DNA from: Channallabes apus
Taxonomy: Eukaryota; Chordata; Actinopteri; Siluriformes; Clariidae
Assembly (NCBI GenBank): GCA_030522415.1
Contig: JAMASW010000060.1
Coordinates: 1 to 64,000 of the forward strand
DNA length: 64,000 nt
Direction of reading: 5' to 3'
Positions 1 to 64,000 of the stretch are shown piece by piece (positions within the stretch are counted from its first letter, which is position 1; every line of letters starts with the position of its first letter). Under the pieces are notes generated by a model that saw only the letters and a program-made list of their open reading frames with translations, searched no databases and was not told the DNA's origin. The position numbers and the translations under genes are program-made.

Positions 1-663
1 TATTCCCGTTCCTTCCTGAGAAGCTGTGAGGGTCAATTTCTTGTAAAAAGAAAGAAAGATAGTAAAGAAATGATCCCATTGATCACAACCTTCTCCAAAG
101 GAAGTGTTCATCTAAATAGGTTGATGAAATCAAATTTTCATCATTTTCATATGCAAAACGAACTGTTGGACAACCACAAAATCATTTCAGCCTACCGCAA
201 AAACCAAAATCTTAAAGACATTCTGGTCCGAAGCAGGTTACCACCCTCGGGAGAGGAAAAAAGGAAACCTGCCCCACTAAGAGAAATCAGGCCAAAACGA
301 TGGGTCCAAAACCCACAAACTAAAACCATCTACGAGATTTTCCCGGCCTTGAAATATGACACAAGTAATTGTGTCTATTTAATTTATTGTACAAAGTGCA
401 ATAAACAGTATGTGGGAGAGACCAGAAACACTTTGGCGGTGAGGTTGACACAACATAAATATAACATCAGACATAAAAAAGATTTACACACTGTGGTTGT
501 CCAACATTTCGTAAAACACGGTATTGAATCCCTAAAGGTTATGGGATTACAACAAAACAGATGGTGGTCCCACCACAAGAGAAAACAGGTAGAACGGACA
601 TGGATTGATAATTTAAGTTCCATGCATCCATGGGGTTTAAATGAGCAATCTAGGGTCGTATAA
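1..663 (+). CDS. PLE family 1 ORF2, C-terminal part (cut by window edge)
   Basis: Open from base 1 to the stop at 661-663 and identical in reading to the last 220 residues of the complete ORF2 copies downstream. It carries the end of the reverse transcriptase region and the whole GIY-YIG endonuclease, with a Cys-x2-Cys pair just before Tyr-Val-Gly-Glu-Thr and a catalytic-type Glu in VERTWI. The 5' part lies outside the window, so this is a truncation by the window and not a biological break. It is the last part of a fourth array unit, which shows that the tandem array continues to the left. Confidence 0.93.
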   Translation, partial: YSRSFLRSCEGQFLVKRKKDSKEMIPLITTFSKGSVHLNRLMKSNFHHFHMQNELLDNHKIISAYRKNQNLKDILVRSRLPPSGEEKRKPAPLREIRPKRWVQNPQTKTIYEIFPALKYDTSNCVYLIYCTKCNKQYVGETRNTLAVRLTQHKYNIRHKKDLHTVVVQHFVKHGIESLKVMGLQQNRWWSHHKRKQVERTWIDNLSSMHPWGLNEQSRVV

Positions 664-767
664 GGCTCATGTTCAGGAGAACCAAGTGGCGGGGATGTCG
701 GTGCTTGGTGACTGTGAGGTAGGCCAGTGCACAACGTGGATGTTGGAGATTGCCCACTCTGCGCTTT

Positions 768-959
768 CTATCCCCTACCCTTACCTATCCCTAATCCAAA
801 CCTATCCCTAACCATAACCTTCCCCACCCTTTCCAACCCTATTTTTTCCTAGCCCTAATCTTTTCTAACCCTAACTTACCCAACCCTAATTTTAACCTTT
901 CATTTCCGGCGTGGGAGCGGGCATGACCTGGCGTCGCGGCCATTTCCCCTAACCTAACC
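768..959 (+). repeat. Degenerate telomere-like 3' end of PLE family 1 (unit 0)
   Basis: About 190 bases of the 3' untranslated region consist of variants of CCCTAA (ccctaccctta, tatccctaatcc, ccctaacttaccc and similar), then a short unique stretch with a gcgtgggagcgggcatgacc core, ending in cccctaacctaacc. The next unit starts immediately after base 959. The same block ends each of the three complete units. In the last unit it is the exact point where array sequence stops and subtelomeric sequence begins, so it is the 3' terminus of the element. C-rich repeats follow the coding strand. Confidence 0.85.
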
Positions 960-1384
960 TAGCCAGTGCCACCTCCGATAGTTGAGCTACCGATGTATCT
1001 GCATCATCCATGGAACCTGTAAAAAAGAATATGATATTTCATAAATTGATTATAAACAATGGATAAAACAATATTTTCTTGGACCTTAAAATGATTGAAT
1101 AAACAGAATTATGGATGTTTTAATCATTTAACATATATTGGTTAATTATACTTACCTGGATATACTTACCTGTTCTAATTTAATATATTGCAAAAATTGG
1201 GAAATTTAAAAAAAAAAAAATGGAAAATAAGGGACAAAAATAATTATTATGATTTTATTTATAATTTTGAATACAAGGAGACCATATTAGGAATTATCAG
1301 GGAGAGGAAAAAACCAAGTGAGGAAAATAAAAATAAGCTCCAAACTGAAAGTTTTTTGTTATTTTCTTTTTTCCTTTTTACAAG

Positions 1385-1415
1385 GGGGCGGAGCTTAGCC
1401 TCAGGGTATGACTCA
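1385..1415 (+). promoter_or_regulatory. Promoter-like segment (GC box and AP-1 site) of PLE family 1
   Basis: In an otherwise AT-rich 5' region there is a GGGGCGGAG GC box at 1385-1393 and a perfect TGACTCA (AP-1 consensus) at 1409-1415. The same pair recurs in the other units (GC boxes at 6887-6895 and 12390-12398). No TATA box is obvious in a suitable position. That this drives element transcription is inference from motif content and from its place about 500 bases upstream of the hammerhead and ORF1. Confidence 0.35.
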
Positions 1416-1888
1416 CAGGCAGGCAGCCTTTCAGTTGGAGATAGAGAGCTGTAGGAGCAACACGGTTGAGCTATTGTTGAGTTTAGAGCCTTTTCTATTG
1501 GAAAAAATTGTTCAGAACTGACAAAGGATTGTTTAAAGACTTTAGTCTTTCTTCCTAAAAGCCAGAGTGAACTCTTTATCCAAGAGGACAAAACTTCTCT
1601 CTTATATATATTTATATTAATATATTTTTCCTCATTTCATTTTTAAGTTTGTTTTGCTAACAAGCTTTGTCTTAGCATAGCTTTGTTTTGCTAACAAGCT
1701 TCTTCTTAAGAAAAAATATTTTTTTTCCTTGGCAAACTCTTTTCCTCCCTGTTTCAGTGTTTTGTTTAGTTCATTACACAAAAAAAAAAAAAAAAAAAAT
1801 TTTTTCTTTCTTCTGTATTCAATTTTCTTTCCCTTTTCCTTTTCTCATATTTTTGAAATAAAAAATATTTTAGAATTTTATTATTTTT

Positions 1889-1948
1889 GGCAAGTCTATG
1901 CCTGATGAAGGCTTGATTAAGCCGAAACGTTGCAGCAACAGACTTGCC
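1889..1948 (+). ncRNA. Hammerhead-ribozyme-like motif (unit 1)
   Basis: Core CTGATGA at 1902-1908 and GAAACGTT at 1924-1931 flank a 5-bp stem II (GGCTT/AAGCC, loop GATT). Stem I pairs GGCAAGTCT (1889-1897) with AGACTTGCC (1940-1948), continued by GC/GC next to the core across an internal loop. Stem III is minimal (A-CG-U), which in known PLE hammerheads favours action as dimers. The expected cut is after 1931. One extra A lies between the core and stem II; it is also present in the family 2 and family 3 motifs. Sequence and pairing are seen directly; catalytic activity is inferred. Confidence 0.75.
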
Positions 1949-1970
1949 TTTTGATTTAATTGATTTAAAT

Positions 1971-3968
1971 ATGTCATACCGCGGTCCATTCTATCCAGGA
2001 CGGGAGAGACGATACTCCCATCCTGATGATTGGCGATGGAGAGAGAGATATCCCCACCCTGATAACTGGTATCATGCCAGATATAGGGAATACAAAGTTC
2101 CCCAATATACCAGGGAGTTCAGAAACAGTGACCTTTACCCTAGATTCACTCAGAATTACCCTAGGCATATACCTGAATGGAGCAATTATGACCCCTACTG
2201 GAGACAGTGGGGACGTGCTCCAAGACGTAATAACACTCAAAAAAGACCACGATCCACCAGTGGCAAACGGGGCACCACAAAAGATAAAAATTCCAAACAA
2301 AAACAGGGCAAAAAACAGAAAAAACAGCCCAAACAAACCAGGAGGGGCAAAAATAAAAAACAAACTGCGGAGGCCCAAGATGAAAAATTTAGAGCCTTAG
2401 TTAAACAGTTGTTGGAATTACTGAGATCCTTCCATCATCTTGAGAAGATCTCTATACATGCGGAGGAGGAACCTCCTACTTTTACTAGGCTCACACATTT
2501 TCTGGGTGGCGTAGTAAAACCGGCTAATCTGACACCGGAAACAAAAACCCTCCTGGAAGGGAATGCCAAAAATTGGGCATACACCACACGCCTCATCCTG
2601 CAAGATCACTACATAAATTTCATTGAGAAGGAGAGTGAAATCTTGCAGGAGACATTGATTGGGGATTGGGACACAGCCTTGAAGGTTGCAATTAAGTGGT
2701 ACAGAAGAAGATACCCCAAAAGACATATGCAGGAACCCATAAAGAAAGTCGAAGCACTCCTGCTGTCTTTAGATCAAATTGAAGAACGAAGGGACAGGGA
2801 CACAGATAGGGATGGGGTTACCTCAGTAATCATGGAGGAAGATTTCCCACCCCTGTCACGGGCCCCAGAACCCTCTCCTCCTGTACCAACTGTAACTAGA
2901 GAGAGAACACCTCCCCCTTCCCCTTCCCCGTTTCCCATCGCACTTCCACGCAGGATCCCGCGGCCTAGGCGACGGATCACAGTGCAAGTGTCTTCCCCGA
3001 AAAATCCGGCGGTCGCACATCGGGACGAACATCCAGAACTTATGGAAGTTCATAGTGACCAGGGAACTCAAATAACATGCTTAGATGTGTCAGTTCCCAC
3101 AGAAGTGTCACATGCACAAAGTGTTGTGCCTCATACTGATAAGCCACGTGAGGAGATTCTCTCACACGTAGATACACGTGAGGAGTCCATCACGCCAGTG
3201 GTTCAGGTACACACCATTCAGTACAGCAGCAGTTCGTCCGATGAAAGCGACACTGAACTAGAGCCTCTTATAAATTTTGAGGATGATAGTGGTGAGTTAG
3301 ACGCCTTCCCACTCATGGATTCCCCTTGTTCACTGGGGTTCCAGATGGGGGGATGTCTTCTACCCAAACCCCCTCTAGATCAGCCTAATGTGCTTACCAG
3401 CACACCGTCGGAGTCACCAAAAGCGTACAAGCCCATCAGACACCTGCGCACAGTCAGGAAACTGGTTGATTGGGGTCTCAGTGTGCGTAAAAAATATTGC
3501 ATTCTGGGAGACTCCAATGTGAGTAGATTTCCTCATCACTCATTGGCTGATGTCCAGATTGACAGTTACCCAGGCGCCACATTCAGACACGCTGAGAACT
3601 TAATTAAGAAAGCACAGGTGCACGTGGCTGTAGAAAAGGTGGTCTTATCCTTCGGGATAAATCACCGGGGTCAAAAAATGAAGTTGACGGCTATTAAAGA
3701 AATGCAGCGGGCTTTGAAGGCAGCGAGGGAGAAATTTCCCAATGCCGACATCAGAATCCCGCTCATCAATTTCTCCAGGACATTAAGAGGAGACGAACAA
3801 ATGATCCTGGATAGCTTAAATAGCCACATCGGGAGAAACATGTCTCACCTACCATTATTGCCAAAAACGCAATTCAGGGTAGGTGATGACCAAATTCATT
3901 GGACATTAAATTGTGCTCGAGCCATATTTGAACAATGGGTCGAGCACTTAAACTTAGCTGCCCTATAA
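1971..3968 (+). CDS. PLE family 1 ORF1: basic protein with C-terminal SGNH/GDSL-type hydrolase domain
   Basis: 665 residues from the ATG at 1971; the frame is open a little further upstream but without an ATG. Residues 1-55 are rich in Arg, Tyr, Trp and Pro; 85-140 are strongly basic (Lys/Arg/Gln), suiting RNA binding or a nuclear signal. Residues about 140-270 form a region shared with the other PLE families here (Lys-Pro-Ala motif, then a helical Trp-rich stretch). A Pro/Ser/acidic linker follows. Residues about 505-660 are SGNH-like: GDSN with nucleophile Ser515, a PGA block II glycine, G562-x-N564, and Asp640-x-x-His643. All catalytic positions are present. Probably a cofactor of the element's RNP; its substrate is unknown. 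Units 2 and 3 differ by one Ser-to-Arg change in the acidic linker. Confidence 0.85.
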   Translation: MSYRGPFYPGRERRYSHPDDWRWRERYPHPDNWYHARYREYKVPQYTREFRNSDLYPRFTQNYPRHIPEWSNYDPYWRQWGRAPRRNNTQKRPRSTSGKRGTTKDKNSKQKQGKKQKKQPKQTRRGKNKKQTAEAQDEKFRALVKQLLELLRSFHHLEKISIHAEEEPPTFTRLTHFLGGVVKPANLTPETKTLLEGNAKNWAYTTRLILQDHYINFIEKESEILQETLIGDWDTALKVAIKWYRRRYPKRHMQEPIKKVEALLLSLDQIEERRDRDTDRDGVTSVIMEEDFPPLSRAPEPSPPVPTVTRERTPPPSPSPFPIALPRRIPRPRRRITVQVSSPKNPAVAHRDEHPELMEVHSDQGTQITCLDVSVPTEVSHAQSVVPHTDKPREEILSHVDTREESITPVVQVHTIQYSSSSSDESDTELEPLINFEDDSGELDAFPLMDSPCSLGFQMGGCLLPKPPLDQPNVLTSTPSESPKAYKPIRHLRTVRKLVDWGLSVRKKYCILGDSNVSRFPHHSLADVQIDSYPGATFRHAENLIKKAQVHVAVEKVVLSFGINHRGQKMKLTAIKEMQRALKAAREKFPNADIRIPLINFSRTLRGDEQMILDSLNSHIGRNMSHLPLLPKTQFRVGDDQIHWTLNCARAIFEQWVEHLNLAAL

Positions 3969-6169
3969 ACCCAAAACCGGGATTATTGGATAGGAAGAGT
4001 GAAGTGCTAAATTTGTCCAAACACTTCACTCCTACAAAAGGGCAAATTCAATTATTAAGTAAGGGCCTTACTTTCATCCCTACACCCAAAATTAATATAA
4101 ATACAAAAAAACAATTGATCGCTGATGCACAGCAATATCATAGGAGACTGCTTCTGGCAGCCTTCTATAGATTTGAGAAGGAGGGAGAAATCCTTCCGTT
4201 TACAGGAAAGTCCAACTGGACCCCCAAATTATCTCAGGTCCCAAATACTATCAGACAGATAATTAGAGCAGATAAATATGCGATCAGGAATATACCCTGG
4301 AACTACAGGGTAGTTTCAAACCTGAGTAGGGATGAAAGACAGGCCCTACTACAATTAAAAAATAATAGATCCATTGTGATCAAGCCGGCCGATAAAGGAA
4401 GTGCTGTGGTCATAATGGATCTACAGACATATATAATGGAGGCGGAACGACAGTTGAACCAGGAAGAGTATTATAAAAAACTTTCAGAACCCATCTTCCT
4501 TAAAACGGTTCCTGTCGTACGGGACATACTCACTAAATTAAGGGAGGAGGGTTTTATAAACAAAAAACAAGAAACTTACCTGTTGGGCCCTGACAATCCA
4601 CGCCCCAGGTATTTCTACCTCCTCCCTAAAATCCATAAGGAGCCACACAGCTGGAGTGTTCCTTTTGAGATGCCACCGGGCCGCCCCATTGTCTCTGACT
4701 GTGGCAGTGAAACACAGGCCACAGCAGAGTATATTGAATATTTCCTCAACCCGATCAGCACCAGACACCCAAGTTACATTAGAGACACCTATGATTTCAT
4801 TGAAAAGATAAAACATCTTTCTCTCCCTCCTGACTGTTTCCTGTTCACTATCGATATTGATAGTTTATACACCAATATCGAAACACCAGCTGGTATGGAA
4901 GCGGTCAGAGAGTGGTTTATTAAATTCCCTGATAAAAACAGACCTGAGCAAGCCATTTTAAAATTACTGGACATTAACCTTACAAAAAATGATTTTGAAT
5001 TTAATTCCAAGCATTACCTCCAGGTCAAAGGTACAGCCATGGGCAAAAAGTTTGCCCCTTCCTATGCCAACATATTCATGGCAAGATGGGAGGAAAGGGC
5101 ATTGGCTGCTTGGGAATTTAAACCCTTTAGTTATTATAGGTTTCTTGATGACATTTGGGGTGTTTGGACCGGTACTGAGGATGAATTTAAACAATTTGCG
5201 GACCACCTAAACAATTTTCACCGTTCAATAAAAATCAAATACACGATGGACAGAGCGGGTGTCAACTTTTTGGACACAGTAACCTATAAGGGCAAAGGAT
5301 TTGTGGAGACGGGCAAATTGGATGTCAGAGTCTTTTTTAAAGACACTGACACTCATGCACTTCTCCACAAATCAAGCTTTCATCCAAAGCATACTTTTAG
5401 GGGTATTGTGAAATCTCAGATACAGAGATTTCACAGAATATGTACCCAGCCCGAGGATTTCCTGGAAGCGAAAAGCACTCTCTTTTCGGCACTCCGGAAA
5501 CGAGGTTATTCCCGTTCCTTCCTGAGAAGCTGTGAGGGTCAATTTCTTGTAAAAAGAAAGAAAGATAGTAAAGAAATGATCCCATTGATCACAACCTTCT
5601 CCAAAGGAAGTGTTCATCTAAATAGGTTGATGAAATCAAATTTTCATCATTTTCATATGCAAAACGAACTGTTGGACAACCACAAAATCATTTCAGCCTA
5701 CCGCAAAAACCAAAATCTTAAAGACATTCTGGTCCGAAGCAGGTTACCACCCTCGGGAGAGGAAAAAAGGAAACCTGCCCCACTAAGAGAAATCAGGCCA
5801 AAACGATGGGTCCAAAACCCACAAACTAAAACCATCTACGAGATTTTCCCGGCCTTGAAATATGACACAAGTAATTGTGTCTATTTAATTTATTGTACAA
5901 AGTGCAATAAACAGTATGTGGGAGAGACCAGAAACACTTTGGCGGTGAGGTTGACACAACATAAATATAACATCAGACATAAAAAAGATTTACACACTGT
6001 GGTTGTCCAACATTTCGTAAAACACGGTATTGAATCCCTAAAGGTTATGGGATTACAACAAAACAGATGGTGGTCCCACCACAAGAGAAAACAGGTAGAA
6101 CGGACATGGATTGATAATTTAAGTTCCATGCATCCATGGGGTTTAAATGAGCAATCTAGGGTCGTATAA
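3935..6169 (+). CDS. PLE family 1 ORF2: reverse transcriptase with GIY-YIG endonuclease
   Basis: 744 residues from the ATG at 3935, inside the end of ORF1 (34-nt overlap, -1 frame), so expression by re-initiation or coupled translation is likely. PLE hallmarks are present: the N-terminal IVIKPADKGSAVVIMD block (about residues 148-163), the LPKIHK and GRPIVSD segments, motif A with Asp307/Asp309, motif B GTAMGKKFAPSYANIF, and motif C FLDD with Asp405/Asp406. The C-terminal GIY-YIG domain (about 645-735) has Cys654-x2-Cys657, Tyr661-Val-Gly663, an Arg/His helix and Glu722. No frameshift or stop; likely active. The protein would nick DNA and reverse transcribe the element RNA at the nick or at an existing 3' end. 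RT of PLEs is related to telomerase RT (established knowledge). Confidence 0.95.
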   Translation: MGRALKLSCPINPKPGLLDRKSEVLNLSKHFTPTKGQIQLLSKGLTFIPTPKININTKKQLIADAQQYHRRLLLAAFYRFEKEGEILPFTGKSNWTPKLSQVPNTIRQIIRADKYAIRNIPWNYRVVSNLSRDERQALLQLKNNRSIVIKPADKGSAVVIMDLQTYIMEAERQLNQEEYYKKLSEPIFLKTVPVVRDILTKLREEGFINKKQETYLLGPDNPRPRYFYLLPKIHKEPHSWSVPFEMPPGRPIVSDCGSETQATAEYIEYFLNPISTRHPSYIRDTYDFIEKIKHLSLPPDCFLFTIDIDSLYTNIETPAGMEAVREWFIKFPDKNRPEQAILKLLDINLTKNDFEFNSKHYLQVKGTAMGKKFAPSYANIFMARWEERALAAWEFKPFSYYRFLDDIWGVWTGTEDEFKQFADHLNNFHRSIKIKYTMDRAGVNFLDTVTYKGKGFVETGKLDVRVFFKDTDTHALLHKSSFHPKHTFRGIVKSQIQRFHRICTQPEDFLEAKSTLFSALRKRGYSRSFLRSCEGQFLVKRKKDSKEMIPLITTFSKGSVHLNRLMKSNFHHFHMQNELLDNHKIISAYRKNQNLKDILVRSRLPPSGEEKRKPAPLREIRPKRWVQNPQTKTIYEIFPALKYDTSNCVYLIYCTKCNKQYVGETRNTLAVRLTQHKYNIRHKKDLHTVVVQHFVKHGIESLKVMGLQQNRWWSHHKRKQVERTWIDNLSSMHPWGLNEQSRVV

Positions 6170-6273
6170 GGCTCATGTTCAGGAGAACCAAGTGGCGGGG
6201 ATGTCGGTGCTTGGTGACTGTGAGGTAGGCCAGTGCACAACGTGGATGTTGGAGATTGCCCACTCTGCGCTTT

Positions 6274-6465
6274 CTATCCCCTACCCTTACCTATCCCTAA
6301 TCCAAACCTATCCCTAACCATAACCTTCCCCACCCTTTCCAACCCTATTTTTTCCTAGCCCTAATCTTTTCTAACCCTAACTTACCCAACCCTAATTTTA
6401 ACCTTTCATTTCCGGCGTGGGAGCGGGCATGACCTGGCGTCGCGGCCATTTCCCCTAACCTAACC
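6274..6465 (+). repeat. Degenerate telomere-like 3' end of unit 1
   Basis: Same block as at the end of unit 0: CCCTAA variants followed by a GC-rich core and the terminal cccctaacctaacc. It is joined directly to the 5' region of unit 2. Confidence 0.85.
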
Positions 6466-7387
6466 TAGCCAGTGCCACCTCCGATAGTTGAGCTACCGAT
6501 GTATCTGCATCATCCATGGAACCTGTAAAAAAGAATATGATATTTCATAAATTGATTATAAACAATGGATAAAACAATATTTTCTTGGACCTTAAAATGA
6601 TTGAATAAACAGAATTATGGATGTTTTAATCATTTAACATATATTGGTTAATTATACTTACCTGGATATACTTACCTGTTCTAATTTAATATATTGCAAA
6701 AATTGGGAAATTTAAAAAAAAATGGAAAATAAGGGACAAAAATAATTATTATGATTTTATTTATAATTTTGAATACAAGGAGACCATATTAGGAATTATC
6801 AGGGAGAGGAAAAAACCAAGTGAGGAAAATAAAAATAAGCTCCAAACTGAAAGTTTTTTGTTATTTTCTTTTTTCCTTTTTACAAGGGGGCGGAGCTTAG
6901 CCTCAGGGTATGACTCACAGGCAGGCAGCCTTTCAGTTGGAGATAGAGAGCTGTAGGAGCAACACGGTTGAGCTATTGTTGAGTTTAGAGCCTTTTCTAT
7001 TGGAAAAAATTGTTCAGAACTGACAAAGGATTGTTTAAAGACTTTAGTCTTTCTTCCTAAAAGCCAGAGTGAACTCTTTATCCAAGAGGACAAAACTTCT
7101 CTCTTATATATATTTATATTAATATATTTTTCCTCATTTCATTTTTAAGTTTGTTTTGCTAACAAGCTTTGTCTTAGCATAGCTTTGTTTTGCTAACAAG
7201 CTTCTTCTTAAGAAAAAATATTTTTTTTCCTTGGCAAACTCTTTTCCTCCCTGTTTCAGTGTTTTGTTTAGTTCATTACACAAAAAAAAAAAAAAAAAAA
7301 TTTTCTTTCTTCTGTATTCAATTTTCTTTCCCTTTTCCTTTTCTCATATTTTTGAAATAAAAAATATTTTAGAATTTTATTATTTTT

Positions 7388-7447
7388 GGCAAGTCTATGC
7401 CTGATGAAGGCTTGATTAAGCCGAAACGTTGCAGCAACAGACTTGCC
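7388..7447 (+). ncRNA. Hammerhead-ribozyme-like motif (unit 2)
   Basis: Base-for-base the same motif as in unit 1, with identical core, stem I and stem II. Because each unit has one, a read-through transcript of the array would be cut into unit-length RNAs if the motif is active. Confidence 0.75.
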
Positions 7448-7469
7448 TTTTGATTTAATTGATTTAAAT

Positions 7470-9467
7470 ATGTCATACCGCGGTCCATTCTATCCAGGAC
7501 GGGAGAGACGATACTCCCATCCTGATGATTGGCGATGGAGAGAGAGATATCCCCACCCTGATAACTGGTATCATGCCAGATATAGGGAATACAAAGTTCC
7601 CCAATATACCAGGGAGTTCAGAAACAGTGACCTTTACCCTAGATTCACTCAGAATTACCCTAGGCATATACCTGAATGGAGCAATTATGACCCCTACTGG
7701 AGACAGTGGGGACGTGCTCCAAGACGTAATAACACTCAAAAAAGACCACGATCCACCAGTGGCAAACGGGGCACCACAAAAGATAAAAATTCCAAACAAA
7801 AACAGGGCAAAAAACAGAAAAAACAGCCCAAACAAACCAGGAGGGGCAAAAATAAAAAACAAACTGCGGAGGCCCAAGATGAAAAATTTAGAGCCTTAGT
7901 TAAACAGTTGTTGGAATTACTGAGATCCTTCCATCATCTTGAGAAGATCTCTATACATGCGGAGGAGGAACCTCCTACTTTTACTAGGCTCACACATTTT
8001 CTGGGTGGCGTAGTAAAACCGGCTAATCTGACACCGGAAACAAAAACCCTCCTGGAAGGGAATGCCAAAAATTGGGCATACACCACACGCCTCATCCTGC
8101 AAGATCACTACATAAATTTCATTGAGAAGGAGAGTGAAATCTTGCAGGAGACATTGATTGGGGATTGGGACACAGCCTTGAAGGTTGCAATTAAGTGGTA
8201 CAGAAGAAGATACCCCAAAAGACATATGCAGGAACCCATAAAGAAAGTCGAAGCACTCCTGCTGTCTTTAGATCAAATTGAAGAACGAAGGGACAGGGAC
8301 ACAGATAGGGATGGGGTTACCTCAGTAATCATGGAGGAAGATTTCCCACCCCTGTCACGGGCCCCAGAACCCTCTCCTCCTGTACCAACTGTAACTAGAG
8401 AGAGAACACCTCCCCCTTCCCCTTCCCCGTTTCCCATCGCACTTCCACGCAGGATCCCGCGGCCTAGGCGACGGATCACAGTGCAAGTGTCTTCCCCGAA
8501 AAATCCGGCGGTCGCACATCGGGACGAACATCCAGAACTTATGGAAGTTCATAGTGACCAGGGAACTCAAATAACATGCTTAGATGTGTCAGTTCCCACA
8601 GAAGTGTCACATGCACAAAGTGTTGTGCCTCATACTGATAAGCCACGTGAGGAGATTCTCTCACACGTAGATACACGTGAGGAGTCCATCACGCCAGTGG
8701 TTCAGGTACACACCATTCAGTACAGCAGCAGTTCGTCCGATGAAAGCGACACTGAACTAGAGCCTCTTATAAATTTTGAGGATGATCGTGGTGAGTTAGA
8801 CGCCTTCCCACTCATGGATTCCCCTTGTTCACTGGGGTTCCAGATGGGGGGATGTCTTCTACCCAAACCCCCTCTAGATCAGCCTAATGTGCTTACCAGC
8901 ACACCGTCGGAGTCACCAAAAGCGTACAAGCCCATCAGACACCTGCGCACAGTCAGGAAACTGGTTGATTGGGGTCTCAGTGTGCGTAAAAAATATTGCA
9001 TTCTGGGAGACTCCAATGTGAGTAGATTTCCTCATCACTCATTGGCTGATGTCCAGATTGACAGTTACCCAGGCGCCACATTCAGACACGCTGAGAACTT
9101 AATTAAGAAAGCACAGGTGCACGTGGCTGTAGAAAAGGTGGTCTTATCCTTCGGGATAAATCACCGGGGTCAAAAAATGAAGTTGACGGCTATTAAAGAA
9201 ATGCAGCGGGCTTTGAAGGCAGCGAGGGAGAAATTTCCCAATGCCGACATCAGAATCCCGCTCATCAATTTCTCCAGGACATTAAGAGGAGACGAACAAA
9301 TGATCCTGGATAGCTTAAATAGCCACATCGGGAGAAACATGTCTCACCTACCATTATTGCCAAAAACGCAATTCAGGGTAGGTGATGACCAAATTCATTG
9401 GACATTAAATTGTGCTCGAGCCATATTTGAACAATGGGTCGAGCACTTAAACTTAGCTGCCCTATAA
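7470..9467 (+). CDS. PLE family 1 ORF1, unit 2
   Basis: 665 residues from the ATG at 7470. Same domain order as unit 1: basic N-terminus, shared Lys-Pro-Ala region, Pro/Ser/acidic linker, SGNH domain with GDSN nucleophile block and terminal Asp-x-x-His. The only amino-acid difference that I see from unit 1 is Arg for Ser in the run EDDxGELD. Intact. Confidence 0.85.
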   Translation: MSYRGPFYPGRERRYSHPDDWRWRERYPHPDNWYHARYREYKVPQYTREFRNSDLYPRFTQNYPRHIPEWSNYDPYWRQWGRAPRRNNTQKRPRSTSGKRGTTKDKNSKQKQGKKQKKQPKQTRRGKNKKQTAEAQDEKFRALVKQLLELLRSFHHLEKISIHAEEEPPTFTRLTHFLGGVVKPANLTPETKTLLEGNAKNWAYTTRLILQDHYINFIEKESEILQETLIGDWDTALKVAIKWYRRRYPKRHMQEPIKKVEALLLSLDQIEERRDRDTDRDGVTSVIMEEDFPPLSRAPEPSPPVPTVTRERTPPPSPSPFPIALPRRIPRPRRRITVQVSSPKNPAVAHRDEHPELMEVHSDQGTQITCLDVSVPTEVSHAQSVVPHTDKPREEILSHVDTREESITPVVQVHTIQYSSSSSDESDTELEPLINFEDDRGELDAFPLMDSPCSLGFQMGGCLLPKPPLDQPNVLTSTPSESPKAYKPIRHLRTVRKLVDWGLSVRKKYCILGDSNVSRFPHHSLADVQIDSYPGATFRHAENLIKKAQVHVAVEKVVLSFGINHRGQKMKLTAIKEMQRALKAAREKFPNADIRIPLINFSRTLRGDEQMILDSLNSHIGRNMSHLPLLPKTQFRVGDDQIHWTLNCARAIFEQWVEHLNLAAL

Positions 9468-11668
9468 ACCCAAAACCGGGATTATTGGATAGGAAGAGTG
9501 AAGTGCTAAATTTGTCCAAACACTTCACTCCTACAAAAGGGCAAATTCAATTATTAAGTAAGGGCCTTACTTTCATCCCTACACCCAAAATTAATATAAA
9601 TACAAAAAAACAATTGATCGCTGATGCACAGCAATATCATAGGAGACTGCTTCTGGCAGCCTTCTATAGATTTGAGAAGGAGGGAGAAATCCTTCCGTTT
9701 ACAGGAAAGTCCAACTGGACCCCCAAATTATCTCAGGTCCCAAATACTATCAGACAGATAATTAGAGCAGATAAATATGCGATCAGGAATATACCCTGGA
9801 ACTACAGGGTAGTTTCAAACCTGAGTAGGGATGAAAGACAGGCCCTACTACAATTAAAAAATAATAGATCCATTGTGATCAAGCCGGCCGATAAAGGAAG
9901 TGCTGTGGTCATAATGGATCTACAGACATATATAATGGAGGCGGAACGACAGTTGAACCAGGAAGAGTATTATAAAAAACTTTCAGAACCCATCTTCCTT
10001 AAAACGGTTCCTGTCGTACGGGACATACTCACTAAATTAAGGGAGGAGGGTTTTATAAACAAAAAACAAGAAACTTACCTGTTGGGCCCTGACAATCCAC
10101 GCCCCAGGTATTTCTACCTCCTCCCTAAAATCCATAAGGAGCCACACAGCTGGAGTGTTCCTTTTGAGATGCCACCGGGCCGCCCCATTGTCTCTGACTG
10201 TGGCAGTGAAACACAGGCCACAGCAGAGTATATTGAATATTTCCTCAACCCGATCAGCACCAGACACCCAAGTTACATTAGAGACACCTATGATTTCATT
10301 GAAAAGATAAAACATCTTTCTCTCCCTCCTGACTGTTTCCTGTTCACTATCGATATTGATAGTTTATACACCAATATCGAAACACCAGCTGGTATGGAAG
10401 CGGTCAGAGAGTGGTTTATTAAATTCCCTGATAAAAATAGACCTGAGGAAGCCATTTTAAAATTGCTGGACATTAACCTTACAAAAAATGATTTTGAATT
10501 TAATTCCAAGCATTACCTCCAGGTCAAAGGTACAGCCATGGGCAAAAAGTTTGCCCCTTCCTATGCCAACATATTCATGGCAAGATGGGAGGAAAGGGCA
10601 TTGGCTGCTTGGGAATTTAAACCCTTTAGTTATTATAGGTTTCTTGATGACATTTGGGGTGTTTGGACCGGTACTGAGGATGAATTTAAACAATTTGCGG
10701 ACCACCTAAACAATTTTCACCGTTCAATAAAAATCAAATACACGATGGACAGAGCGGGTGTCAACTTTTTGGACACAGTAACCTATAAGGGCAAAGGATT
10801 TGTGGAGACGGGCAAATTGGATGTCAGAGTCTTTTTTAAAGACACTGACACTCATGCACTTCTCCACAAATCAAGCTTTCATCCAAAGCATACTTTTAGG
10901 GGTATTGTGAAATCTCAGATACAGAGATTTCACAGAATATGTACCCAGCCCGAGGATTTCCTGGAAGCGAAAAGCACTCTCTTTTCGGCACTCCGGAAAC
11001 GAGGTTATTCCCGTTCCTTCCTGAGAAGCTGTGAGGGTCAATTTCTTGTAAAAAGAAAGAAAGATAGTAAAGAAATGATCCCATTGATCACAACCTTCTC
11101 CAAAGGAAGTGTTCATCTAAATAGGTTGATGAAATCAAATTTTCATCATTTTCATATGCAAAACGAACTGTTGGACAACCACAAAATCATTTCAGCCTAC
11201 CGCAAAAACCAAAATCTTAAAGACATTCTGGTCCGAAGCAGGTTACCACCCTCGGGAGAGGAAAAAAGGAAACCTGCCCCACTAAGAGAAATCAGGCCAA
11301 AACGATGGGTCCAAAACCCACAAACTAAAACCATCTACGAGATTTTCCCGGCCTTGAAATATGACACAAGTAATTGTGTCTATTTAATTTATTGTACAAA
11401 GTGCAATAAACAGTATGTGGGAGAGACCAGAAACACTTTGGCGGTGAGGTTGACACAACATAAATATAACATCAGACATAAAAAAGATTTACACACTGTG
11501 GTTGTCCAACATTTCGTAAAACACGGTATTGAATCCCTAAAGGTTATGGGATTACAACAAAACAGATGGTGGTCCCACCACAAGAGAAAACAGGTAGAAC
11601 GGACATGGATTGATAATTTAAGTTCCATGCATCCATGGGGTTTAAATGAGCAATCTAGGGTCGTATAA
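9434..11668 (+). CDS. PLE family 1 ORF2 (RT plus GIY-YIG), unit 2
   Basis: 744 residues, intact, overlapping ORF1 by 34 nt as in unit 1. It differs from units 1 and 3 by Glu for Gln in the segment RPExAILK upstream of motif B. All RT and GIY-YIG key residues are kept, so the change is probably neutral. Confidence 0.95.
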   Translation: MGRALKLSCPINPKPGLLDRKSEVLNLSKHFTPTKGQIQLLSKGLTFIPTPKININTKKQLIADAQQYHRRLLLAAFYRFEKEGEILPFTGKSNWTPKLSQVPNTIRQIIRADKYAIRNIPWNYRVVSNLSRDERQALLQLKNNRSIVIKPADKGSAVVIMDLQTYIMEAERQLNQEEYYKKLSEPIFLKTVPVVRDILTKLREEGFINKKQETYLLGPDNPRPRYFYLLPKIHKEPHSWSVPFEMPPGRPIVSDCGSETQATAEYIEYFLNPISTRHPSYIRDTYDFIEKIKHLSLPPDCFLFTIDIDSLYTNIETPAGMEAVREWFIKFPDKNRPEEAILKLLDINLTKNDFEFNSKHYLQVKGTAMGKKFAPSYANIFMARWEERALAAWEFKPFSYYRFLDDIWGVWTGTEDEFKQFADHLNNFHRSIKIKYTMDRAGVNFLDTVTYKGKGFVETGKLDVRVFFKDTDTHALLHKSSFHPKHTFRGIVKSQIQRFHRICTQPEDFLEAKSTLFSALRKRGYSRSFLRSCEGQFLVKRKKDSKEMIPLITTFSKGSVHLNRLMKSNFHHFHMQNELLDNHKIISAYRKNQNLKDILVRSRLPPSGEEKRKPAPLREIRPKRWVQNPQTKTIYEIFPALKYDTSNCVYLIYCTKCNKQYVGETRNTLAVRLTQHKYNIRHKKDLHTVVVQHFVKHGIESLKVMGLQQNRWWSHHKRKQVERTWIDNLSSMHPWGLNEQSRVV

Positions 11669-11772
11669 GGCTCATGTTCAGGAGAACCAAGTGGCGGGGA
11701 TGTCGGTGCTTGGTGACTGTGAGGTAGGCCAGTGCACAACGTGGATGTTGGAGATTGCCCACTCTGCGCTTT

Positions 11773-11964
11773 CTATCCCCTACCCTTACCTATCCCTAAT
11801 CCAAACCTATCCCTAACCATAACCTTCCCCACCCTTTCCAACCCTATTTTTTCCTAGCCCTAATCTTTTCTAACCCTAACTTACCCAACCCTAATTTTAA
11901 CCTTTCATTTCCGGCGTGGGAGCGGGCATGACCTGGCGTCGCGGCCATTTCCCCTAACCTAACC
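11773..11964 (+). repeat. Degenerate telomere-like 3' end of unit 2
   Basis: Same terminal CCCTAA-variant block, followed at once by the 5' region of unit 3. Confidence 0.85.
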
Positions 11965-12892
11965 TAGCCAGTGCCACCTCCGATAGTTGAGCTACCGATG
12001 TATCTGCATCATCCATGGAACCTGTAAAAAAGAATATGATATTTCATAAATTGATTATAAACAATGGATAAAACAATATTTTCTTGGACCTTAAAATGAT
12101 TGAATAAACAGAATTATGGATGTTTTAATCATTTAACATATATTGGTTAATTATACTTACCTGGATATACTTACCTGTTCTAATTTAATATATTGCAAAA
12201 ATTGGGAAATTTAAAAAAAAAAAAATGGAAAATAAGGGACAAAAATAATTATTATGATTTTATTTATAATTTTGAATACAAGGAGACCATATTAGGAATT
12301 ATCAGGGAGAGGAAAAAACCAAGTGAGGAAAATAAAAATAAGCTCCAAACTGAAAGTTTTTTGTTATTTTCTTTTTTCCTTTTTACAAGGGGGCGGAGCT
12401 TAGCCTCAGGGTATGACTCACAGGCAGGCAGCCTTTCAGTTGGAGATAGAGAGCTGTAGGAGCAACACGGTTGAGCTATTGTTGAGTTTAGAGCCTTTTC
12501 TATTGGAAAAAATTGTTCAGAACTGACAAAGGATTGTTTAAAGACTTTAGTCTTTCTTCCTAAAAGCCAGAGTGAACTCTTTATCCAAGAGGACAAAACT
12601 TCTCTCTTATATATATTTATATTAATATATTTTTCCTCATTTCATTTTTAAGTTTGTTTTGCTAACAAGCTTTGTCTTAGCATAGCTTTGTTTTGCTAAC
12701 AAGCTTCTTCTTAAGAAAAAATATTTTTTTTCCTTGGCAAACTCTTTTCCTCCCTGTTTCAGTGTTTTGTTTAGTTCATTACACAAAAAAAAAAAAAAAA
12801 AAATTTTTTCTTTCTTCTGTATTCAATTTTCTTTCCCTTTTCCTTTTCTCATATTTTTGAAATAAAAAATATTTTAGAATTTTATTATTTTT

Positions 12893-12952
12893 GGCAAGTC
12901 TATGCCTGATGAAGGCTTGATTAAGCCGAAACGTTGCAGCAACAGACTTGCC
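12893..12952 (+). ncRNA. Hammerhead-ribozyme-like motif (unit 3)
   Basis: Identical to the motif in units 1 and 2, 22 bases upstream of the ORF1 ATG. Confidence 0.75.
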
Positions 12953-12974
12953 TTTTGATTTAATTGATTTAAAT

Positions 12975-14972
12975 ATGTCATACCGCGGTCCATTCTATCC
13001 AGGACGGGAGAGACGATACTCCCATCCTGATGATTGGCGATGGAGAGAGAGATATCCCCACCCTGATAACTGGTATCATGCCAGATATAGGGAATACAAA
13101 GTTCCCCAATATACCAGGGAGTTCAGAAACAGTGACCTTTACCCTAGATTCACTCAGAATTACCCTAGGCATATACCTGAATGGAGCAATTATGACCCCT
13201 ACTGGAGACAGTGGGGACGTGCTCCAAGACGTAATAACACTCAAAAAAGACCACGATCCACCAGTGGCAAACGGGGCACCACAAAAGATAAAAATTCCAA
13301 ACAAAAACAGGGCAAAAAACAGAAAAAACAGCCCAAACAAACCAGGAGGGGCAAAAATAAAAAACAAACTGCGGAGGCCCAAGATGAAAAATTTAGAGCC
13401 TTAGTTAAACAGTTGTTGGAATTACTGAGATCCTTCCATCATCTTGAGAAGATCTCTATACATGCGGAGGAGGAACCTCCTACTTTCACTAGGCTCACAC
13501 ATTTTCTGGGTGGCGTAGTAAAACCGGCTAATCTGACACCGGAAACAAAAACCCTCCTGGAAGGGAATGCCAAAAATTGGGCATACACCACACGCCTCAT
13601 CCTGCAAGATCACTACATAAATTTCATTGAGAAGGAGAGTGAAATCTTGCAGGAGACATTGATTGGGGATTGGGACACAGCCTTGAAGGTTGCAATTAAG
13701 TGGTACAGAAGAAGATACCCCAAAAGACATATGCAGGAACCCATAAAGAAAGTCGAAGCACTCCTGCTGTCTTTAGATCAAATTGAAGAACGAAGGGACA
13801 GGGACACAGATAGGGATGGGGTTACCTCAGTAATCATGGAGGAAGATTTCCCACCCCTGTCACGGGCCCCAGAACCCTCTCCTCCTGTACCAACTGTAAC
13901 TAGAGAGAGAACACCTCCCCCTTCCCCTTCCCCGTTTCCCATCGCACTTCCACGCAGGATCCCGCGGCCTAGGCGACGGATCACAGTGCAAGTGTCTTCC
14001 CCGAAAAATCCGGCGGTCGCACATCGGGACGAACATCCAGAACTTATGGAAGTTCATAGTGACCAGGGAACTCAAATAACATGCTTAGATGTGTCAGTTC
14101 CCACAGAAGTGTCACATGCACAAAGTGTTGTGCCTCATACTGATAAGCCACGTGAGGAGATTCTCTCACACGTAGATACACGTGAGGAGTCCATCACGCC
14201 AGTGGTTCAGGTACACACCATTCAGTACAGCAGCAGTTCGTCCGATGAAAGCGACACTGAACTAGAGCCTCTTATAAATTTTGAGGATGATCGTGGTGAG
14301 TTAGACGCCTTCCCACTCATGGATTCCCCTTGTTCACTGGGGTTCCAGATGGGGGGATGTCTTCTACCCAAACCCCCTCTAGATCAGCCTAATGTGCTTA
14401 CCAGCACACCGTCGGAGTCACCAAAAGCGTACAAGCCCATCAGACACCTGCGCACAGTCAGGAAACTGGTTGATTGGGGTCTCAGTGTGCGTAAAAAATA
14501 TTGCATTCTGGGAGACTCCAATGTGAGTAGATTTCCTCATCACTCATTGGCTGATGTCCAGATTGACAGTTACCCAGGCGCCACATTCAGACACGCTGAG
14601 AACTTAATTAAGAAAGCACAGGTGCACGTGGCTGTAGAAAAGGTGGTCTTATCCTTCGGGATAAATCACCGGGGTCAAAAAATGAAGTTGACGGCTATTA
14701 AAGAAATGCAGCGGGCTTTGAAGGCAGCGAGGGAGAAATTTCCCAATGCCGACATCAGAATCCCGCTCATCAATTTCTCCAGGACATTAAGAGGAGACGA
14801 ACAAATGATCCTGGATAGCTTAAATAGCCACATCGGGAGAAACATGTCTCACCTACCATTATTGCCAAAAACGCAATTCAGGGTAGGTGATGACCAAATT
14901 CATTGGACATTAAATTGTGCTCGAGCCATATTTGAACAATGGGTCGAGCACTTAAACTTAGCTGCCCTATAA
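12975..14972 (+). CDS. PLE family 1 ORF1, unit 3
   Basis: 665 residues, intact, with the complete SGNH catalytic set. The protein matches unit 2 (Arg in the acidic linker). A silent T-to-C change is seen at about 13486 (ttttac to tttcac). Confidence 0.85.
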   Translation: MSYRGPFYPGRERRYSHPDDWRWRERYPHPDNWYHARYREYKVPQYTREFRNSDLYPRFTQNYPRHIPEWSNYDPYWRQWGRAPRRNNTQKRPRSTSGKRGTTKDKNSKQKQGKKQKKQPKQTRRGKNKKQTAEAQDEKFRALVKQLLELLRSFHHLEKISIHAEEEPPTFTRLTHFLGGVVKPANLTPETKTLLEGNAKNWAYTTRLILQDHYINFIEKESEILQETLIGDWDTALKVAIKWYRRRYPKRHMQEPIKKVEALLLSLDQIEERRDRDTDRDGVTSVIMEEDFPPLSRAPEPSPPVPTVTRERTPPPSPSPFPIALPRRIPRPRRRITVQVSSPKNPAVAHRDEHPELMEVHSDQGTQITCLDVSVPTEVSHAQSVVPHTDKPREEILSHVDTREESITPVVQVHTIQYSSSSSDESDTELEPLINFEDDRGELDAFPLMDSPCSLGFQMGGCLLPKPPLDQPNVLTSTPSESPKAYKPIRHLRTVRKLVDWGLSVRKKYCILGDSNVSRFPHHSLADVQIDSYPGATFRHAENLIKKAQVHVAVEKVVLSFGINHRGQKMKLTAIKEMQRALKAAREKFPNADIRIPLINFSRTLRGDEQMILDSLNSHIGRNMSHLPLLPKTQFRVGDDQIHWTLNCARAIFEQWVEHLNLAAL

Positions 14973-17173
14973 ACCCAAAACCGGGATTATTGGATAGGAA
15001 GAGTGAAGTGCTAAATTTGTCCAAACACTTCACTCCTACAAAAGGGCAAATTCAATTATTAAGTAAGGGCCTTACTTTCATCCCTACACCCAAAATTAAT
15101 ATAAATACAAAAAAACAATTGATCGCTGATGCACAGCAATATCATAGGAGACTGCTTCTGGCAGCCTTCTATAGATTTGAGAAGGAGGGAGAAATCCTTC
15201 CGTTTACAGGAAAGTCCAACTGGACCCCCAAATTATCTCAGGTCCCAAATACTATCAGACAGATAATTAGAGCAGATAAATATGCGATCAGGAATATACC
15301 CTGGAACTACAGGGTAGTTTCAAACCTGAGTAGGGATGAAAGACAGGCCCTACTACAATTAAAAAATAATAGATCCATTGTGATCAAGCCGGCCGATAAA
15401 GGAAGTGCTGTGGTCATAATGGATCTACAGACATATATAATGGAGGCGGAACGACAGTTGAACCAGGAAGAGTATTATAAAAAACTTTCAGAACCCATCT
15501 TCCTTAAAACGGTTCCTGTCGTACGGGACATACTCACTAAATTAAGGGAGGAGGGTTTTATAAACAAAAAACAAGAAACTTACCTGTTGGGCCCTGACAA
15601 TCCACGCCCCAGGTATTTCTACCTCCTCCCTAAAATCCATAAGGAGCCACACAGCTGGAGTGTTCCTTTTGAGATGCCACCGGGCCGCCCCATTGTCTCT
15701 GACTGTGGCAGTGAAACACAGGCCACAGCAGAGTATATTGAATATTTCCTCAACCCGATCAGCACCAGACACCCAAGTTACATTAGAGACACCTATGATT
15801 TCATTGAAAAGATAAAACATCTTTCTCTCCCTCCTGACTGTTTCCTGTTCACTATCGATATTGATAGTTTATACACCAATATCGAAACACCAGCTGGTAT
15901 GGAAGCGGTCAGAGAGTGGTTTATTAAATTCCCTGATAAAAACAGACCTGAGCAAGCCATTTTAAAATTACTGGACATTAACCTTACAAAAAATGATTTT
16001 GAATTTAATTCCAAGCATTACCTCCAGGTCAAAGGTACAGCCATGGGCAAAAAGTTTGCCCCTTCCTATGCCAACATATTCATGGCAAGATGGGAGGAAA
16101 GGGCATTGGCTGCTTGGGAATTTAAACCCTTTAGTTATTATAGGTTTCTTGATGACATTTGGGGTGTTTGGACCGGTACTGAGGATGAATTTAAACAATT
16201 TGCGGACCACCTAAACAATTTTCACCGTTCAATAAAAATCAAATACACGATGGACAGAGCGGGTGTCAACTTTTTGGACACAGTAACCTATAAGGGCAAA
16301 GGATTTGTGGAGACGGGCAAATTGGATGTCAGAGTCTTTTTTAAAGACACTGACACTCATGCACTTCTCCACAAATCAAGCTTTCATCCAAAGCATACTT
16401 TTAGGGGTATTGTGAAATCTCAGATACAGAGATTTCACAGAATATGTACCCAGCCCGAGGATTTCCTGGAAGCGAAAAGCACTCTCTTTTCGGCACTCCG
16501 GAAACGAGGTTATTCCCGTTCCTTCCTGAGAAGCTGTGAGGGTCAATTTCTTGTAAAAAGAAAGAAAGATAGTAAAGAAATGATCCCATTGATCACAACC
16601 TTCTCCAAAGGAAGTGTTCATCTAAATAGGTTGATGAAATCAAATTTTCATCATTTTCATATGCAAAACGAACTGTTGGACAACCACAAAATCATTTCAG
16701 CCTACCGCAAAAACCAAAATCTTAAAGACATTCTGGTCCGAAGCAGGTTACCACCCTCGGGAGAGGAAAAAAGGAAACCTGCCCCACTAAGAGAAATCAG
16801 GCCAAAACGATGGGTCCAAAACCCACAAACTAAAACCATCTACGAGATTTTCCCGGCCTTGAAATATGACACAAGTAATTGTGTCTATTTAATTTATTGT
16901 ACAAAGTGCAATAAACAGTATGTGGGAGAGACCAGAAACACTTTGGCGGTGAGGTTGACACAACATAAATATAACATCAGACATAAAAAAGATTTACACA
17001 CTGTGGTTGTCCAACATTTCGTAAAACACGGTATTGAATCCCTAAAGGTTATGGGATTACAACAAAACAGATGGTGGTCCCACCACAAGAGAAAACAGGT
17101 AGAACGGACATGGATTGATAATTTAAGTTCCATGCATCCATGGGGTTTAAATGAGCAATCTAGGGTCGTATAA
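14939..17173 (+). CDS. PLE family 1 ORF2 (RT plus GIY-YIG), unit 3
   Basis: 744 residues, intact, same as the unit 1 protein (Gln before motif B). Overlaps ORF1 by 34 nt. Confidence 0.95.
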   Translation: MGRALKLSCPINPKPGLLDRKSEVLNLSKHFTPTKGQIQLLSKGLTFIPTPKININTKKQLIADAQQYHRRLLLAAFYRFEKEGEILPFTGKSNWTPKLSQVPNTIRQIIRADKYAIRNIPWNYRVVSNLSRDERQALLQLKNNRSIVIKPADKGSAVVIMDLQTYIMEAERQLNQEEYYKKLSEPIFLKTVPVVRDILTKLREEGFINKKQETYLLGPDNPRPRYFYLLPKIHKEPHSWSVPFEMPPGRPIVSDCGSETQATAEYIEYFLNPISTRHPSYIRDTYDFIEKIKHLSLPPDCFLFTIDIDSLYTNIETPAGMEAVREWFIKFPDKNRPEQAILKLLDINLTKNDFEFNSKHYLQVKGTAMGKKFAPSYANIFMARWEERALAAWEFKPFSYYRFLDDIWGVWTGTEDEFKQFADHLNNFHRSIKIKYTMDRAGVNFLDTVTYKGKGFVETGKLDVRVFFKDTDTHALLHKSSFHPKHTFRGIVKSQIQRFHRICTQPEDFLEAKSTLFSALRKRGYSRSFLRSCEGQFLVKRKKDSKEMIPLITTFSKGSVHLNRLMKSNFHHFHMQNELLDNHKIISAYRKNQNLKDILVRSRLPPSGEEKRKPAPLREIRPKRWVQNPQTKTIYEIFPALKYDTSNCVYLIYCTKCNKQYVGETRNTLAVRLTQHKYNIRHKKDLHTVVVQHFVKHGIESLKVMGLQQNRWWSHHKRKQVERTWIDNLSSMHPWGLNEQSRVV

Positions 17174-17277
17174 GGCTCATGTTCAGGAGAACCAAGTGGC
17201 GGGGATGTCGGTGCTTGGTGACTGTGAGGTAGGCCAGTGCACAACGTGGATGTTGGAGATTGCCCACTCTGCGCTTT

Positions 17278-17520
17278 CTATCCCCTACCCTTACCTATCC
17301 CTAATCCAAACCTATCCCTAACCATAACCTTCCCCACCCTTTCCAACCCTATTTTTTCCTAGCCCTAATCTTTTCTAACCCTAACTTACCCAACCCTAAT
17401 TTTAACCTTTCATTTCCGGCGTGGGAGCGGGCATGACCTGGCGTCGCGGCCATTTCCCCTAACCTAACCCTAACCCTAGAGAGTCCCCTAGCCCCAGCCT
17501 AACCATAACCCTGTGAGCCC
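17278..17520 (+). repeat. Telomere-like 3' end of unit 3 running into telomeric repeats
   Basis: The family 1 terminal block ends at 17469 and is continued by aaccctaaccctagagag and further CCCTAA variants. Here the element's own CCCTAA-rich end meets genomic telomeric-type repeat in the same register and orientation. That is what annealing to a chromosome end, or insertion into telomeric DNA, would leave. Confidence 0.8.
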
Positions 17521-17586
17521 TAAGACTGTGTGACCCTAAGATGTCAAAGTCCCATGAGCCTGGAGCCCCAGCGGGTATTGGTGGGT

Positions 17587-18059
17587 AGTGTGGCCGACTT
17601 AGGGGTGCCTGGGGCCGGGCAGAGTCCCAGAGCGCAGCCCGGGAGCCCTAAGCCTGTATAACCCTAAGACGGGTAGCCCTAAGACAGTATGACCCTAAAA
17701 TGTTCAAAGTCCCATGAGCAGGTGTTGGTGGGTAGTGTGGCCGACTTAGGGGTGCCTGGGGCCGGGCAGAGTCCCAGAGCGCAGCCCGGGAGCCCTAAGC
17801 CTGTATAACCCTAAGACGGGTAGCCCTAAGACAGTATGACCCTAAAATGTTCAAAGTCCCATGAGCAGGTGTTGGTGGGTAGTGTGGCCGACTTAGGGGT
17901 GCCTGGGGCCGGGCAGAGTCCCAGAGCGCCAGCCGGTGTCTGCCCGGGAGCCCTAAGACTGTATAACCCTAAAATGGTCAAAGTCTCATGAGCCCGGAGC
18001 CCCAGCGGGTGTTGGTGGGTAGTGTGGCCGACCTGGGGGTGCCTTGGGCCGGGGAGCGT
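17587..18059. repeat. Subtelomeric tandem repeat, about 147-bp period
   Basis: The string agtgtggccgac recurs at 17587, 17734, 17881 and 18021 (spacings 147, 147, 140). Each unit holds several ccctaa hexamers (gagccctaag, ataaccctaa, agccctaaga), so it looks built from decayed telomeric repeats. No protein is supported. The later copies are more diverged. Confidence 0.8.
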
Positions 18060-18560
18060 CGAATTCCTCCAGGTGGGTTCAGCCAGCATGTATACAAGTC
18101 AAGTGGTAAATTTCCAAAGTCCACACAGGCTAAGACCCACCATCCAGCCACCATATCTCCCCGGCCCTTGGGGCTAGGAAGCTGGGGGAGGGCTCGTTGG
18201 ATTCGCCTGGCCGAGCCCTACGAGGCTATCCTAGGGTTCCCGGGTGTGGGGGGCTTCGGCCGGCCGGTAGGGGGCGTGAAAGACCCGGTGTCGGGGCTCC
18301 CAGGCCTTATCGGGCGTATCTCCCCGGGGGTTAGGGTTAGGGAGCTGGGGGAGGGCTCGTCGGATCGGGCCGGACGAGGCCTACGACCCTGGCTTGGTCC
18401 CCCGGGTGTGGGTCGCTCGGGGGCCGGGTGAGAGCCGGCCAAAGTTTCGGGGCTGATCGGGCATATCTCCGCGGGCGTTGGGGCTAGAGGGTCGGGGCAG
18501 GGCCCATCGGAAGCGTCGGGCGGAGGTGGGTTAGGGGGTCTGGGTGCCCCGGAGGTGGGT
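18060..18560. repeat. GC- and CpG-rich subtelomeric minisatellite
   Basis: A very GC-rich stretch, unlike the AT-rich surroundings, with a repeated segment beginning tatctcc (about 18150, 18317, 18464) followed by ggagggctcg-like sequence. Long open frames here are by-products of high GC. It ends directly at a short TTAGGG array. CpG-rich repeats next to telomeric DNA carry TERRA promoters in mammals; any such role here is speculative. Confidence 0.7.
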
Positions 18561-18562
18561 CG

Positions 18563-18582
18563 TTAGGGTTAGGGTTAGGGTT
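18563..18582 (+). repeat. Short telomeric array (TTAGGG)3
   Basis: Three perfect hexamers plus TT, G-rich on the plus strand, opposite in orientation to the CCCTAA at the end of unit 3. It lies at the 3' side of the minus-strand PLE relic. Confidence 0.9.
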
Positions 18583-19523
18583 AAAAAATTATGTTTAAAA
18601 TGAGTCCACATTGTGGCTGGGGTGCACTGGCTACAGTGCGCATCTACTGGTTCCTTACTCATAGCGAGGCTGTACCAATCAGGATTAAAACCTATAAACT
18701 TAAAATGAAAATTAAAAATGAAAAGATATAAATAAATGTACATGATATGTACAATAAATAAAGACTAAAAAAATCATCAATAAAAGTTAGGGGATCCTGA
18801 TAGAGTTTGAACTGTTTAGGTGGGGAAAGGTTAGGGTAAGGACGGGATAGGGTTATGCATAATTAGGGTAAAGGTTAAGGTAAGAAGCAGGATGAGGATA
18901 GGGTTAGGCGCACTAAGGGTAAAGGTTATGGTTAGGGACAGGATGGGAATAGGGGTAGACATACTAAGGGTAAAGGTTAGGGTCAGGATGGCGGATAGGA
19001 TTATGCATAGCTCTAATGGAGATTAAGGTCAGGGTCAAGATCAAACGTACAGATAAGAATGGGTTGAGAAATAAACTCAGGATCCTCATTTGGGGTATAG
19101 GGTGAAATAAAATGGCCTGGATTAAATAAATAACTAAAAGGGATAGATATATGGTGAAAATTGGTGGGTACAGTCTGTATTGCAAAACATTCATTTTAAT
19201 CTAAAGACTTAAAAATTAAGGGAAAGTGCTATAAAAAATAAGTGCAATATAATTTATAAAAGAAATAAGTGCTCAAAATCAATCCCACAAACCCACACCC
19301 AATAAATATAAAATATATTATGCCCTTAATTCCTTATAAAGTGTCTTGAGATTAAATCAAAGTAACTTTATTTTTCAGACTGACTAAAAAATTATTTTCA
19401 ACGTCATTACCCCCATATATAAATACATAAATAAAACATTAATATAAGAAGGACTTGATTAAAATGTATCCACTGGGAAAATAAATAAAAGAAGATACGA
19501 GTCCCTAGTACATGTTTTTGCTC
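18583..19523. other. AT-rich non-coding stretch with decayed TTAGGG repeats
   Basis: At 18820-19030 many gttaggg/ggttagg variants occur (gggttatgcata, aaaggttaggg). The rest is AT-rich without a credible frame. It occupies the place of ORF2 and the 3' UTR of the minus-strand PLE relic, but I see no reverse transcriptase similarity, so ORF2 is absent here. Confidence 0.6.
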
Positions 19524-21045
19524 TTAAAACTTTATCTCGTCACACCATAGGTCGAACATTCGCTGTGCAGTTTGTCGTGACCAGTGAATGCCGTCTTTTT
19601 CTACCTGAAAATGTAATTCATTTAAAATGAGCAGTGGGTACCCATTCTCTTCAATATAACTGTTAAGAATTTTAAGATTTTGCTGCTCCTGTGAAGACAA
19701 AACATCAGAAAATTGAATTAATGGTGTGTATATGGTTGCATTTGGAAATGTCTTCCATGCCGCCCTCCATAGACCCTGTAACTGCTTAATAGCTGTCTTT
19801 TGTGGATGTTGTGCTCTGTTGTTCAATCCTACTGCCAAAATGACTTTCTGTGTCTGTGGATGGGGATGTAATTTGCATAAAATTTTGGAAATGTGTGAAA
19901 AATTGGCTCCCGGAAAACTGTCTACTTGTACATTACTGTCCTTGATTTGGGGGATTCTGCAAAGATTCGAATCCCCTTATAAAAACTATTGGTTTGTGTA
20001 TTTTTATAGACCAATCAACCCCTTTTCTCTCTGTATTAATATGTCTGTATGGTTTATTCTGTAAACTGACCTTGTCTACAATGTCACCGCCTGAGGAGTC
20101 AGGAGACGAACACTCGGGTTTCAGCGCCATGTATGATTCTAGAGAGTTTGATTCAGAATGGGTCTTTAAGAGAGATTTCTCTTTGATGTTCCCAATCATC
20201 CTGATCACTCTCCGATCATTGGTTGCTTCATCCGAGCTGGTCTCCCCCTCCCCAGACGTGAGACCTGTATCCAAAGAGAAACCATCCGTTACACACTTGT
20301 TTTTCATCACTTTATCAGTAGGATTTCGCAACAGTACAGGACTCACCTCTCTATGGTGTACTTGGGCTTGGATTTCGATTTCCTTTCTGGTGATACTAGT
20401 GCATTCTGTAACAGGAGGAACCAAACCCGGTGAAGAGGTAGGTGGTGTATCAGTCATTAATGCATATTTAATGTTGTGGTTATGCTTTTGTGTCTGTGTC
20501 GGGTTCGTCTGTCTAAGGACAGCGGCGTGTAGTGGTGGGCCAGGATCCCTCGGAGGAGTAATTTGTTTCTCAATTATGGAATCCTTACAGATAGTTAGAG
20601 TGCTCTCCTTTAATTTGTGTTTAAACCTTGCCCTGGCCCACTTCACCGCCACCGCCCATTCCGGCTCAATGAGCTCCCTGATATGTTTCATGAGGTCCGC
20701 AATCACTTGTGTGTAGTGTTCTAATAAAATGCCCATATTATTACTCATCCAAGCTAATGTGTTTTGTTTGAGTTTCTCCAGAGTCCCGTCATGTGGCGAA
20801 GCAGGTTTTATGAACTGTGTCAGTTTATTCGACCGTTTGCGCATCCCTACCGGAAAAACTCCTGTCCTTATTGCATTGCCCATTATATCTGAATGATGTG
20901 TCGCTTGTATGAATTTAAAATAATGTTTAATTAAAATTTTATTTAACCCGTAATTTGTGTTAACCGTATGAGGCTGCACATGTTCCCCACTCCCAGTCTC
21001 TGACTGAATATCTAAAATGGCAAATCTGTTATGCAATTCCACCAT
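19524..21045 (-). pseudogene. PLE family 2-like ORF1 relic with frameshift at the SGNH nucleophile
   Basis: Minus-strand relative of the family 2 ORF1. The ATG at 21045 opens the same MVEL..NRF start. The shared Lys-Pro-Ala region (LTQFIKPA) and the conserved VDW segment follow. At about 19977, one extra base relative to family 2 breaks the frame exactly at the GDSN block, and the SGNH domain continues in another frame (19524-19838) to a normal end with DGIHW. No ORF2 follows. The upstream part stops at telomeric repeat at 21265. It could be a 5'-truncated, ORF2-deleted copy or a non-autonomous derivative. Confidence 0.85.
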
Positions 21046-21264
21046 CTTGACCTTCCAATACCAATAGAATGTGACCACTAACCAAACTTTTTGAAGATTT
21101 TCCAAATCGTCTCAGTCCTTTCAGGCTCCAGAAGAATGTAGTCTTGAAGCTTGCGTTGATCTTATTCCAGGTTCTGGATATAAGTTCTGTGATGCCTTGG
21201 TTTAAGGATTCCACCACAGCTTCAGACCGGCTTAAGGAGGGGGAGAGGTCAAAGAGATAAAAAC

Positions 21265-21297
21265 AACCCTAACCCTAGGGTTAGGGTTAGGGTTAGG
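21265..21297. repeat. Telomeric repeat inversion point (CCCTAA then TTAGGG)
   Basis: Reads aaccctaaccctagggttagggttagggttagg: C-rich repeats switch to G-rich repeats at CCCTAGGG. This is the opposite of an end-to-end telomere fusion, which reads TTAGGG then CCCTAA. It separates the minus-strand relic from the inverted family 2 3' arm. Confidence 0.9.
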
Positions 21298-21869
21298 ATT
21301 AAGAATAGAGTTTAGGTAATTCCCACTTTTGGGTTTAAATTGCACTGGCAACATCTTCCACTTCCGGTGAAATCTTTTGTCTACCACTGAGACCAATATA
21401 AGGCACTCCTTAATCTGGAAGATAATCTATATGGGAAAAGGGAGGGAAAAAAACCTTAATTAAAATACTTCAGCAAATAAGACGGTAAAATAGGGTTCCA
21501 AACACTTAGGGATTCAAAAAAACAGGTTTATGGAAAATTGAGGATAGGAAAAACAGGGTTATGGTTAGGAATGGGAATGGGACTTGGGGATCAAAGAAAT
21601 AAAGGTTAGAAAAACTAAAGGTTATGATTAGGGATGAGGGGTCTGACGACCTAGAGAAAGAAAGGAGAAAAAAAATATATTCCACAAGCTGAAAGGTTAT
21701 GGTTAAAATTAAAAACACCTAGGGATTCAGAAAAACAGGTTTATGGAAAATTGAGGATAGGAAAAACAGGGTTATGGTTAGGAATGGGAATGGGACTTGG
21801 GGATCAAAGAAATAAAGGTTAGAAAAACTAAAGGTTATGATTAGGGATGAGGGGTCTGACGACCTAAAG

Positions 21870-21900
<31 letters not shown>

Positions 21901-22383
21901 GGGAAATAATATTTCAGAAACTGAAAGGTTATAGTTAAAATTGGAAAGGACAAAAAAAAGAAAAAAAGGGGGGGGGGGAGGAGAGTTAAAATACTTCAGC
22001 AAATAAGACGGTAAAATAGGGTTCCAAACACTTAGGGATTCAAAAAAACAGGTTTATGGAAAATTGAGGATAGGAAAAACAGGGTTATGGTTAGGAATGG
22101 GAATGGGACTTGGGGATCAAAGAAATAAAGGTTAGAAAAACTAAAGGTTATGATTAGGGATGAGGGGTCTGACGACCTAGAGAAAGAAAGGAGAAAAAAA
22201 ATATTCCACAAGCTGAAAGGTTATGGTTAAAATTAAAAACACCTAGGGATTCAGAAAAACAGGTTTATGGAAAATTGAGGATAGGAAAAACAGGGTTATG
22301 GTTAGGAATGGGAATGGGACTTGGGGATCAAAGAAATAAAGGTTAGAAAAACTAAAGGTTATGATTAGGGATGAGGGGTCTGA
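21277..22383 (-). repeat. Inverted, 5'-truncated copy of the family 2 3' end
   Basis: 21277-21985 is the reverse complement of 27806-28516, the end of the family 2 3' UTR, including the terminal telomeric repeats. 21987-22383 repeats about 400 bp of the same arm once more. Inside, a segment of about 120 bp (aggtttatgg to ggggtctga) occurs four times, against twice in the right arm. PLEs are often preceded by a partial inverted or direct copy, which is the simplest reading. Poly-A/poly-G runs at 21870-21903 and 21951-21979 match poly-C/poly-T in the other arm. Confidence 0.85.
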
Positions 22384-22607
22384 AGTGCCATTGGACACTT
22401 CCGTTGATTTTATCCATAAGATTTTTTAATAGGTGTGAACTCCATTTTCTAGAGAAAACATGGTTTTCAGTGGGGGACTTCTTTTTTGAAAATGAGATGT
22501 TCAAGGTGGAGGACCCAAGGTGGGAAACCAATTGGGGAGGATTAAGGCGGGATCATCTTTTTGGAGGGAAAATTTCAACCACAGAGAAAGCTGCTCCTTG
22601 TTAACAA

Positions 22608-22669
22608 CCAATTACAAACCAATCAAGTTTGTCCGTATGTTTTTACAAGCACACGTTTAGGGATAAATA
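22608..22669 (+). promoter_or_regulatory. Candidate promoter of PLE family 2
   Basis: Two CCAAT boxes (22608-22612 and 22619-22623) and a TATA-like gataaata at 22662-22669. The spacing would start transcription at about 22690-22700, right at the hammerhead. Motif-based only. Confidence 0.45.
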
Positions 22670-22697
22670 GAGGCCTAGTTTCTCAGACATAACTGTT

Positions 22698-22739
22698 AAA
22701 CCTCTGAGGAAGCATCATCTGATGCGAAACGTCAGGTTT
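22698..22739 (+). ncRNA. Hammerhead-ribozyme-like motif, PLE family 2
   Basis: CTGAGGA core at 22704-22710, stem II GCATC/GATGC with loop atct, then GAAACGTC at 22726-22733. Stem I pairs AAACCT (22698-22703) with AGGTTT (22734-22739). Expected cut after C22733. Stem III is again reduced to A-CG-U, and the extra A before stem II is present. Sequence differs from family 1 outside the core, so the pairing is kept by compensating changes, which argues for function. Confidence 0.75.
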
Positions 22740-23442
22740 TTTCAAGTTTTTTCCTTGATTTACTGTTAAAAAGTTCTTGAAATGCTATTTTTATTCTGCC
22801 TTTCCTCCAATTGGAGGTTTTTTAGTGTCCCCTTTTGAAAGTTTTTTAAAATGAAGAAACAATAAAGATTGCTATTTTTTATTTTTAACTACGGGGAGAA
22901 TTCATGAAGGACCCCAACAGATCGGACAGACACCAGGAAGAATAAAAGGAAGAAGTATCTTTTTAATTTTTTCCAGAGCTCTGGGTTATTATTTTGATTT
23001 AGTTTTTTTCCATTTTTGCTTGTTTTTTTGCTTTGTTGTGTCAGATCTTCTTCCTGCCTCCCCTTGTTTTTTCTCCCCCCTCCAGCACATCTCTCCTTTT
23101 TCATTATTTCTTCTCCCAAGTTTGTCGGGGGAACAGCAGTGGACCTTGATCAGCACATTGGGGAACTTATGACTGTGGGGGACATTGCAGCTAATACCAA
23201 TTTACAAGCAACACTCTGACACATCGGAGAGTGAATACAGGCGAGAACAACTCCAAGTAATCGCTGTAAGGGGGGAATATCCACTGGGCTTCAATCGAGT
23301 TCTTTGGAATGGACATGATCAACACCAGCTGAACTGCAGGGCTCTTCCAGAGCTGAGGGGTGTGGACTGGAATATCATCTTCAACAAAGTAGGGGGAGCT
23401 TTTCTCTTTTATACCTGGTTTTTGTTACATTTGTTATTAAAT

Positions 23443-24981
23443 ATGGTGGAATTGCAGAATAGATTTGGCATTTTTGAGAATCAATCAGATTCAGGAAATG
23501 AGGAACATATAAGGCCTCTTACATCACTAGATGAACATCGTACATTTGACAAGATTTTAACTAAAAATTATTTTAGACTTGTACAAGTAACTCATCACAC
23601 AGACATAGTGGAGCACTCTCTACAAACGGGAAGTTTTCCATTGGGTATGTCTAGACAGGTCAATAAATTGACACAATTTATAAAACCAGCATTGCCACAG
23701 GATAACACTCTTGACAAGATCAAACACAATACAGGCACTTGGATGAAGAATAATATGCAGATTTTGTTAGAACACTATACACAGATTACAATAAACCTTA
23801 TGGAACATATTAGTTACTTTAGCAACCCAGAGTGGGTGGTGGCAACGAGGTGGGCTAGAACTAGGTTCAAAGGGAAATTAAAGGATAACATCTTGGCTAT
23901 TTGTAAGGATAGGATTCTGAACAGACAAGTCCATCGGATGGACGGTCCTGGCCCAGCTTCGTATGCTGCCGTACTTAAACGGGTTAAGTCTCCACGGGCA
24001 CATAATCAAAGTTCGGGACACATTACATCAATCATTGACGATTCACATAGCTCACATTCTAGAAGGTCACCTTATCTGAACCCTCTTCCTATAGGACCTA
24101 AGAACATTCATGGAAGGGAGATCACAATCGAAGCACAAGTACATCACAGTGCTGTGAGCCCAATAACTCCAGTTGAATCTAAACATCAGAAAATACCATA
24201 TGCTAAGAGTGTAATGGGTATGTCTTGTCTTGAAACAGGTCACGAGTCGGAGGAGGCGGGGATGGACTTGACGGTGGGGGCCGGTGATTGTAAGGGGATA
24301 AGGATGATTGGGAAAATCGAAGAGAAGAAATATTTCTCAAAAACCCTAACTGAATCCACCTGTCTGACATCACATATGGCTCTGAATCCTTCTTGGTCAT
24401 CCTCGGCCTCATCGGACGAGGACCTGATGGATGGATCTGACATCTCAGCTAGACCGTACAGGCACATTAACACCCTTAGGAAGGGGGTAGATTGGAACAT
24501 TACAATAAGTAAGCCAATTGTTTTTATAGGGGATTCGAATCTCAGTCGAATCCCAAAAATAAAAAATAAACAGATACAGGTAGATAGTTTCCCGGGAGCC
24601 AATTTTTTACATATATCTAAACTTTTACAAAAACAGCAGCCACATCCACAAACACAAAAGGTAGTCTTGTCAGTGGGTTTAAATAACAGGGGGAAGCATC
24701 CACACAAAACGGCTATAAAACAATTACAGGGTATGTGGAGAGCAGCAAAGGAAATTTTTCCAAATGCTTCAATCTATACACCAATAATCCAATTTTCAGA
24801 CCGGTTAGACTTGCAGGAGCAGCAGACTCTGGAGTTGATCAATAGATATATTGAGTCCCATGGGAATCCATTGCTGGAATTGAATAAATTGCTGTTTGAG
24901 GTGGAGAAAGATGGCATCCACTGGTCACTGAAGACAGCACAAGGTATGTTTGACTCGTGGTGTGATCAGTTAAACTTTTAA
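23443..24981 (+). CDS. PLE family 2 ORF1: Lys-Pro-Ala region plus SGNH/GDSL-type hydrolase domain
   Basis: 512 residues from the ATG at 23443. The frame is open from 23185, but the minus-strand relic is conserved only from this Met (MVELxNRF), so I choose it. Residues about 60-160 share with family 1 the motif IKPA and the following Trp-containing helical stretch (W..N.. LLEHY, W....WAR.R). A Ser/acidic linker leads to a conserved VDW segment and the SGNH domain: GDSN with Ser365, PGA block, GLNN, and Asp490-x-x-His493. It lacks the long Arg/Lys-rich N-terminus of family 1. The function in retrotransposition is unknown; RNA or membrane-lipid related roles have been discussed for such ORF1 esterases in LINEs. 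Confidence 0.83.
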   Translation: MVELQNRFGIFENQSDSGNEEHIRPLTSLDEHRTFDKILTKNYFRLVQVTHHTDIVEHSLQTGSFPLGMSRQVNKLTQFIKPALPQDNTLDKIKHNTGTWMKNNMQILLEHYTQITINLMEHISYFSNPEWVVATRWARTRFKGKLKDNILAICKDRILNRQVHRMDGPGPASYAAVLKRVKSPRAHNQSSGHITSIIDDSHSSHSRRSPYLNPLPIGPKNIHGREITIEAQVHHSAVSPITPVESKHQKIPYAKSVMGMSCLETGHESEEAGMDLTVGAGDCKGIRMIGKIEEKKYFSKTLTESTCLTSHMALNPSWSSSASSDEDLMDGSDISARPYRHINTLRKGVDWNITISKPIVFIGDSNLSRIPKIKNKQIQVDSFPGANFLHISKLLQKQQPHPQTQKVVLSVGLNNRGKHPHKTAIKQLQGMWRAAKEIFPNASIYTPIIQFSDRLDLQEQQTLELINRYIESHGNPLLELNKLLFEVEKDGIHWSLKTAQGMFDSWCDQLNF

Positions 24982-24983
24982 GA

Positions 24984-27164
24984 ATGGAGACGTGTACCAA
25001 TCTTTCACACTCCAATGTTTTTAACCTGTCTAAGACATTCCATTTGTCCCAGACGGAGAGACGGTTGCTGGAGAAGGGTCTGACGTTTATTCCGAAACCG
25101 GGGGAGGTAGACCCTGGGGTTTTGTTCGGGGACGTCCATGCTTTTAATAGAAAATTGAAAATTTTGGATCATTTTAATTATGAGACTCGTTCAGTGGTAA
25201 CTCCGTTTATTAATAAGTCTGATTGGGAACCGTCACTGGACTCATGCAATACACCCATTAAACAACTGATTCATAAGAATTATAGGCTCCTAAGGGGGGA
25301 ACGGCAGACAAATGGTCGAGATAATTTATCACCGGGACAGAGGAGGGCGATTCGTTCTCTTAAGTCCAATAGAGATATAGTGATTAAACCAGCGGATAAG
25401 GGATCAGGGATAGTTATTTTGGATAAAACGCAGTACATGTATGAGGCTAAGAGACAGTTGCACAATAGGGATCACTATAAACCTTTAACACATTCACTAC
25501 AGATAGAAACTAAATGCAAGATACAGAAGATTCTTGACGAGATGCATCAGGCTAAAATCATCACTACAAAACAGAAACACTATTTGATGGGTCTGGATCA
25601 CCCGCGACAAAGACTATTTTATTTGTTACCAAAGATCCATACTTCTTCGGAAGCATGGACGATACCGGGAGAGATCCCCAGGGGGCGCCCCATAGTGTCT
25701 GACTGCGGGAGCGAGTCTTACCATATAGCTCAGTATATTGATTATTTCCTAAATCCGATTTCCCAAAAACATGAGAGCTACTTAAGGGACACGTATGATT
25801 TTATTGATAAATTACGGAGTGTTATTATGCCGACTTCTGCTTTCTTTTTCACGATAGACATCAATAGTCTATATACAAACATCTCGACGGAGTTGGGGAT
25901 AAAAGCAGTCAAAGAAACGTTCAGGAGGTTTCCTGATGCGTCTAGACCGGATAAATACCTAATACAACTACTGGAAATTAGCCTCAAACGTAATGACTTT
26001 GAGTTTGACTCTCAAATCTATTTGCAGATCCAGGGTACGGCTATGGGCAAAAAGTTTGCTCCAGCTTATGCAAACATCTATATGGCGAGTTGGGAGAGAA
26101 CTCTATTTGCAAAGTGTCATTTAACACCTTTCTTGTATTACAGATATTTAGACGATGTTTTTGGGATCTGGCAACATGGCTGGGAGGAGTTCGAACACTT
26201 TATTGAGGTGGTTAACACGCATCATAAAAACATAACGGTCAAGTACAGTACAAATGACAATGCTATCACATTTTTGGACACCACAGTGTTCCGGGGAGAT
26301 GTTTTAGAGAACTTTAGTGCACTTAAAACAAAGGTGTACTTTAAGGATACGGACACGCATAGTCTATTACATAAATTAAGTTTTCACCCTAGACATACAT
26401 TCAAGGGAATAATCAAGTCGCAATTAATTCGATTTCATCGCATTTGCACAGAGAAAGAGGACTTTCAAGAGGCGACCGCTGTTCTCTTTGATGCTCTTAG
26501 AAATAGGGGATATAGTAGGAGATTTCTCCGCCACATAAAGTCCACTACAATTAATTACATCGAGACTCGTGCTCCGGGAGTCAGGTTACCGGATCCTGTA
26601 CATGTCATTCCTTTAATCACCACCTATTCTTCACAATCACAACACATAAATAGAGGAATAAAGAGGCTTTTTAAAGACACTCAAGCACAGGTATTGGGAC
26701 TGCAGAAATATAGAATCATATCGGCTTACCGTAAAAATAAAAATCTAAAGGACATCTTGTGTAGCTTTAAGTTCACCTCTGCAATTCTCCAGCGGCCGTC
26801 CCCTTGCGAGTACTATTTTAAAAAAGTGACAAGGATGCATGGTATTCCGATTAACCCGTATCTTAATCTGAACACACACAACATCGTGTATAGCATAACT
26901 TGCGGACTATGCGGGAAGGGATACGTGGGGGAGACTAAAAATACCCTCAAACTGAGGTTACAGCAACATGTATATAGCGTCACTAAAAACACCAAAAAAA
27001 CATTATTGACAGAACATTTTAAACAGCATGACATAAAAAATTTAAAAATTTCGGGTCTGGAAGCTAATTTTATGTGGACAGGGAAACAGAGGAAAAGAAA
27101 AGAAAAGGTTTGGATAAACAGATTGAAAGTATGGGTTCCCATGGGACTTAATGAAATTTTTTAG
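24984..27164 (+). CDS. PLE family 2 ORF2: reverse transcriptase with GIY-YIG endonuclease
   Basis: 726 residues; the ATG lies 2 nt after the ORF1 stop and in its -1 frame, fitting termination-reinitiation. IVIKPADKGSGIVILD block, LPKIH and GRPIVSDCGS segments, motif A Asp292, motif B GTAMGKKFAPAYANIYM, motif C YLDD with Asp390/Asp391, then the GIY-YIG domain with CGLCGKGYVGET and EKVWI near the end. Length and all key residues agree with family 1; no break is seen. Confidence 0.95.
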   Translation: METCTNLSHSNVFNLSKTFHLSQTERRLLEKGLTFIPKPGEVDPGVLFGDVHAFNRKLKILDHFNYETRSVVTPFINKSDWEPSLDSCNTPIKQLIHKNYRLLRGERQTNGRDNLSPGQRRAIRSLKSNRDIVIKPADKGSGIVILDKTQYMYEAKRQLHNRDHYKPLTHSLQIETKCKIQKILDEMHQAKIITTKQKHYLMGLDHPRQRLFYLLPKIHTSSEAWTIPGEIPRGRPIVSDCGSESYHIAQYIDYFLNPISQKHESYLRDTYDFIDKLRSVIMPTSAFFFTIDINSLYTNISTELGIKAVKETFRRFPDASRPDKYLIQLLEISLKRNDFEFDSQIYLQIQGTAMGKKFAPAYANIYMASWERTLFAKCHLTPFLYYRYLDDVFGIWQHGWEEFEHFIEVVNTHHKNITVKYSTNDNAITFLDTTVFRGDVLENFSALKTKVYFKDTDTHSLLHKLSFHPRHTFKGIIKSQLIRFHRICTEKEDFQEATAVLFDALRNRGYSRRFLRHIKSTTINYIETRAPGVRLPDPVHVIPLITTYSSQSQHINRGIKRLFKDTQAQVLGLQKYRIISAYRKNKNLKDILCSFKFTSAILQRPSPCEYYFKKVTRMHGIPINPYLNLNTHNIVYSITCGLCGKGYVGETKNTLKLRLQQHVYSVTKNTKKTLLTEHFKQHDIKNLKISGLEANFMWTGKQRKRKEKVWINRLKVWVPMGLNEIF

Positions 27165-28520
27165 CTTGATATGATTGGGATAAAAGGAAAGTATCATTAT
27201 GTGTGGAGTATGGTATTTTTTTCTTGTTGTTTGTTATAAAATAAATTATTTAGTATTTAAATATATCTATAGGTCCTCTTTTTATATATATACATTTCTT
27301 GGAAACTTGTACACAGGAGGATGGCGAGGAATAGCATTTTTAAACAAACGAGTTTGAGCCCTAAACAGGTCGTATTTGGAACCAGAGGAATTGTTCCCTT
27401 TTTAGATGTGTGTGTGTGTGTGTGTGAACGATTGATGTGAGGATATAATCAGCACTTTTAGTACCTCGGTACTCTTTGTATTTTATAGCACTTGTCCAAC
27501 AAAAGCACTTTTTTTTGAACAATTATCTAGTGGCTCCAAAGACTGGGAAGACAACCGATGATCATCCTGAGAAAATGAGCAAAACTTGGTTTGGTTTTGA
27601 ATTTTATCTCCATCCTATAGGGGGAGATGGGTGTGGGATATGGTACATATAGGTGAGAGTATTTTTAAAAAGGAAATATATTGAAGAGGAAGTGTATGTG
27701 GAGGTGTGTAGCTATGCATGTGTATTTATGGATGTATACATGGTGATACTGGTAGATCAACGACAGCCCGAGTTCCAGATTTTTTCTTTTTACATTCCTT
27801 CCCTCTCTCTCCTCCCCCCCCCCCTTTTTTTCTTTTTTTTGTCCTTTCCAATTTTAACTATAACCTTTCAGTTTCTGAAATATTATTTCCCCCCCCCCCC
27901 CTTTTTTTTTTTTTTTTTTTTTTCTTTAGGTCGTCAGACCCCTCATCCCTAATCATAACCTTTAGTTTTTCTAACCTTTATTTCTTTGATCCCCAAGTCC
28001 CATTCCCATTCCTAACCATAACCCTGTTTTTCCTATCCTCAATTTTCCATAAACCTGTTTTTCTGAATCCCTAGGTGTTTTTAATTTTAACCATAACCTT
28101 TCAGCTTGTGGAATATTTTTTTTTCTCCTTTCTTTCTCTAGGTCGTCAGACCCCTCATCCCTAATCATAACCTTTAGTTTTTCTAACCTTTATTTCTTTG
28201 ATCCCCAAGTCCCATTCCCATTCCTAACCATAACCCTGTTTTTCCTATCCTCAATTTTCCATAAACCTGTTTTTTTGAATCCCTAAGTGTTTGGAACCCT
28301 ATTTTACCGTCTTATTTGCTGAAGTATTTTAATTAAGGTTTTTTCCCTCCCTTTTCCCATATAGATTATCTTCCAGATTAAGGAGTGCCTTATATTGGTC
28401 TCAGTGGTAGACAAAAGATTTCACCGGAAGTGGAAGATGTTGCCAGTGCAATTTAAACCCAAAAGTGGGAATTACCTAAACTCTATTCTTAATCCTAACC
28501 CTAACCCTAACCCTAACCCT
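27165..28520 (+). repeat. PLE family 2 3' UTR ending in telomeric repeats
   Basis: 27165-27805 is AT-rich with a GT microsatellite at 27409-27425. 27806-28516 is the right partner of the inverted arm, with poly-C/poly-T runs (27811-27924) and two copies of a 120-bp segment rich in cctaaccata/taaccct variants. 28494-28520 reads CCTAACCCTAACCCTAACCCTAACCCT. The next base starts a truncated L2 LINE. Confidence 0.85.
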
Positions 28521-31232
28521 CCGTAGGCGTAAATCAGTGTGTAGTAGGACCCACTCATAAAGCAGGTCACACTTTAGATTTAGTAATATTCTTCGGATTA
28601 ATTATAAGAAATGTATTCACAATTCCACTGTCTGAAATTATCTCAGATCACTATCTTGTCTCCATTCAAGTGTGTCACAGTGATAATGTACGCACAGCAC
28701 CGCGCTACCGTATTAAACGTACATTCACATCAACTACCACACAGAGTTTTATCAGTAATCTCCCAGAGTTACCAACTTCGATTAGGCCACCGTCTGACCC
28801 CACAGAACTTGATCAGGCGACTGAATATTTAGAGTTGACACTTCGTTGTACTGTACCTTAGATAATGTAGCTCCAGCTAAAAGAAAAATTATTAGAGATA
28901 AGAAACTCGCTCCCTGGTATAACGATCACACGCGCACTTTAAAAGAGACTGCTCGGAAATTAGAGCGTAAATGGCGTCAAACTAAATTGTTGGTATTTCA
29001 AATAGCATGGAAAGAGAGCATCCTGAACTATAGGAAAGCTCTTAGTGTAGCTAGATCAACGTATCTCTCCACTCTTATAGAAGAAAATTAAAATAATCCT
29101 AGATTTTTATTTAATACCGTAGCCAAATTAACCAGAAATAAGACCACTACAGGCACGGTGGTGTAGTGGTTAGCACCGTCTCCTTGCACCTCCAGGGTCT
29201 GGGTTCGATTCCCCGGCCAGGCTCGATTCCCGTCTCTGTGTGCATGGAGTTTGCATGTTCTCCCCGTGCTTGGTGGGTTTCCTCCGGGTACTCCGGTTTC
29301 CTCCCACAGTCCAAAGATATGCAAGTTAGGCTAATTGGCGTTCCCAAATTGACCGTAGTGTGTGAATGAGTGTGTGAATGTGCGTATGTGTGTGTGCCCT
29401 GCGATGGATTGGCACCCTGTCCAGGGTGTACCCCGCCTAGTGCCCGAAGTCTCCTGGGATAGGCTCCAGGTCCCCCGCGACCCTGAATAGAGGATAAAGC
29501 GGTACAGAAGATGAATGAATGAATGAAAGACCACTACAGAAATCTCCACAACAACATCATGCAATAGTGAGGACTTCATCAACTTTTTTAATAATAAAAT
29601 TGTAAATATCAGGCATAAAATTGAGGCTTTGAAACCAAACAATGTAATTGATACAGATGTTAACCTAGCCATGTCAGATTCAAACCTAGAATACTTTACT
29701 CCTCTTGAAGAGAATGAACTAATTTCACTCATCTCTTCTGCAAATTCATCAACCTGTATATTAGATCCTATACCGACACATTTTCTTAAACAGATAGTAC
29801 CAGTAATAACAGAACCGATGTTGAGAATAATTAATTCCTCACTCAGCATTGGTTATGTTCCAAAATGTTTTAAAGTAGCAGTTATTAAACCAATAATTAA
29901 GAAACCTGACCTCGACCCCTGTCAGCTGTCCAATTACAGGCCAATATCAAACCTCCCCTTTATCTCTAAGATTCTGGAAAAGATAGTAGCGGAGCAGCTA
30001 TGCTCATATCTACATAGAAATGGCATACATGAACTGTATCAGTCAGGATTTAGGCCTCAGCACAGAAACAGCACTCGTTAAAGTAGTAAATGACCTCCTA
30101 TTGGCCTCTGATCAGGGTTGTGTAACTATGCTTGTATTACTCGACCTCAGTGCAGCTTTTGACACTATTGATCATGCTATTCTTCTTCACAGATTAGAAA
30201 ATGTAGTAGGAATTAAGGGTACAGCCCTCTCCTGGCTCAGATCCTATTTGACCGATCGTTATCAGTATGTAGACTTAAATGGTGATTATTCTGCATGTTC
30301 TCTAGTGGAGTTTGGCGTTCCGCAGGGTTCAGTTTTAGGCCCACTGCTTTTTTCCCTTTACATGCTTCCTCTGGGCAACATAATCCGTAAGCATGGTATT
30401 AGTTTTCATTGTTATGCTGACGACACACAGCTATACGTCTCAACAAAACCTGATGAGAAAAACCATCTTACTAAAGTTGAGCAATGTGTGCAGGACATAA
30501 GAAATTGGATGCTAATTAACTTCCTTCTGCTTAATCCGGATAAGACAGAAGTTCTAGTCATAGGACCGCATACAGCTAGAAGTAAAATCTTAGATCACAC
30601 CGTAACTTTAGATGGCCTTTCTGTTCCGTCAAGTGCAACAGTAAAAGACCTCGGCGTGATTATAGATTCCAGCCTTTCATTTGAAGCTCATGTAGATATC
30701 ACCAGGATAGCATTCTTTCACCTCAGAAATATCGCCAAAATAAGAAATATATTGTCGCTAAACGATGCAGAAAAACTAGTTCATGCTTTTATCACTTCTA
30801 GGTTGGACTATTGTAATGCCTTACTGTCTGGTTGTTCAGTTAGGTGCATAAACAAGCTTCAGCTAGTCCAGAATGCAGCAGCGAGAGTCCTCACTAGAAC
30901 CAGAAGATATGAGCACATCACCCCTATCCTATCTTCACTGCATTGGCTCCCTGTGAAATTTCGCATTGATTTTAAAATACTACTTTTGACATATAAGGCA
31001 TTAAATGGTCTCACCCCGCAGTATCTGAGCGAACTGCTAGTGTCTTACGATCCGCCACGCCTACTTCGGTCAAAGGATGGAGGCTGCTTATCAGTACCGC
31101 GTATTATGAAAACTACAGCTGGGGGCAGAGCTTTTTCTTACAAAACTTCCAAATAGTGTTCGGGATTCAGACACAGTCTCAGTGTTTAAGTCTAGGCTCA
31201 AAACCTATTTATTTAGCCAAGCATTTTTATAA
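28521..31232 (+). pseudogene. L2 ORF2 pseudogene (reverse transcriptase)
   Basis: Pieces in several frames: linker region (28846-29091), then 29629-30081 and 30020-31156 covering the RT ([29 protein letters not shown]). A frameshift lies near 30060 in the RT, and a small deletion near 31145 puts the last residues out of frame (FKSRLKT..LF to 31232). The 5' half with the apurinic endonuclease is missing. Clearly dead. Confidence 0.88.
29153..29527 (+). repeat. tRNA-derived SINE in the L2 LINE
   Basis: Pol III A box (TGGTGTAGTGG at about 29158) and B box (GGTTCGATTCC at about 29202), a conserved body with the gataaagcggt end, and a tail of GAAT repeats. Perfect target duplication AGACCACTACAG at 29141-29152 and 29528-29539. 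Pieces of L2 coding sequence continue on both sides. Confidence 0.9.
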
Positions 31233-32226
31233 ATAGATTTACCATAAGGTAAAGGAGCAGATCTGGGGGACTCATGGACATAGAGTATTATGGTGAACAG
31301 GTATGTTTAGATGCTGTCTTCCTCAGTCTCATTTAATGACTTTGATGACATTTGTTGACGGTGAGGTGATTGTTTGCTTTACATCTCAGGGAGCCCTCAT
31401 GTTTGTGTTTCCTTCTGGCTCTCCCTTTTAGTTATGCTGTCATAGTTAGTCCTGCCGGAGTCCCTGCTTGCACTCTACAGTAAATATACATTCACATTAG
31501 ACATTGTGACTGTGACCATACCTAATTGCAATCTCTCCTCCTCTTCTCTTCCTCCCCCTCTTTCTCTTTCCTCTCTCCCCCTGTCTCCCCCTTTCACTCT
31601 TTCTCTCTCTCTCTCTGTCGAGCTACACATGTGGTTCCTGAGCTGCCAGTGATCCAGACTCCCTCTGCCCTCCGGACCTGTCTGGTCCATCCTGGTGCCC
31701 GGTTTCTGGTTGGAGGTCTCGTCGCATGGATGCCCCGTGTGTCTCTTTAGGATGCGCCTGGTGTCTGGGGATGATTCTCTCTACTTAGAAGACGGTTCTG
31801 GCCTCGACTGGTGTTGTCAGCTGTTTTTCTGAGGACTTGACAATTCGATAGTTCAGGACTGGAACTTTCTACAAGTCTATCTGAGTCTCGAATAACTACT
31901 GGACTCCATTTTACATCAACTATTATAGCTGAACCTAACACTGTATAAATGCAGATCATTTCCTGCTATCTGTTTCACCCAGATGAGGATGGGTTCCCTG
32001 TCGAGTCTGGTTCCTCTCAAGGTTTCTTCCTATTACCATCTCAGGGAGTTTTTCCTTGCCACTGTCGCCCTCGGGCTTGCTCACCAGGGACTATCTGAAC
32101 ATTTTGATTCATACACATTCACATTCCATACAAACTTAAATAATTCTTTTGATTGTGTAAAGCTGTTTTGAGACAATGTCAATTGTTAAAAGCGCTATAC
32201 AAATAAAACTGAATTGAATTGAATTG

Positions 32227-32699
32227 TATTATGGTTCAGGCTGTATTAGTACAATTTCAGTTAATTTAAAAACCTTAGCTCTATAGTCTTTTATTACATC
32301 AGTATTATGAATAGGACTTTAAAAAGGTTCATTTATTTAAATTAATATCTTAAACCAATAAATAAATAATATTTTAGAGTGTTTGTATGACAGTTTAGAT
32401 TATACTAGGATAATTTCAATAAATTTAAACCTTAGCTCCATAGGCTTTAATTACAACCACTATTATAACTAGGACTTTAAAAGGGTCATTTATTTTAATC
32501 AATATTTTAAACTAGTAAACAATTAAACATAAATTACTTATTAAATTGGCGATGAGGCACGAGCCGTGGACTGATCCACCTACGGCGGGCCGCCATGGAG
32601 GAGGGTGTATAGTAATTGAAGGCCGAAACACCCTATGATTCTATGGTTTACTACTGATGACGTGTCTCACAATTTAGGATATCGTTGGGTTAAAAGGAA
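32227..32699. other. AT-rich stretch, nothing recognised
   Basis: No credible frame, RNA gene or repeat end. Two roughly similar segments (about 32262-32350 and 32430-32520, both with accttagct..atag and aggactttaaaa) suggest an old short duplication. Confidence 0.4.
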
Positions 32700-32900
32700 T
32701 TTTAATCTTAGCTCACACTTTTAACCTTAAATAGGATTAATGCGTCTCCTATCCCTGAACTCAAAACATAACCATTAGTTTTGAACTCTAAACCCAATTT
32801 CTTAAACCTAAACATAACCGTCAGTTTAAAATATAAGCTCTAGAACCCTAGGTCAGCATAACCATATTTTCCTGTAACCCTAGGTGTATCTGACCTTTAA
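32700..32900 (+). repeat. Decayed telomere-like repeats upstream of an SGNH fragment
   Basis: Many aaccctaggt, aacataacc, ctaaaccc and aacctt variants, C-rich on the plus strand. It lies just before an orphan PLE ORF1 fragment at 33115. Confidence 0.55.
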
Positions 32901-33114
32901 CCTTTCCACAGGCATGGTCACTTAATACTAATTCTACCCTATCTGGAGTAGGAGTGTTTGTGGATAAATTTTACCCCAGCCTAGCCCAAAACACGATCGT
33001 TAGCCTTGCATAATCTATCAGGCGCCATATCTGTCGATCGTTCGTATGGAGAGTGCTGGAGATGAGGCCTGAGTTGCAGGCCCGTGCACCACGTGGGTTC
33101 TGGATTCATCCCAA

Positions 33115-33497
33115 GGCTGGTGATCGGTGATTCGAATCTATCAAGGATTCCACCTTTTAAGATCTCTGACCTCCAGGTCGAGAGCTACCCAGGGGCCACG
33201 TTCAGACACATAGAGGCCGTAATCAATAAAACCCTTGTCTCTACTGACGTGGAGCACGTAATTTTATCACTGGGCATCAACGGCCGCACACAGAGTGCCA
33301 AAGACACGGCCATAAAACAGATGCAGGCGGCCTTAAGAGCAGCTAAAGAGAAGTTCCCTGTGGCACAGGTTTGGGTTCCAGAAGTGAACTTCTCAGACAC
33401 TCTTCCGACAAAGGAGCAGGCACAATTAAACATCCTTAATTCTCACATTTCTGCCAACCTTAAAGGAGCCATACAGACTCAATTGTGCATAAGTTAA
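33115..33497 (+). pseudogene. Orphan SGNH domain fragment of a further PLE ORF1
   Basis: About 127 residues similar to the SGNH domains of families 1 and 2: VIGDSNLSRIP, SYPGATFRH, ILSLGING, then the NFSDTLP..E helix. The frame ends in a stop at 33495-33497 before the terminal Asp-x-x-His, so the catalytic His is missing. There is no ATG at a sensible place, no upstream ORF1 part and no ORF2. It is nearer to family 1 (PGATFRH) than to family 2 but is not a copy of it. Confidence 0.82.
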
Positions 33498-33967
33498 TAT
33501 GATTCTTTAGGGTCCTAATGAAAAGTTTGTAATATACTTTAATTAAAAATTCTCAATTGTTGTGTGAAAAAAACATGACTTTTACCTGGTAAAAAGTAGC
33601 TCTGTTCTCAGCAACCTGTTTCAGTACATGCTCCTTTAAATGTTAATGACCTCTACTGAACCCGCCCCCCAGTTCTGTGGGGCGTGTCTTCACAATACAA
33701 GTGGGGTATAGCTTTGACACCACAGTTAAAAATATTTAAAAAAGTTAAAAATAATTTTACATGATGTTAGAATTATTTTATATATAAAGGAGTTATTTCT
33801 ACTCTCTTGCTCTCTTCCTCATAGATCTGATATTAACGTGTTAAATCTTCCCTGCTGCTTATCTTCCTGTCTTCTCTTGCATCTGTTCATTCATGCTCAC
33901 CTTCCCATACTCTGTCTCTCTCTCTCTCCCTCTCTCTCTGTCTCCTTCCATTTATCTTCCTCTCCTT
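33498..33967. other. Non-coding, nothing recognised
   Basis: AT-rich; a TC-rich microsatellite lies at about 33910-33940. No frame or repeat end identified. Confidence 0.4.
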
Positions 33968-34130
33968 TGATTCAAATTCAAATTTTTTTGTCACATACAC
34001 AGTCATACACAGTATGATATGCAGTGAAATGTTTATACGACAGCCAGTGACCTTAAAAAGAAAATAAAAGCTTATACGTAAGGAATAAATATCAATAAAA
34101 AGAAATACTAAAGAAAATAAATTTAACTAG
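33968..34130 (-). repeat. Non-LTR retrotransposon 3' tail (minus strand)
   Basis: Starts with gattcaaattcaaat (the tail) and tgtcacatacacagtcatacacagtatgatatgcagtgaaatg, matched in reverse by 55165-55262. A shared end with a ttgaatttgaa tail at two places marks a dispersed LINE or LINE-dependent SINE family; family not identified. Confidence 0.6.
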
Positions 34131-34161
34131 TAAAATAGTTGTACAAATATACAATGTACAA

Positions 34162-34257
34162 ATGAGGGCATAATAAAAATCTTACAAAATATAGGGGAAA
34201 TAATTATATATATATATATATCCCCTATATTTTGTAAGATTATTATTATGCACTCAT
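34162..34257. repeat. Long hairpin (37-base arms)
   Basis: 34162-34198 is almost the exact reverse complement of 34221-34257, with an AT dinucleotide loop between. Only a few mismatches. It could be a small foldback element or a product of slippage; no terminal duplication is obvious. Confidence 0.75.
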
Positions 34258-34330
34258 ATTTATATATATATATAGTTATATATGTATATAAAATTTTACA
34301 TGTGAATCTGGTTGTAAAACTTTTTTGACT

Positions 34331-34401
34331 TCCCAGACCGGGAATCGAACTCGAGTTGCTGCGCTGAGAGCGCCGTATCCTAACCACTAGACCACGGAGG
34401 A
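34331..34401 (-). tRNA. tRNA-Glu-like sequence, probably a pseudogene
   Basis: On the minus strand: TGGTCTAGTGGTTAGGAT (A box), a CTC anticodon context, and AGTTCGATTCCCGG (B box). The acceptor stem pairs poorly (TCCTCCG against TCTGGGA) and the T stem has a mismatch. A degenerate tRNA-Glu(CTC) gene or the head of a SINE. Confidence 0.4.
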
Positions 34402-34892
34402 TTAATGGCTGCCGCTTGGAAATGCCGGCTATTCAACCCGCGACCTTATACACGCGAAGCATTGTTTTTTTCGGGATCTCACCAGGACATGTTAATTTGT
34501 AGTAACATATGTCTATAGCACAGGCGTTTAGTCAAACATATTTATACCGATCTTTTGCTGTTAATAAACAGAGACCTTTCTGACAGACAACGTGTGTGTG
34601 TGTGTCTGACTGTCATATAGATGCCGGCAATAGGACATCATACACGCGAAGCATTGTGTGCGTGTGTGTCTGTGTGTGAGTCTCTCCTTATGTCAAAAAA
34701 GCTTACCGAAGCATAGCGCACTCGCCTCGTTACTAAACGAACTTTTAGAAAAACTTTATAAATATGTAGTGCAAAAAGCCTGTGCCTTGAGGGGGAATCG
34801 AACCCGGGGCTACCGCGTTAGAGCGCTACCTGGACGCCGTGCGGCTGCTTCTTTCGGCAAATCACGTCTCTCGCCTTCCAAAATTCAAAGCC

Positions 34893-35235
34893 AATCATCT
34901 TTGCCCTTTTCCAATATTCTCCATAATTCACAGCCAATCACCTCTCCTTCCTTCCAAAATTCAGCTCGATCAATCCGCGTCGTGTCTCTCTGTCGAATCA
35001 CGTCCTTGCGTTTCCAAAATTCACACTCCGTTTGCAAAATTCAAAGCCAATCAGCTTCCTCCGTTTCCAAAATTCAAAGCCAATCAGCTTCCTCCGTTTC
35101 CAAAATATCGGCCTTGGTCCCGCCTTCGGCTTCCTCAAACATTCAAAGCCAATCAGCTTCCTCCGTTTCCAAAATTCAAAGCCAATCAGCTTCCTCCGTT
35201 TCCAAAATATCGGCCTTGGTCCCGCCTCCAGTGCG
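34893..35235 (+). promoter_or_regulatory. CCAAT-box minisatellite
   Basis: A roughly 31-bp unit, caaagccaatcagcttcctccgtttccaaaatt, is repeated with variants, and a higher-order unit of about 125 bp (ending ccaaaatatcggccttggtcccgcct) occurs twice. It contains at least six CCAATCA motifs in the same orientation. Directly downstream is a splice-donor-bounded segment (35296), so it may be a promoter. Frames in it are repetitive and not convincing as protein. Confidence 0.55.
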
Positions 35236-37440
35236 GATGCAACTTAGTCAAACTTTTAAACGGTTCGGAATATGAATATTCTTTCAACATAACACGGTAA
35301 GTATCAAGTATTGATTTCAGAGATAAATAGACTTTATTTAAGCGGTTTGTGTTATATAACGTTATTGTAAATTTGCCGATGCTGTATTAACATTAACGTT
35401 TCCTAAAGAGACATGCCTCCACTAAGTTTAACAGTTATAGATTAGCGGTGTATTTGAGTGTTTTCCAGTAATGACACCTTTTCTGTATTTATTAACACAC
35501 AGTGGTCGCGGTGATGTTAGTCCTGGGGGAGTTCAGCCCCGCTTATGATCAGAAGATTAACAAAACCATTGCGTGTAAAATACACGTGAACACACGTTTC
35601 CCTTGTACATGTACAAACTAAGTGCAGGCTGCTAAAATATCGGCATTCAAATATGTAACACACACACACACACACACGGCATAACAGCGTTATAACGGAC
35701 ATGTGGTGCATATTTAACTAATATGAGATTATAATCTGATGATTTAAAATGAATCACTGTGCACTCGACAAAACAATGAATAATCAACTGTAACTGTAGC
35801 CGGACTACAGTAACACCGTAATGTTAGTAGACCAGTAGATTATATCCTCATACAGATTTAAATCACAATATGAAAGAGGTTTTTGTTATAACTTGAGTCA
35901 TTTAGTGCATCTGTTGTGGCACAAATCCACCTTGAGTAAGTTTAGACTCTAATACAGGTAATATGACTGAACTGAATCTAACTGTGTATTACAGATATCG
36001 CCATCCTCCTGTATTATACACTGATATAAAATCCGTCCATCCATCCATCCAAAGGTAATCCATGTTTAAAGGAAATGCATTCTTATCGTTTGCCATTAAA
36101 CAATTTTACAGATTAAGAAATGTAAATATTGATTATGATTGATTATGTAATAGAGGTGTGTGTGTGATTTAATTATTTAAAATAAAGACATCACTTAAGC
36201 ATCCTTTTTTTGGTTGCAGATCACAAAGCCACGGTTCGGAGGGGCTCATGGCTCTGCTTTAAAGCCAAACTTAAGACTCTGATGCATGCAAGCAAGGTAA
36301 TGTTAGTATAATTTCACAGCTTAAATTTGATTTTAAAATATGTCTATTGTTATAAATTTTCTGTCCTTTCTTACTGCTTTCTTACTTTCTCAGTTCCTCC
36401 CCAGCTCTCCTGCACTGTCCAGAGCTGAAACAAATGCCATGGCAAGAAGGACATTGTCACCTTCTCGTAGTCGTATATTCAGACAGTTTCTCCTCTGTCA
36501 CTTTCTCCATCTTCTGTGTCAGAAACTGCCACTACCTCCTTAACGTTTCTCCACCAAACTGTAAGCCACTGTGTCAACTGCCATGACTGCTGATCCCCCA
36601 GGACCACCAGGGTGATACCCCCCAGCACCTGAGCAACAGCTGCTAGGTCTTTAGGTGAGAGTTTGTAGATTGTCATGCGTATTGTTTTCTTGCTTGTGGT
36701 TGTATAGTTATTGATTTTTATTGTATGTGCTATATTTACCAGGCTGTGGATAAGCACTGTCACACGGATGGACAGAGTGGACCGTCTGGACAAGGACTGA
36801 AACTGGGTTAACACTCAGCAACCAGCAGGTCTGCACCATCGTAGCTCTCTGTCAAAACTTTCTGCCATATGACAAGCAGCGTGAGGCATCCTCTGCTCGG
36901 CATCATGTGCGGCTGAGCACTGGACGGCTCAGGCATCCCAAAACAAAGGGTGAATTTACACCAGGTGTGGGGACCATGGCTTGTCGTGTCTTGTGTCTTA
37001 GGCTCCACCGGATCACCTGGCCAGTGGACAGACTCTTGTCGCCTAACAGAGGCCATCTTTATCAGACTCTGTGACATCTATAAGAGCCCTCAACACACAA
37101 ATTCATTATGCATTGACAAAATGGACAATGATTAAAGGGCTGATAAAAAAAATAGACTAATAATTTGTGAAAACATGTGATTTAATTGGTGGTGTGTAAA
37201 TAGTGTCTAAGTTGCAGATTTGATCTCTATATACAGTACATAGATACACTTCTTCTGTTCTTTTTTTATTGTTGTTTTATCACCGATTTTACCAGAAAGT
37301 CATTTTTAAGTTTTTCTTTGTATGTATTTCCTCCTAGCATTTAATTTGAGATAATTTTTAAAGAACTGGAAGAAGGTGGAGAGATAATGAGTGAGTGCAA
37401 TATATAACTGTATAATGATACCATAATTTGCTAATAAAAC
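35236..37440 (+). other. Possible spliced, probably non-coding transcription unit
   Basis: Donor at 35297 (ACG|GTAAGT). Candidate exons 35995-36054 (CAG| ... AAAG|GTAATC), 36220-36296 (TTGCAG| ... CAAG|GTAATG) and from 36394 (TTTCTCAG|), with AATAAA at 37433-37438. No ATG-initiated frame joins them; every start in the first exon stops quickly. The layout is therefore at best a lncRNA or an untranslated leader. Splice sites are short motifs and could be chance. Confidence 0.3.
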
Positions 37441-38115
37441 TTGCATTATATTTTTAAAGAAACTTTATGATTTATTTCTATCACAAATATCTGTACAAAC
37501 AGGAGTCAATTAGAGTTTGGCTTTTTTTATAGACTAAAAATGAAAAAATAACAGAATATGATTCTCTTTAAAGTACATCACCAGATTAATATTTCATTTG
37601 TAATGAATTTGCCTTCATTCCAGCAGGACACAGTCATGTAGAGAAGGCAAATACACTGTTGCATTGCTTTTCATGTTGATTCTATTAATTATTAATTTTA
37701 ATACAAATTTACTTTTTGTGTGACACATGAAGCATTTAACAACAATCTCTAATACTTTTACAAGAATCTAACCTCATGTTACGATTAATTACATTTTTGT
37801 GACACTTGTCAGATTTTTATGTTTAAAAAAAAAACGTCATATGCGGGAATCGAACCTGGGACCTTTGGATCCACAACCTCCCCCTGCCGAATGCATAAAA
37901 ATTGTCATTTTTTATGCAAATCTTAAAATTACAATCACATTAGCAGTCTACAACTAGAGGGAAACATCAAAGATGGTAATAACTCTCATTTCACTTCATT
38001 TTTTCCTCAATTTTTCTTTTTTCTCTTCATTTTTTCTCCTTTTTCCCTTTTCCCCCTTCTTCCCCTTCTTTTCGCCCTCTTCCCCCCCTCAAGCAGACTA
38101 TTGTTCCCCAGCTGT

Positions 38116-38221
38116 CCTACAAGCCAACACGCAATGGTCCATCCTACAAAGAAAGAGAGCAGAGAAAATCTGGATACAGAAATTGGGCGCCACACACCCG
38201 CTAGGCCTTAATGAGAAGTGA
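38116..38221 (+). pseudogene. PLE GIY-YIG C-terminal tail (5'-truncated PLE)
   Basis: 35 residues up to the stop at 38219-38221 match the last residues of both intact ORF2s: RKRAEKIWIQKL (compare RKRKEKVWINRL and RKQVERTWIDNL) and ATHPLGLNEK (compare SMHPWGLNEQ). It comes from a PLE family different from 1 and 2, cut off at its 5' side near a T/C-rich stretch (37980-38095). Telomere-like repeats follow 60 bases after the stop. Confidence 0.85.
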
Positions 38222-38280
38222 ACCGGGTAGAGCCGGCGGCATTGATGGCCTGTGCACACAAGTTAGCGCGTTAACCAACC

Positions 38281-38545
38281 TCTTTCCCTTACCCTAACCT
38301 CTTTTACCCCACCTTCTAACCTCTTCTTCCCTAAACCTCTAACCTTAACCTCTGACCCTTAGCCCTTGCCTCCCTAAACCCCTTAACATCTGACCCCTAC
38401 CCTTCCTAAACCCCTTAACCTCTGACCCCTACCCTTCCTAAACCCCTTAACCTCTGACCCCTACCCTCCCTAAACCCTTAAACTTAACCCCTAAAACTTA
38501 CCCATAACTCCTAACGGCTAACTCAAACCTCAACCCTAACCCGCC
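38281..38545 (+). repeat. Telomere-like 3' end of the truncated PLE
   Basis: About 265 bases of CCCTAA variants, mainly cctaaacccctta and aacctctgacccctaccc, several as near-perfect repeats of about 35 bp (38385-38470). C-rich on the coding strand and downstream of the ORF2 stop, as in families 1 and 2. Confidence 0.8.
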
Positions 38546-38707
38546 CATGCCTCATGCCTGCATTTGGCTCAATTACCCATAAAATCCGTTCGAAGAACCT
38601 ACTGTAACTATATCTATTATATACATTTATTAGAAATGGACTACTACAACCACTCCAACAAAGGGATACAATGAAGCAGAAAATATTATATATATTTATA
38701 GACATTA

Positions 38708-40328
38708 CAGTGGTGTGAAAAACTATTTGCCCCCTTCCTGATTTCTTATTCTTTTGCATGTTTGTCACACTTAAATGTTTCTGCTCATCAAAAACCGTTA
38801 ACTATTAGTCAAAGATAACATAATTGAACACAAAATGCAGTTTTTAAATGAAGGTTTACGTTATTAAGGGAGAAAAAAACCTCCAAATCTACATGGCCCT
38901 GTGTGAAAAAGTGATTGCCCCCCTTGTTAAAAAATAACTTAACTGTGGTTTATCACACCTGAGTTCAATTTCTGTAGTCACCCACAGGCCTGATTACTGC
39001 CACACCTGTTTCAATCAAGAAATCACTTAAATAGGAGCTACCTGACACAGAGAAGTAGACCAAAAGCACCTCAAAAGCTAGACATCATGTCAAGATCCAA
39101 AGAAATTCAGGAACAAATGAGAACAAAAGTAATTGAGATCTATCAGTCTGGTAAAGGTTATAAAGCCATTTCTAAAGCTTTGGGACTCCAGCGAACCACA
39201 GTGAGAGCCATTATCCACAAATGGCAAAAACATGGAACAGTGGTGAACCTTCCCAGGAGTGGCCGGCCGACCAAAATTACCCCAAGAGCGCAGAGACGAC
39301 TCATCCGAGAGGCCACAAAAGACCCCAGGACAACATCTAAAGAACTGCAGGCCTCACTTGCCTCAATTAAGGTCAGTGTTCACGACTCCACCATAAGAAA
39401 GAGACTGGGCAAAAACGGCCTGCATGGCAGATTTCCAAGGCGCAAACCACTTTTAAGCAAAAAGAACATTAAGGCTCATCTCAATTTTGCTAAAAAAACA
39501 TCTCAATGATTGCCAAGACTTTTGGGAAAATACCTTGTGGACCGACGAGACAAAAGTTGAACTTTTTGGAAGGTGCGTGTCCCGTTACATCTGGAGTAAA
39601 AGTAACACAGCATTTCAGAAAAAGAACATCATACCAACAGTAAAATATGGTGGTGGTAGTGTGATGGTCTGGGGTTGTTTTGCTGCTTCAGGACCTGGAA
39701 GGCTTGCTGTGATAGATGGAACCATGAATTCTACTGTCTACCAAAAAATCCTGAAGGAGAATGTCCGGCCATCTGTTCGTCAACTCAAGCTGAAGCGATC
39801 TTGGGTGCTGCAGCAGGACAATGACCCAAAACACACCAGCAAATCCACCTCTGAATGGCTGAAGAAAAACAAAATGAAGACTTTGGAGTGGCCTAGTCAA
39901 AGTCCTGACCTGAATCCTATTGAGATGTTGTGGCATGACCTTAAAAAGGCGGTTCATGCTAGAAAACCCTCAAATAAAGCTGAATTACAACAATTCTGCA
40001 AAGATGAGTGGGCCAAAATTCCTCCAGAGCGCTGTAAAAGACTCGTTGCAAGTTATCGCAAACGCTTGATTGCAGTTATTGCTGCTAAGGGTGGCCCAAC
40101 CAGTTATTAGGTTCAGGGGGCAATTACTTTTTCACACAGGGCCATGTAGGTTTGGATTTTTTTTCTCCCTAAATAATAAAACCCCTCATTTAAAAACTGC
40201 ATTTTGTGTTTACTTGTGTTATCTTTGACTAATAGTTAAATGTGTTTGATGATCAGAAACATTTTGTGTGACAAACATGCAAAAGAATAAGAAATCAGGA
40301 GGGGGGCAAATAGTTTTTCACACCACTG
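38708..40328 (+). mobile_element. Tc1-like transposon (1.62 kb)
   Basis: Ends in matching inverted repeats (cagtggtgtgaaaaactatttgc at the left, its reverse complement at the right) and is flanked by TA at 38706-38707 and 40329-40330. The inverted repeats extend over about 200 bp with small differences. The size is normal for a complete Tc1 element. Confidence 0.93.
39087..40110 (+). pseudogene. Tc1-like transposase with one frameshift
   Basis: The N-terminal half (39087-39509) has the paired helix-turn-helix with the GRPTKI motif between; the second frame (39487-40110) has the catalytic domain with WTDE, QQDNDPKH and SPDLNPIE, i.e. the DD34E triad. The break is in a run of seven A at about 39492-39498, where one extra A relative to the expected frame leads to an early stop. 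Otherwise complete, about 340 residues. Such A-run changes can also be sequencing errors. Confidence 0.9.
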
Positions 40329-40712
40329 TATATACAAATACATATCTACTGGACATGAGTATATTCAATATTTATTTTCAATCTTCACATATATACTTGA
40401 ATATTTCAACATATTTTGATGTATATTCTCCCATATATTTCATATTTTCCTGTATAAAGGACCTTAAAAAATCTTCAAAAAAAATTGAAGATAAAAAATT
40501 TAAAAATATACAAATATATAATATATATATAAATTAATACCCTTAAAAATCCATATAATTTTAAAATAAATACCAAAATTACATAAAGTTAAACTGGAGA
40601 ACAAGAGAGAAGGAGCACTTATTTTTCTGATTGGCTTGGAGCTGTTTCTTTTTAAATTTTATGTTTACCAAGCTCCTAATGGCCAGTTTAAATTTTGTCC
40701 TGCCCCCAAGGG

Positions 40713-40720
40713 TATATAAG
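40713..40720 (+). promoter_or_regulatory. TATA box (TATATAAG)
   Basis: TATATAAG in a G/C-richer context (cctgcccccaagggtatataagggacagctg) 110 bases upstream of the inverted-repeat element. It has the look of a core promoter, but I cannot attach it to a gene. Confidence 0.3.
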
Positions 40721-40829
40721 GGACAGCTGAAAGTGCAGGCAGTTAGATTGCCTTCACATACACTACACACACTGACTCAGAGAGAGACACACATTGATCC
40801 TTGAATCTTGCCATATCCTAGGTTTTTTT

Positions 40830-43222
40830 TACGGTGGCCCAGAAGGGCAAATCATCTTTCCCATATATGTGTATGTTTTTTCCCTTGTAAAAGTTTTTTT
40901 TCCCTTGAAAGAAATTTTTTTCCCCTTGAAAATGTGTGCTTTTTCTCTTGAATTTTTTTCTTCCCTTGAAAAAAATTTTTTCTTGAAAATGTGTGCTTTT
41001 TCTCTTGAAAAAAATTTTTTTCCTTGAAAAAAGAAAAATTTCTTGAAAATGTGTGCGATTTCCCGTTTGTGCGCAACTGCTTTTCGCCGTGTGAGAACTC
41101 TCTCTCGTATTTTGCAAGCTAAATGCTAAAGCTAACGCGCAAAGGACTATGGGAGTTGAGGTCAAAACGCAACTAAACACGGAAGCTTTCCGGATATCAG
41201 CTCCACAACACCACTATGGAATGTACAGTGAATTATAGCGCGATAACGTTATAATTTTCCCTAATTTTTCAACTGGACACATTTACCAGGTAATGTTTAA
41301 TATATAAAATTAATTGGATGTTACTGTTTTAGGCACTAATGATAACTTTGTAGCAGTGTTAATACTTTTGGAGTGTTTGGGGGAAATGCCGAGCCGAGTG
41401 TAAATGTCAGTGATTAAAAGGAAGATAATCTCATTTAGACCATTAAACACTGATATAAACCATCAGCTCCATGCCATCTCTGTAATATACATCCACATAT
41501 GGATTTACAAGCAAGCTAATATCACTATGCTAACCGCTAGCACTTAGCATGGGGAAACTAGCATGTTCATTAACATATATTAATTTAATAGTGTATTTGG
41601 ACACATATACGTGATGTAAACAGTTAGCTCCATTGTTTCTGTAAAACACCTGTCCAAATATGGATCCATAAGCAAGTTAATATCATTATGCTAAGCGCTA
41701 GTTTACTAAAAGAGCTAAGATAGCAGAATGTCCACTGTTGTCTATCAACTATTGCTAATTATCCCTGAGCTAATTCTTAGCTGCTCCTGTTATGGGTTAA
41801 ATGTTACAGATGGTTAATGAATTGTTGTATGCAGTTTATTGGAGCTCATGAGTGCCATATAGTGTATAATACTGCAGTGTAATGTAGTGGTATTATCATA
41901 GCTAGAGCTCTTCTGAGTAGTTAGCTATGTGTTTACACAATGTACAGTATGTAACAGTCAAGAAAAGGGGCTTTTGTTCAGGTTCTGTCTATTCTATTAT
42001 AAAGTCATTAAATATGTGTTTATACTCCTTATAACATGTATGCTTGTGTGTTTTCCTTTTCACAGTGAACTGTATGTAAATCATCAACTGCCTGTGTATC
42101 AGCTGATTTCTACACCAGGTGTACATCCTGAGCAGAAGGTGAGTGTTCAGAAGTATTCACCTCTCTTTTCAAGAACACCACTGAGCACATCTTAATCTGG
42201 GGACAGGGGCAAATTTCTCTTCATGATGTGTGTTAACGAATGGTGTAGATGGGGCCAAATTCTGCAGCAATCCTTAATAACAAAACCCAATAATTGTACA
42301 CAGCATTACTAAAAGCTTGCGTTCTATGAAATATATAAAATGTTGTGTGCGTGCCTGCCTGCATGCGTGTGTGTCAACCTGCATAGTAACATCATGAAGT
42401 CTTTTTACTAGACACTTACATTAACATGTCTTTATTTCTCCCCTGTTGTAGATTGTCGTGGAGAAGACAGACCCTTGATGATCTGCCTTCTTGCACCACC
42501 AATACATGCATGTATTTAATTAATTTGTAAATAAAGGGTTTAATGTAATTTATAGTTGAGTATTTATTTCCAGTTTGCTTATTCTTTAGCAAAACAGTTA
42601 AAGTGCATGTAAAGCATTGCTGCAAATGACATTGAATAGAATCAGATGTTACTCCACTCTGTGTAAGGGTACAGGCTTATATAAAGTATGTGATTTTAGC
42701 ATCAGTAATGTTGTTCTGCTAACTTGTACATGCTGCCTTGGAGATATTAGTTACATCTCTGTTTCAGTTCGAACAACATATTCCATAATATTTATGAATA
42801 AATTAATCCCATATGTTAAGCAGTTAAAACAGAGGTTCTTTGCATTTCCAAAAATTCATTTCTATGTTATTCCAAAAGTAAAACTTTTTAGTTTCATTTA
42901 AATGATTACTGCTTACACCTCCATGAAAATCAAAAATCCAGTATGTCAAAATATTAGATATTTCACTGCGATCATGGGGAAGACTGCTGACCAAACAAGT
43001 TGTCCAGAAGATGATCATCTACACCTTCCAGAAGGAGTGTAAGCCCCCTAATGTCAAACACTACCAAGAAACTATTTTGCTGACCATTTAGTTGCTTGAT
43101 TGGCCAGCCATCTCACCTGACCTGACGTTTCATGGGAAAGATGAACTGAAATCTGGGATAAATTTACAAGCTAAATGCTTCAAGTGTTATCTGCACATTC
43201 ATGCACACTTTTGCACTATATA
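40830..43222 (+). repeat. Left arm of a large inverted repeat, beginning with a transposon-like terminus
   Basis: Starts tacggtggcccagaagggc and is the reverse complement of the right arm ending at 63227, over about 2.4 kb here plus 54088-54215 beyond a Tc1 insertion. The first 230 bases are T-rich imperfect repeats of cttgaaaatgtgtgctttttct. At 42974-43170 it contains a decayed Tc1 fragment (atcatggggaagactgctgacc, LDWPAISPDLT). A third copy of the terminus at 55505-55572 suggests a DNA transposon of unknown group. Confidence 0.8.
41200..42540 (+). other. Possible spliced transcript in the inverted-repeat arm
   Basis: Candidate donor CAG|GTAATG at 41290, exon 42066-42138 (TTTTCACAG| ... CAGAAG|GTGAGTG), last exon from 42452 (CTGTTGTAG|) with AATAAA at 42530-42535. 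Exons 2 and 3 share one open frame ending at TGA (about 42476), but the upstream exon has a stop and no ATG in that frame. The mirror copy lies on the minus strand of the right arm (about 61430-62800). Low support. Confidence 0.3.
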
Positions 43223-45409
43223 CAGGTCCTTCTAAAAAAATTAGCATATTGTGATAAAGTTCATTATTTTCTGTAATGTACTGATAAACATTAGACTTTC
43301 ATATATTTTAGATTCATTACACACAACTGAAGTAGTTCAAGCCTTTTATTGTTTTAATATTGATGATTGTGGCATACAGTTCATGACAACCCAAAATCCC
43401 TATCTCAAAAAATTAGCATGTCATGAAAAGGTTCTCTAAACGAGCTATTAACCTAATCATCTGAATCAACTAATTAACTCTAAACACTGTGGAAAAATTT
43501 TATTGAATTATAATTGTAGTCAAGTGTAAGGTACCAAATACCCAGAAGGCCTCTGTCCAAGATCTACATGGTTAATGATAATGTTTTAATGATAATTAAA
43601 GAAAAAGTATGCAAAGTGTGACCCAAGAACAACCCGTACACACAGAGTGCAAGAAATTCAATTCAATTCAATTCAATTTTATTTATATAGCGCTTTTAAC
43701 AATGGTCATTGTCTCAAAGCAGCTTCACAAAAATTAAAGAAATTTAACAAATCATAATAATAATAATAAATAAATAAAATAATAAGAATAATAGAAAATA
43801 AATAAATAAAAACAAATAGTAATAATTATAGAAAAGAAAATAATTGGAAGTGTGGATGTGTGAGAAAAATGTGCAGATAATAATGAGACGAATGAATGAA
43901 ATTTCTCTGATGAGCAAGCCAAGGGTGACGGCGACGGTAGCAAGGAAAAACTCCCTGAGATGGCATTAGGAAGAAACCTTGAGAGGAACCAGACTCAACA
44001 GGGAACCCATCCTCATTTGGGCGACAACAGATAGAAATGATATAACATCTTGTGTGTTGTGCAGGTGAAAATTCAATATGACAGAAATTATTTAAATTGA
44101 CATGAAGACCAGTTCAGCATAGGGATGAGTCAGTAGGTGCAGAGGGCAGATGAGGTCTGGATCACTGGAAGCACAGGAGCAGCATGTGTAGCTCCAACCA
44201 TCATAAAGCTGAATCCAGCTGGAGCTGGTCCTTCTCTGGATGCCTCAGGAACCTCGCAGGGTCAGCCTTTGTCTACTGAAGCTGGCAAAATCTCCCGATG
44301 CCTCGGGATGGGTAGAGAAATACAGAACAGATGGGGAGAATTAGCGTACTTGCCATTCGGTATAGGTGTACTGGAGTATGAGTACTGGGATGAGTTATGT
44401 GTATGCCAGATTAAAAAGATGCGTCTTGAGTCTACTTTTGAACTGAGAAACCGTGTCTGCTCCCCGAACACTGTCTGGAAGGCTATTCCAAAGCTTTGGA
44501 GCTAAATATGAAAAAGCCCTACCCCCTTTTGTAGATTTTGAAATTCTGGGAACTACCAGAAGTCCGGAGCTTTGTGATCTTAAGGCACGTGGTGGATTGT
44601 AGCGCATCAGAAGACTGGTTAGGTATGTGGGAGCTAAACCATTTAAGGCCTTGTATGTAAGTAATACTATTTTGTAATTTATTCTAAACTGAACAGGTAG
44701 CCAGTGCAGGGATGATAATATTGGGGTTATATGATCATATTTTCTGGATCTAGTGAGAACCCTGGCAGCTGCATTTTGGATTAACTGAAGCTTGTTTATT
44801 GAGGATGCAGGACAACCACCTAGTAATGCATTACAATAGTCCAGTCTGGAGGTCATGAATGCATGAACTAGTTTTTCTGCATCAAATACGGATAAGATGT
44901 TCCTAAGTTTAACAATATTTCGAAGATGGAAAAAGGCTGTTTTTGTGATATTTGAAATGTGATTTTCAAAAGACAAGTTACTGTCTAATATTACTCCCAG
45001 ATATTTTACTGCTGAGCTGGTAATAACAGTACATCCTTCTAAGCGCAAGCTGAATTGTGAAAGCTGTTGTGTGCTGGTTTTTGGGCCAATAAGTAATATC
45101 TCTGTCTTATCTGAATTTAATAAAAGAAAGTTATTGGTCATCCAATCTTTTATGTCCTGGACACACTCAGTTAATCTAGACAACTTAGGTATTTCGTCTG
45201 GTTTGGTTGAGATATATAATTGGGTATCATCAGCATAACAATGGAAACTAATCCCATGTCTTCTAATGATGTTACCCAAGGGAAGCATGTATATTGAGAA
45301 CAACAGAGGTCCTAAAACTGACCCTTGTGGGACCCCATATTTCACTGGCATTACACCAGACGGTTCTCCATTTAGATCTACAAAATGGTAGCGATCAGAC
45401 AGGTAAGAT

Positions 45410-46124
45410 TGTAGCGCGGCCACATAAAGGGGCAGTTAAACTGCAGGGGAAAAGGGAAGGAGCTAATGTTGCTCACCTGCACACACAAACTGACCCCTTT
45501 CGGTTATTTTCGTCCCCATGGCAACGGTGCCTTGGTTCCGGGGTTAAGCTCTCGCGCGCATGCGCAGCTGTGCCACGAGGGAACCCTGATGACCTATCAG
45601 GTCACGTGTGCCGGTATAAAGCCGGAACCGGCACAACAGTCAACACGGGGAGATGAAGCAAGCAGCGCTGTGTATGGAGAGAGAGAGCGAGCTAGTTGGA
45701 CGTTGCCAGTGGATTATTCTTTTCCTGGACATCAACTATACCCCTCTGATTCCGTTTCTCGAGCTCCCGGACTTACCATCTTTCTCCGGTGAGCTCGAGC
45801 CGTCTCCCCATTTCATCATTCCCTCCATTTTCAATAACACGGACTTGGACATTCATACATACGCACTCACACACTCTCACACATTACTGACATTGTATAT
45901 ATTTGTTTATATTTTGTATATATTATTTTTTCGTTGCACTTCATTTGTTTGTTTGTCTTTTGTAAATAATACACTTTGGTTTGGTTTTGGAATTTGTTGT
46001 TGTCACTGTCTTTCCTTGCTCCGCGAAGGTTGCGCAATACCGGAAGTGAGTGTAATCTACCCGTTTATAGATCTTAGACCCCGATATAGTGTAATTAGCT
46101 CTAATAATAATTCTGAGCGTTACA
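45410..46124 (+). repeat. 5' LTR
   Basis: 715 bp with TATAAA at 45615-45620 in a CG-rich promoter context, then a T-rich region. The open frame running from the LTR into the internal region begins at 45653 but is not needed for the gag start at 46208. Confidence 0.9.
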
Positions 46125-46207
46125 TATTGGTGGCCCATACGGGGAGTCTAATTATTAGGGTAATTTTCCGGTGTTGTGGGAATTCGTGGAGCAAAATAGA
46201 CGCTAAC

Positions 46208-47383
46208 ATGGCTAATGCTAAAGCTAACCTGCTTGCTAATGCTATTAGGACCGGGAGGGCCAACTATGTTGCCGGTAGTAAAACACTGGATGAGGAATGT
46301 GCTTTTGTGACAAGGCGTAAATCATTGCTTAGTCCGTTGTATGTATCAGATAGACATGATAACATTGAGGAGTTTATGTCTAATATGTCTGATAGTTTAA
46401 AAACAATGCATTCTGAACTTAAGCAATGTAAAGGGGATGTAGTGGCTATGACTGAAAAGGTGGGTGTGATGGAGAGGAATTTCAGAGATTCCATGGACAG
46501 CAGCTTAAACCGTGAACTCAGTTTTCGACAGGCAGTAGACTCCAAGTTAGATGAGCTGGAGCGCTATTGCCAGGAGTCGCTAGGGAAACTGGAGAAAGCA
46601 GTAGCGGACTGTTTCCTGCGCCGTGATATCGTCTGGGAGAAACAGATGAAGAAGCTGCGCCTCTTTAACACGCCCACCACCCTCAGATCTGTAGCACACA
46701 CCGCGGCGTCTTCACCACCTCCAGCTCTACAGTCAGCTGATCCTCCAACCGTTGCAACACCTGAGAAGGACAACCAGGAGAATGAGAAGAAAGGAGCTCC
46801 ACTGCCCACTTCTACTCTGGACCAAGCTGGACCGTCCAACGCCCAGCCCCTCTCTGCACCCTCTCAGCTCTACTACGCCGTGCCAACCAAAGCCGAACCT
46901 CCTCAATCTACCTCGGAGCGGTCAGCCGCCCCTCCCAGAGACCTCGCAGAGGTGGAACCGCCACAGCGGGAAGGTCTCCAGGTGGCGCTAATAGCCACGG
47001 TGGTCGATGTCGGAGCGACCCAGAACCAGGGTGTCTCTTTCGAACACCACCAGGGGGCGTTACACCGTAGAGTTCCGAGGAAGAAGGGAGGAGCACTCCA
47101 GCTGGTAGTCCCACCTACAAACGTCCAGACGTACCTACAAGACTTTCACCAAAAGCCGTCGGGTGGCCACCGGGGGGGGCTAAAAACCCTACTAAGCCTC
47201 CTAGACGTCGCCTGGTGGCCCACCATCCGCAAGGACGTCTGGCAGTACGTGGGTGCGTGCGAGGTCTGCCAGAACACCCAGAGTGAGGCTAAGCGAACCA
47301 GGGGCCGCTGGAGCAGCCTACCACCCAACAACACTCCACAGACCCAGCCACTCAAATCAAATCAAATCAAATCAAATCACTGA
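46208..47383 (+). pseudogene. Gag-like coiled coil fused to an integrase zinc-binding remnant
   Basis: 391 residues from the ATG at 46208. Residues about 60-150 are heptad-rich coiled coil, then a Pro/Ser-rich linker, then residues about 315-375 match the integrase HHCC domain (FHQKPSGGH ... CEVCQNTQ). In a full element these lie far apart, so the single frame is the product of a large in-frame deletion of protease, RT and RNase H. It may still give a Gag-like product that could be mobilised by a relative. Confidence 0.75.
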
Positions 47384-47720
47384 CACATAACCGACCGACA
47401 CCAAGATCACAGCGGAGGAATAGACAACACCATCAACAGGTCAGCATGCCAAAGAAGCCAGCTACCACAGTTCCCGGCAGCTCGAGGTGCCAGAGCCACC
47501 GGGCGGGCTGGTTTGGCGATGGACTCCATCTCTTTCCTCTGCCCATCAAAGAATTGTCAGGTGAGCTAGTGCCCAGTGGGAGGGTCCTGCTAAAAGAGAC
47601 TAAAAAGAACCAATGGACTGACACTAGATCTGGGGGCAACCCACTAAGCCGAGAAAGTGGAACTAAAAAAGCGCTAGTGCGGTCCTCTCCTCACACGCCG
47701 GAGGCTGGGGGGGGGGTCTA

Positions 47721-48435
47721 TGTAGCGCGGCCACATAAAGGGGCAGTTAAACTGCAGGGGAAAAGGGAAGGAGCTAATGTTGCTCACCTGCACACACAAA
47801 CTGACCCCTTTCGGTTATTTTCGTCCCCATGGCAACGGTGCCTTGGTTCCGGGGTTAAGCTCTCGCGCGCATGCGCAGCTGTGCCACGAGGGAACCCTGA
47901 TGACCTATCAGGTCACGTGTGCCGGTATAAAGCCGGAACCGGCACAACAGTCAACACGGGGAGATGAAGCAAGCAGCGCTGTGTATGGAGAGAGAGAGCG
48001 AGCTAGTTGGACGTTGCCAGTGGATTATTCTTTTCCTGGACATCAACTATACCCCTCTGATTCCGTTTCTCGAGCTCCCGGACTTACCATCTTTCTCCGG
48101 TGAGCTCGAGCCGTCTCCCCATTTCATCATTCCCTCCATTTTCAATAACACGGACTTGGACATTCATACATACGCACTCACAAACTCTCACACATTACTG
48201 ACATTGTATATATTTGTTTATATTTTGTATATATTATTTTTTCGTTGCACTTCATTTGTTTGTTTGTCTTTTGTAAATAATACACTTTGGTTTGGTTTTG
48301 GAATTTGTTGTTGTCACTGTCTTTCCTTGCTCCGCGAAGGTTGCGCAATACCGTAAGTGAGTGTAATCTACCCGTTTATAGATCTTAGACCCCGATATAG
48401 TGTAATTAGCTCTAATAATAATTCTGAGCGTTACA
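47721..48435 (+). repeat. 3' LTR
   Basis: Nearly identical to the 5' LTR: one A/C difference in cactcacaaactc and one T/G difference in ataccgtaag were seen. Confidence 0.9.
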
Positions 48436-50475
48436 AGATCTAAACCATTTTAATGCCTGTCCCTGAATAACTATATAATTTTGTAAGCGATCTATGAGAA
48501 TATTATGATCTATAGTGTCGAATGCAGCACTAAGATCAAGCAGGACTAGCAATGAGATGCAGCCTTGGTCTGAAGCTAAAAACAAGTCGTTTGTAATCTT
48601 AACTAGTGCAGTTTCTGTGCTATGATGGGGCCTGAAACCTGACTGAAATTCTTCAAGGATGTTGTTATCCTGCAAGAATGTGCAAATTTGAGCTGATACT
48701 ACTTTTTCTAGTATTTTTTATATGAACGGGAGGTTTGAAATCGGTCTGTAATTTGTTATTTCATTCGCGTCCAAATTAGATTTTTTAAGAAGCGGCTTAA
48801 TAACTGCTAACTTGAAAGGTTTAGGGACGTGACCTAGATGTAATGAAGAATTAATAATGTTTAGGAGTGGCTCTCCAACCGTAAGCATCACTTCTTTTAA
48901 AAATCTGGTTGGGATTGGGTCTAACAGGCACGTTGTTGATTTAGCCGAGGTGATGAGTTTATACAGCTCTTCCTGTCCTATACCTGTAAAGCAGTGAAAA
49001 TCTAAATGTGAAGCTATAGGCTGAACTGGATCGTGAGATACTATTAGAGGTTGAACCTCCATTATTTTCTTCCTGATATTATTGATTTTTTCATTAAAGA
49101 AGTCCATAAAGTCTTCACTTCTAAACTGTGGTGGGATACTCTCTGCGGGCATCTTAGGTTTTGTTAGGCGAGCCACTGTACTAAATAAGAACCTGGGATT
49201 GTTTTGGTTTCTTGCTATCAGTTGGCTAAGATGCTCGGTCCTAGCAGTTTTTAGAGCCTGTCTATAGCTGCACATACTGTCTTTATACGCAATTCGAAAA
49301 ACTTCTAATTTAGTTTTCCTCCATTTTCGCTCGAGGTTACGGGTTGCTCTCTTTAGGGCACGAGTATGACTGTTGTACCAAGGTGCAAGTGTTTTATCTC
49401 TGACTTTTTTTAATCTGATGGGAGCAACAGTGTCTAATGTACTGGTAAGTATAGTGCCCATGCTGCTAGTCACTTCATCTAGATCATCTGCAATCAGGGG
49501 TCTAATAAGAAATTGGGACAGATCCGGCAGATTACTTGTGAATCTGTCTTTAGTAGTGGGATTCATATTTCTAACAGATTGATAACGTGGGGAGACACAG
49601 CTAATCTGTTCTACGGGTAGAGTATATGTCAGGAGGTGATGATCTGTGATATCATCACTTTGAGGTATGATCTCTATATTAGAGACATAATGGGATATAA
49701 TTAAATCTAGCGTATGATTAAAGCGGTGAGTTGCTCCAATTATATTTTGCTTAACCCCAAAGGAATTTAGTAAATCCATAAATGTGAGTGCTAAAGCGTC
49801 GTTAGCATCATCTACATGAATGTTAAAGTCTCCTACTATCAACACTTTGTCAGAGTTAACCAATAGGTCTGATAGCAGATGTCCAAATTCTTTAAGAAAA
49901 TCGCCATATGGCCCCGGGGGTCTGTACACGGTGGCCAGGGAAAAATATAGCAAGGGTTTATTACGTATTTCATTTAGTGCAACATTAATGATAAGCACTT
50001 CAAATGAATTAAACCTGGGCCTTATTTTCTGGGTAACAGTGAGTACATCATTGTAGATAGTGGCGACACCACCACCGCGACCAATTAGACGGGGCTCGTG
50101 CTTATAGAAATATCCTGACGGAGTAGACTCATTCAGACCAAAATATTCATTTGGTTTAAGCCAGGTTTCAGTGAGACAGAGTGCGTCAAGGCAATAATCT
50201 GAGATGATTTCATTAACAATAAGTGCTTTAGGCGCAAGGGATCTAATGTTGAGTAGTCCAAACTTTAGAGGTGGATTTTGACTACTTATTTTGCCTTTTT
50301 CTGGTTTTATGGTTATCAGATTGTTTCAGGCAAATTTAACAAATTTATTCTTTTTTCTCAGTATGCGGGGAACAGACACAGCTTCTATAGGACAAGCTAT
50401 GTGTGTGCGTCTATCACTACGGTGAGTTGTGATGTGTCTAATATGTTTGGAATCTACAGTATGACTTACCGCCAG

Positions 50476-51402
50476 TCAGATGGTTCGTAGTGTCCTGGAG
50501 ATGTTGTCAGAGAGGACCGCTGCTCCAGCTCTGCTAGGGTGTAGGCCATCGGTGTGATAGAGCCTAGGACGCTCCCAGAAAACATTCCAGTTATCAACAA
50601 AGCGTAATTTCTGTTGTTGACACCAAGATTGTAACCATTCATTAAAAGCAAATAATCTACTGAACTTCTCGATTCCTCGCTGAAATGTGGGAAGCGGTCC
50701 AGATACGATGATCCTTGTCGTGGGTGATGTGCTGCGGACCTTCTCGACCAGGCTCCTGAAGTCCTTCTTTAGGATCTCCGTCTGCCTCAGCCTGGTGTCG
50801 TTCGTGCCGGCATGAAGGACCACAGCTCCAATGTTCTTCCTCAGGGCAGCAGGCACCTGTGCAGCAACATCAAGAACACGTGCACCAGGTAAACAGCGTG
50901 TGTGCACCTTACCTTTAGCCGTGGTAGCACGCACGTGACGAACGATGGAGTCTCCGATGACCAGGACGTCGTGTGCCGTCTCGCGGAGAGGAGCGAAGCG
51001 GTTTTGGGTCGAGATGTCGAAGGCGGGTGGTGGTGGTGGAGGGGGAGAGGTCCTCGCCCGGGGCTTGGCGTGCTTCTTCCGCCGCTGCTGTATCCAGGGT
51101 CCGTGGTATCCCGGTGCCGGGGTGTAGGAACACTGGGCGGGCTGCGTCCTTGGTGTGTTGGACCTGGGCAGAGAAACACGCGGGGTTGAGGTTGTCGGAG
51201 AGATTGTGTCACGCCGAGAATTAACCTGGGACAGGTGAGCGTCGGTCCGCGTCGATTCCAGCGTGGCTTTCCGCTGCTGTAGCCGGGCCAGCTTCACCTG
51301 TAGCTCACGGATCAGCTTCTCAACGGCCTCCACCTCCAAATCCACCGAGTGCAGCTCCAATGTCTCCTCACCTGCACTCAGAGGCAGAATCACAACCGAC
51401 AT
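50476..51402 (-). CDS. L2 LINE ORF1 with SGNH esterase domain, minus-strand copy
   Basis: 308 residues from the ATG at 51402 (frame open further upstream but without ATG). Residues about 10-50 form a coiled coil (VEAVEKLIRELQVKLARLQQ), followed by a Pro-rich basic linker with a PPPPPPP tract, then the SGNH domain: VIGDSIVRHV, PGARV, HAGTNDT, and terminal DGLHPS. Catalytic Ser, Asn and Asp-x-x-His are all present. Intact although ORF2 of the same copy is broken. Confidence 0.88.
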   Translation of the reverse strand: MSVVILPLSAGEETLELHSVDLEVEAVEKLIRELQVKLARLQQRKATLESTRTDAHLSQVNSRRDTISPTTSTPRVSLPRSNTPRTQPAQCSYTPAPGYHGPWIQQRRKKHAKPRARTSPPPPPPPAFDISTQNRFAPLRETAHDVLVIGDSIVRHVRATTAKGKVHTRCLPGARVLDVAAQVPAALRKNIGAVVLHAGTNDTRLRQTEILKKDFRSLVEKVRSTSPTTRIIVSGPLPTFQRGIEKFSRLFAFNEWLQSWCQQQKLRFVDNWNVFWERPRLYHTDGLHPSRAGAAVLSDNISRTLRTI

Positions 51403-53205
51403 GGTGTCTAAACACGGAAAATAATCGGTGTGAGGAAGCGAAAACAAACTTTACAAACAAACAAACGTGATAGCCAGGCTAGTGGGCTAGCGATGCTAAT
51501 GCTAATTAGCGATGCTAATGCCGGCTAAAAGCGGTGTGCTGCAAAACAATTAAAACTTAACGATATAACACCCGTTTCGAGTAAATATATTATAAGATAC
51601 TTATCCGTTTTATGTACACTCTTCGTAAGGGGACGAAAAAGTTTAAAAGTTGGTCAGTATGGTGGAGCTCGGAAAAAAGCAGCGTCTCAGCGTCCTCGTA
51701 TAAGGGTTGCCAGATCAGTCTCCTAATTAAGGAAATTAAGGAACTTTATTGGAGGAAAAAATACAGAAAATGCAAGCATCGATAAAAATTATAAAAATAA
51801 ACTTTCGGTTCTGCTTTAATTGGGGCACAAAGTGAAAAAAGCCAGACTTCTGCTTTTAAGAAGCAGAAAAACAGAATAAATCATATTTGTTATAAAGAAA
51901 AAATCTAATTAATCAGTAATTTTCAGCAATATCATCCTCAGAGGTAGGCCCCTCAGAGTTCTAACCAGTAGGCCCCTCAGAGTTCTAACCAGATGCAAAT
52001 TGTGGTGGTTCGGTTTGAGTAAGGGAAGGTGTAACCACCTGCTCCCAGAAGGAATCTCAGATGAGAGGATGAGCGAGAAGAACGCTGCCTGCGAGCTAGA
52101 ATTAAACAAAATTAGAGAGGATTTAGCAAACATGGATTTAGTAAATCTGGGGGGAAAAAATGCACTCTGCACATATTAAAAGAAACATTACATTATTTAC
52201 ATTATTGATTTTAGTAGTATAGGATCTAAGAACTAGCAATATAAATAATCATACCAATAATCTGATTAATGTGATTGTCTTAAACTAACCATAGTATAGC
52301 AATAGTAGTAGGTAAATGAAAAATAAATATTAACAAACCTAATCAATGAATTGATTTAAGCTGATTTAATTAATCTTTAATCTTAATATCTATCCTATAA
52401 TAATTAAGTAAATTAAACAAAAGTATACTAGTTGATATATAAGTTCAAAATCATTAAAATAATCATTTAGTTATAAAAAGAGATTTAATGTATAATCAAA
52501 ATGAATAACCAGAATATATTAAAGTACTAATAGATAAATAATCTCTATACAGTTAAATACATAATGGACAGTTAAAGACAAATTAGATAAAATTAACTAT
52601 GATAAGAACAACCAAAATATAATACTTACACATCTTGATGAGGAAGATTTTGAAAGATTGCGGCTTCCACAAAAACCCAAGTTACCAACGGTGGTCAATG
52701 GTCTGGTCAAGAAAAAAAGGAATAAACCAAACTTTCTCCAAAAAAGGAGAACGTAAGACCGTCTAACGTCTTAAGCCTGCCCAGACATGAATAAATATGA
52801 GATGAGAGGAAAAATTATGCAATTGGGAGGTGCCACATCAATCTGATCTGAGCAGAATTAGCTCACATCTCATGAATATTAAAAAGGTTTCGTGACTTAA
52901 GAAGGAGCAAACAATGATGTAATTGTTAAGTGAAGGTATATAAACCCTGAAAAATTAGGGAAGTGAGAGAGAAAAGGAGAGAAATCTTGCAGTTTTTATC
53001 TGTTCGTCTTTTGTCTGGCTAGTCCAGTGCCGTCCATTTACTTTTGGTTGCAATAAACTCTTTTGCTATTTCAGTACTTGAGTAGTTATTGATTTTGTTT
53101 GGAAAATTTACATCGTTCACAACAAATTTGCCACGACAACACCTGCAAAAGATTCCTGAGGCTTTTAAAAACTCCCAGCCTGGTTCATTACTCAAAACCG
53201 CAATC

Positions 53206-53808
53206 ATGGGTAAGACTGCCGACCTGACTGCTGTCCAGAAGGCCATCATTGACACCCTCAAGCAAGAGGGTAAGACACAGAAAGACATTTCTGAACGAAT
53301 AGGCTGTTCCCAGAGTGCTGTATCAAGGCACCTCAGTGGGAAGGAAAAATGGACTACAGGTTGCAAATTTTGCATGTCATTCGGAAGTCAAGGTGCCAGA
53401 GTCTGGAGGAAGACTGGAGAGAGGGAAATGCCAAAATGCCTGAAGTCCAGAGTCAAGTACCCACAGTCAGTGATGGTCTGGGGTGCCATGTCAGCTGCTG
53501 GTGTTGGTCCACTGTGTTTTATCAAGGGCAGGGTCAATGCAGCTAGCTATCAGGAGATTTTGGAGCACTTCATGCTTCCATCTGCTGAAAAGCTTTATGG
53601 AGATGAAGATTTCATTTTTCAGCACGACCTGGCACCTGCTCACAGTGCCAAAACCACTGGTAAATGGTTTACTGACCATGGTATTACTGTGCTCAATTGG
53701 CCTGCCAACTCTCCTGACCTGAACCCCATAGAGAATCTGTGGGATATTGTGAAAGTTGAGAGACGCAAGACACAAGAATCTGCAAAAGGATTCCCGACCA
53801 AGTATTGA
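53206..53808 (+). pseudogene. Tc1-like transposase with internal deletion
   Basis: The N-terminal helix-turn-helix (MGKTADLTAVQKAIIDTLKQ ... QSAVSRHLSGK) is joined in frame to the catalytic half (VMVWGAMS, FQHDLAPAHSAK, NSPDLNPIENLW). The GRPR linker, second helix-turn-helix and first catalytic Asp are lost in the deletion, so it cannot be active. 200 residues instead of about 340. Confidence 0.9.
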
Positions 53809-54232
53809 GTGCAGAACTGAACATAATTATTTGAAGGTTGACTTTTTTTTGTATTAAAAACACTTTTCTTTTATTGGTCGGATGAAATATGCTAATTTTT
53901 TGAGATAGGGATTTTGGGTTTTCATGAGCTGTATGCCACAATCATCAATATTAAAACAATAAAAGGCTTCAACTACTTCAGTTGTGTGTAATGAATCTAA
54001 AATATATGAAAGTCTAATGTTTATCAGTACATTACAGAAAATAATGAACTTTATCACAATATGCTAATTTTTTGAGAAGGTCCTGTATTTATATTTCCAT
54101 TTATGGACCACAGCACAAATCACTTTAATAATAAGACACTTTAAGAAGTCACTTTTATGCATATTTGCACACCCCAGTCATTTCTACATTTCTAATTTGG
54201 ACAAATTTCTATTTTCTTCTTTTATATTTCTA

Positions 54233-55108
54233 CAACCCCTGGCAAAAATTCTGGAATCACCCTCTCAGAAGATGTTCATTCAAATGTTTAATTGTGTAGA
54301 AAAAAAAAACAAGCACATACATGCCACAAAACTATTTTCACTCAACAATCCAAACTTCTGGCTGTATAAAACACTTAAAAAAACAAAGAAAGATAACTAT
54401 AGTCAATGACAACTGTTTTAACAACTCAAACAGAGGAAAAAAATATGGAATCACCAAATAAAACCACTACTTGTACTTTGTTGCAGCACCTCTGGCTTTT
54501 ATAACAGCTTGAATTCTCTGAGTCCTGGATTTAACTAATGTCCAACAGTAGACTTCATCAGTCTGTCTCCAGCTTTGTCTTATTGCAGTTGCCAGATCAG
54601 CTTTGCAGGTTGGAGCCTCGTCCTGGACCATTTTCTTTCATTTCCACCACAGATTTTCAATCGGATTAAGGTCCGGACTATTTGCAGGCCATGCCATTGA
54701 CATTATATGTCTTTCCTGTAGGAATGTTTTCACAGATTTTGCCCTATGGCACGAAGCATTATCATCCTGAAAAATGATGCTACCATCACCAAACATCCTT
54801 TCAATTGATGGAATAAGAAAAGTGTCCAAAATCTCAACATAAACTTGTGCATTTATAGAAGATGTAATGACTGTCATGTCTCCCATACCTTTACCTGACA
54901 TACAACCCCATATCAATAATGATTGTGGAAATTTGCATGTTTTCTTCAGGCAGTTGTCTTTATAAATTTCATTGGAACGACACCAAACAAAAGTTCCAGC
55001 ATCATCACCCTGCGCAATGCAGATTCGTGATTCATCACTGACTCTAACTCTCATCCAGTCATCGGCAGTCCAAGATTGTCTTTCTTTAGCCCACTGAACC
55101 CTTAAGTA
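54233..55108 (-). pseudogene. Third Tc1/mariner-type fragment, truncated
   Basis: The left inverted-repeat end caacccctggcaaaaattctggaatcacc lies at 54233 after a TA. The minus-strand frame (54638-55054) holds the catalytic domain (FQDDNASCHRA, NSPDLNPIENLW) but lacks the first Asp region and the DNA-binding half, which end abruptly at about 55108. The C-terminal frame breaks just after the ENLW motif. Confidence 0.85.
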
Positions 55109-55149
55109 GTTAATTTAATTTTCTAACATATTTCTTTTATTCATATTTA

Positions 55150-55262
55150 TTTCTTAAGTTTAAGCTTTTTATTTTTAAGGTCACTGGCAGTCGTATAAGC
55201 ATTTCACTGCATATCGTACTGTGTATGACTGTGTACATGACATAAAATTTTAGTTTTGAATT
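55150..55262 (+). repeat. Non-LTR retrotransposon 3' tail (plus strand)
   Basis: ggtcactggcagtcgtataagcatttcactgc and following, ending ttttgaatttgaa; it is the reverse-strand counterpart of 33968-34130. Confidence 0.6.
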
Positions 55263-55504
55263 TGAAACATAACCAGGGTGTCATGCTTAACAGCTTAATG
55301 CAATGGGTTACATAAAAACATGTAGGCTTATGAATAGTAGTTATATATGTACTGTGAATGAAATGTTCAAGAATAAAAGTATCATAAATTGCCAAATAAT
55401 TAAAATACACATGTAAACAATGAGTGTGACATTTGAAATACAGTTTATCTAAAAAAATTAGAATATCATGCAAAAGTGTTTAAATTATAAAATTATGGGG
55501 TGGG

Positions 55505-55572
55505 GGGGGGGGACACCAGGGAAAAAACATACACAACCGGGAAAGATGATTTGCCCTTTAGGGCCACCGTAA
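55505..55572 (-). repeat. Third copy of the inverted-repeat element terminus
   Basis: gggaaagatgatttgccctttagggccaccgta matches the terminus at 63195-63227 and, inverted, 40830-40862. The match continues weakly to about 60 bp (tatgttttttccct). With the left terminus it could delimit one element from 40830 to 55572. Confidence 0.65.
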
Positions 55573-55972
55573 AAAACGGTAGAAAATGAAATTATCTAGT
55601 AAAATATACTGTACAAAGTAAAACAAAATATCAATATAACAATAAGAAATATGAAAGAGGAAAGCTTCTCAGCGTCCGTACGAGGACGCTGAGAAGCTGC
55701 TTTTTTCCGAGCTCCACCATACTGACCAACTTTTAAACTTTTTCGTCCCCTTACGAAGAGTGTACATAAAACGGATAAGTATCTTATAATATATTTACTC
55801 GAAACGCGTGTTATATCGTTAACTTTTAATTGTTTTGCAGCACACCGCTTTTAGCCGACATTAGCATCGCTAATTAGCATTAGCATCGCTAGCCCAGCTA
55901 TCACGTTTGTTTGTTTGTTTGTAAAGCTTGTTTTCGCTTCCTCACACCGATTATTTTCCGTGTTTAGACACC

Positions 55973-56896
55973 ATGTCGGTTGTGATTCTGCCTCTGAGTG
56001 CAGGTGAGGAGACATTGGAGCTGCACTCGGTGGATTTGGAGGTGGAGGCCGTGGAGAAGCTGATCCGTGAGCTACAGGTGAAGCTGGCCCGGTTACAGCA
56101 GCGGAAAGCCACGCTTGAATCGACGCAGACCGACGCTCATCTGTCCCAGGTAAATTCTCGGCGTGAGAATTCTCCTACAACCTCAACCCCGCGTGCTTCT
56201 CTGCCCAGGTCCAACACACCAAGGACGCAGCCCGCCCAGTGTTCCTACACCCCGGCGCCGGGATGCCACGGACCCTGGATACAGGAGCGGCGGAAGAAGC
56301 ACGCCAAGCCCCGGGCGAGGACCTCTCCCCCTCCACCACCACCACCCGTCTTCGACATCTCGACCCAAAACCGCTTCGCTCCTCTCCGCGAGACGGCACA
56401 AGACGTCCTGGTCATCGGAGACTCCATCGTTCGTCACGTGCGTGCTACCACAGCTAAAGGTAAGGTGCACACACGCTGTTTACCTGGTGCACGTGTTCTT
56501 GATGTTGCTGCACAGGTGCCTGCTGCCCTGAGGAAGAACATTGGAGCTGTGGTTCTTCATGCCGGCACGAACGACACCAGGCTGAGGCAGACGGAGATCC
56601 TAAAGAAGGACTTCAGGAGCCTGGTCGAGAAGGTCCGCAGCACATCACCCACGACAAGGATCATCGTATCTGGACCGCTTCCCACATTTCAGCGAGGAAT
56701 CGAGAAGTTCAGTAGATTATTTGCTTTTAATGAATGGTTACAATCTTGGTGTCAACAACAGAAATTACGCTTTGTTGATAACTGGAATGTTTTCTGGGAG
56801 CGTCCTAGGCTCTATCACACCGATGGCCTACACCCTAGCAGAGCTGGAGCAGCGGTCCTCTCTGACAACATCTCCAGAACACTACGAACCATCTGA
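55973..56896 (+). CDS. L2 LINE ORF1: coiled coil plus SGNH esterase domain
   Basis: 307 residues from the ATG at 55973 (context ccATGt). Same order as the minus-strand copy, one residue shorter, with a few substitutions in the linker. GDS nucleophile block, GTND and DGLHP are intact. ORF1 esterases of this kind are known in L2/CR1-type LINEs; the coiled coil is expected to multimerise and the protein to package the RNA. Confidence 0.9.
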   Translation: MSVVILPLSAGEETLELHSVDLEVEAVEKLIRELQVKLARLQQRKATLESTQTDAHLSQVNSRRENSPTTSTPRASLPRSNTPRTQPAQCSYTPAPGCHGPWIQERRKKHAKPRARTSPPPPPPPVFDISTQNRFAPLRETAQDVLVIGDSIVRHVRATTAKGKVHTRCLPGARVLDVAAQVPAALRKNIGAVVLHAGTNDTRLRQTEILKKDFRSLVEKVRSTSPTTRIIVSGPLPTFQRGIEKFSRLFAFNEWLQSWCQQQKLRFVDNWNVFWERPRLYHTDGLHPSRAGAAVLSDNISRTLRTI

Positions 56897-56992
56897 CTGG
56901 CGGTAAGTCATACTGTAGATTCCAAACATATTAGACACATCACAACTCAACGTAGTGATAGACGAACACACATAGCTTGTCCTATAGAAACT

Positions 56993-59953
56993 GTGTCTGT
57001 TCCCCGAATACTGAGAAAAAAGAATAAATTTGTTAAATTTGCCCGAAACAATCTGATAACCATAAAACCAGAAAAAGGCAAAATAAGTAGTCAAAATCCA
57101 CCTCTAAAGTTTGGACTACTCAACATTAGATCCCTTGCGCCTAAAGCACTTATTGTTAATGAAATTATCTCAGATTATTGCCTTGACGCACTCTGTCTCA
57201 CTGAAACCTGGCTTAAACCAAATGAATATTTTGGTCTAAATGAGTCTACTCCGTCAGGATATTTCTATAAGCACGAGCCCCGTCTAATTGGTCGCGGTGG
57301 TGGTGTCGCCACTATCTACAATGATGTACTCACTGTTACCCAGAAAATAAGGCCCAGGTTTAATTCATTTGAAGTGCTTATCATTAATGTTGCACTAAAT
57401 GAAATACGTAATAAACCCTTGCTATATTTTACCCTGGCCACCGTGTACAGACCCCCGGGGCCATATGGCGATTTTCTTAAAGAATTTGGACATCTGCTAT
57501 CAGACCTATTGGTTAACTCTGACAAAGTATTGATAGTAGGAGACTTTAACATTCATGTAGATGATGCTAACGACGCTTTAGCACTCACATTTATGGATTT
57601 ATTAAATTCCTTTGGGGTTAAGCAAAATATAATTGGAGCAACTCACCGCTTTAATCATACGCTAGATTTAATTATATCCCATGGTATAGATGTCTCTAAT
57701 ATAGAGATCATACCTCAAAGTGATGATATCACAGATCATCACCTCCTGACATATACTCTACCCGTAGAACAGATTAGCTGTGTCTCCCCACGTTATCAAT
57801 CTGTTAGAAATATGAATCCCACCACTAAAGACAGATTCACAAGTAATCTGCCGGATCTGTCCCAATTTCTTATTAGACCCCTAAATGCAGATGATCTAGA
57901 TGAAGTGACTAGCAGCATGGGCACTATTTTTACCAGTACATTAGACACTGTTGCTCCCATCAGATTAAAAAAAGTCAGAGATAAAACATTGGCACCGTGG
58001 TACAACAGTCATACTCGCGCCCTAAAGAGAGCAACCCGTAACCTCGAGCGAAAATGGAGGAAAACTAAATTAGAAGTCTTTCGAATTGCATATAAAGACA
58101 GTATGTGCAGCTATAGACAGGCTCTAAAAACTGCTAGGACCGAGCATCTTAGCCAACTGATAGCAAGAAACCAAAACAATCCCAGGTTCTTATTTAGTAC
58201 AGTGGCTCGCCTAACAAAACCTAAGATGCCCGCAGAATGTATCCCATCACAGTTTAGAAGTGAAGACTTTATGGACTTCTTTAATGAAAAAATCAATAAT
58301 ATCAGGAAGAAAATAATGGAGGTTCAACCTCTAATAGTATCTCACGATCCAGTTCAGCCTATAGCTTCACATTTAGATTTTCACTGCTTTACAGGTATAG
58401 GACAGGAAGAGCTGTATAAACTCATCACCTCGGCTAAATCAACAACGTGCCTGTTAGACCCAATCCCAACCAGATTTTTAAAAGAAGTGATGCTTACGGT
58501 TGGAGAGCCACTCCTAAACATTATTAATTCTTCATTACATCTAGGTCACGTCCCTAAACCTTTCAAGTTAGCAGTTATTAAGCCGCTTCTTAAAAAATCT
58601 AATTTAGACGCGAATGAAATAAAAAATTACAGACCGATTTCAAACCTCCCGTTCATATCAAAAATACTAGAAAAAGTAGTATCAGCTCAAATTTGCACAT
58701 TCTTGCAGGATAACAACATCCTTGAAGAATTTCAGTCAGGTTTCAGGCCCCATCATTGCACAGAAACTGCACTAGTTAAGATTACAAATGACTTGTTTTT
58801 AGCTTCAGACCAAGGCTGCATCTCATTGCTAGTCCTGCTTGATCTTAGTGCTGCATTCGACACTATAGATCATAATATTCTCATAGATCGCTTACAAAAT
58901 TATATAGGTATTCAGGGACAGGCATTAAAATGGTTTAGATCTTACCTGTCTGATCGCTACCATTTTGTAGATCTAAATGGAGAACCGTCTGGTATAATGC
59001 CAGTGAAATATGGGGTCCCACAAGGGTCAGTTTTAGGACCTCTGTTGTTCTCAATATACATGCTTCCCTTGGGTAACATCATTAGAAGACATGGGATTAG
59101 TTTCCATTGTTATGCTGATGATACCCAATTATATATCTCAACTAAACCAGATGAAATACCTAAGCTGTCTAGATTAACTGAGTGTGTCCAGGACATAAAA
59201 GATTGGATGACCAATAACTTTCTTTTATTAAATTCAGATAAGACAGAGATATTACTTATTGGCCCAAAAACCAGCACACAACAGCTTTCACAATTCAGCT
59301 TGCGCTTAGAAGGATGTACTGTTATTACCAGCTCAGCAGTAAAAGATCTGGGAGTAATATTAGACAGTAACTTGTCTTTTGAAAATCACATTTCAAATAT
59401 CACAAAAACAGCCTTTTTCCATCTTCGAAATATTGCTAAACTTAGGAACATCTTATCCGTATCTGATGCAGAAAAACTAGTTCATGCATTCATGACCTCC
59501 AGACTGGACTATTGTAATGCATTACTAGGTGGTTGTCCTGCATCCTCAATAAACAAGCTTCAGTTAATCCAAAATGCAGCTGCCAGGGTTCTCACTAGAT
59601 CCAGAAAATATGATCATATAACCCCAATATTATCATCCCTGCACTGGCTACCTGTTCAGTTTAGAATAAATTACAAAATAGTATTACTTACATACAAGGC
59701 CTTAAATGGTTTAGCTCCCACATACCTAACCAGTCTTCTGATACGCTACAATCCACCACGCGCCTTAAGATCACAAAACTCCGGACTTCTGGTAGTTCCC
59801 AGAATTTCAAAATCTACAAAAGGGGGTAGGGCTTTTTCATATTTAGCTCCAAAGCTTTGGAATAGCCTTCCAGACAGTGTTCGGGGAGCAGACACGGTTT
59901 CTCAGTTCAAAAGTAGACTCAAGACGCATCTTTTTAATCTGGCATACACATAA
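56993..59953 (+). CDS. L2 LINE ORF2: apurinic-type endonuclease and reverse transcriptase
   Basis: About 986 residues of uninterrupted frame. Endonuclease blocks in order: [51 protein letters not shown] blocks: [52 protein letters not shown] (Asp709/Asp710), [11 protein letters not shown], and the C-terminal [10 protein letters not shown] region. No ATG lies near the start; 56993 is GTG and the frame begins after the ORF1 stop, so initiation is by re-initiation, a non-ATG codon or splicing. Probably competent otherwise. Confidence 0.9.
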
Positions 59954-60720
59954 CTCATCCCAGTACTCATACTCCAGTACACCTATACCGAATGGCAACT
60001 ACGCTAATTCTCCCCATCTGTTCTGTATTTCTCTACCCATCCCGAGGCATCGGGAGATTTTGCCAGCTTCAGTAGACAAAGGCCGACCCTGCGAGGTTCC
60101 TGAGGCATCCAGAGAAGGACCAGCTCCAGCTGGATTCAGCTTTATGATGGTTGGAGCCACACATGCTGCTCCTGTGCTTCCAGTGATCCAGACCTCATCT
60201 GCCCTCTGCACCTACTGACTCGTCCCTATGCTGAACTGGTCTTCATGTCAATTTAAATAATTTCTGTCATATTGAATTTTCACCTGCACAACACACAAGA
60301 TGTTATATTTCTATCTGTTATCGCCCAAATGAGGATGGGTTCCCTGTTGAGTCTGGTTCCTCTCAAGGTTTCTTCCTATTGCCATCTCAGGGAGTTTTTC
60401 CTTGCCACCGTCGCCGTCACCCTTGGCTTGCTCATCAGAGAAATTTCATTCATTCGTCTCATTATTATCTGCACATTTTTCTCACACATCCACACTTCCA
60501 ATTATTTTCTTTTCTATAATTATTATTATTATTTGTTTTTATTTATTTATTTTCTATTATAATTTTATTTATTTATTTATTATTTTATATATAATTATTC
60601 TATATACAGTTTTTTTTTTTTTTTTTTTTTTGTTAAATTTCTTTAATTTTTGTGAAGCTGCTTTGAGACAATGACCATTGTTAAAAGCGCTATATAAATA
60701 AAATTGAATTGAATTGAATT

Positions 60721-63227
60721 GAAAAAATAGAAATTTGTCCAAATTAGAAATGTAGAAATGACTGGGGTGTGCAAATATGCATAAAAGTGACTTCTTAAAG
60801 TGTCTTATTATTAAAGTGATTTGTGCTGTGGTCCATAAATGGAAATATAAATATATAGTGCAAAAGTGTGCATGAATGTGCAGATAACACTTGAAGCATT
60901 CAGCTTGTAAATTTATCCCAGATTTCAGCTCATCTTTCCCATGAAACGTCAGGTCAGGTGAGATGGCTGGCCAATCAAGCAACTAAATGGTCAGCAAAAT
61001 AGTTGGTGGTAGTGTTTGACATTAGGGGGCTTACACTCCTTCTGGAAGGTGTAGATGATCATCTTCTGGACAACTTGTTTGGTCAGCAGTCTTCCCCATG
61101 ATCGCAGTGAAATATTCTAATATTTTGACATACTGGATTTTTGATTTTCATGGAGGTGTAAGCAGTAATCATTTAAATGAAACTAAAAAGTTTTACTTTT
61201 GGAATAACATAGAAATGAATTTTTGGAAATGCAAAGAACCTCTGTTTTAACTGCTTAACATATGGGATTAATTTATTCATAAATATTATGGAATATGTTG
61301 TTCGAACTGAAACAGAGATGTAACTAATATCTCCAAGGCAGCATGTACAAGTTAGCAGAACAACATTAATGATGCTAAAATCACATACTTTATATAAGCC
61401 TGTACCCTTACACAGAGTGGAGTAACATCTGATTCTATTCAATGTCATTTGCAGCAATGCTTTACATGCACTTTAACTGTTTTGCTAAAGAATAAGCAAA
61501 CTGGAAATAAATACTCAACTATAAATTACATTAAACCCTTTATTTACAAATTAATTAAATACATGCATGTATTGGTGGTGCAAGAAGGCAGATCATCAAG
61601 GGTCTGTCTTCTCCACGACAATCTACAACAGGGGAGAAATAAAGACATGTTAATGTAAGTGTCTAGTAAAAAGACTTCATGATGTTACTATGCAGGTTGA
61701 CACACACGCATGCAGGCAGGCACGCACACAACATTTTATATATTTCATAGAACGCAAGCTTTTAGTAATGCTGTGTACAATTATTGGGTTTTGTTATTAA
61801 GGATTGCTGCAGAATTTGGCCCCATCTACACCATTCGTTAACACACATCATGAAGAGAAATTTGCCCCTGTCCCCAGATTAAGATGTGCTCAGTGGTGTT
61901 CTTGAAAAGAGGGGTGAATACTTCTGAACACTCACCTTCTGCTCAGGATGTACACCTGGTGTAGAAATCAGCTGATACACAGGCAGTTGATGATTTACAT
62001 ACAGTTCACTGTGAAAAGGAAAACACACAAGCATACATGTTATAAGGAGTATAAACACATATTTAATGACTTTATAATAGAATAGACAGAACCTGAACAA
62101 AAGCCCCTTTTCTTGACTGTTACATACTGTACATTGTGTAAACACATAGCTAACTACTCAGAAGAGCTCTAGCTATGATAATACCACTACATTACACTGC
62201 AGTATTATACACTATATGGAACTCATGAGCTCCAATAAACTGCATACAACAATTCATTAACCATCTGTAACATTTAACCCATAACAGGAGCAGCTAAGAA
62301 TTAGCTCAGGGATAATTAGCAATAGTTGATAGACAACAGTGGACATTCTGCTATCTTAGCTCTTTTAGTAAACTAGCGCTTAGCATAATGATATTAACTT
62401 GCTTATGGATCCATATTTGGACAGGTGTTTTACAGAAACAATGGAGCTAACTGTTTACATCACGTATATGTGTCCAAATACACTATTAAATTAATATATG
62501 TTAATGAACATGCTAGTTTCCCCATGCTAAGTGCTAGCGGTTAGCATAGTGATATTAGCTTGCTTGTAAATCCATATGTGGATGTATATTACAGAGATGG
62601 CATGGAGCTGATGGTTTATATCAGTGTTTAATGGTCTAAATGAGATTATCTTCCTTTTAATCACTGACATTTACACTCGGCTCGGCATTTCCCCCAAACA
62701 CTCCAAAAGTATTAACACTGCTACAAAGTTATCATTAGTGCCTAAAACAGTAACATCTAATTAATTTTATATATTAAACATTACCTGGTAAATGTGTCCA
62801 GTTGAAAAATTAGGGAAAATTATAACGTTATCGCGCTATAATTCACTGTACATTCCATGGTGGTGTTGTGGAGCTGATATCCGGAAAGCTTCCGTGTTTA
62901 ATTGCGTTTTGACCTCAACTCCCATAGTCCTTTGCGCGTTAGCTTTAGCATTTAGCTTGCAAAATACGAGAGAAAGAGAGTTCTCACACGGCGAAAAGCA
63001 GTTGCGCACAAACGAGAAAACGCACACATTTTCAAGAAAAAACACATTTCCAAGGAAAAAACACATTTTCAAGAAAAAAAATTTTTTTTTCAAGGAAAAA
63101 AAATTTCAAGAGAAAAAGCACACATTTTCAAGGGAAAAAATTTTTTCTTTCAAGGGAAAAAAAACTTTTACAAGGGAAAAAACACACATATATGGGAAAG
63201 ATGATTTGCCCTTCTGGGCCACCGTAC
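60721..63227 (-). repeat. Right arm of the large inverted repeat
   Basis: Reverse complement of 40830-43222 plus 54088-54215, without the Tc1 insertion (empty site at about 60845-60870). Ends with the terminus ggccaccgta at 63227. Contains the mirror of the decayed Tc1 fragment (about 60940-61110), the exon-like segments, and the A-rich imperfect repeats (63010-63190). Small differences between the arms are scattered. Confidence 0.85.
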
Positions 63228-63326
63228 TTTTTTCCTTTTGAGACAAAATATTCTATTTTCATTGAATTACTTTAAAACCTTTTTTATTTTATAAATTTTT
63301 TCAAAAACAAACTTTTTTCTTTATCA

Positions 63327-63383
63327 GAACAAGCCTGCCTGAAGAAGGTTCCAAGAGAGCCGAAACGTTGCAACGGCTTGTTC
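63327..63383 (+). ncRNA. Hammerhead-ribozyme-like motif, PLE family 3
   Basis: Stem I GAACAAGCC (63327-63335) with GGCTTGTTC (63375-63383), continued by GC/GC at the core; CTGAAGA core at 63339-63345; stem II GGTTC/GAGCC with loop caaga; GAAACGTT at 63362-63369, expected cut after 63369. Stem sequences are unrelated to families 1 and 2 but the fold is the same, including the extra A before stem II. Confidence 0.75.
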
Positions 63384-63460
63384 ATTTTTGCACTCATTTT
63401 TTTCTACACCAGACTAATTTTTTTGTTATTTGAATTTTTCAAATTAAAAAATGTATAACC

Positions 63461-64000
63461 ATGGTACTGCTAGAGAGAGATGGTTGGACAGTGGTGACAC
63501 GCAGACACAGGCGTGCTCCTCAGGGCACAGTCAGGCCTGTGCCCCGTCCAGACCACAGCAGGACACGTTATGTACACAGAGAGAGAGCATTCTCTTATGC
63601 TGATGCAGTAAAATATGGTGGCCACACGAGGGCAGCACCTACTTACCATATCAAACCTTATCAATGGTCTAGCAGACCACAATTTTTTGAACCCCAGGCC
63701 CGTCCAGGGCCTGTCTTATTCAGGAACAGACCAAAAACATTTGCAAGAGCACCATGGCACACAGTGCAGAGCCAAACACGTGCAGTGCACCCAAATCTGC
63801 AAAGGAGAAACAACAACAACACACAGCAGAAACAGAACACACAGCCCCAACACTCGGAGGATCCAAACTTCATTCCTAAAACCCAAACTCTGCATAAAAT
63901 CATTAAAATAATACACCATAAAAACAATGTTAGCCAGGAACAGCCACCTGCCATCAACAACATTGAAAAGCATTTAGCAGAAGTCATTAAACCGGCTATA
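63461..64000 (+). CDS. PLE family 3 ORF1, N-terminal 180 residues (partial)
   Basis: Opens at ATG 63461 and stays open to the last base. The product is rich in Arg, His, Gln, Asn and Pro (an Asn4 run, many basic residues), similar in composition to the start of family 1 ORF1. The last 40 residues align with family 1: EQPPAINNIEKHLAEVIKPA against EEPPTFTRLTHFLGGVVKPA. So the shared Lys-Pro-Ala region is beginning, and an SGNH domain and ORF2 are expected to the right of the window. A further ATG at 63451 is in another frame and stops early. Confidence 0.75.
   Translation, partial: MVLLERDGWTVVTRRHRRAPQGTVRPVPRPDHSRTRYVHRERAFSYADAVKYGGHTRAAPTYHIKPYQWSSRPQFFEPQARPGPVLFRNRPKTFARAPWHTVQSQTRAVHPNLQRRNNNNTQQKQNTQPQHSEDPNFIPKTQTLHKIIKIIHHKNNVSQEQPPAINNIEKHLAEVIKPAI

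What the first reader, a model, noticed from the sequence alone, without database searches (positions are those of the whole stretch)
1..17469. Head-to-tail array of a PLE carrying an SGNH hydrolase ORF1, RT-GIY-YIG ORF2 and telomere-like 3' ends
Three complete, intact 5.5-kb units and part of a fourth combine features that I have not seen described together in a vertebrate: a two-ORF Penelope-like element whose first ORF ends in a catalytically complete SGNH domain, whose second has both RT and GIY-YIG, and whose 3' end is CCCTAA-like. The closest known analogy is the telomeric Athena/Terminon PLEs of bdelloid rotifers, which lack the endonuclease. Novelty is not verified.
Basis: partly seen in the sequence, partly recalled or inferred. 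Interest (0 to 1): 0.88.

Follow-up and report, generated by a model that had tools for sequence, protein, structure and literature searches.

The report
Fish retroelements ending in telomere repeats
A fish genome window carries a tandem array of an intact jumping gene whose tail end reads like the telomere repeat, and a relative in another sequence is built the same way, which suggests that these elements plug themselves into telomere-type DNA.

Summary
The array is real. Units of 5506, 5499 and 5506 bp (about 99.8% identical) plus a partial fourth each carry intact ORF1 (665 aa) and ORF2 (744 aa). ORF2 has RT and GIY-YIG domains. ORF1 ends in a complete SGNH domain, supported by a predicted fold. 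All four 3' ends readable to their outer boundary run into CCCTAA repeats. Five 3'UTRs hold 161 telomere hexamers on the sense strand, none on the other. A contig in a bacterial single-cell record, presumably surgeonfish DNA, holds two head-to-tail units of a relative (52% ORF2 identity) behind 41 bp of near-perfect CCCTAA repeat. SGNH esterases in endonuclease-bearing fish PLEs, ribozymes and tandem arrays are already published (PMC5408684, PMC11167929). Telomere-complementary 3' ends I saw described only for endonuclease-less Athena/Terminons (PMC6431247). Best reading: a PLE group that keeps its endonuclease and joins its 3' end to TTAGGG repeats. Chromosome-end location could not be tested.

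The parts
1..958 (+). Partial unit: end of ORF2 (1-663) and 3'UTR with telomere-like repeats
959..6464 (+). Complete unit 1 (5506 bp)
6465..11963 (+). Complete unit 2 (5499 bp)
11964..17469 (+). Complete unit 3 (5506 bp), last of the array
1889..1948 (+). Type I hammerhead ribozyme, core 1902-1931 (copies with core at 7401 and 12906), 39 nt before the ORF1 start
1971..3968 (+). ORF1, 665 aa: basic N-terminus, conserved helical domain, C-terminal SGNH hydrolase (copies 7470-9467, 12975-14972)
3935..6169 (+). ORF2, 744 aa, RT plus GIY-YIG, in the -1 frame relative to ORF1 (copies 9434-11668, 14939-17173)
17174..17469 (+). 3'UTR of the last unit: 21 CCCTAA-type hexamers on the sense strand, none on the other
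17463..17478 (+). 3' boundary of the array (17469) joined to further CCCTAA-type sequence
18562..21111 (-). Element A: ORF1 remnant in two open frames (19933-21111 and 19524-19976), no ORF2 found, 3' end of about 3.5 CCCTAA repeats at 18562-18583
21276..21985 (-). 5'-truncated copy of family B, 3' end in CCCTAA repeats
22384..28520 (+). Family B element (5' limit set only by the neighbouring truncated copy): hammerhead core at 22704, ORF1 with SGNH (ATG 23443 to 24981), ORF2 24966-27164 (46% identical to the array's), 3' end of about 4.5 TAACCC copies
33066..33497 (+). SGNH fragment, perhaps of a third family
38117..38560 (+). End of a GIY-YIG ORF2 of a third family and its C-rich, telomere-like 3'UTR
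63326..64000 (+). 5' part of a further PLE: hammerhead core at 63339, then an ORF1-like start

Best explanation
These are autonomous Penelope-like retroelements that join their 3' ends to vertebrate telomere-type repeats, at chromosome ends and/or in interstitial tracts. Proposed cycle: (1) the tandem array is transcribed through; (2) hammerhead ribozymes before ORF1 can cut the transcript into units; (3) ORF1 is made, and ORF2 by a -1 shift or re-initiation at the overlap; (4) ORF1 (basic region, helical domain, SGNH esterase) helps assemble or carry the RNP; (5) the C-rich, CCCUAA-like stretch in the 3' part of the RNA pairs with a TTAGGG 3' end, either a telomere overhang or a strand nicked by the GIY-YIG domain, and the RT starts there; (6) repeated insertion beside earlier copies, plus recombination, gives head-to-tail arrays. 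Shown: anatomy, ribozyme sequence and pairing, SGNH motifs and predicted fold, 3' ends in CCCTAA, recurrence in a relative. Inferred: steps 1-6 as events.
For: Four of four 3' ends in the window whose outer boundary can be read run into CCCTAA repeats, from three families. The sense-strand hexamer count is 161 to 0 over five 3'UTRs; in four of the five, 0 of 500 shuffles reach it. blastn between different 3'UTRs matches only in these repeats, while ORF2s are 45-52% identical, so the motif outlasts the rest of the UTR. Locus L001: two units head to tail, 41 bp of CCCTAA repeat before a 5'-truncated 3'UTR. Gene models P0007 (Prochilodus) and P0014 (Metynnis) run from ORF2 sequence into ORF1 sequence, checked by blastp, as expected where one unit follows another. 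Lake sturgeon: degraded GIY-YIG PLEs bounded by telomere-like repeats beside integrated herpesvirus (PMC12031113). An internal RT start is known for a PLE (PMC11167929).
Against: The chromosome location is unknown; no host genome could be searched (genome search did not complete). In the window the array and element A converge across 1.1 kb, and truncated B and full B meet head to head at 22384, so not all can be terminal without fusions or inversions. The B fragment 21986-22383 has no telomeric end. Third-family repeats are only weakly above chance (12 of 500 shuffles). At L001 the telomere stretch is short, grades into a 3'UTR that is itself CCCTAA-like, and comes from a WGA assembly whose two units differ at only 1 of 5141 positions compared without gaps, so an assembly loop is not excluded there. 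No empty site was seen.
Confidence: 0.57

Rival explanations
1. The telomere-like repeat is only a simple-sequence tail carried by the element. Insertion sites are unrelated to telomeres, and the array arose by template jumping or unequal crossing over, as in other PLEs.
For: PLEs are usually tandem and Poseidon cuts AT-rich DNA (PMC11167929); the three internal junctions are identical, which suits amplification of one junction; the hexamers are part of the 3'UTR.
Against: Telomere-type repeats end the element at four boundaries in three families; TTAGGG stands on the other side of the B junction at 21276; L001 starts in CCCTAA repeats; sturgeon PLEs are bounded by telomere-like repeats.
Confidence: 0.23
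2. Targeting is real but only into interstitial or subtelomeric TTAGGG tracts by endonuclease cutting, never to true chromosome ends. (This is a narrower form of the best explanation, so its odds overlap with it.)
For: Endonuclease motifs are kept; elements in both orientations flank a 147-bp satellite that contains CCCTAA.
Against: L001's left end looks like a capped 5' truncation; the TAGGGTTAGGG stretch 5' of element A at 21276 looks like telomerase healing before truncated B attached (inference).
Confidence: 0.35
3. The array in the window is an assembly artefact.
For: Units are nearly identical and no reads were available.
Against: Units differ by five substitutions and homopolymer lengths; the array leaves into different sequence at 17469; a relative is arrayed alike in another assembly, itself not beyond doubt.
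Confidence: 0.05

Closest known systems
Athena / Terminon PLEs of bdelloid rotifers (PMC6431247 and PMC5408684, passages read)
   Same: PLE RT, telomere-complementary 3' end, hammerhead ribozyme, head-to-tail arrays, GDSL/SGNH ORF in some families
   Different: Those are endonuclease-deficient (GIY-YIG only as a stand-alone ORF in some) and have the ribozyme just before the telomeric 3' end. Here GIY-YIG is fused to RT and the ribozyme lies before ORF1, 943 bp past the junction in the array.
Neptune-like PLEs with esterases from fish and molluscs (PMC5408684, passages read)
   Same: Canonical PLE plus esterase, in fish
   Different: The passages read say nothing of telomeric 3' ends; the Cys-rich domain given for Neptune in PMC3846280 (passages) is absent here
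Poseidon of Anolis (PMC11167929, parts 1-2 of 4 read)
   Same: Tandem units, hammerhead near the ORF start, GIY-YIG, internal start of reverse transcription
   Different: Single ORF, AT-rich target, and reverse transcription starts in the beginning of the ORF rather than at a CCCTAA tract
CR1/L2-type LINEs with esterase ORF1 (PMC3905857, search listing; PMC5408684, passages)
   Same: SGNH domain in a gag-like first ORF
   Different: Different RT class; two LINE copies with an SGNH-like first ORF, judged by eye, sit in this same window

Membership tests
Penelope-like elements | RT and GIY-YIG in one ORF | tested here: met
   In 123 aligned ORF2s the six commonest forms printed per motif cover 108 (YxDD), 106 (GIY) and 120 (YIG)
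Penelope-like elements | Tandem arrangement and hammerhead motif | tested here: met
   0 strict ribozyme hits in 200 shuffles of the window
Penelope-like elements | RT groups with PLEs and telomerase in a tree | not tested
   No named reference RTs were on hand; the tree holds only relatives of the query
Neptune clade | Cys-rich domain between RT and endonuclease (PMC3846280) | tested here: not met
   0 of 123 ORF2s show a Cys cluster in the linker; the array's linker has one Cys. The cluster pattern is my own choice.
Athena / Terminon | RT ORF without endonuclease | tested here: not met
   GIY-YIG present
Athena / Terminon | 3' end of reverse-complement telomere repeats | tested here: met
   4 of 4 readable 3' ends
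Athena / Terminon | Ribozyme immediately before the telomeric 3' end | tested here: not met
   Core 943 bp past the junction in the array
Athena / Terminon | 5'-truncated copies capped by telomere repeats | tested here: inconclusive
   L001 1-41, short and in a WGA assembly
Athena / Terminon | Location at chromosome ends | not testable with these tools
   The genome search did not answer in seven tries
SGNH hydrolase | Catalytic S, G, N, H blocks and fold | tested here: met
SGNH hydrolase | Esterase activity | not testable with these tools
   needs an assay
Type I hammerhead ribozyme | CUGANGA core, stem II, GAAA, stem I, NUH site | tested here: met
   Array, B, the element at 63339 and L001; Rfam itself gave no hammerhead hit; cleavage not tested

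The most novel reading that the evidence does not exclude
Ray-finned fishes carry a widespread group of endonuclease-bearing, SGNH-bearing PLEs that add themselves to live chromosome ends by pairing their own CCCUAA tract with the TTAGGG overhang. That would be a telomere-building retroelement in vertebrates working beside telomerase, and it would show that telomere targeting in PLEs does not need loss of the endonuclease.
Probability: 0.32. Interest if true: 0.86.

Novelty: new variant of a known kind. Interest (0 to 1): 0.63.

Why it matters
PLEs share a common ancestor with telomerase, and telomere attachment by PLEs has been described for endonuclease-deficient forms (PMC3846280). A vertebrate group with endonuclease, esterase ORF1, ribozyme and a telomere-complementary 3' end would separate these traits, would give an intact and apparently young element on which to test telomere priming, and would offer a reason why integrated herpesvirus in sturgeon lies against PLEs (PMC12031113).

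Full report
Observation. The window starts inside a head-to-tail array on the + strand. Three complete units (starts 959, 6465, 11964; 5506, 5499, 5506 bp) follow a partial one, and the array stops at 17469. The three complete units differ at five substitutions (unit-1 positions 2483, 3288, 4939, 4949, 4966) and in homopolymer lengths. Both ORFs are open in all three units.

Ribozymes. A strict description (CTGANGA, stem II of at least 4 pairs, GAAACGT and H, inner stem I of at least 3 pairs) finds the three array copies (1902, 7401, 12906), B (22704), a further element (63339) and both L001 units (941, 6382), and nothing in 200 shuffles of the window. A looser pattern would be met about once per window by chance. 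Rfam reports no hammerhead.

Telomere-like ends. CCCTAA-type hexamers (all rotations) sense/antisense: array 3'UTR 21/0, B 38/0, element A 41/0, L001 42/0, each reached by 0 of 500 shuffles; third family 19/0, reached by 12 of 500; array ORFs 7/4 and 5'UTR 0/0 show no excess. Outer 3' boundaries: array ...TTTCCCCTAACCTAACC then CTAACCCTAGAGAG; A ...TTTTTTAACCCTAACCCTAACCCTAAC then GACCC; truncated B ...CTTAATCCTAACCCTAACCCTAACCC then TAGGGTTAGGG; full B ...CTTAATCCTAACCCTAACCCTAACCCTAACCCT then CCGTAGG. Left out of this count of four: the internal array junctions, the B fragment at 21986-22383 (no telomeric end), the third family (boundary not defined) and the element at 63339 (runs off the window). 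blastn between different 3'UTRs finds short matches only (26 to 45 bp), in the repeat tracts.

Relative elsewhere. Of 37 pattern-matching stretches in the collection of 84,980 prokaryote species genomes, one encodes a relative: LJHE01000041.1, labelled Epulopiscium single cell, presumably DNA of its surgeonfish host (recalled biology). It holds two units with ORF1-SGNH, ORF2 (52% identical to the array's), ribozyme and C-rich 3'UTR. The units are 99.8% identical with 8 mismatches and 3 gap openings over 5578 columns, mostly near the left end; away from it 1 of 5141 positions differs, so an assembly loop cannot be excluded. The left end is 41 bp of CCCTAA repeat running into a truncated 3'UTR where the other copies have degenerate repeats. 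In a quick tree of 70 ORF2s (of 118 long enough, of 123; SH-aLRT support only, midpoint root), array and L001 fall in separate supported parts (99) and B is a long branch of unsure place, so the design is found across the group. Two fish gene models, P0007 (Prochilodus magdalenae) and P0014 (Metynnis hypsauchen), run from ORF2 sequence into ORF1 sequence in that order (blastp), as tandem units would.

Literature. PMC5408684 (passages): esterases in canonical Neptune-like PLEs of fish and molluscs, so that combination is not new. PMC6431247 (passages): Terminons have GDSL ORFs, ribozyme and telomere-complementary 3' ends, in head-to-tail arrays, and are endonuclease-deficient. PMC3846280 (passages): Neptune has a Cys-rich domain between RT and endonuclease. 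PMC11167929 (parts 1-2 of 4): an Anolis Poseidon is tandem, cuts AT-rich DNA and starts reverse transcription inside the RNA. [quoted passage not shown] the authors took such PLEs to integrate at random. I found no description of telomere-ended PLEs with endonuclease in a vertebrate in searches. These cover open-licence PMC papers only; I saw up to 20 listed rows per search and opened only the papers named here plus PMC2678813 and PMC7943196 (passages). Repbase and Dfam were not searched.

Mechanism. Known for a PLE: the RT can start inside its RNA (PMC11167929). Here the four readable boundaries place the start in the C-rich tract, about 0.9 kb before the next unit's ribozyme in the array, unlike Poseidon, where it lies in the start of the ORF. 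Pairing of CCCUAA with a TTAGGG 3' end is the simplest cause. The junction at 21265-21293 (CCCTAACCCTA then GGGTTAGGGTTAGGG) reads like telomerase healing of the 5' end of element A followed by attachment of truncated B. This is inference. Against strict terminal attachment, the array and A converge across 17470-18561, and B copies meet head to head at 22384; this needs interstitial insertion, fusion or inversion.

ORF1/ORF2 link. In the array, B and L001 ORF2 lies in the -1 frame, and the overlap holds CTTAAAC, GTTAAAC and TTTAAAC at the Leu-Asn codons near the ORF1 end (one search prints the stretches). Only L001's meets the strict slippery-site test. Frameshifting is possible but untested.

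Verdict. Real, intact, apparently young, and a new variant of a known kind: a PLE with endonuclease and SGNH ORF1, both known together in fish, plus a telomere-complementary 3' end so far described, in what I read, for endonuclease-less PLEs. Telomere-repeat joining is likely; chromosome-end targeting is open.

Noticed in passing
22384-28520: A second intact PLE family (46% ORF2 identity) with its own ribozyme, SGNH ORF1 and (TAACCC) end, plus a 5'-truncated copy in the opposite orientation at 21276-21985.
   Followed up: yes
21265-21293: CCCTAA and TTAGGG repeats meet in inverted orientation, possibly telomerase healing followed by attachment of a truncated element.
   Followed up: partly
17570-17934: 147-bp tandem satellite containing CCCTAAG repeats next to the array, looking subtelomeric.
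   Followed up: no
18562-21111 (-): PLE-like copy with ORF1 but no ORF2 found, possibly a non-autonomous ORF1-only element.
   Followed up: partly
63326-64000: A further PLE beginning at the right edge, with hammerhead and ORF1-like start.
   Followed up: partly
3935-3968, 24966-24981, L001 3056-3137: ORF2 in the -1 frame with NTTAAAC at the overlap in all three families: candidate programmed frameshift.
   Followed up: partly
48435-51700 (-) and 55679-58943 (+): Two inverted copies (97.8% identical) of a CR1/L2-like LINE (class by recall) whose first ORF also looks SGNH-like by eye.
   Followed up: no
34163-34255: AT-rich near-perfect hairpin (Rfam microRNA hits below the gathering score), probably a small inverted-repeat transposon.
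   Followed up: no
34330-34401 (-): tRNA-like stretch just below Rfam's gathering score, perhaps a SINE head.
   Followed up: no
L001: A contig labelled as bacterial (Epulopiscium single cell) is retroelement DNA of animal type; records labelled Plesiomonas, Cetobacterium and Aeromonas also hold ORF1 proteins, probably host contamination.
   Followed up: partly
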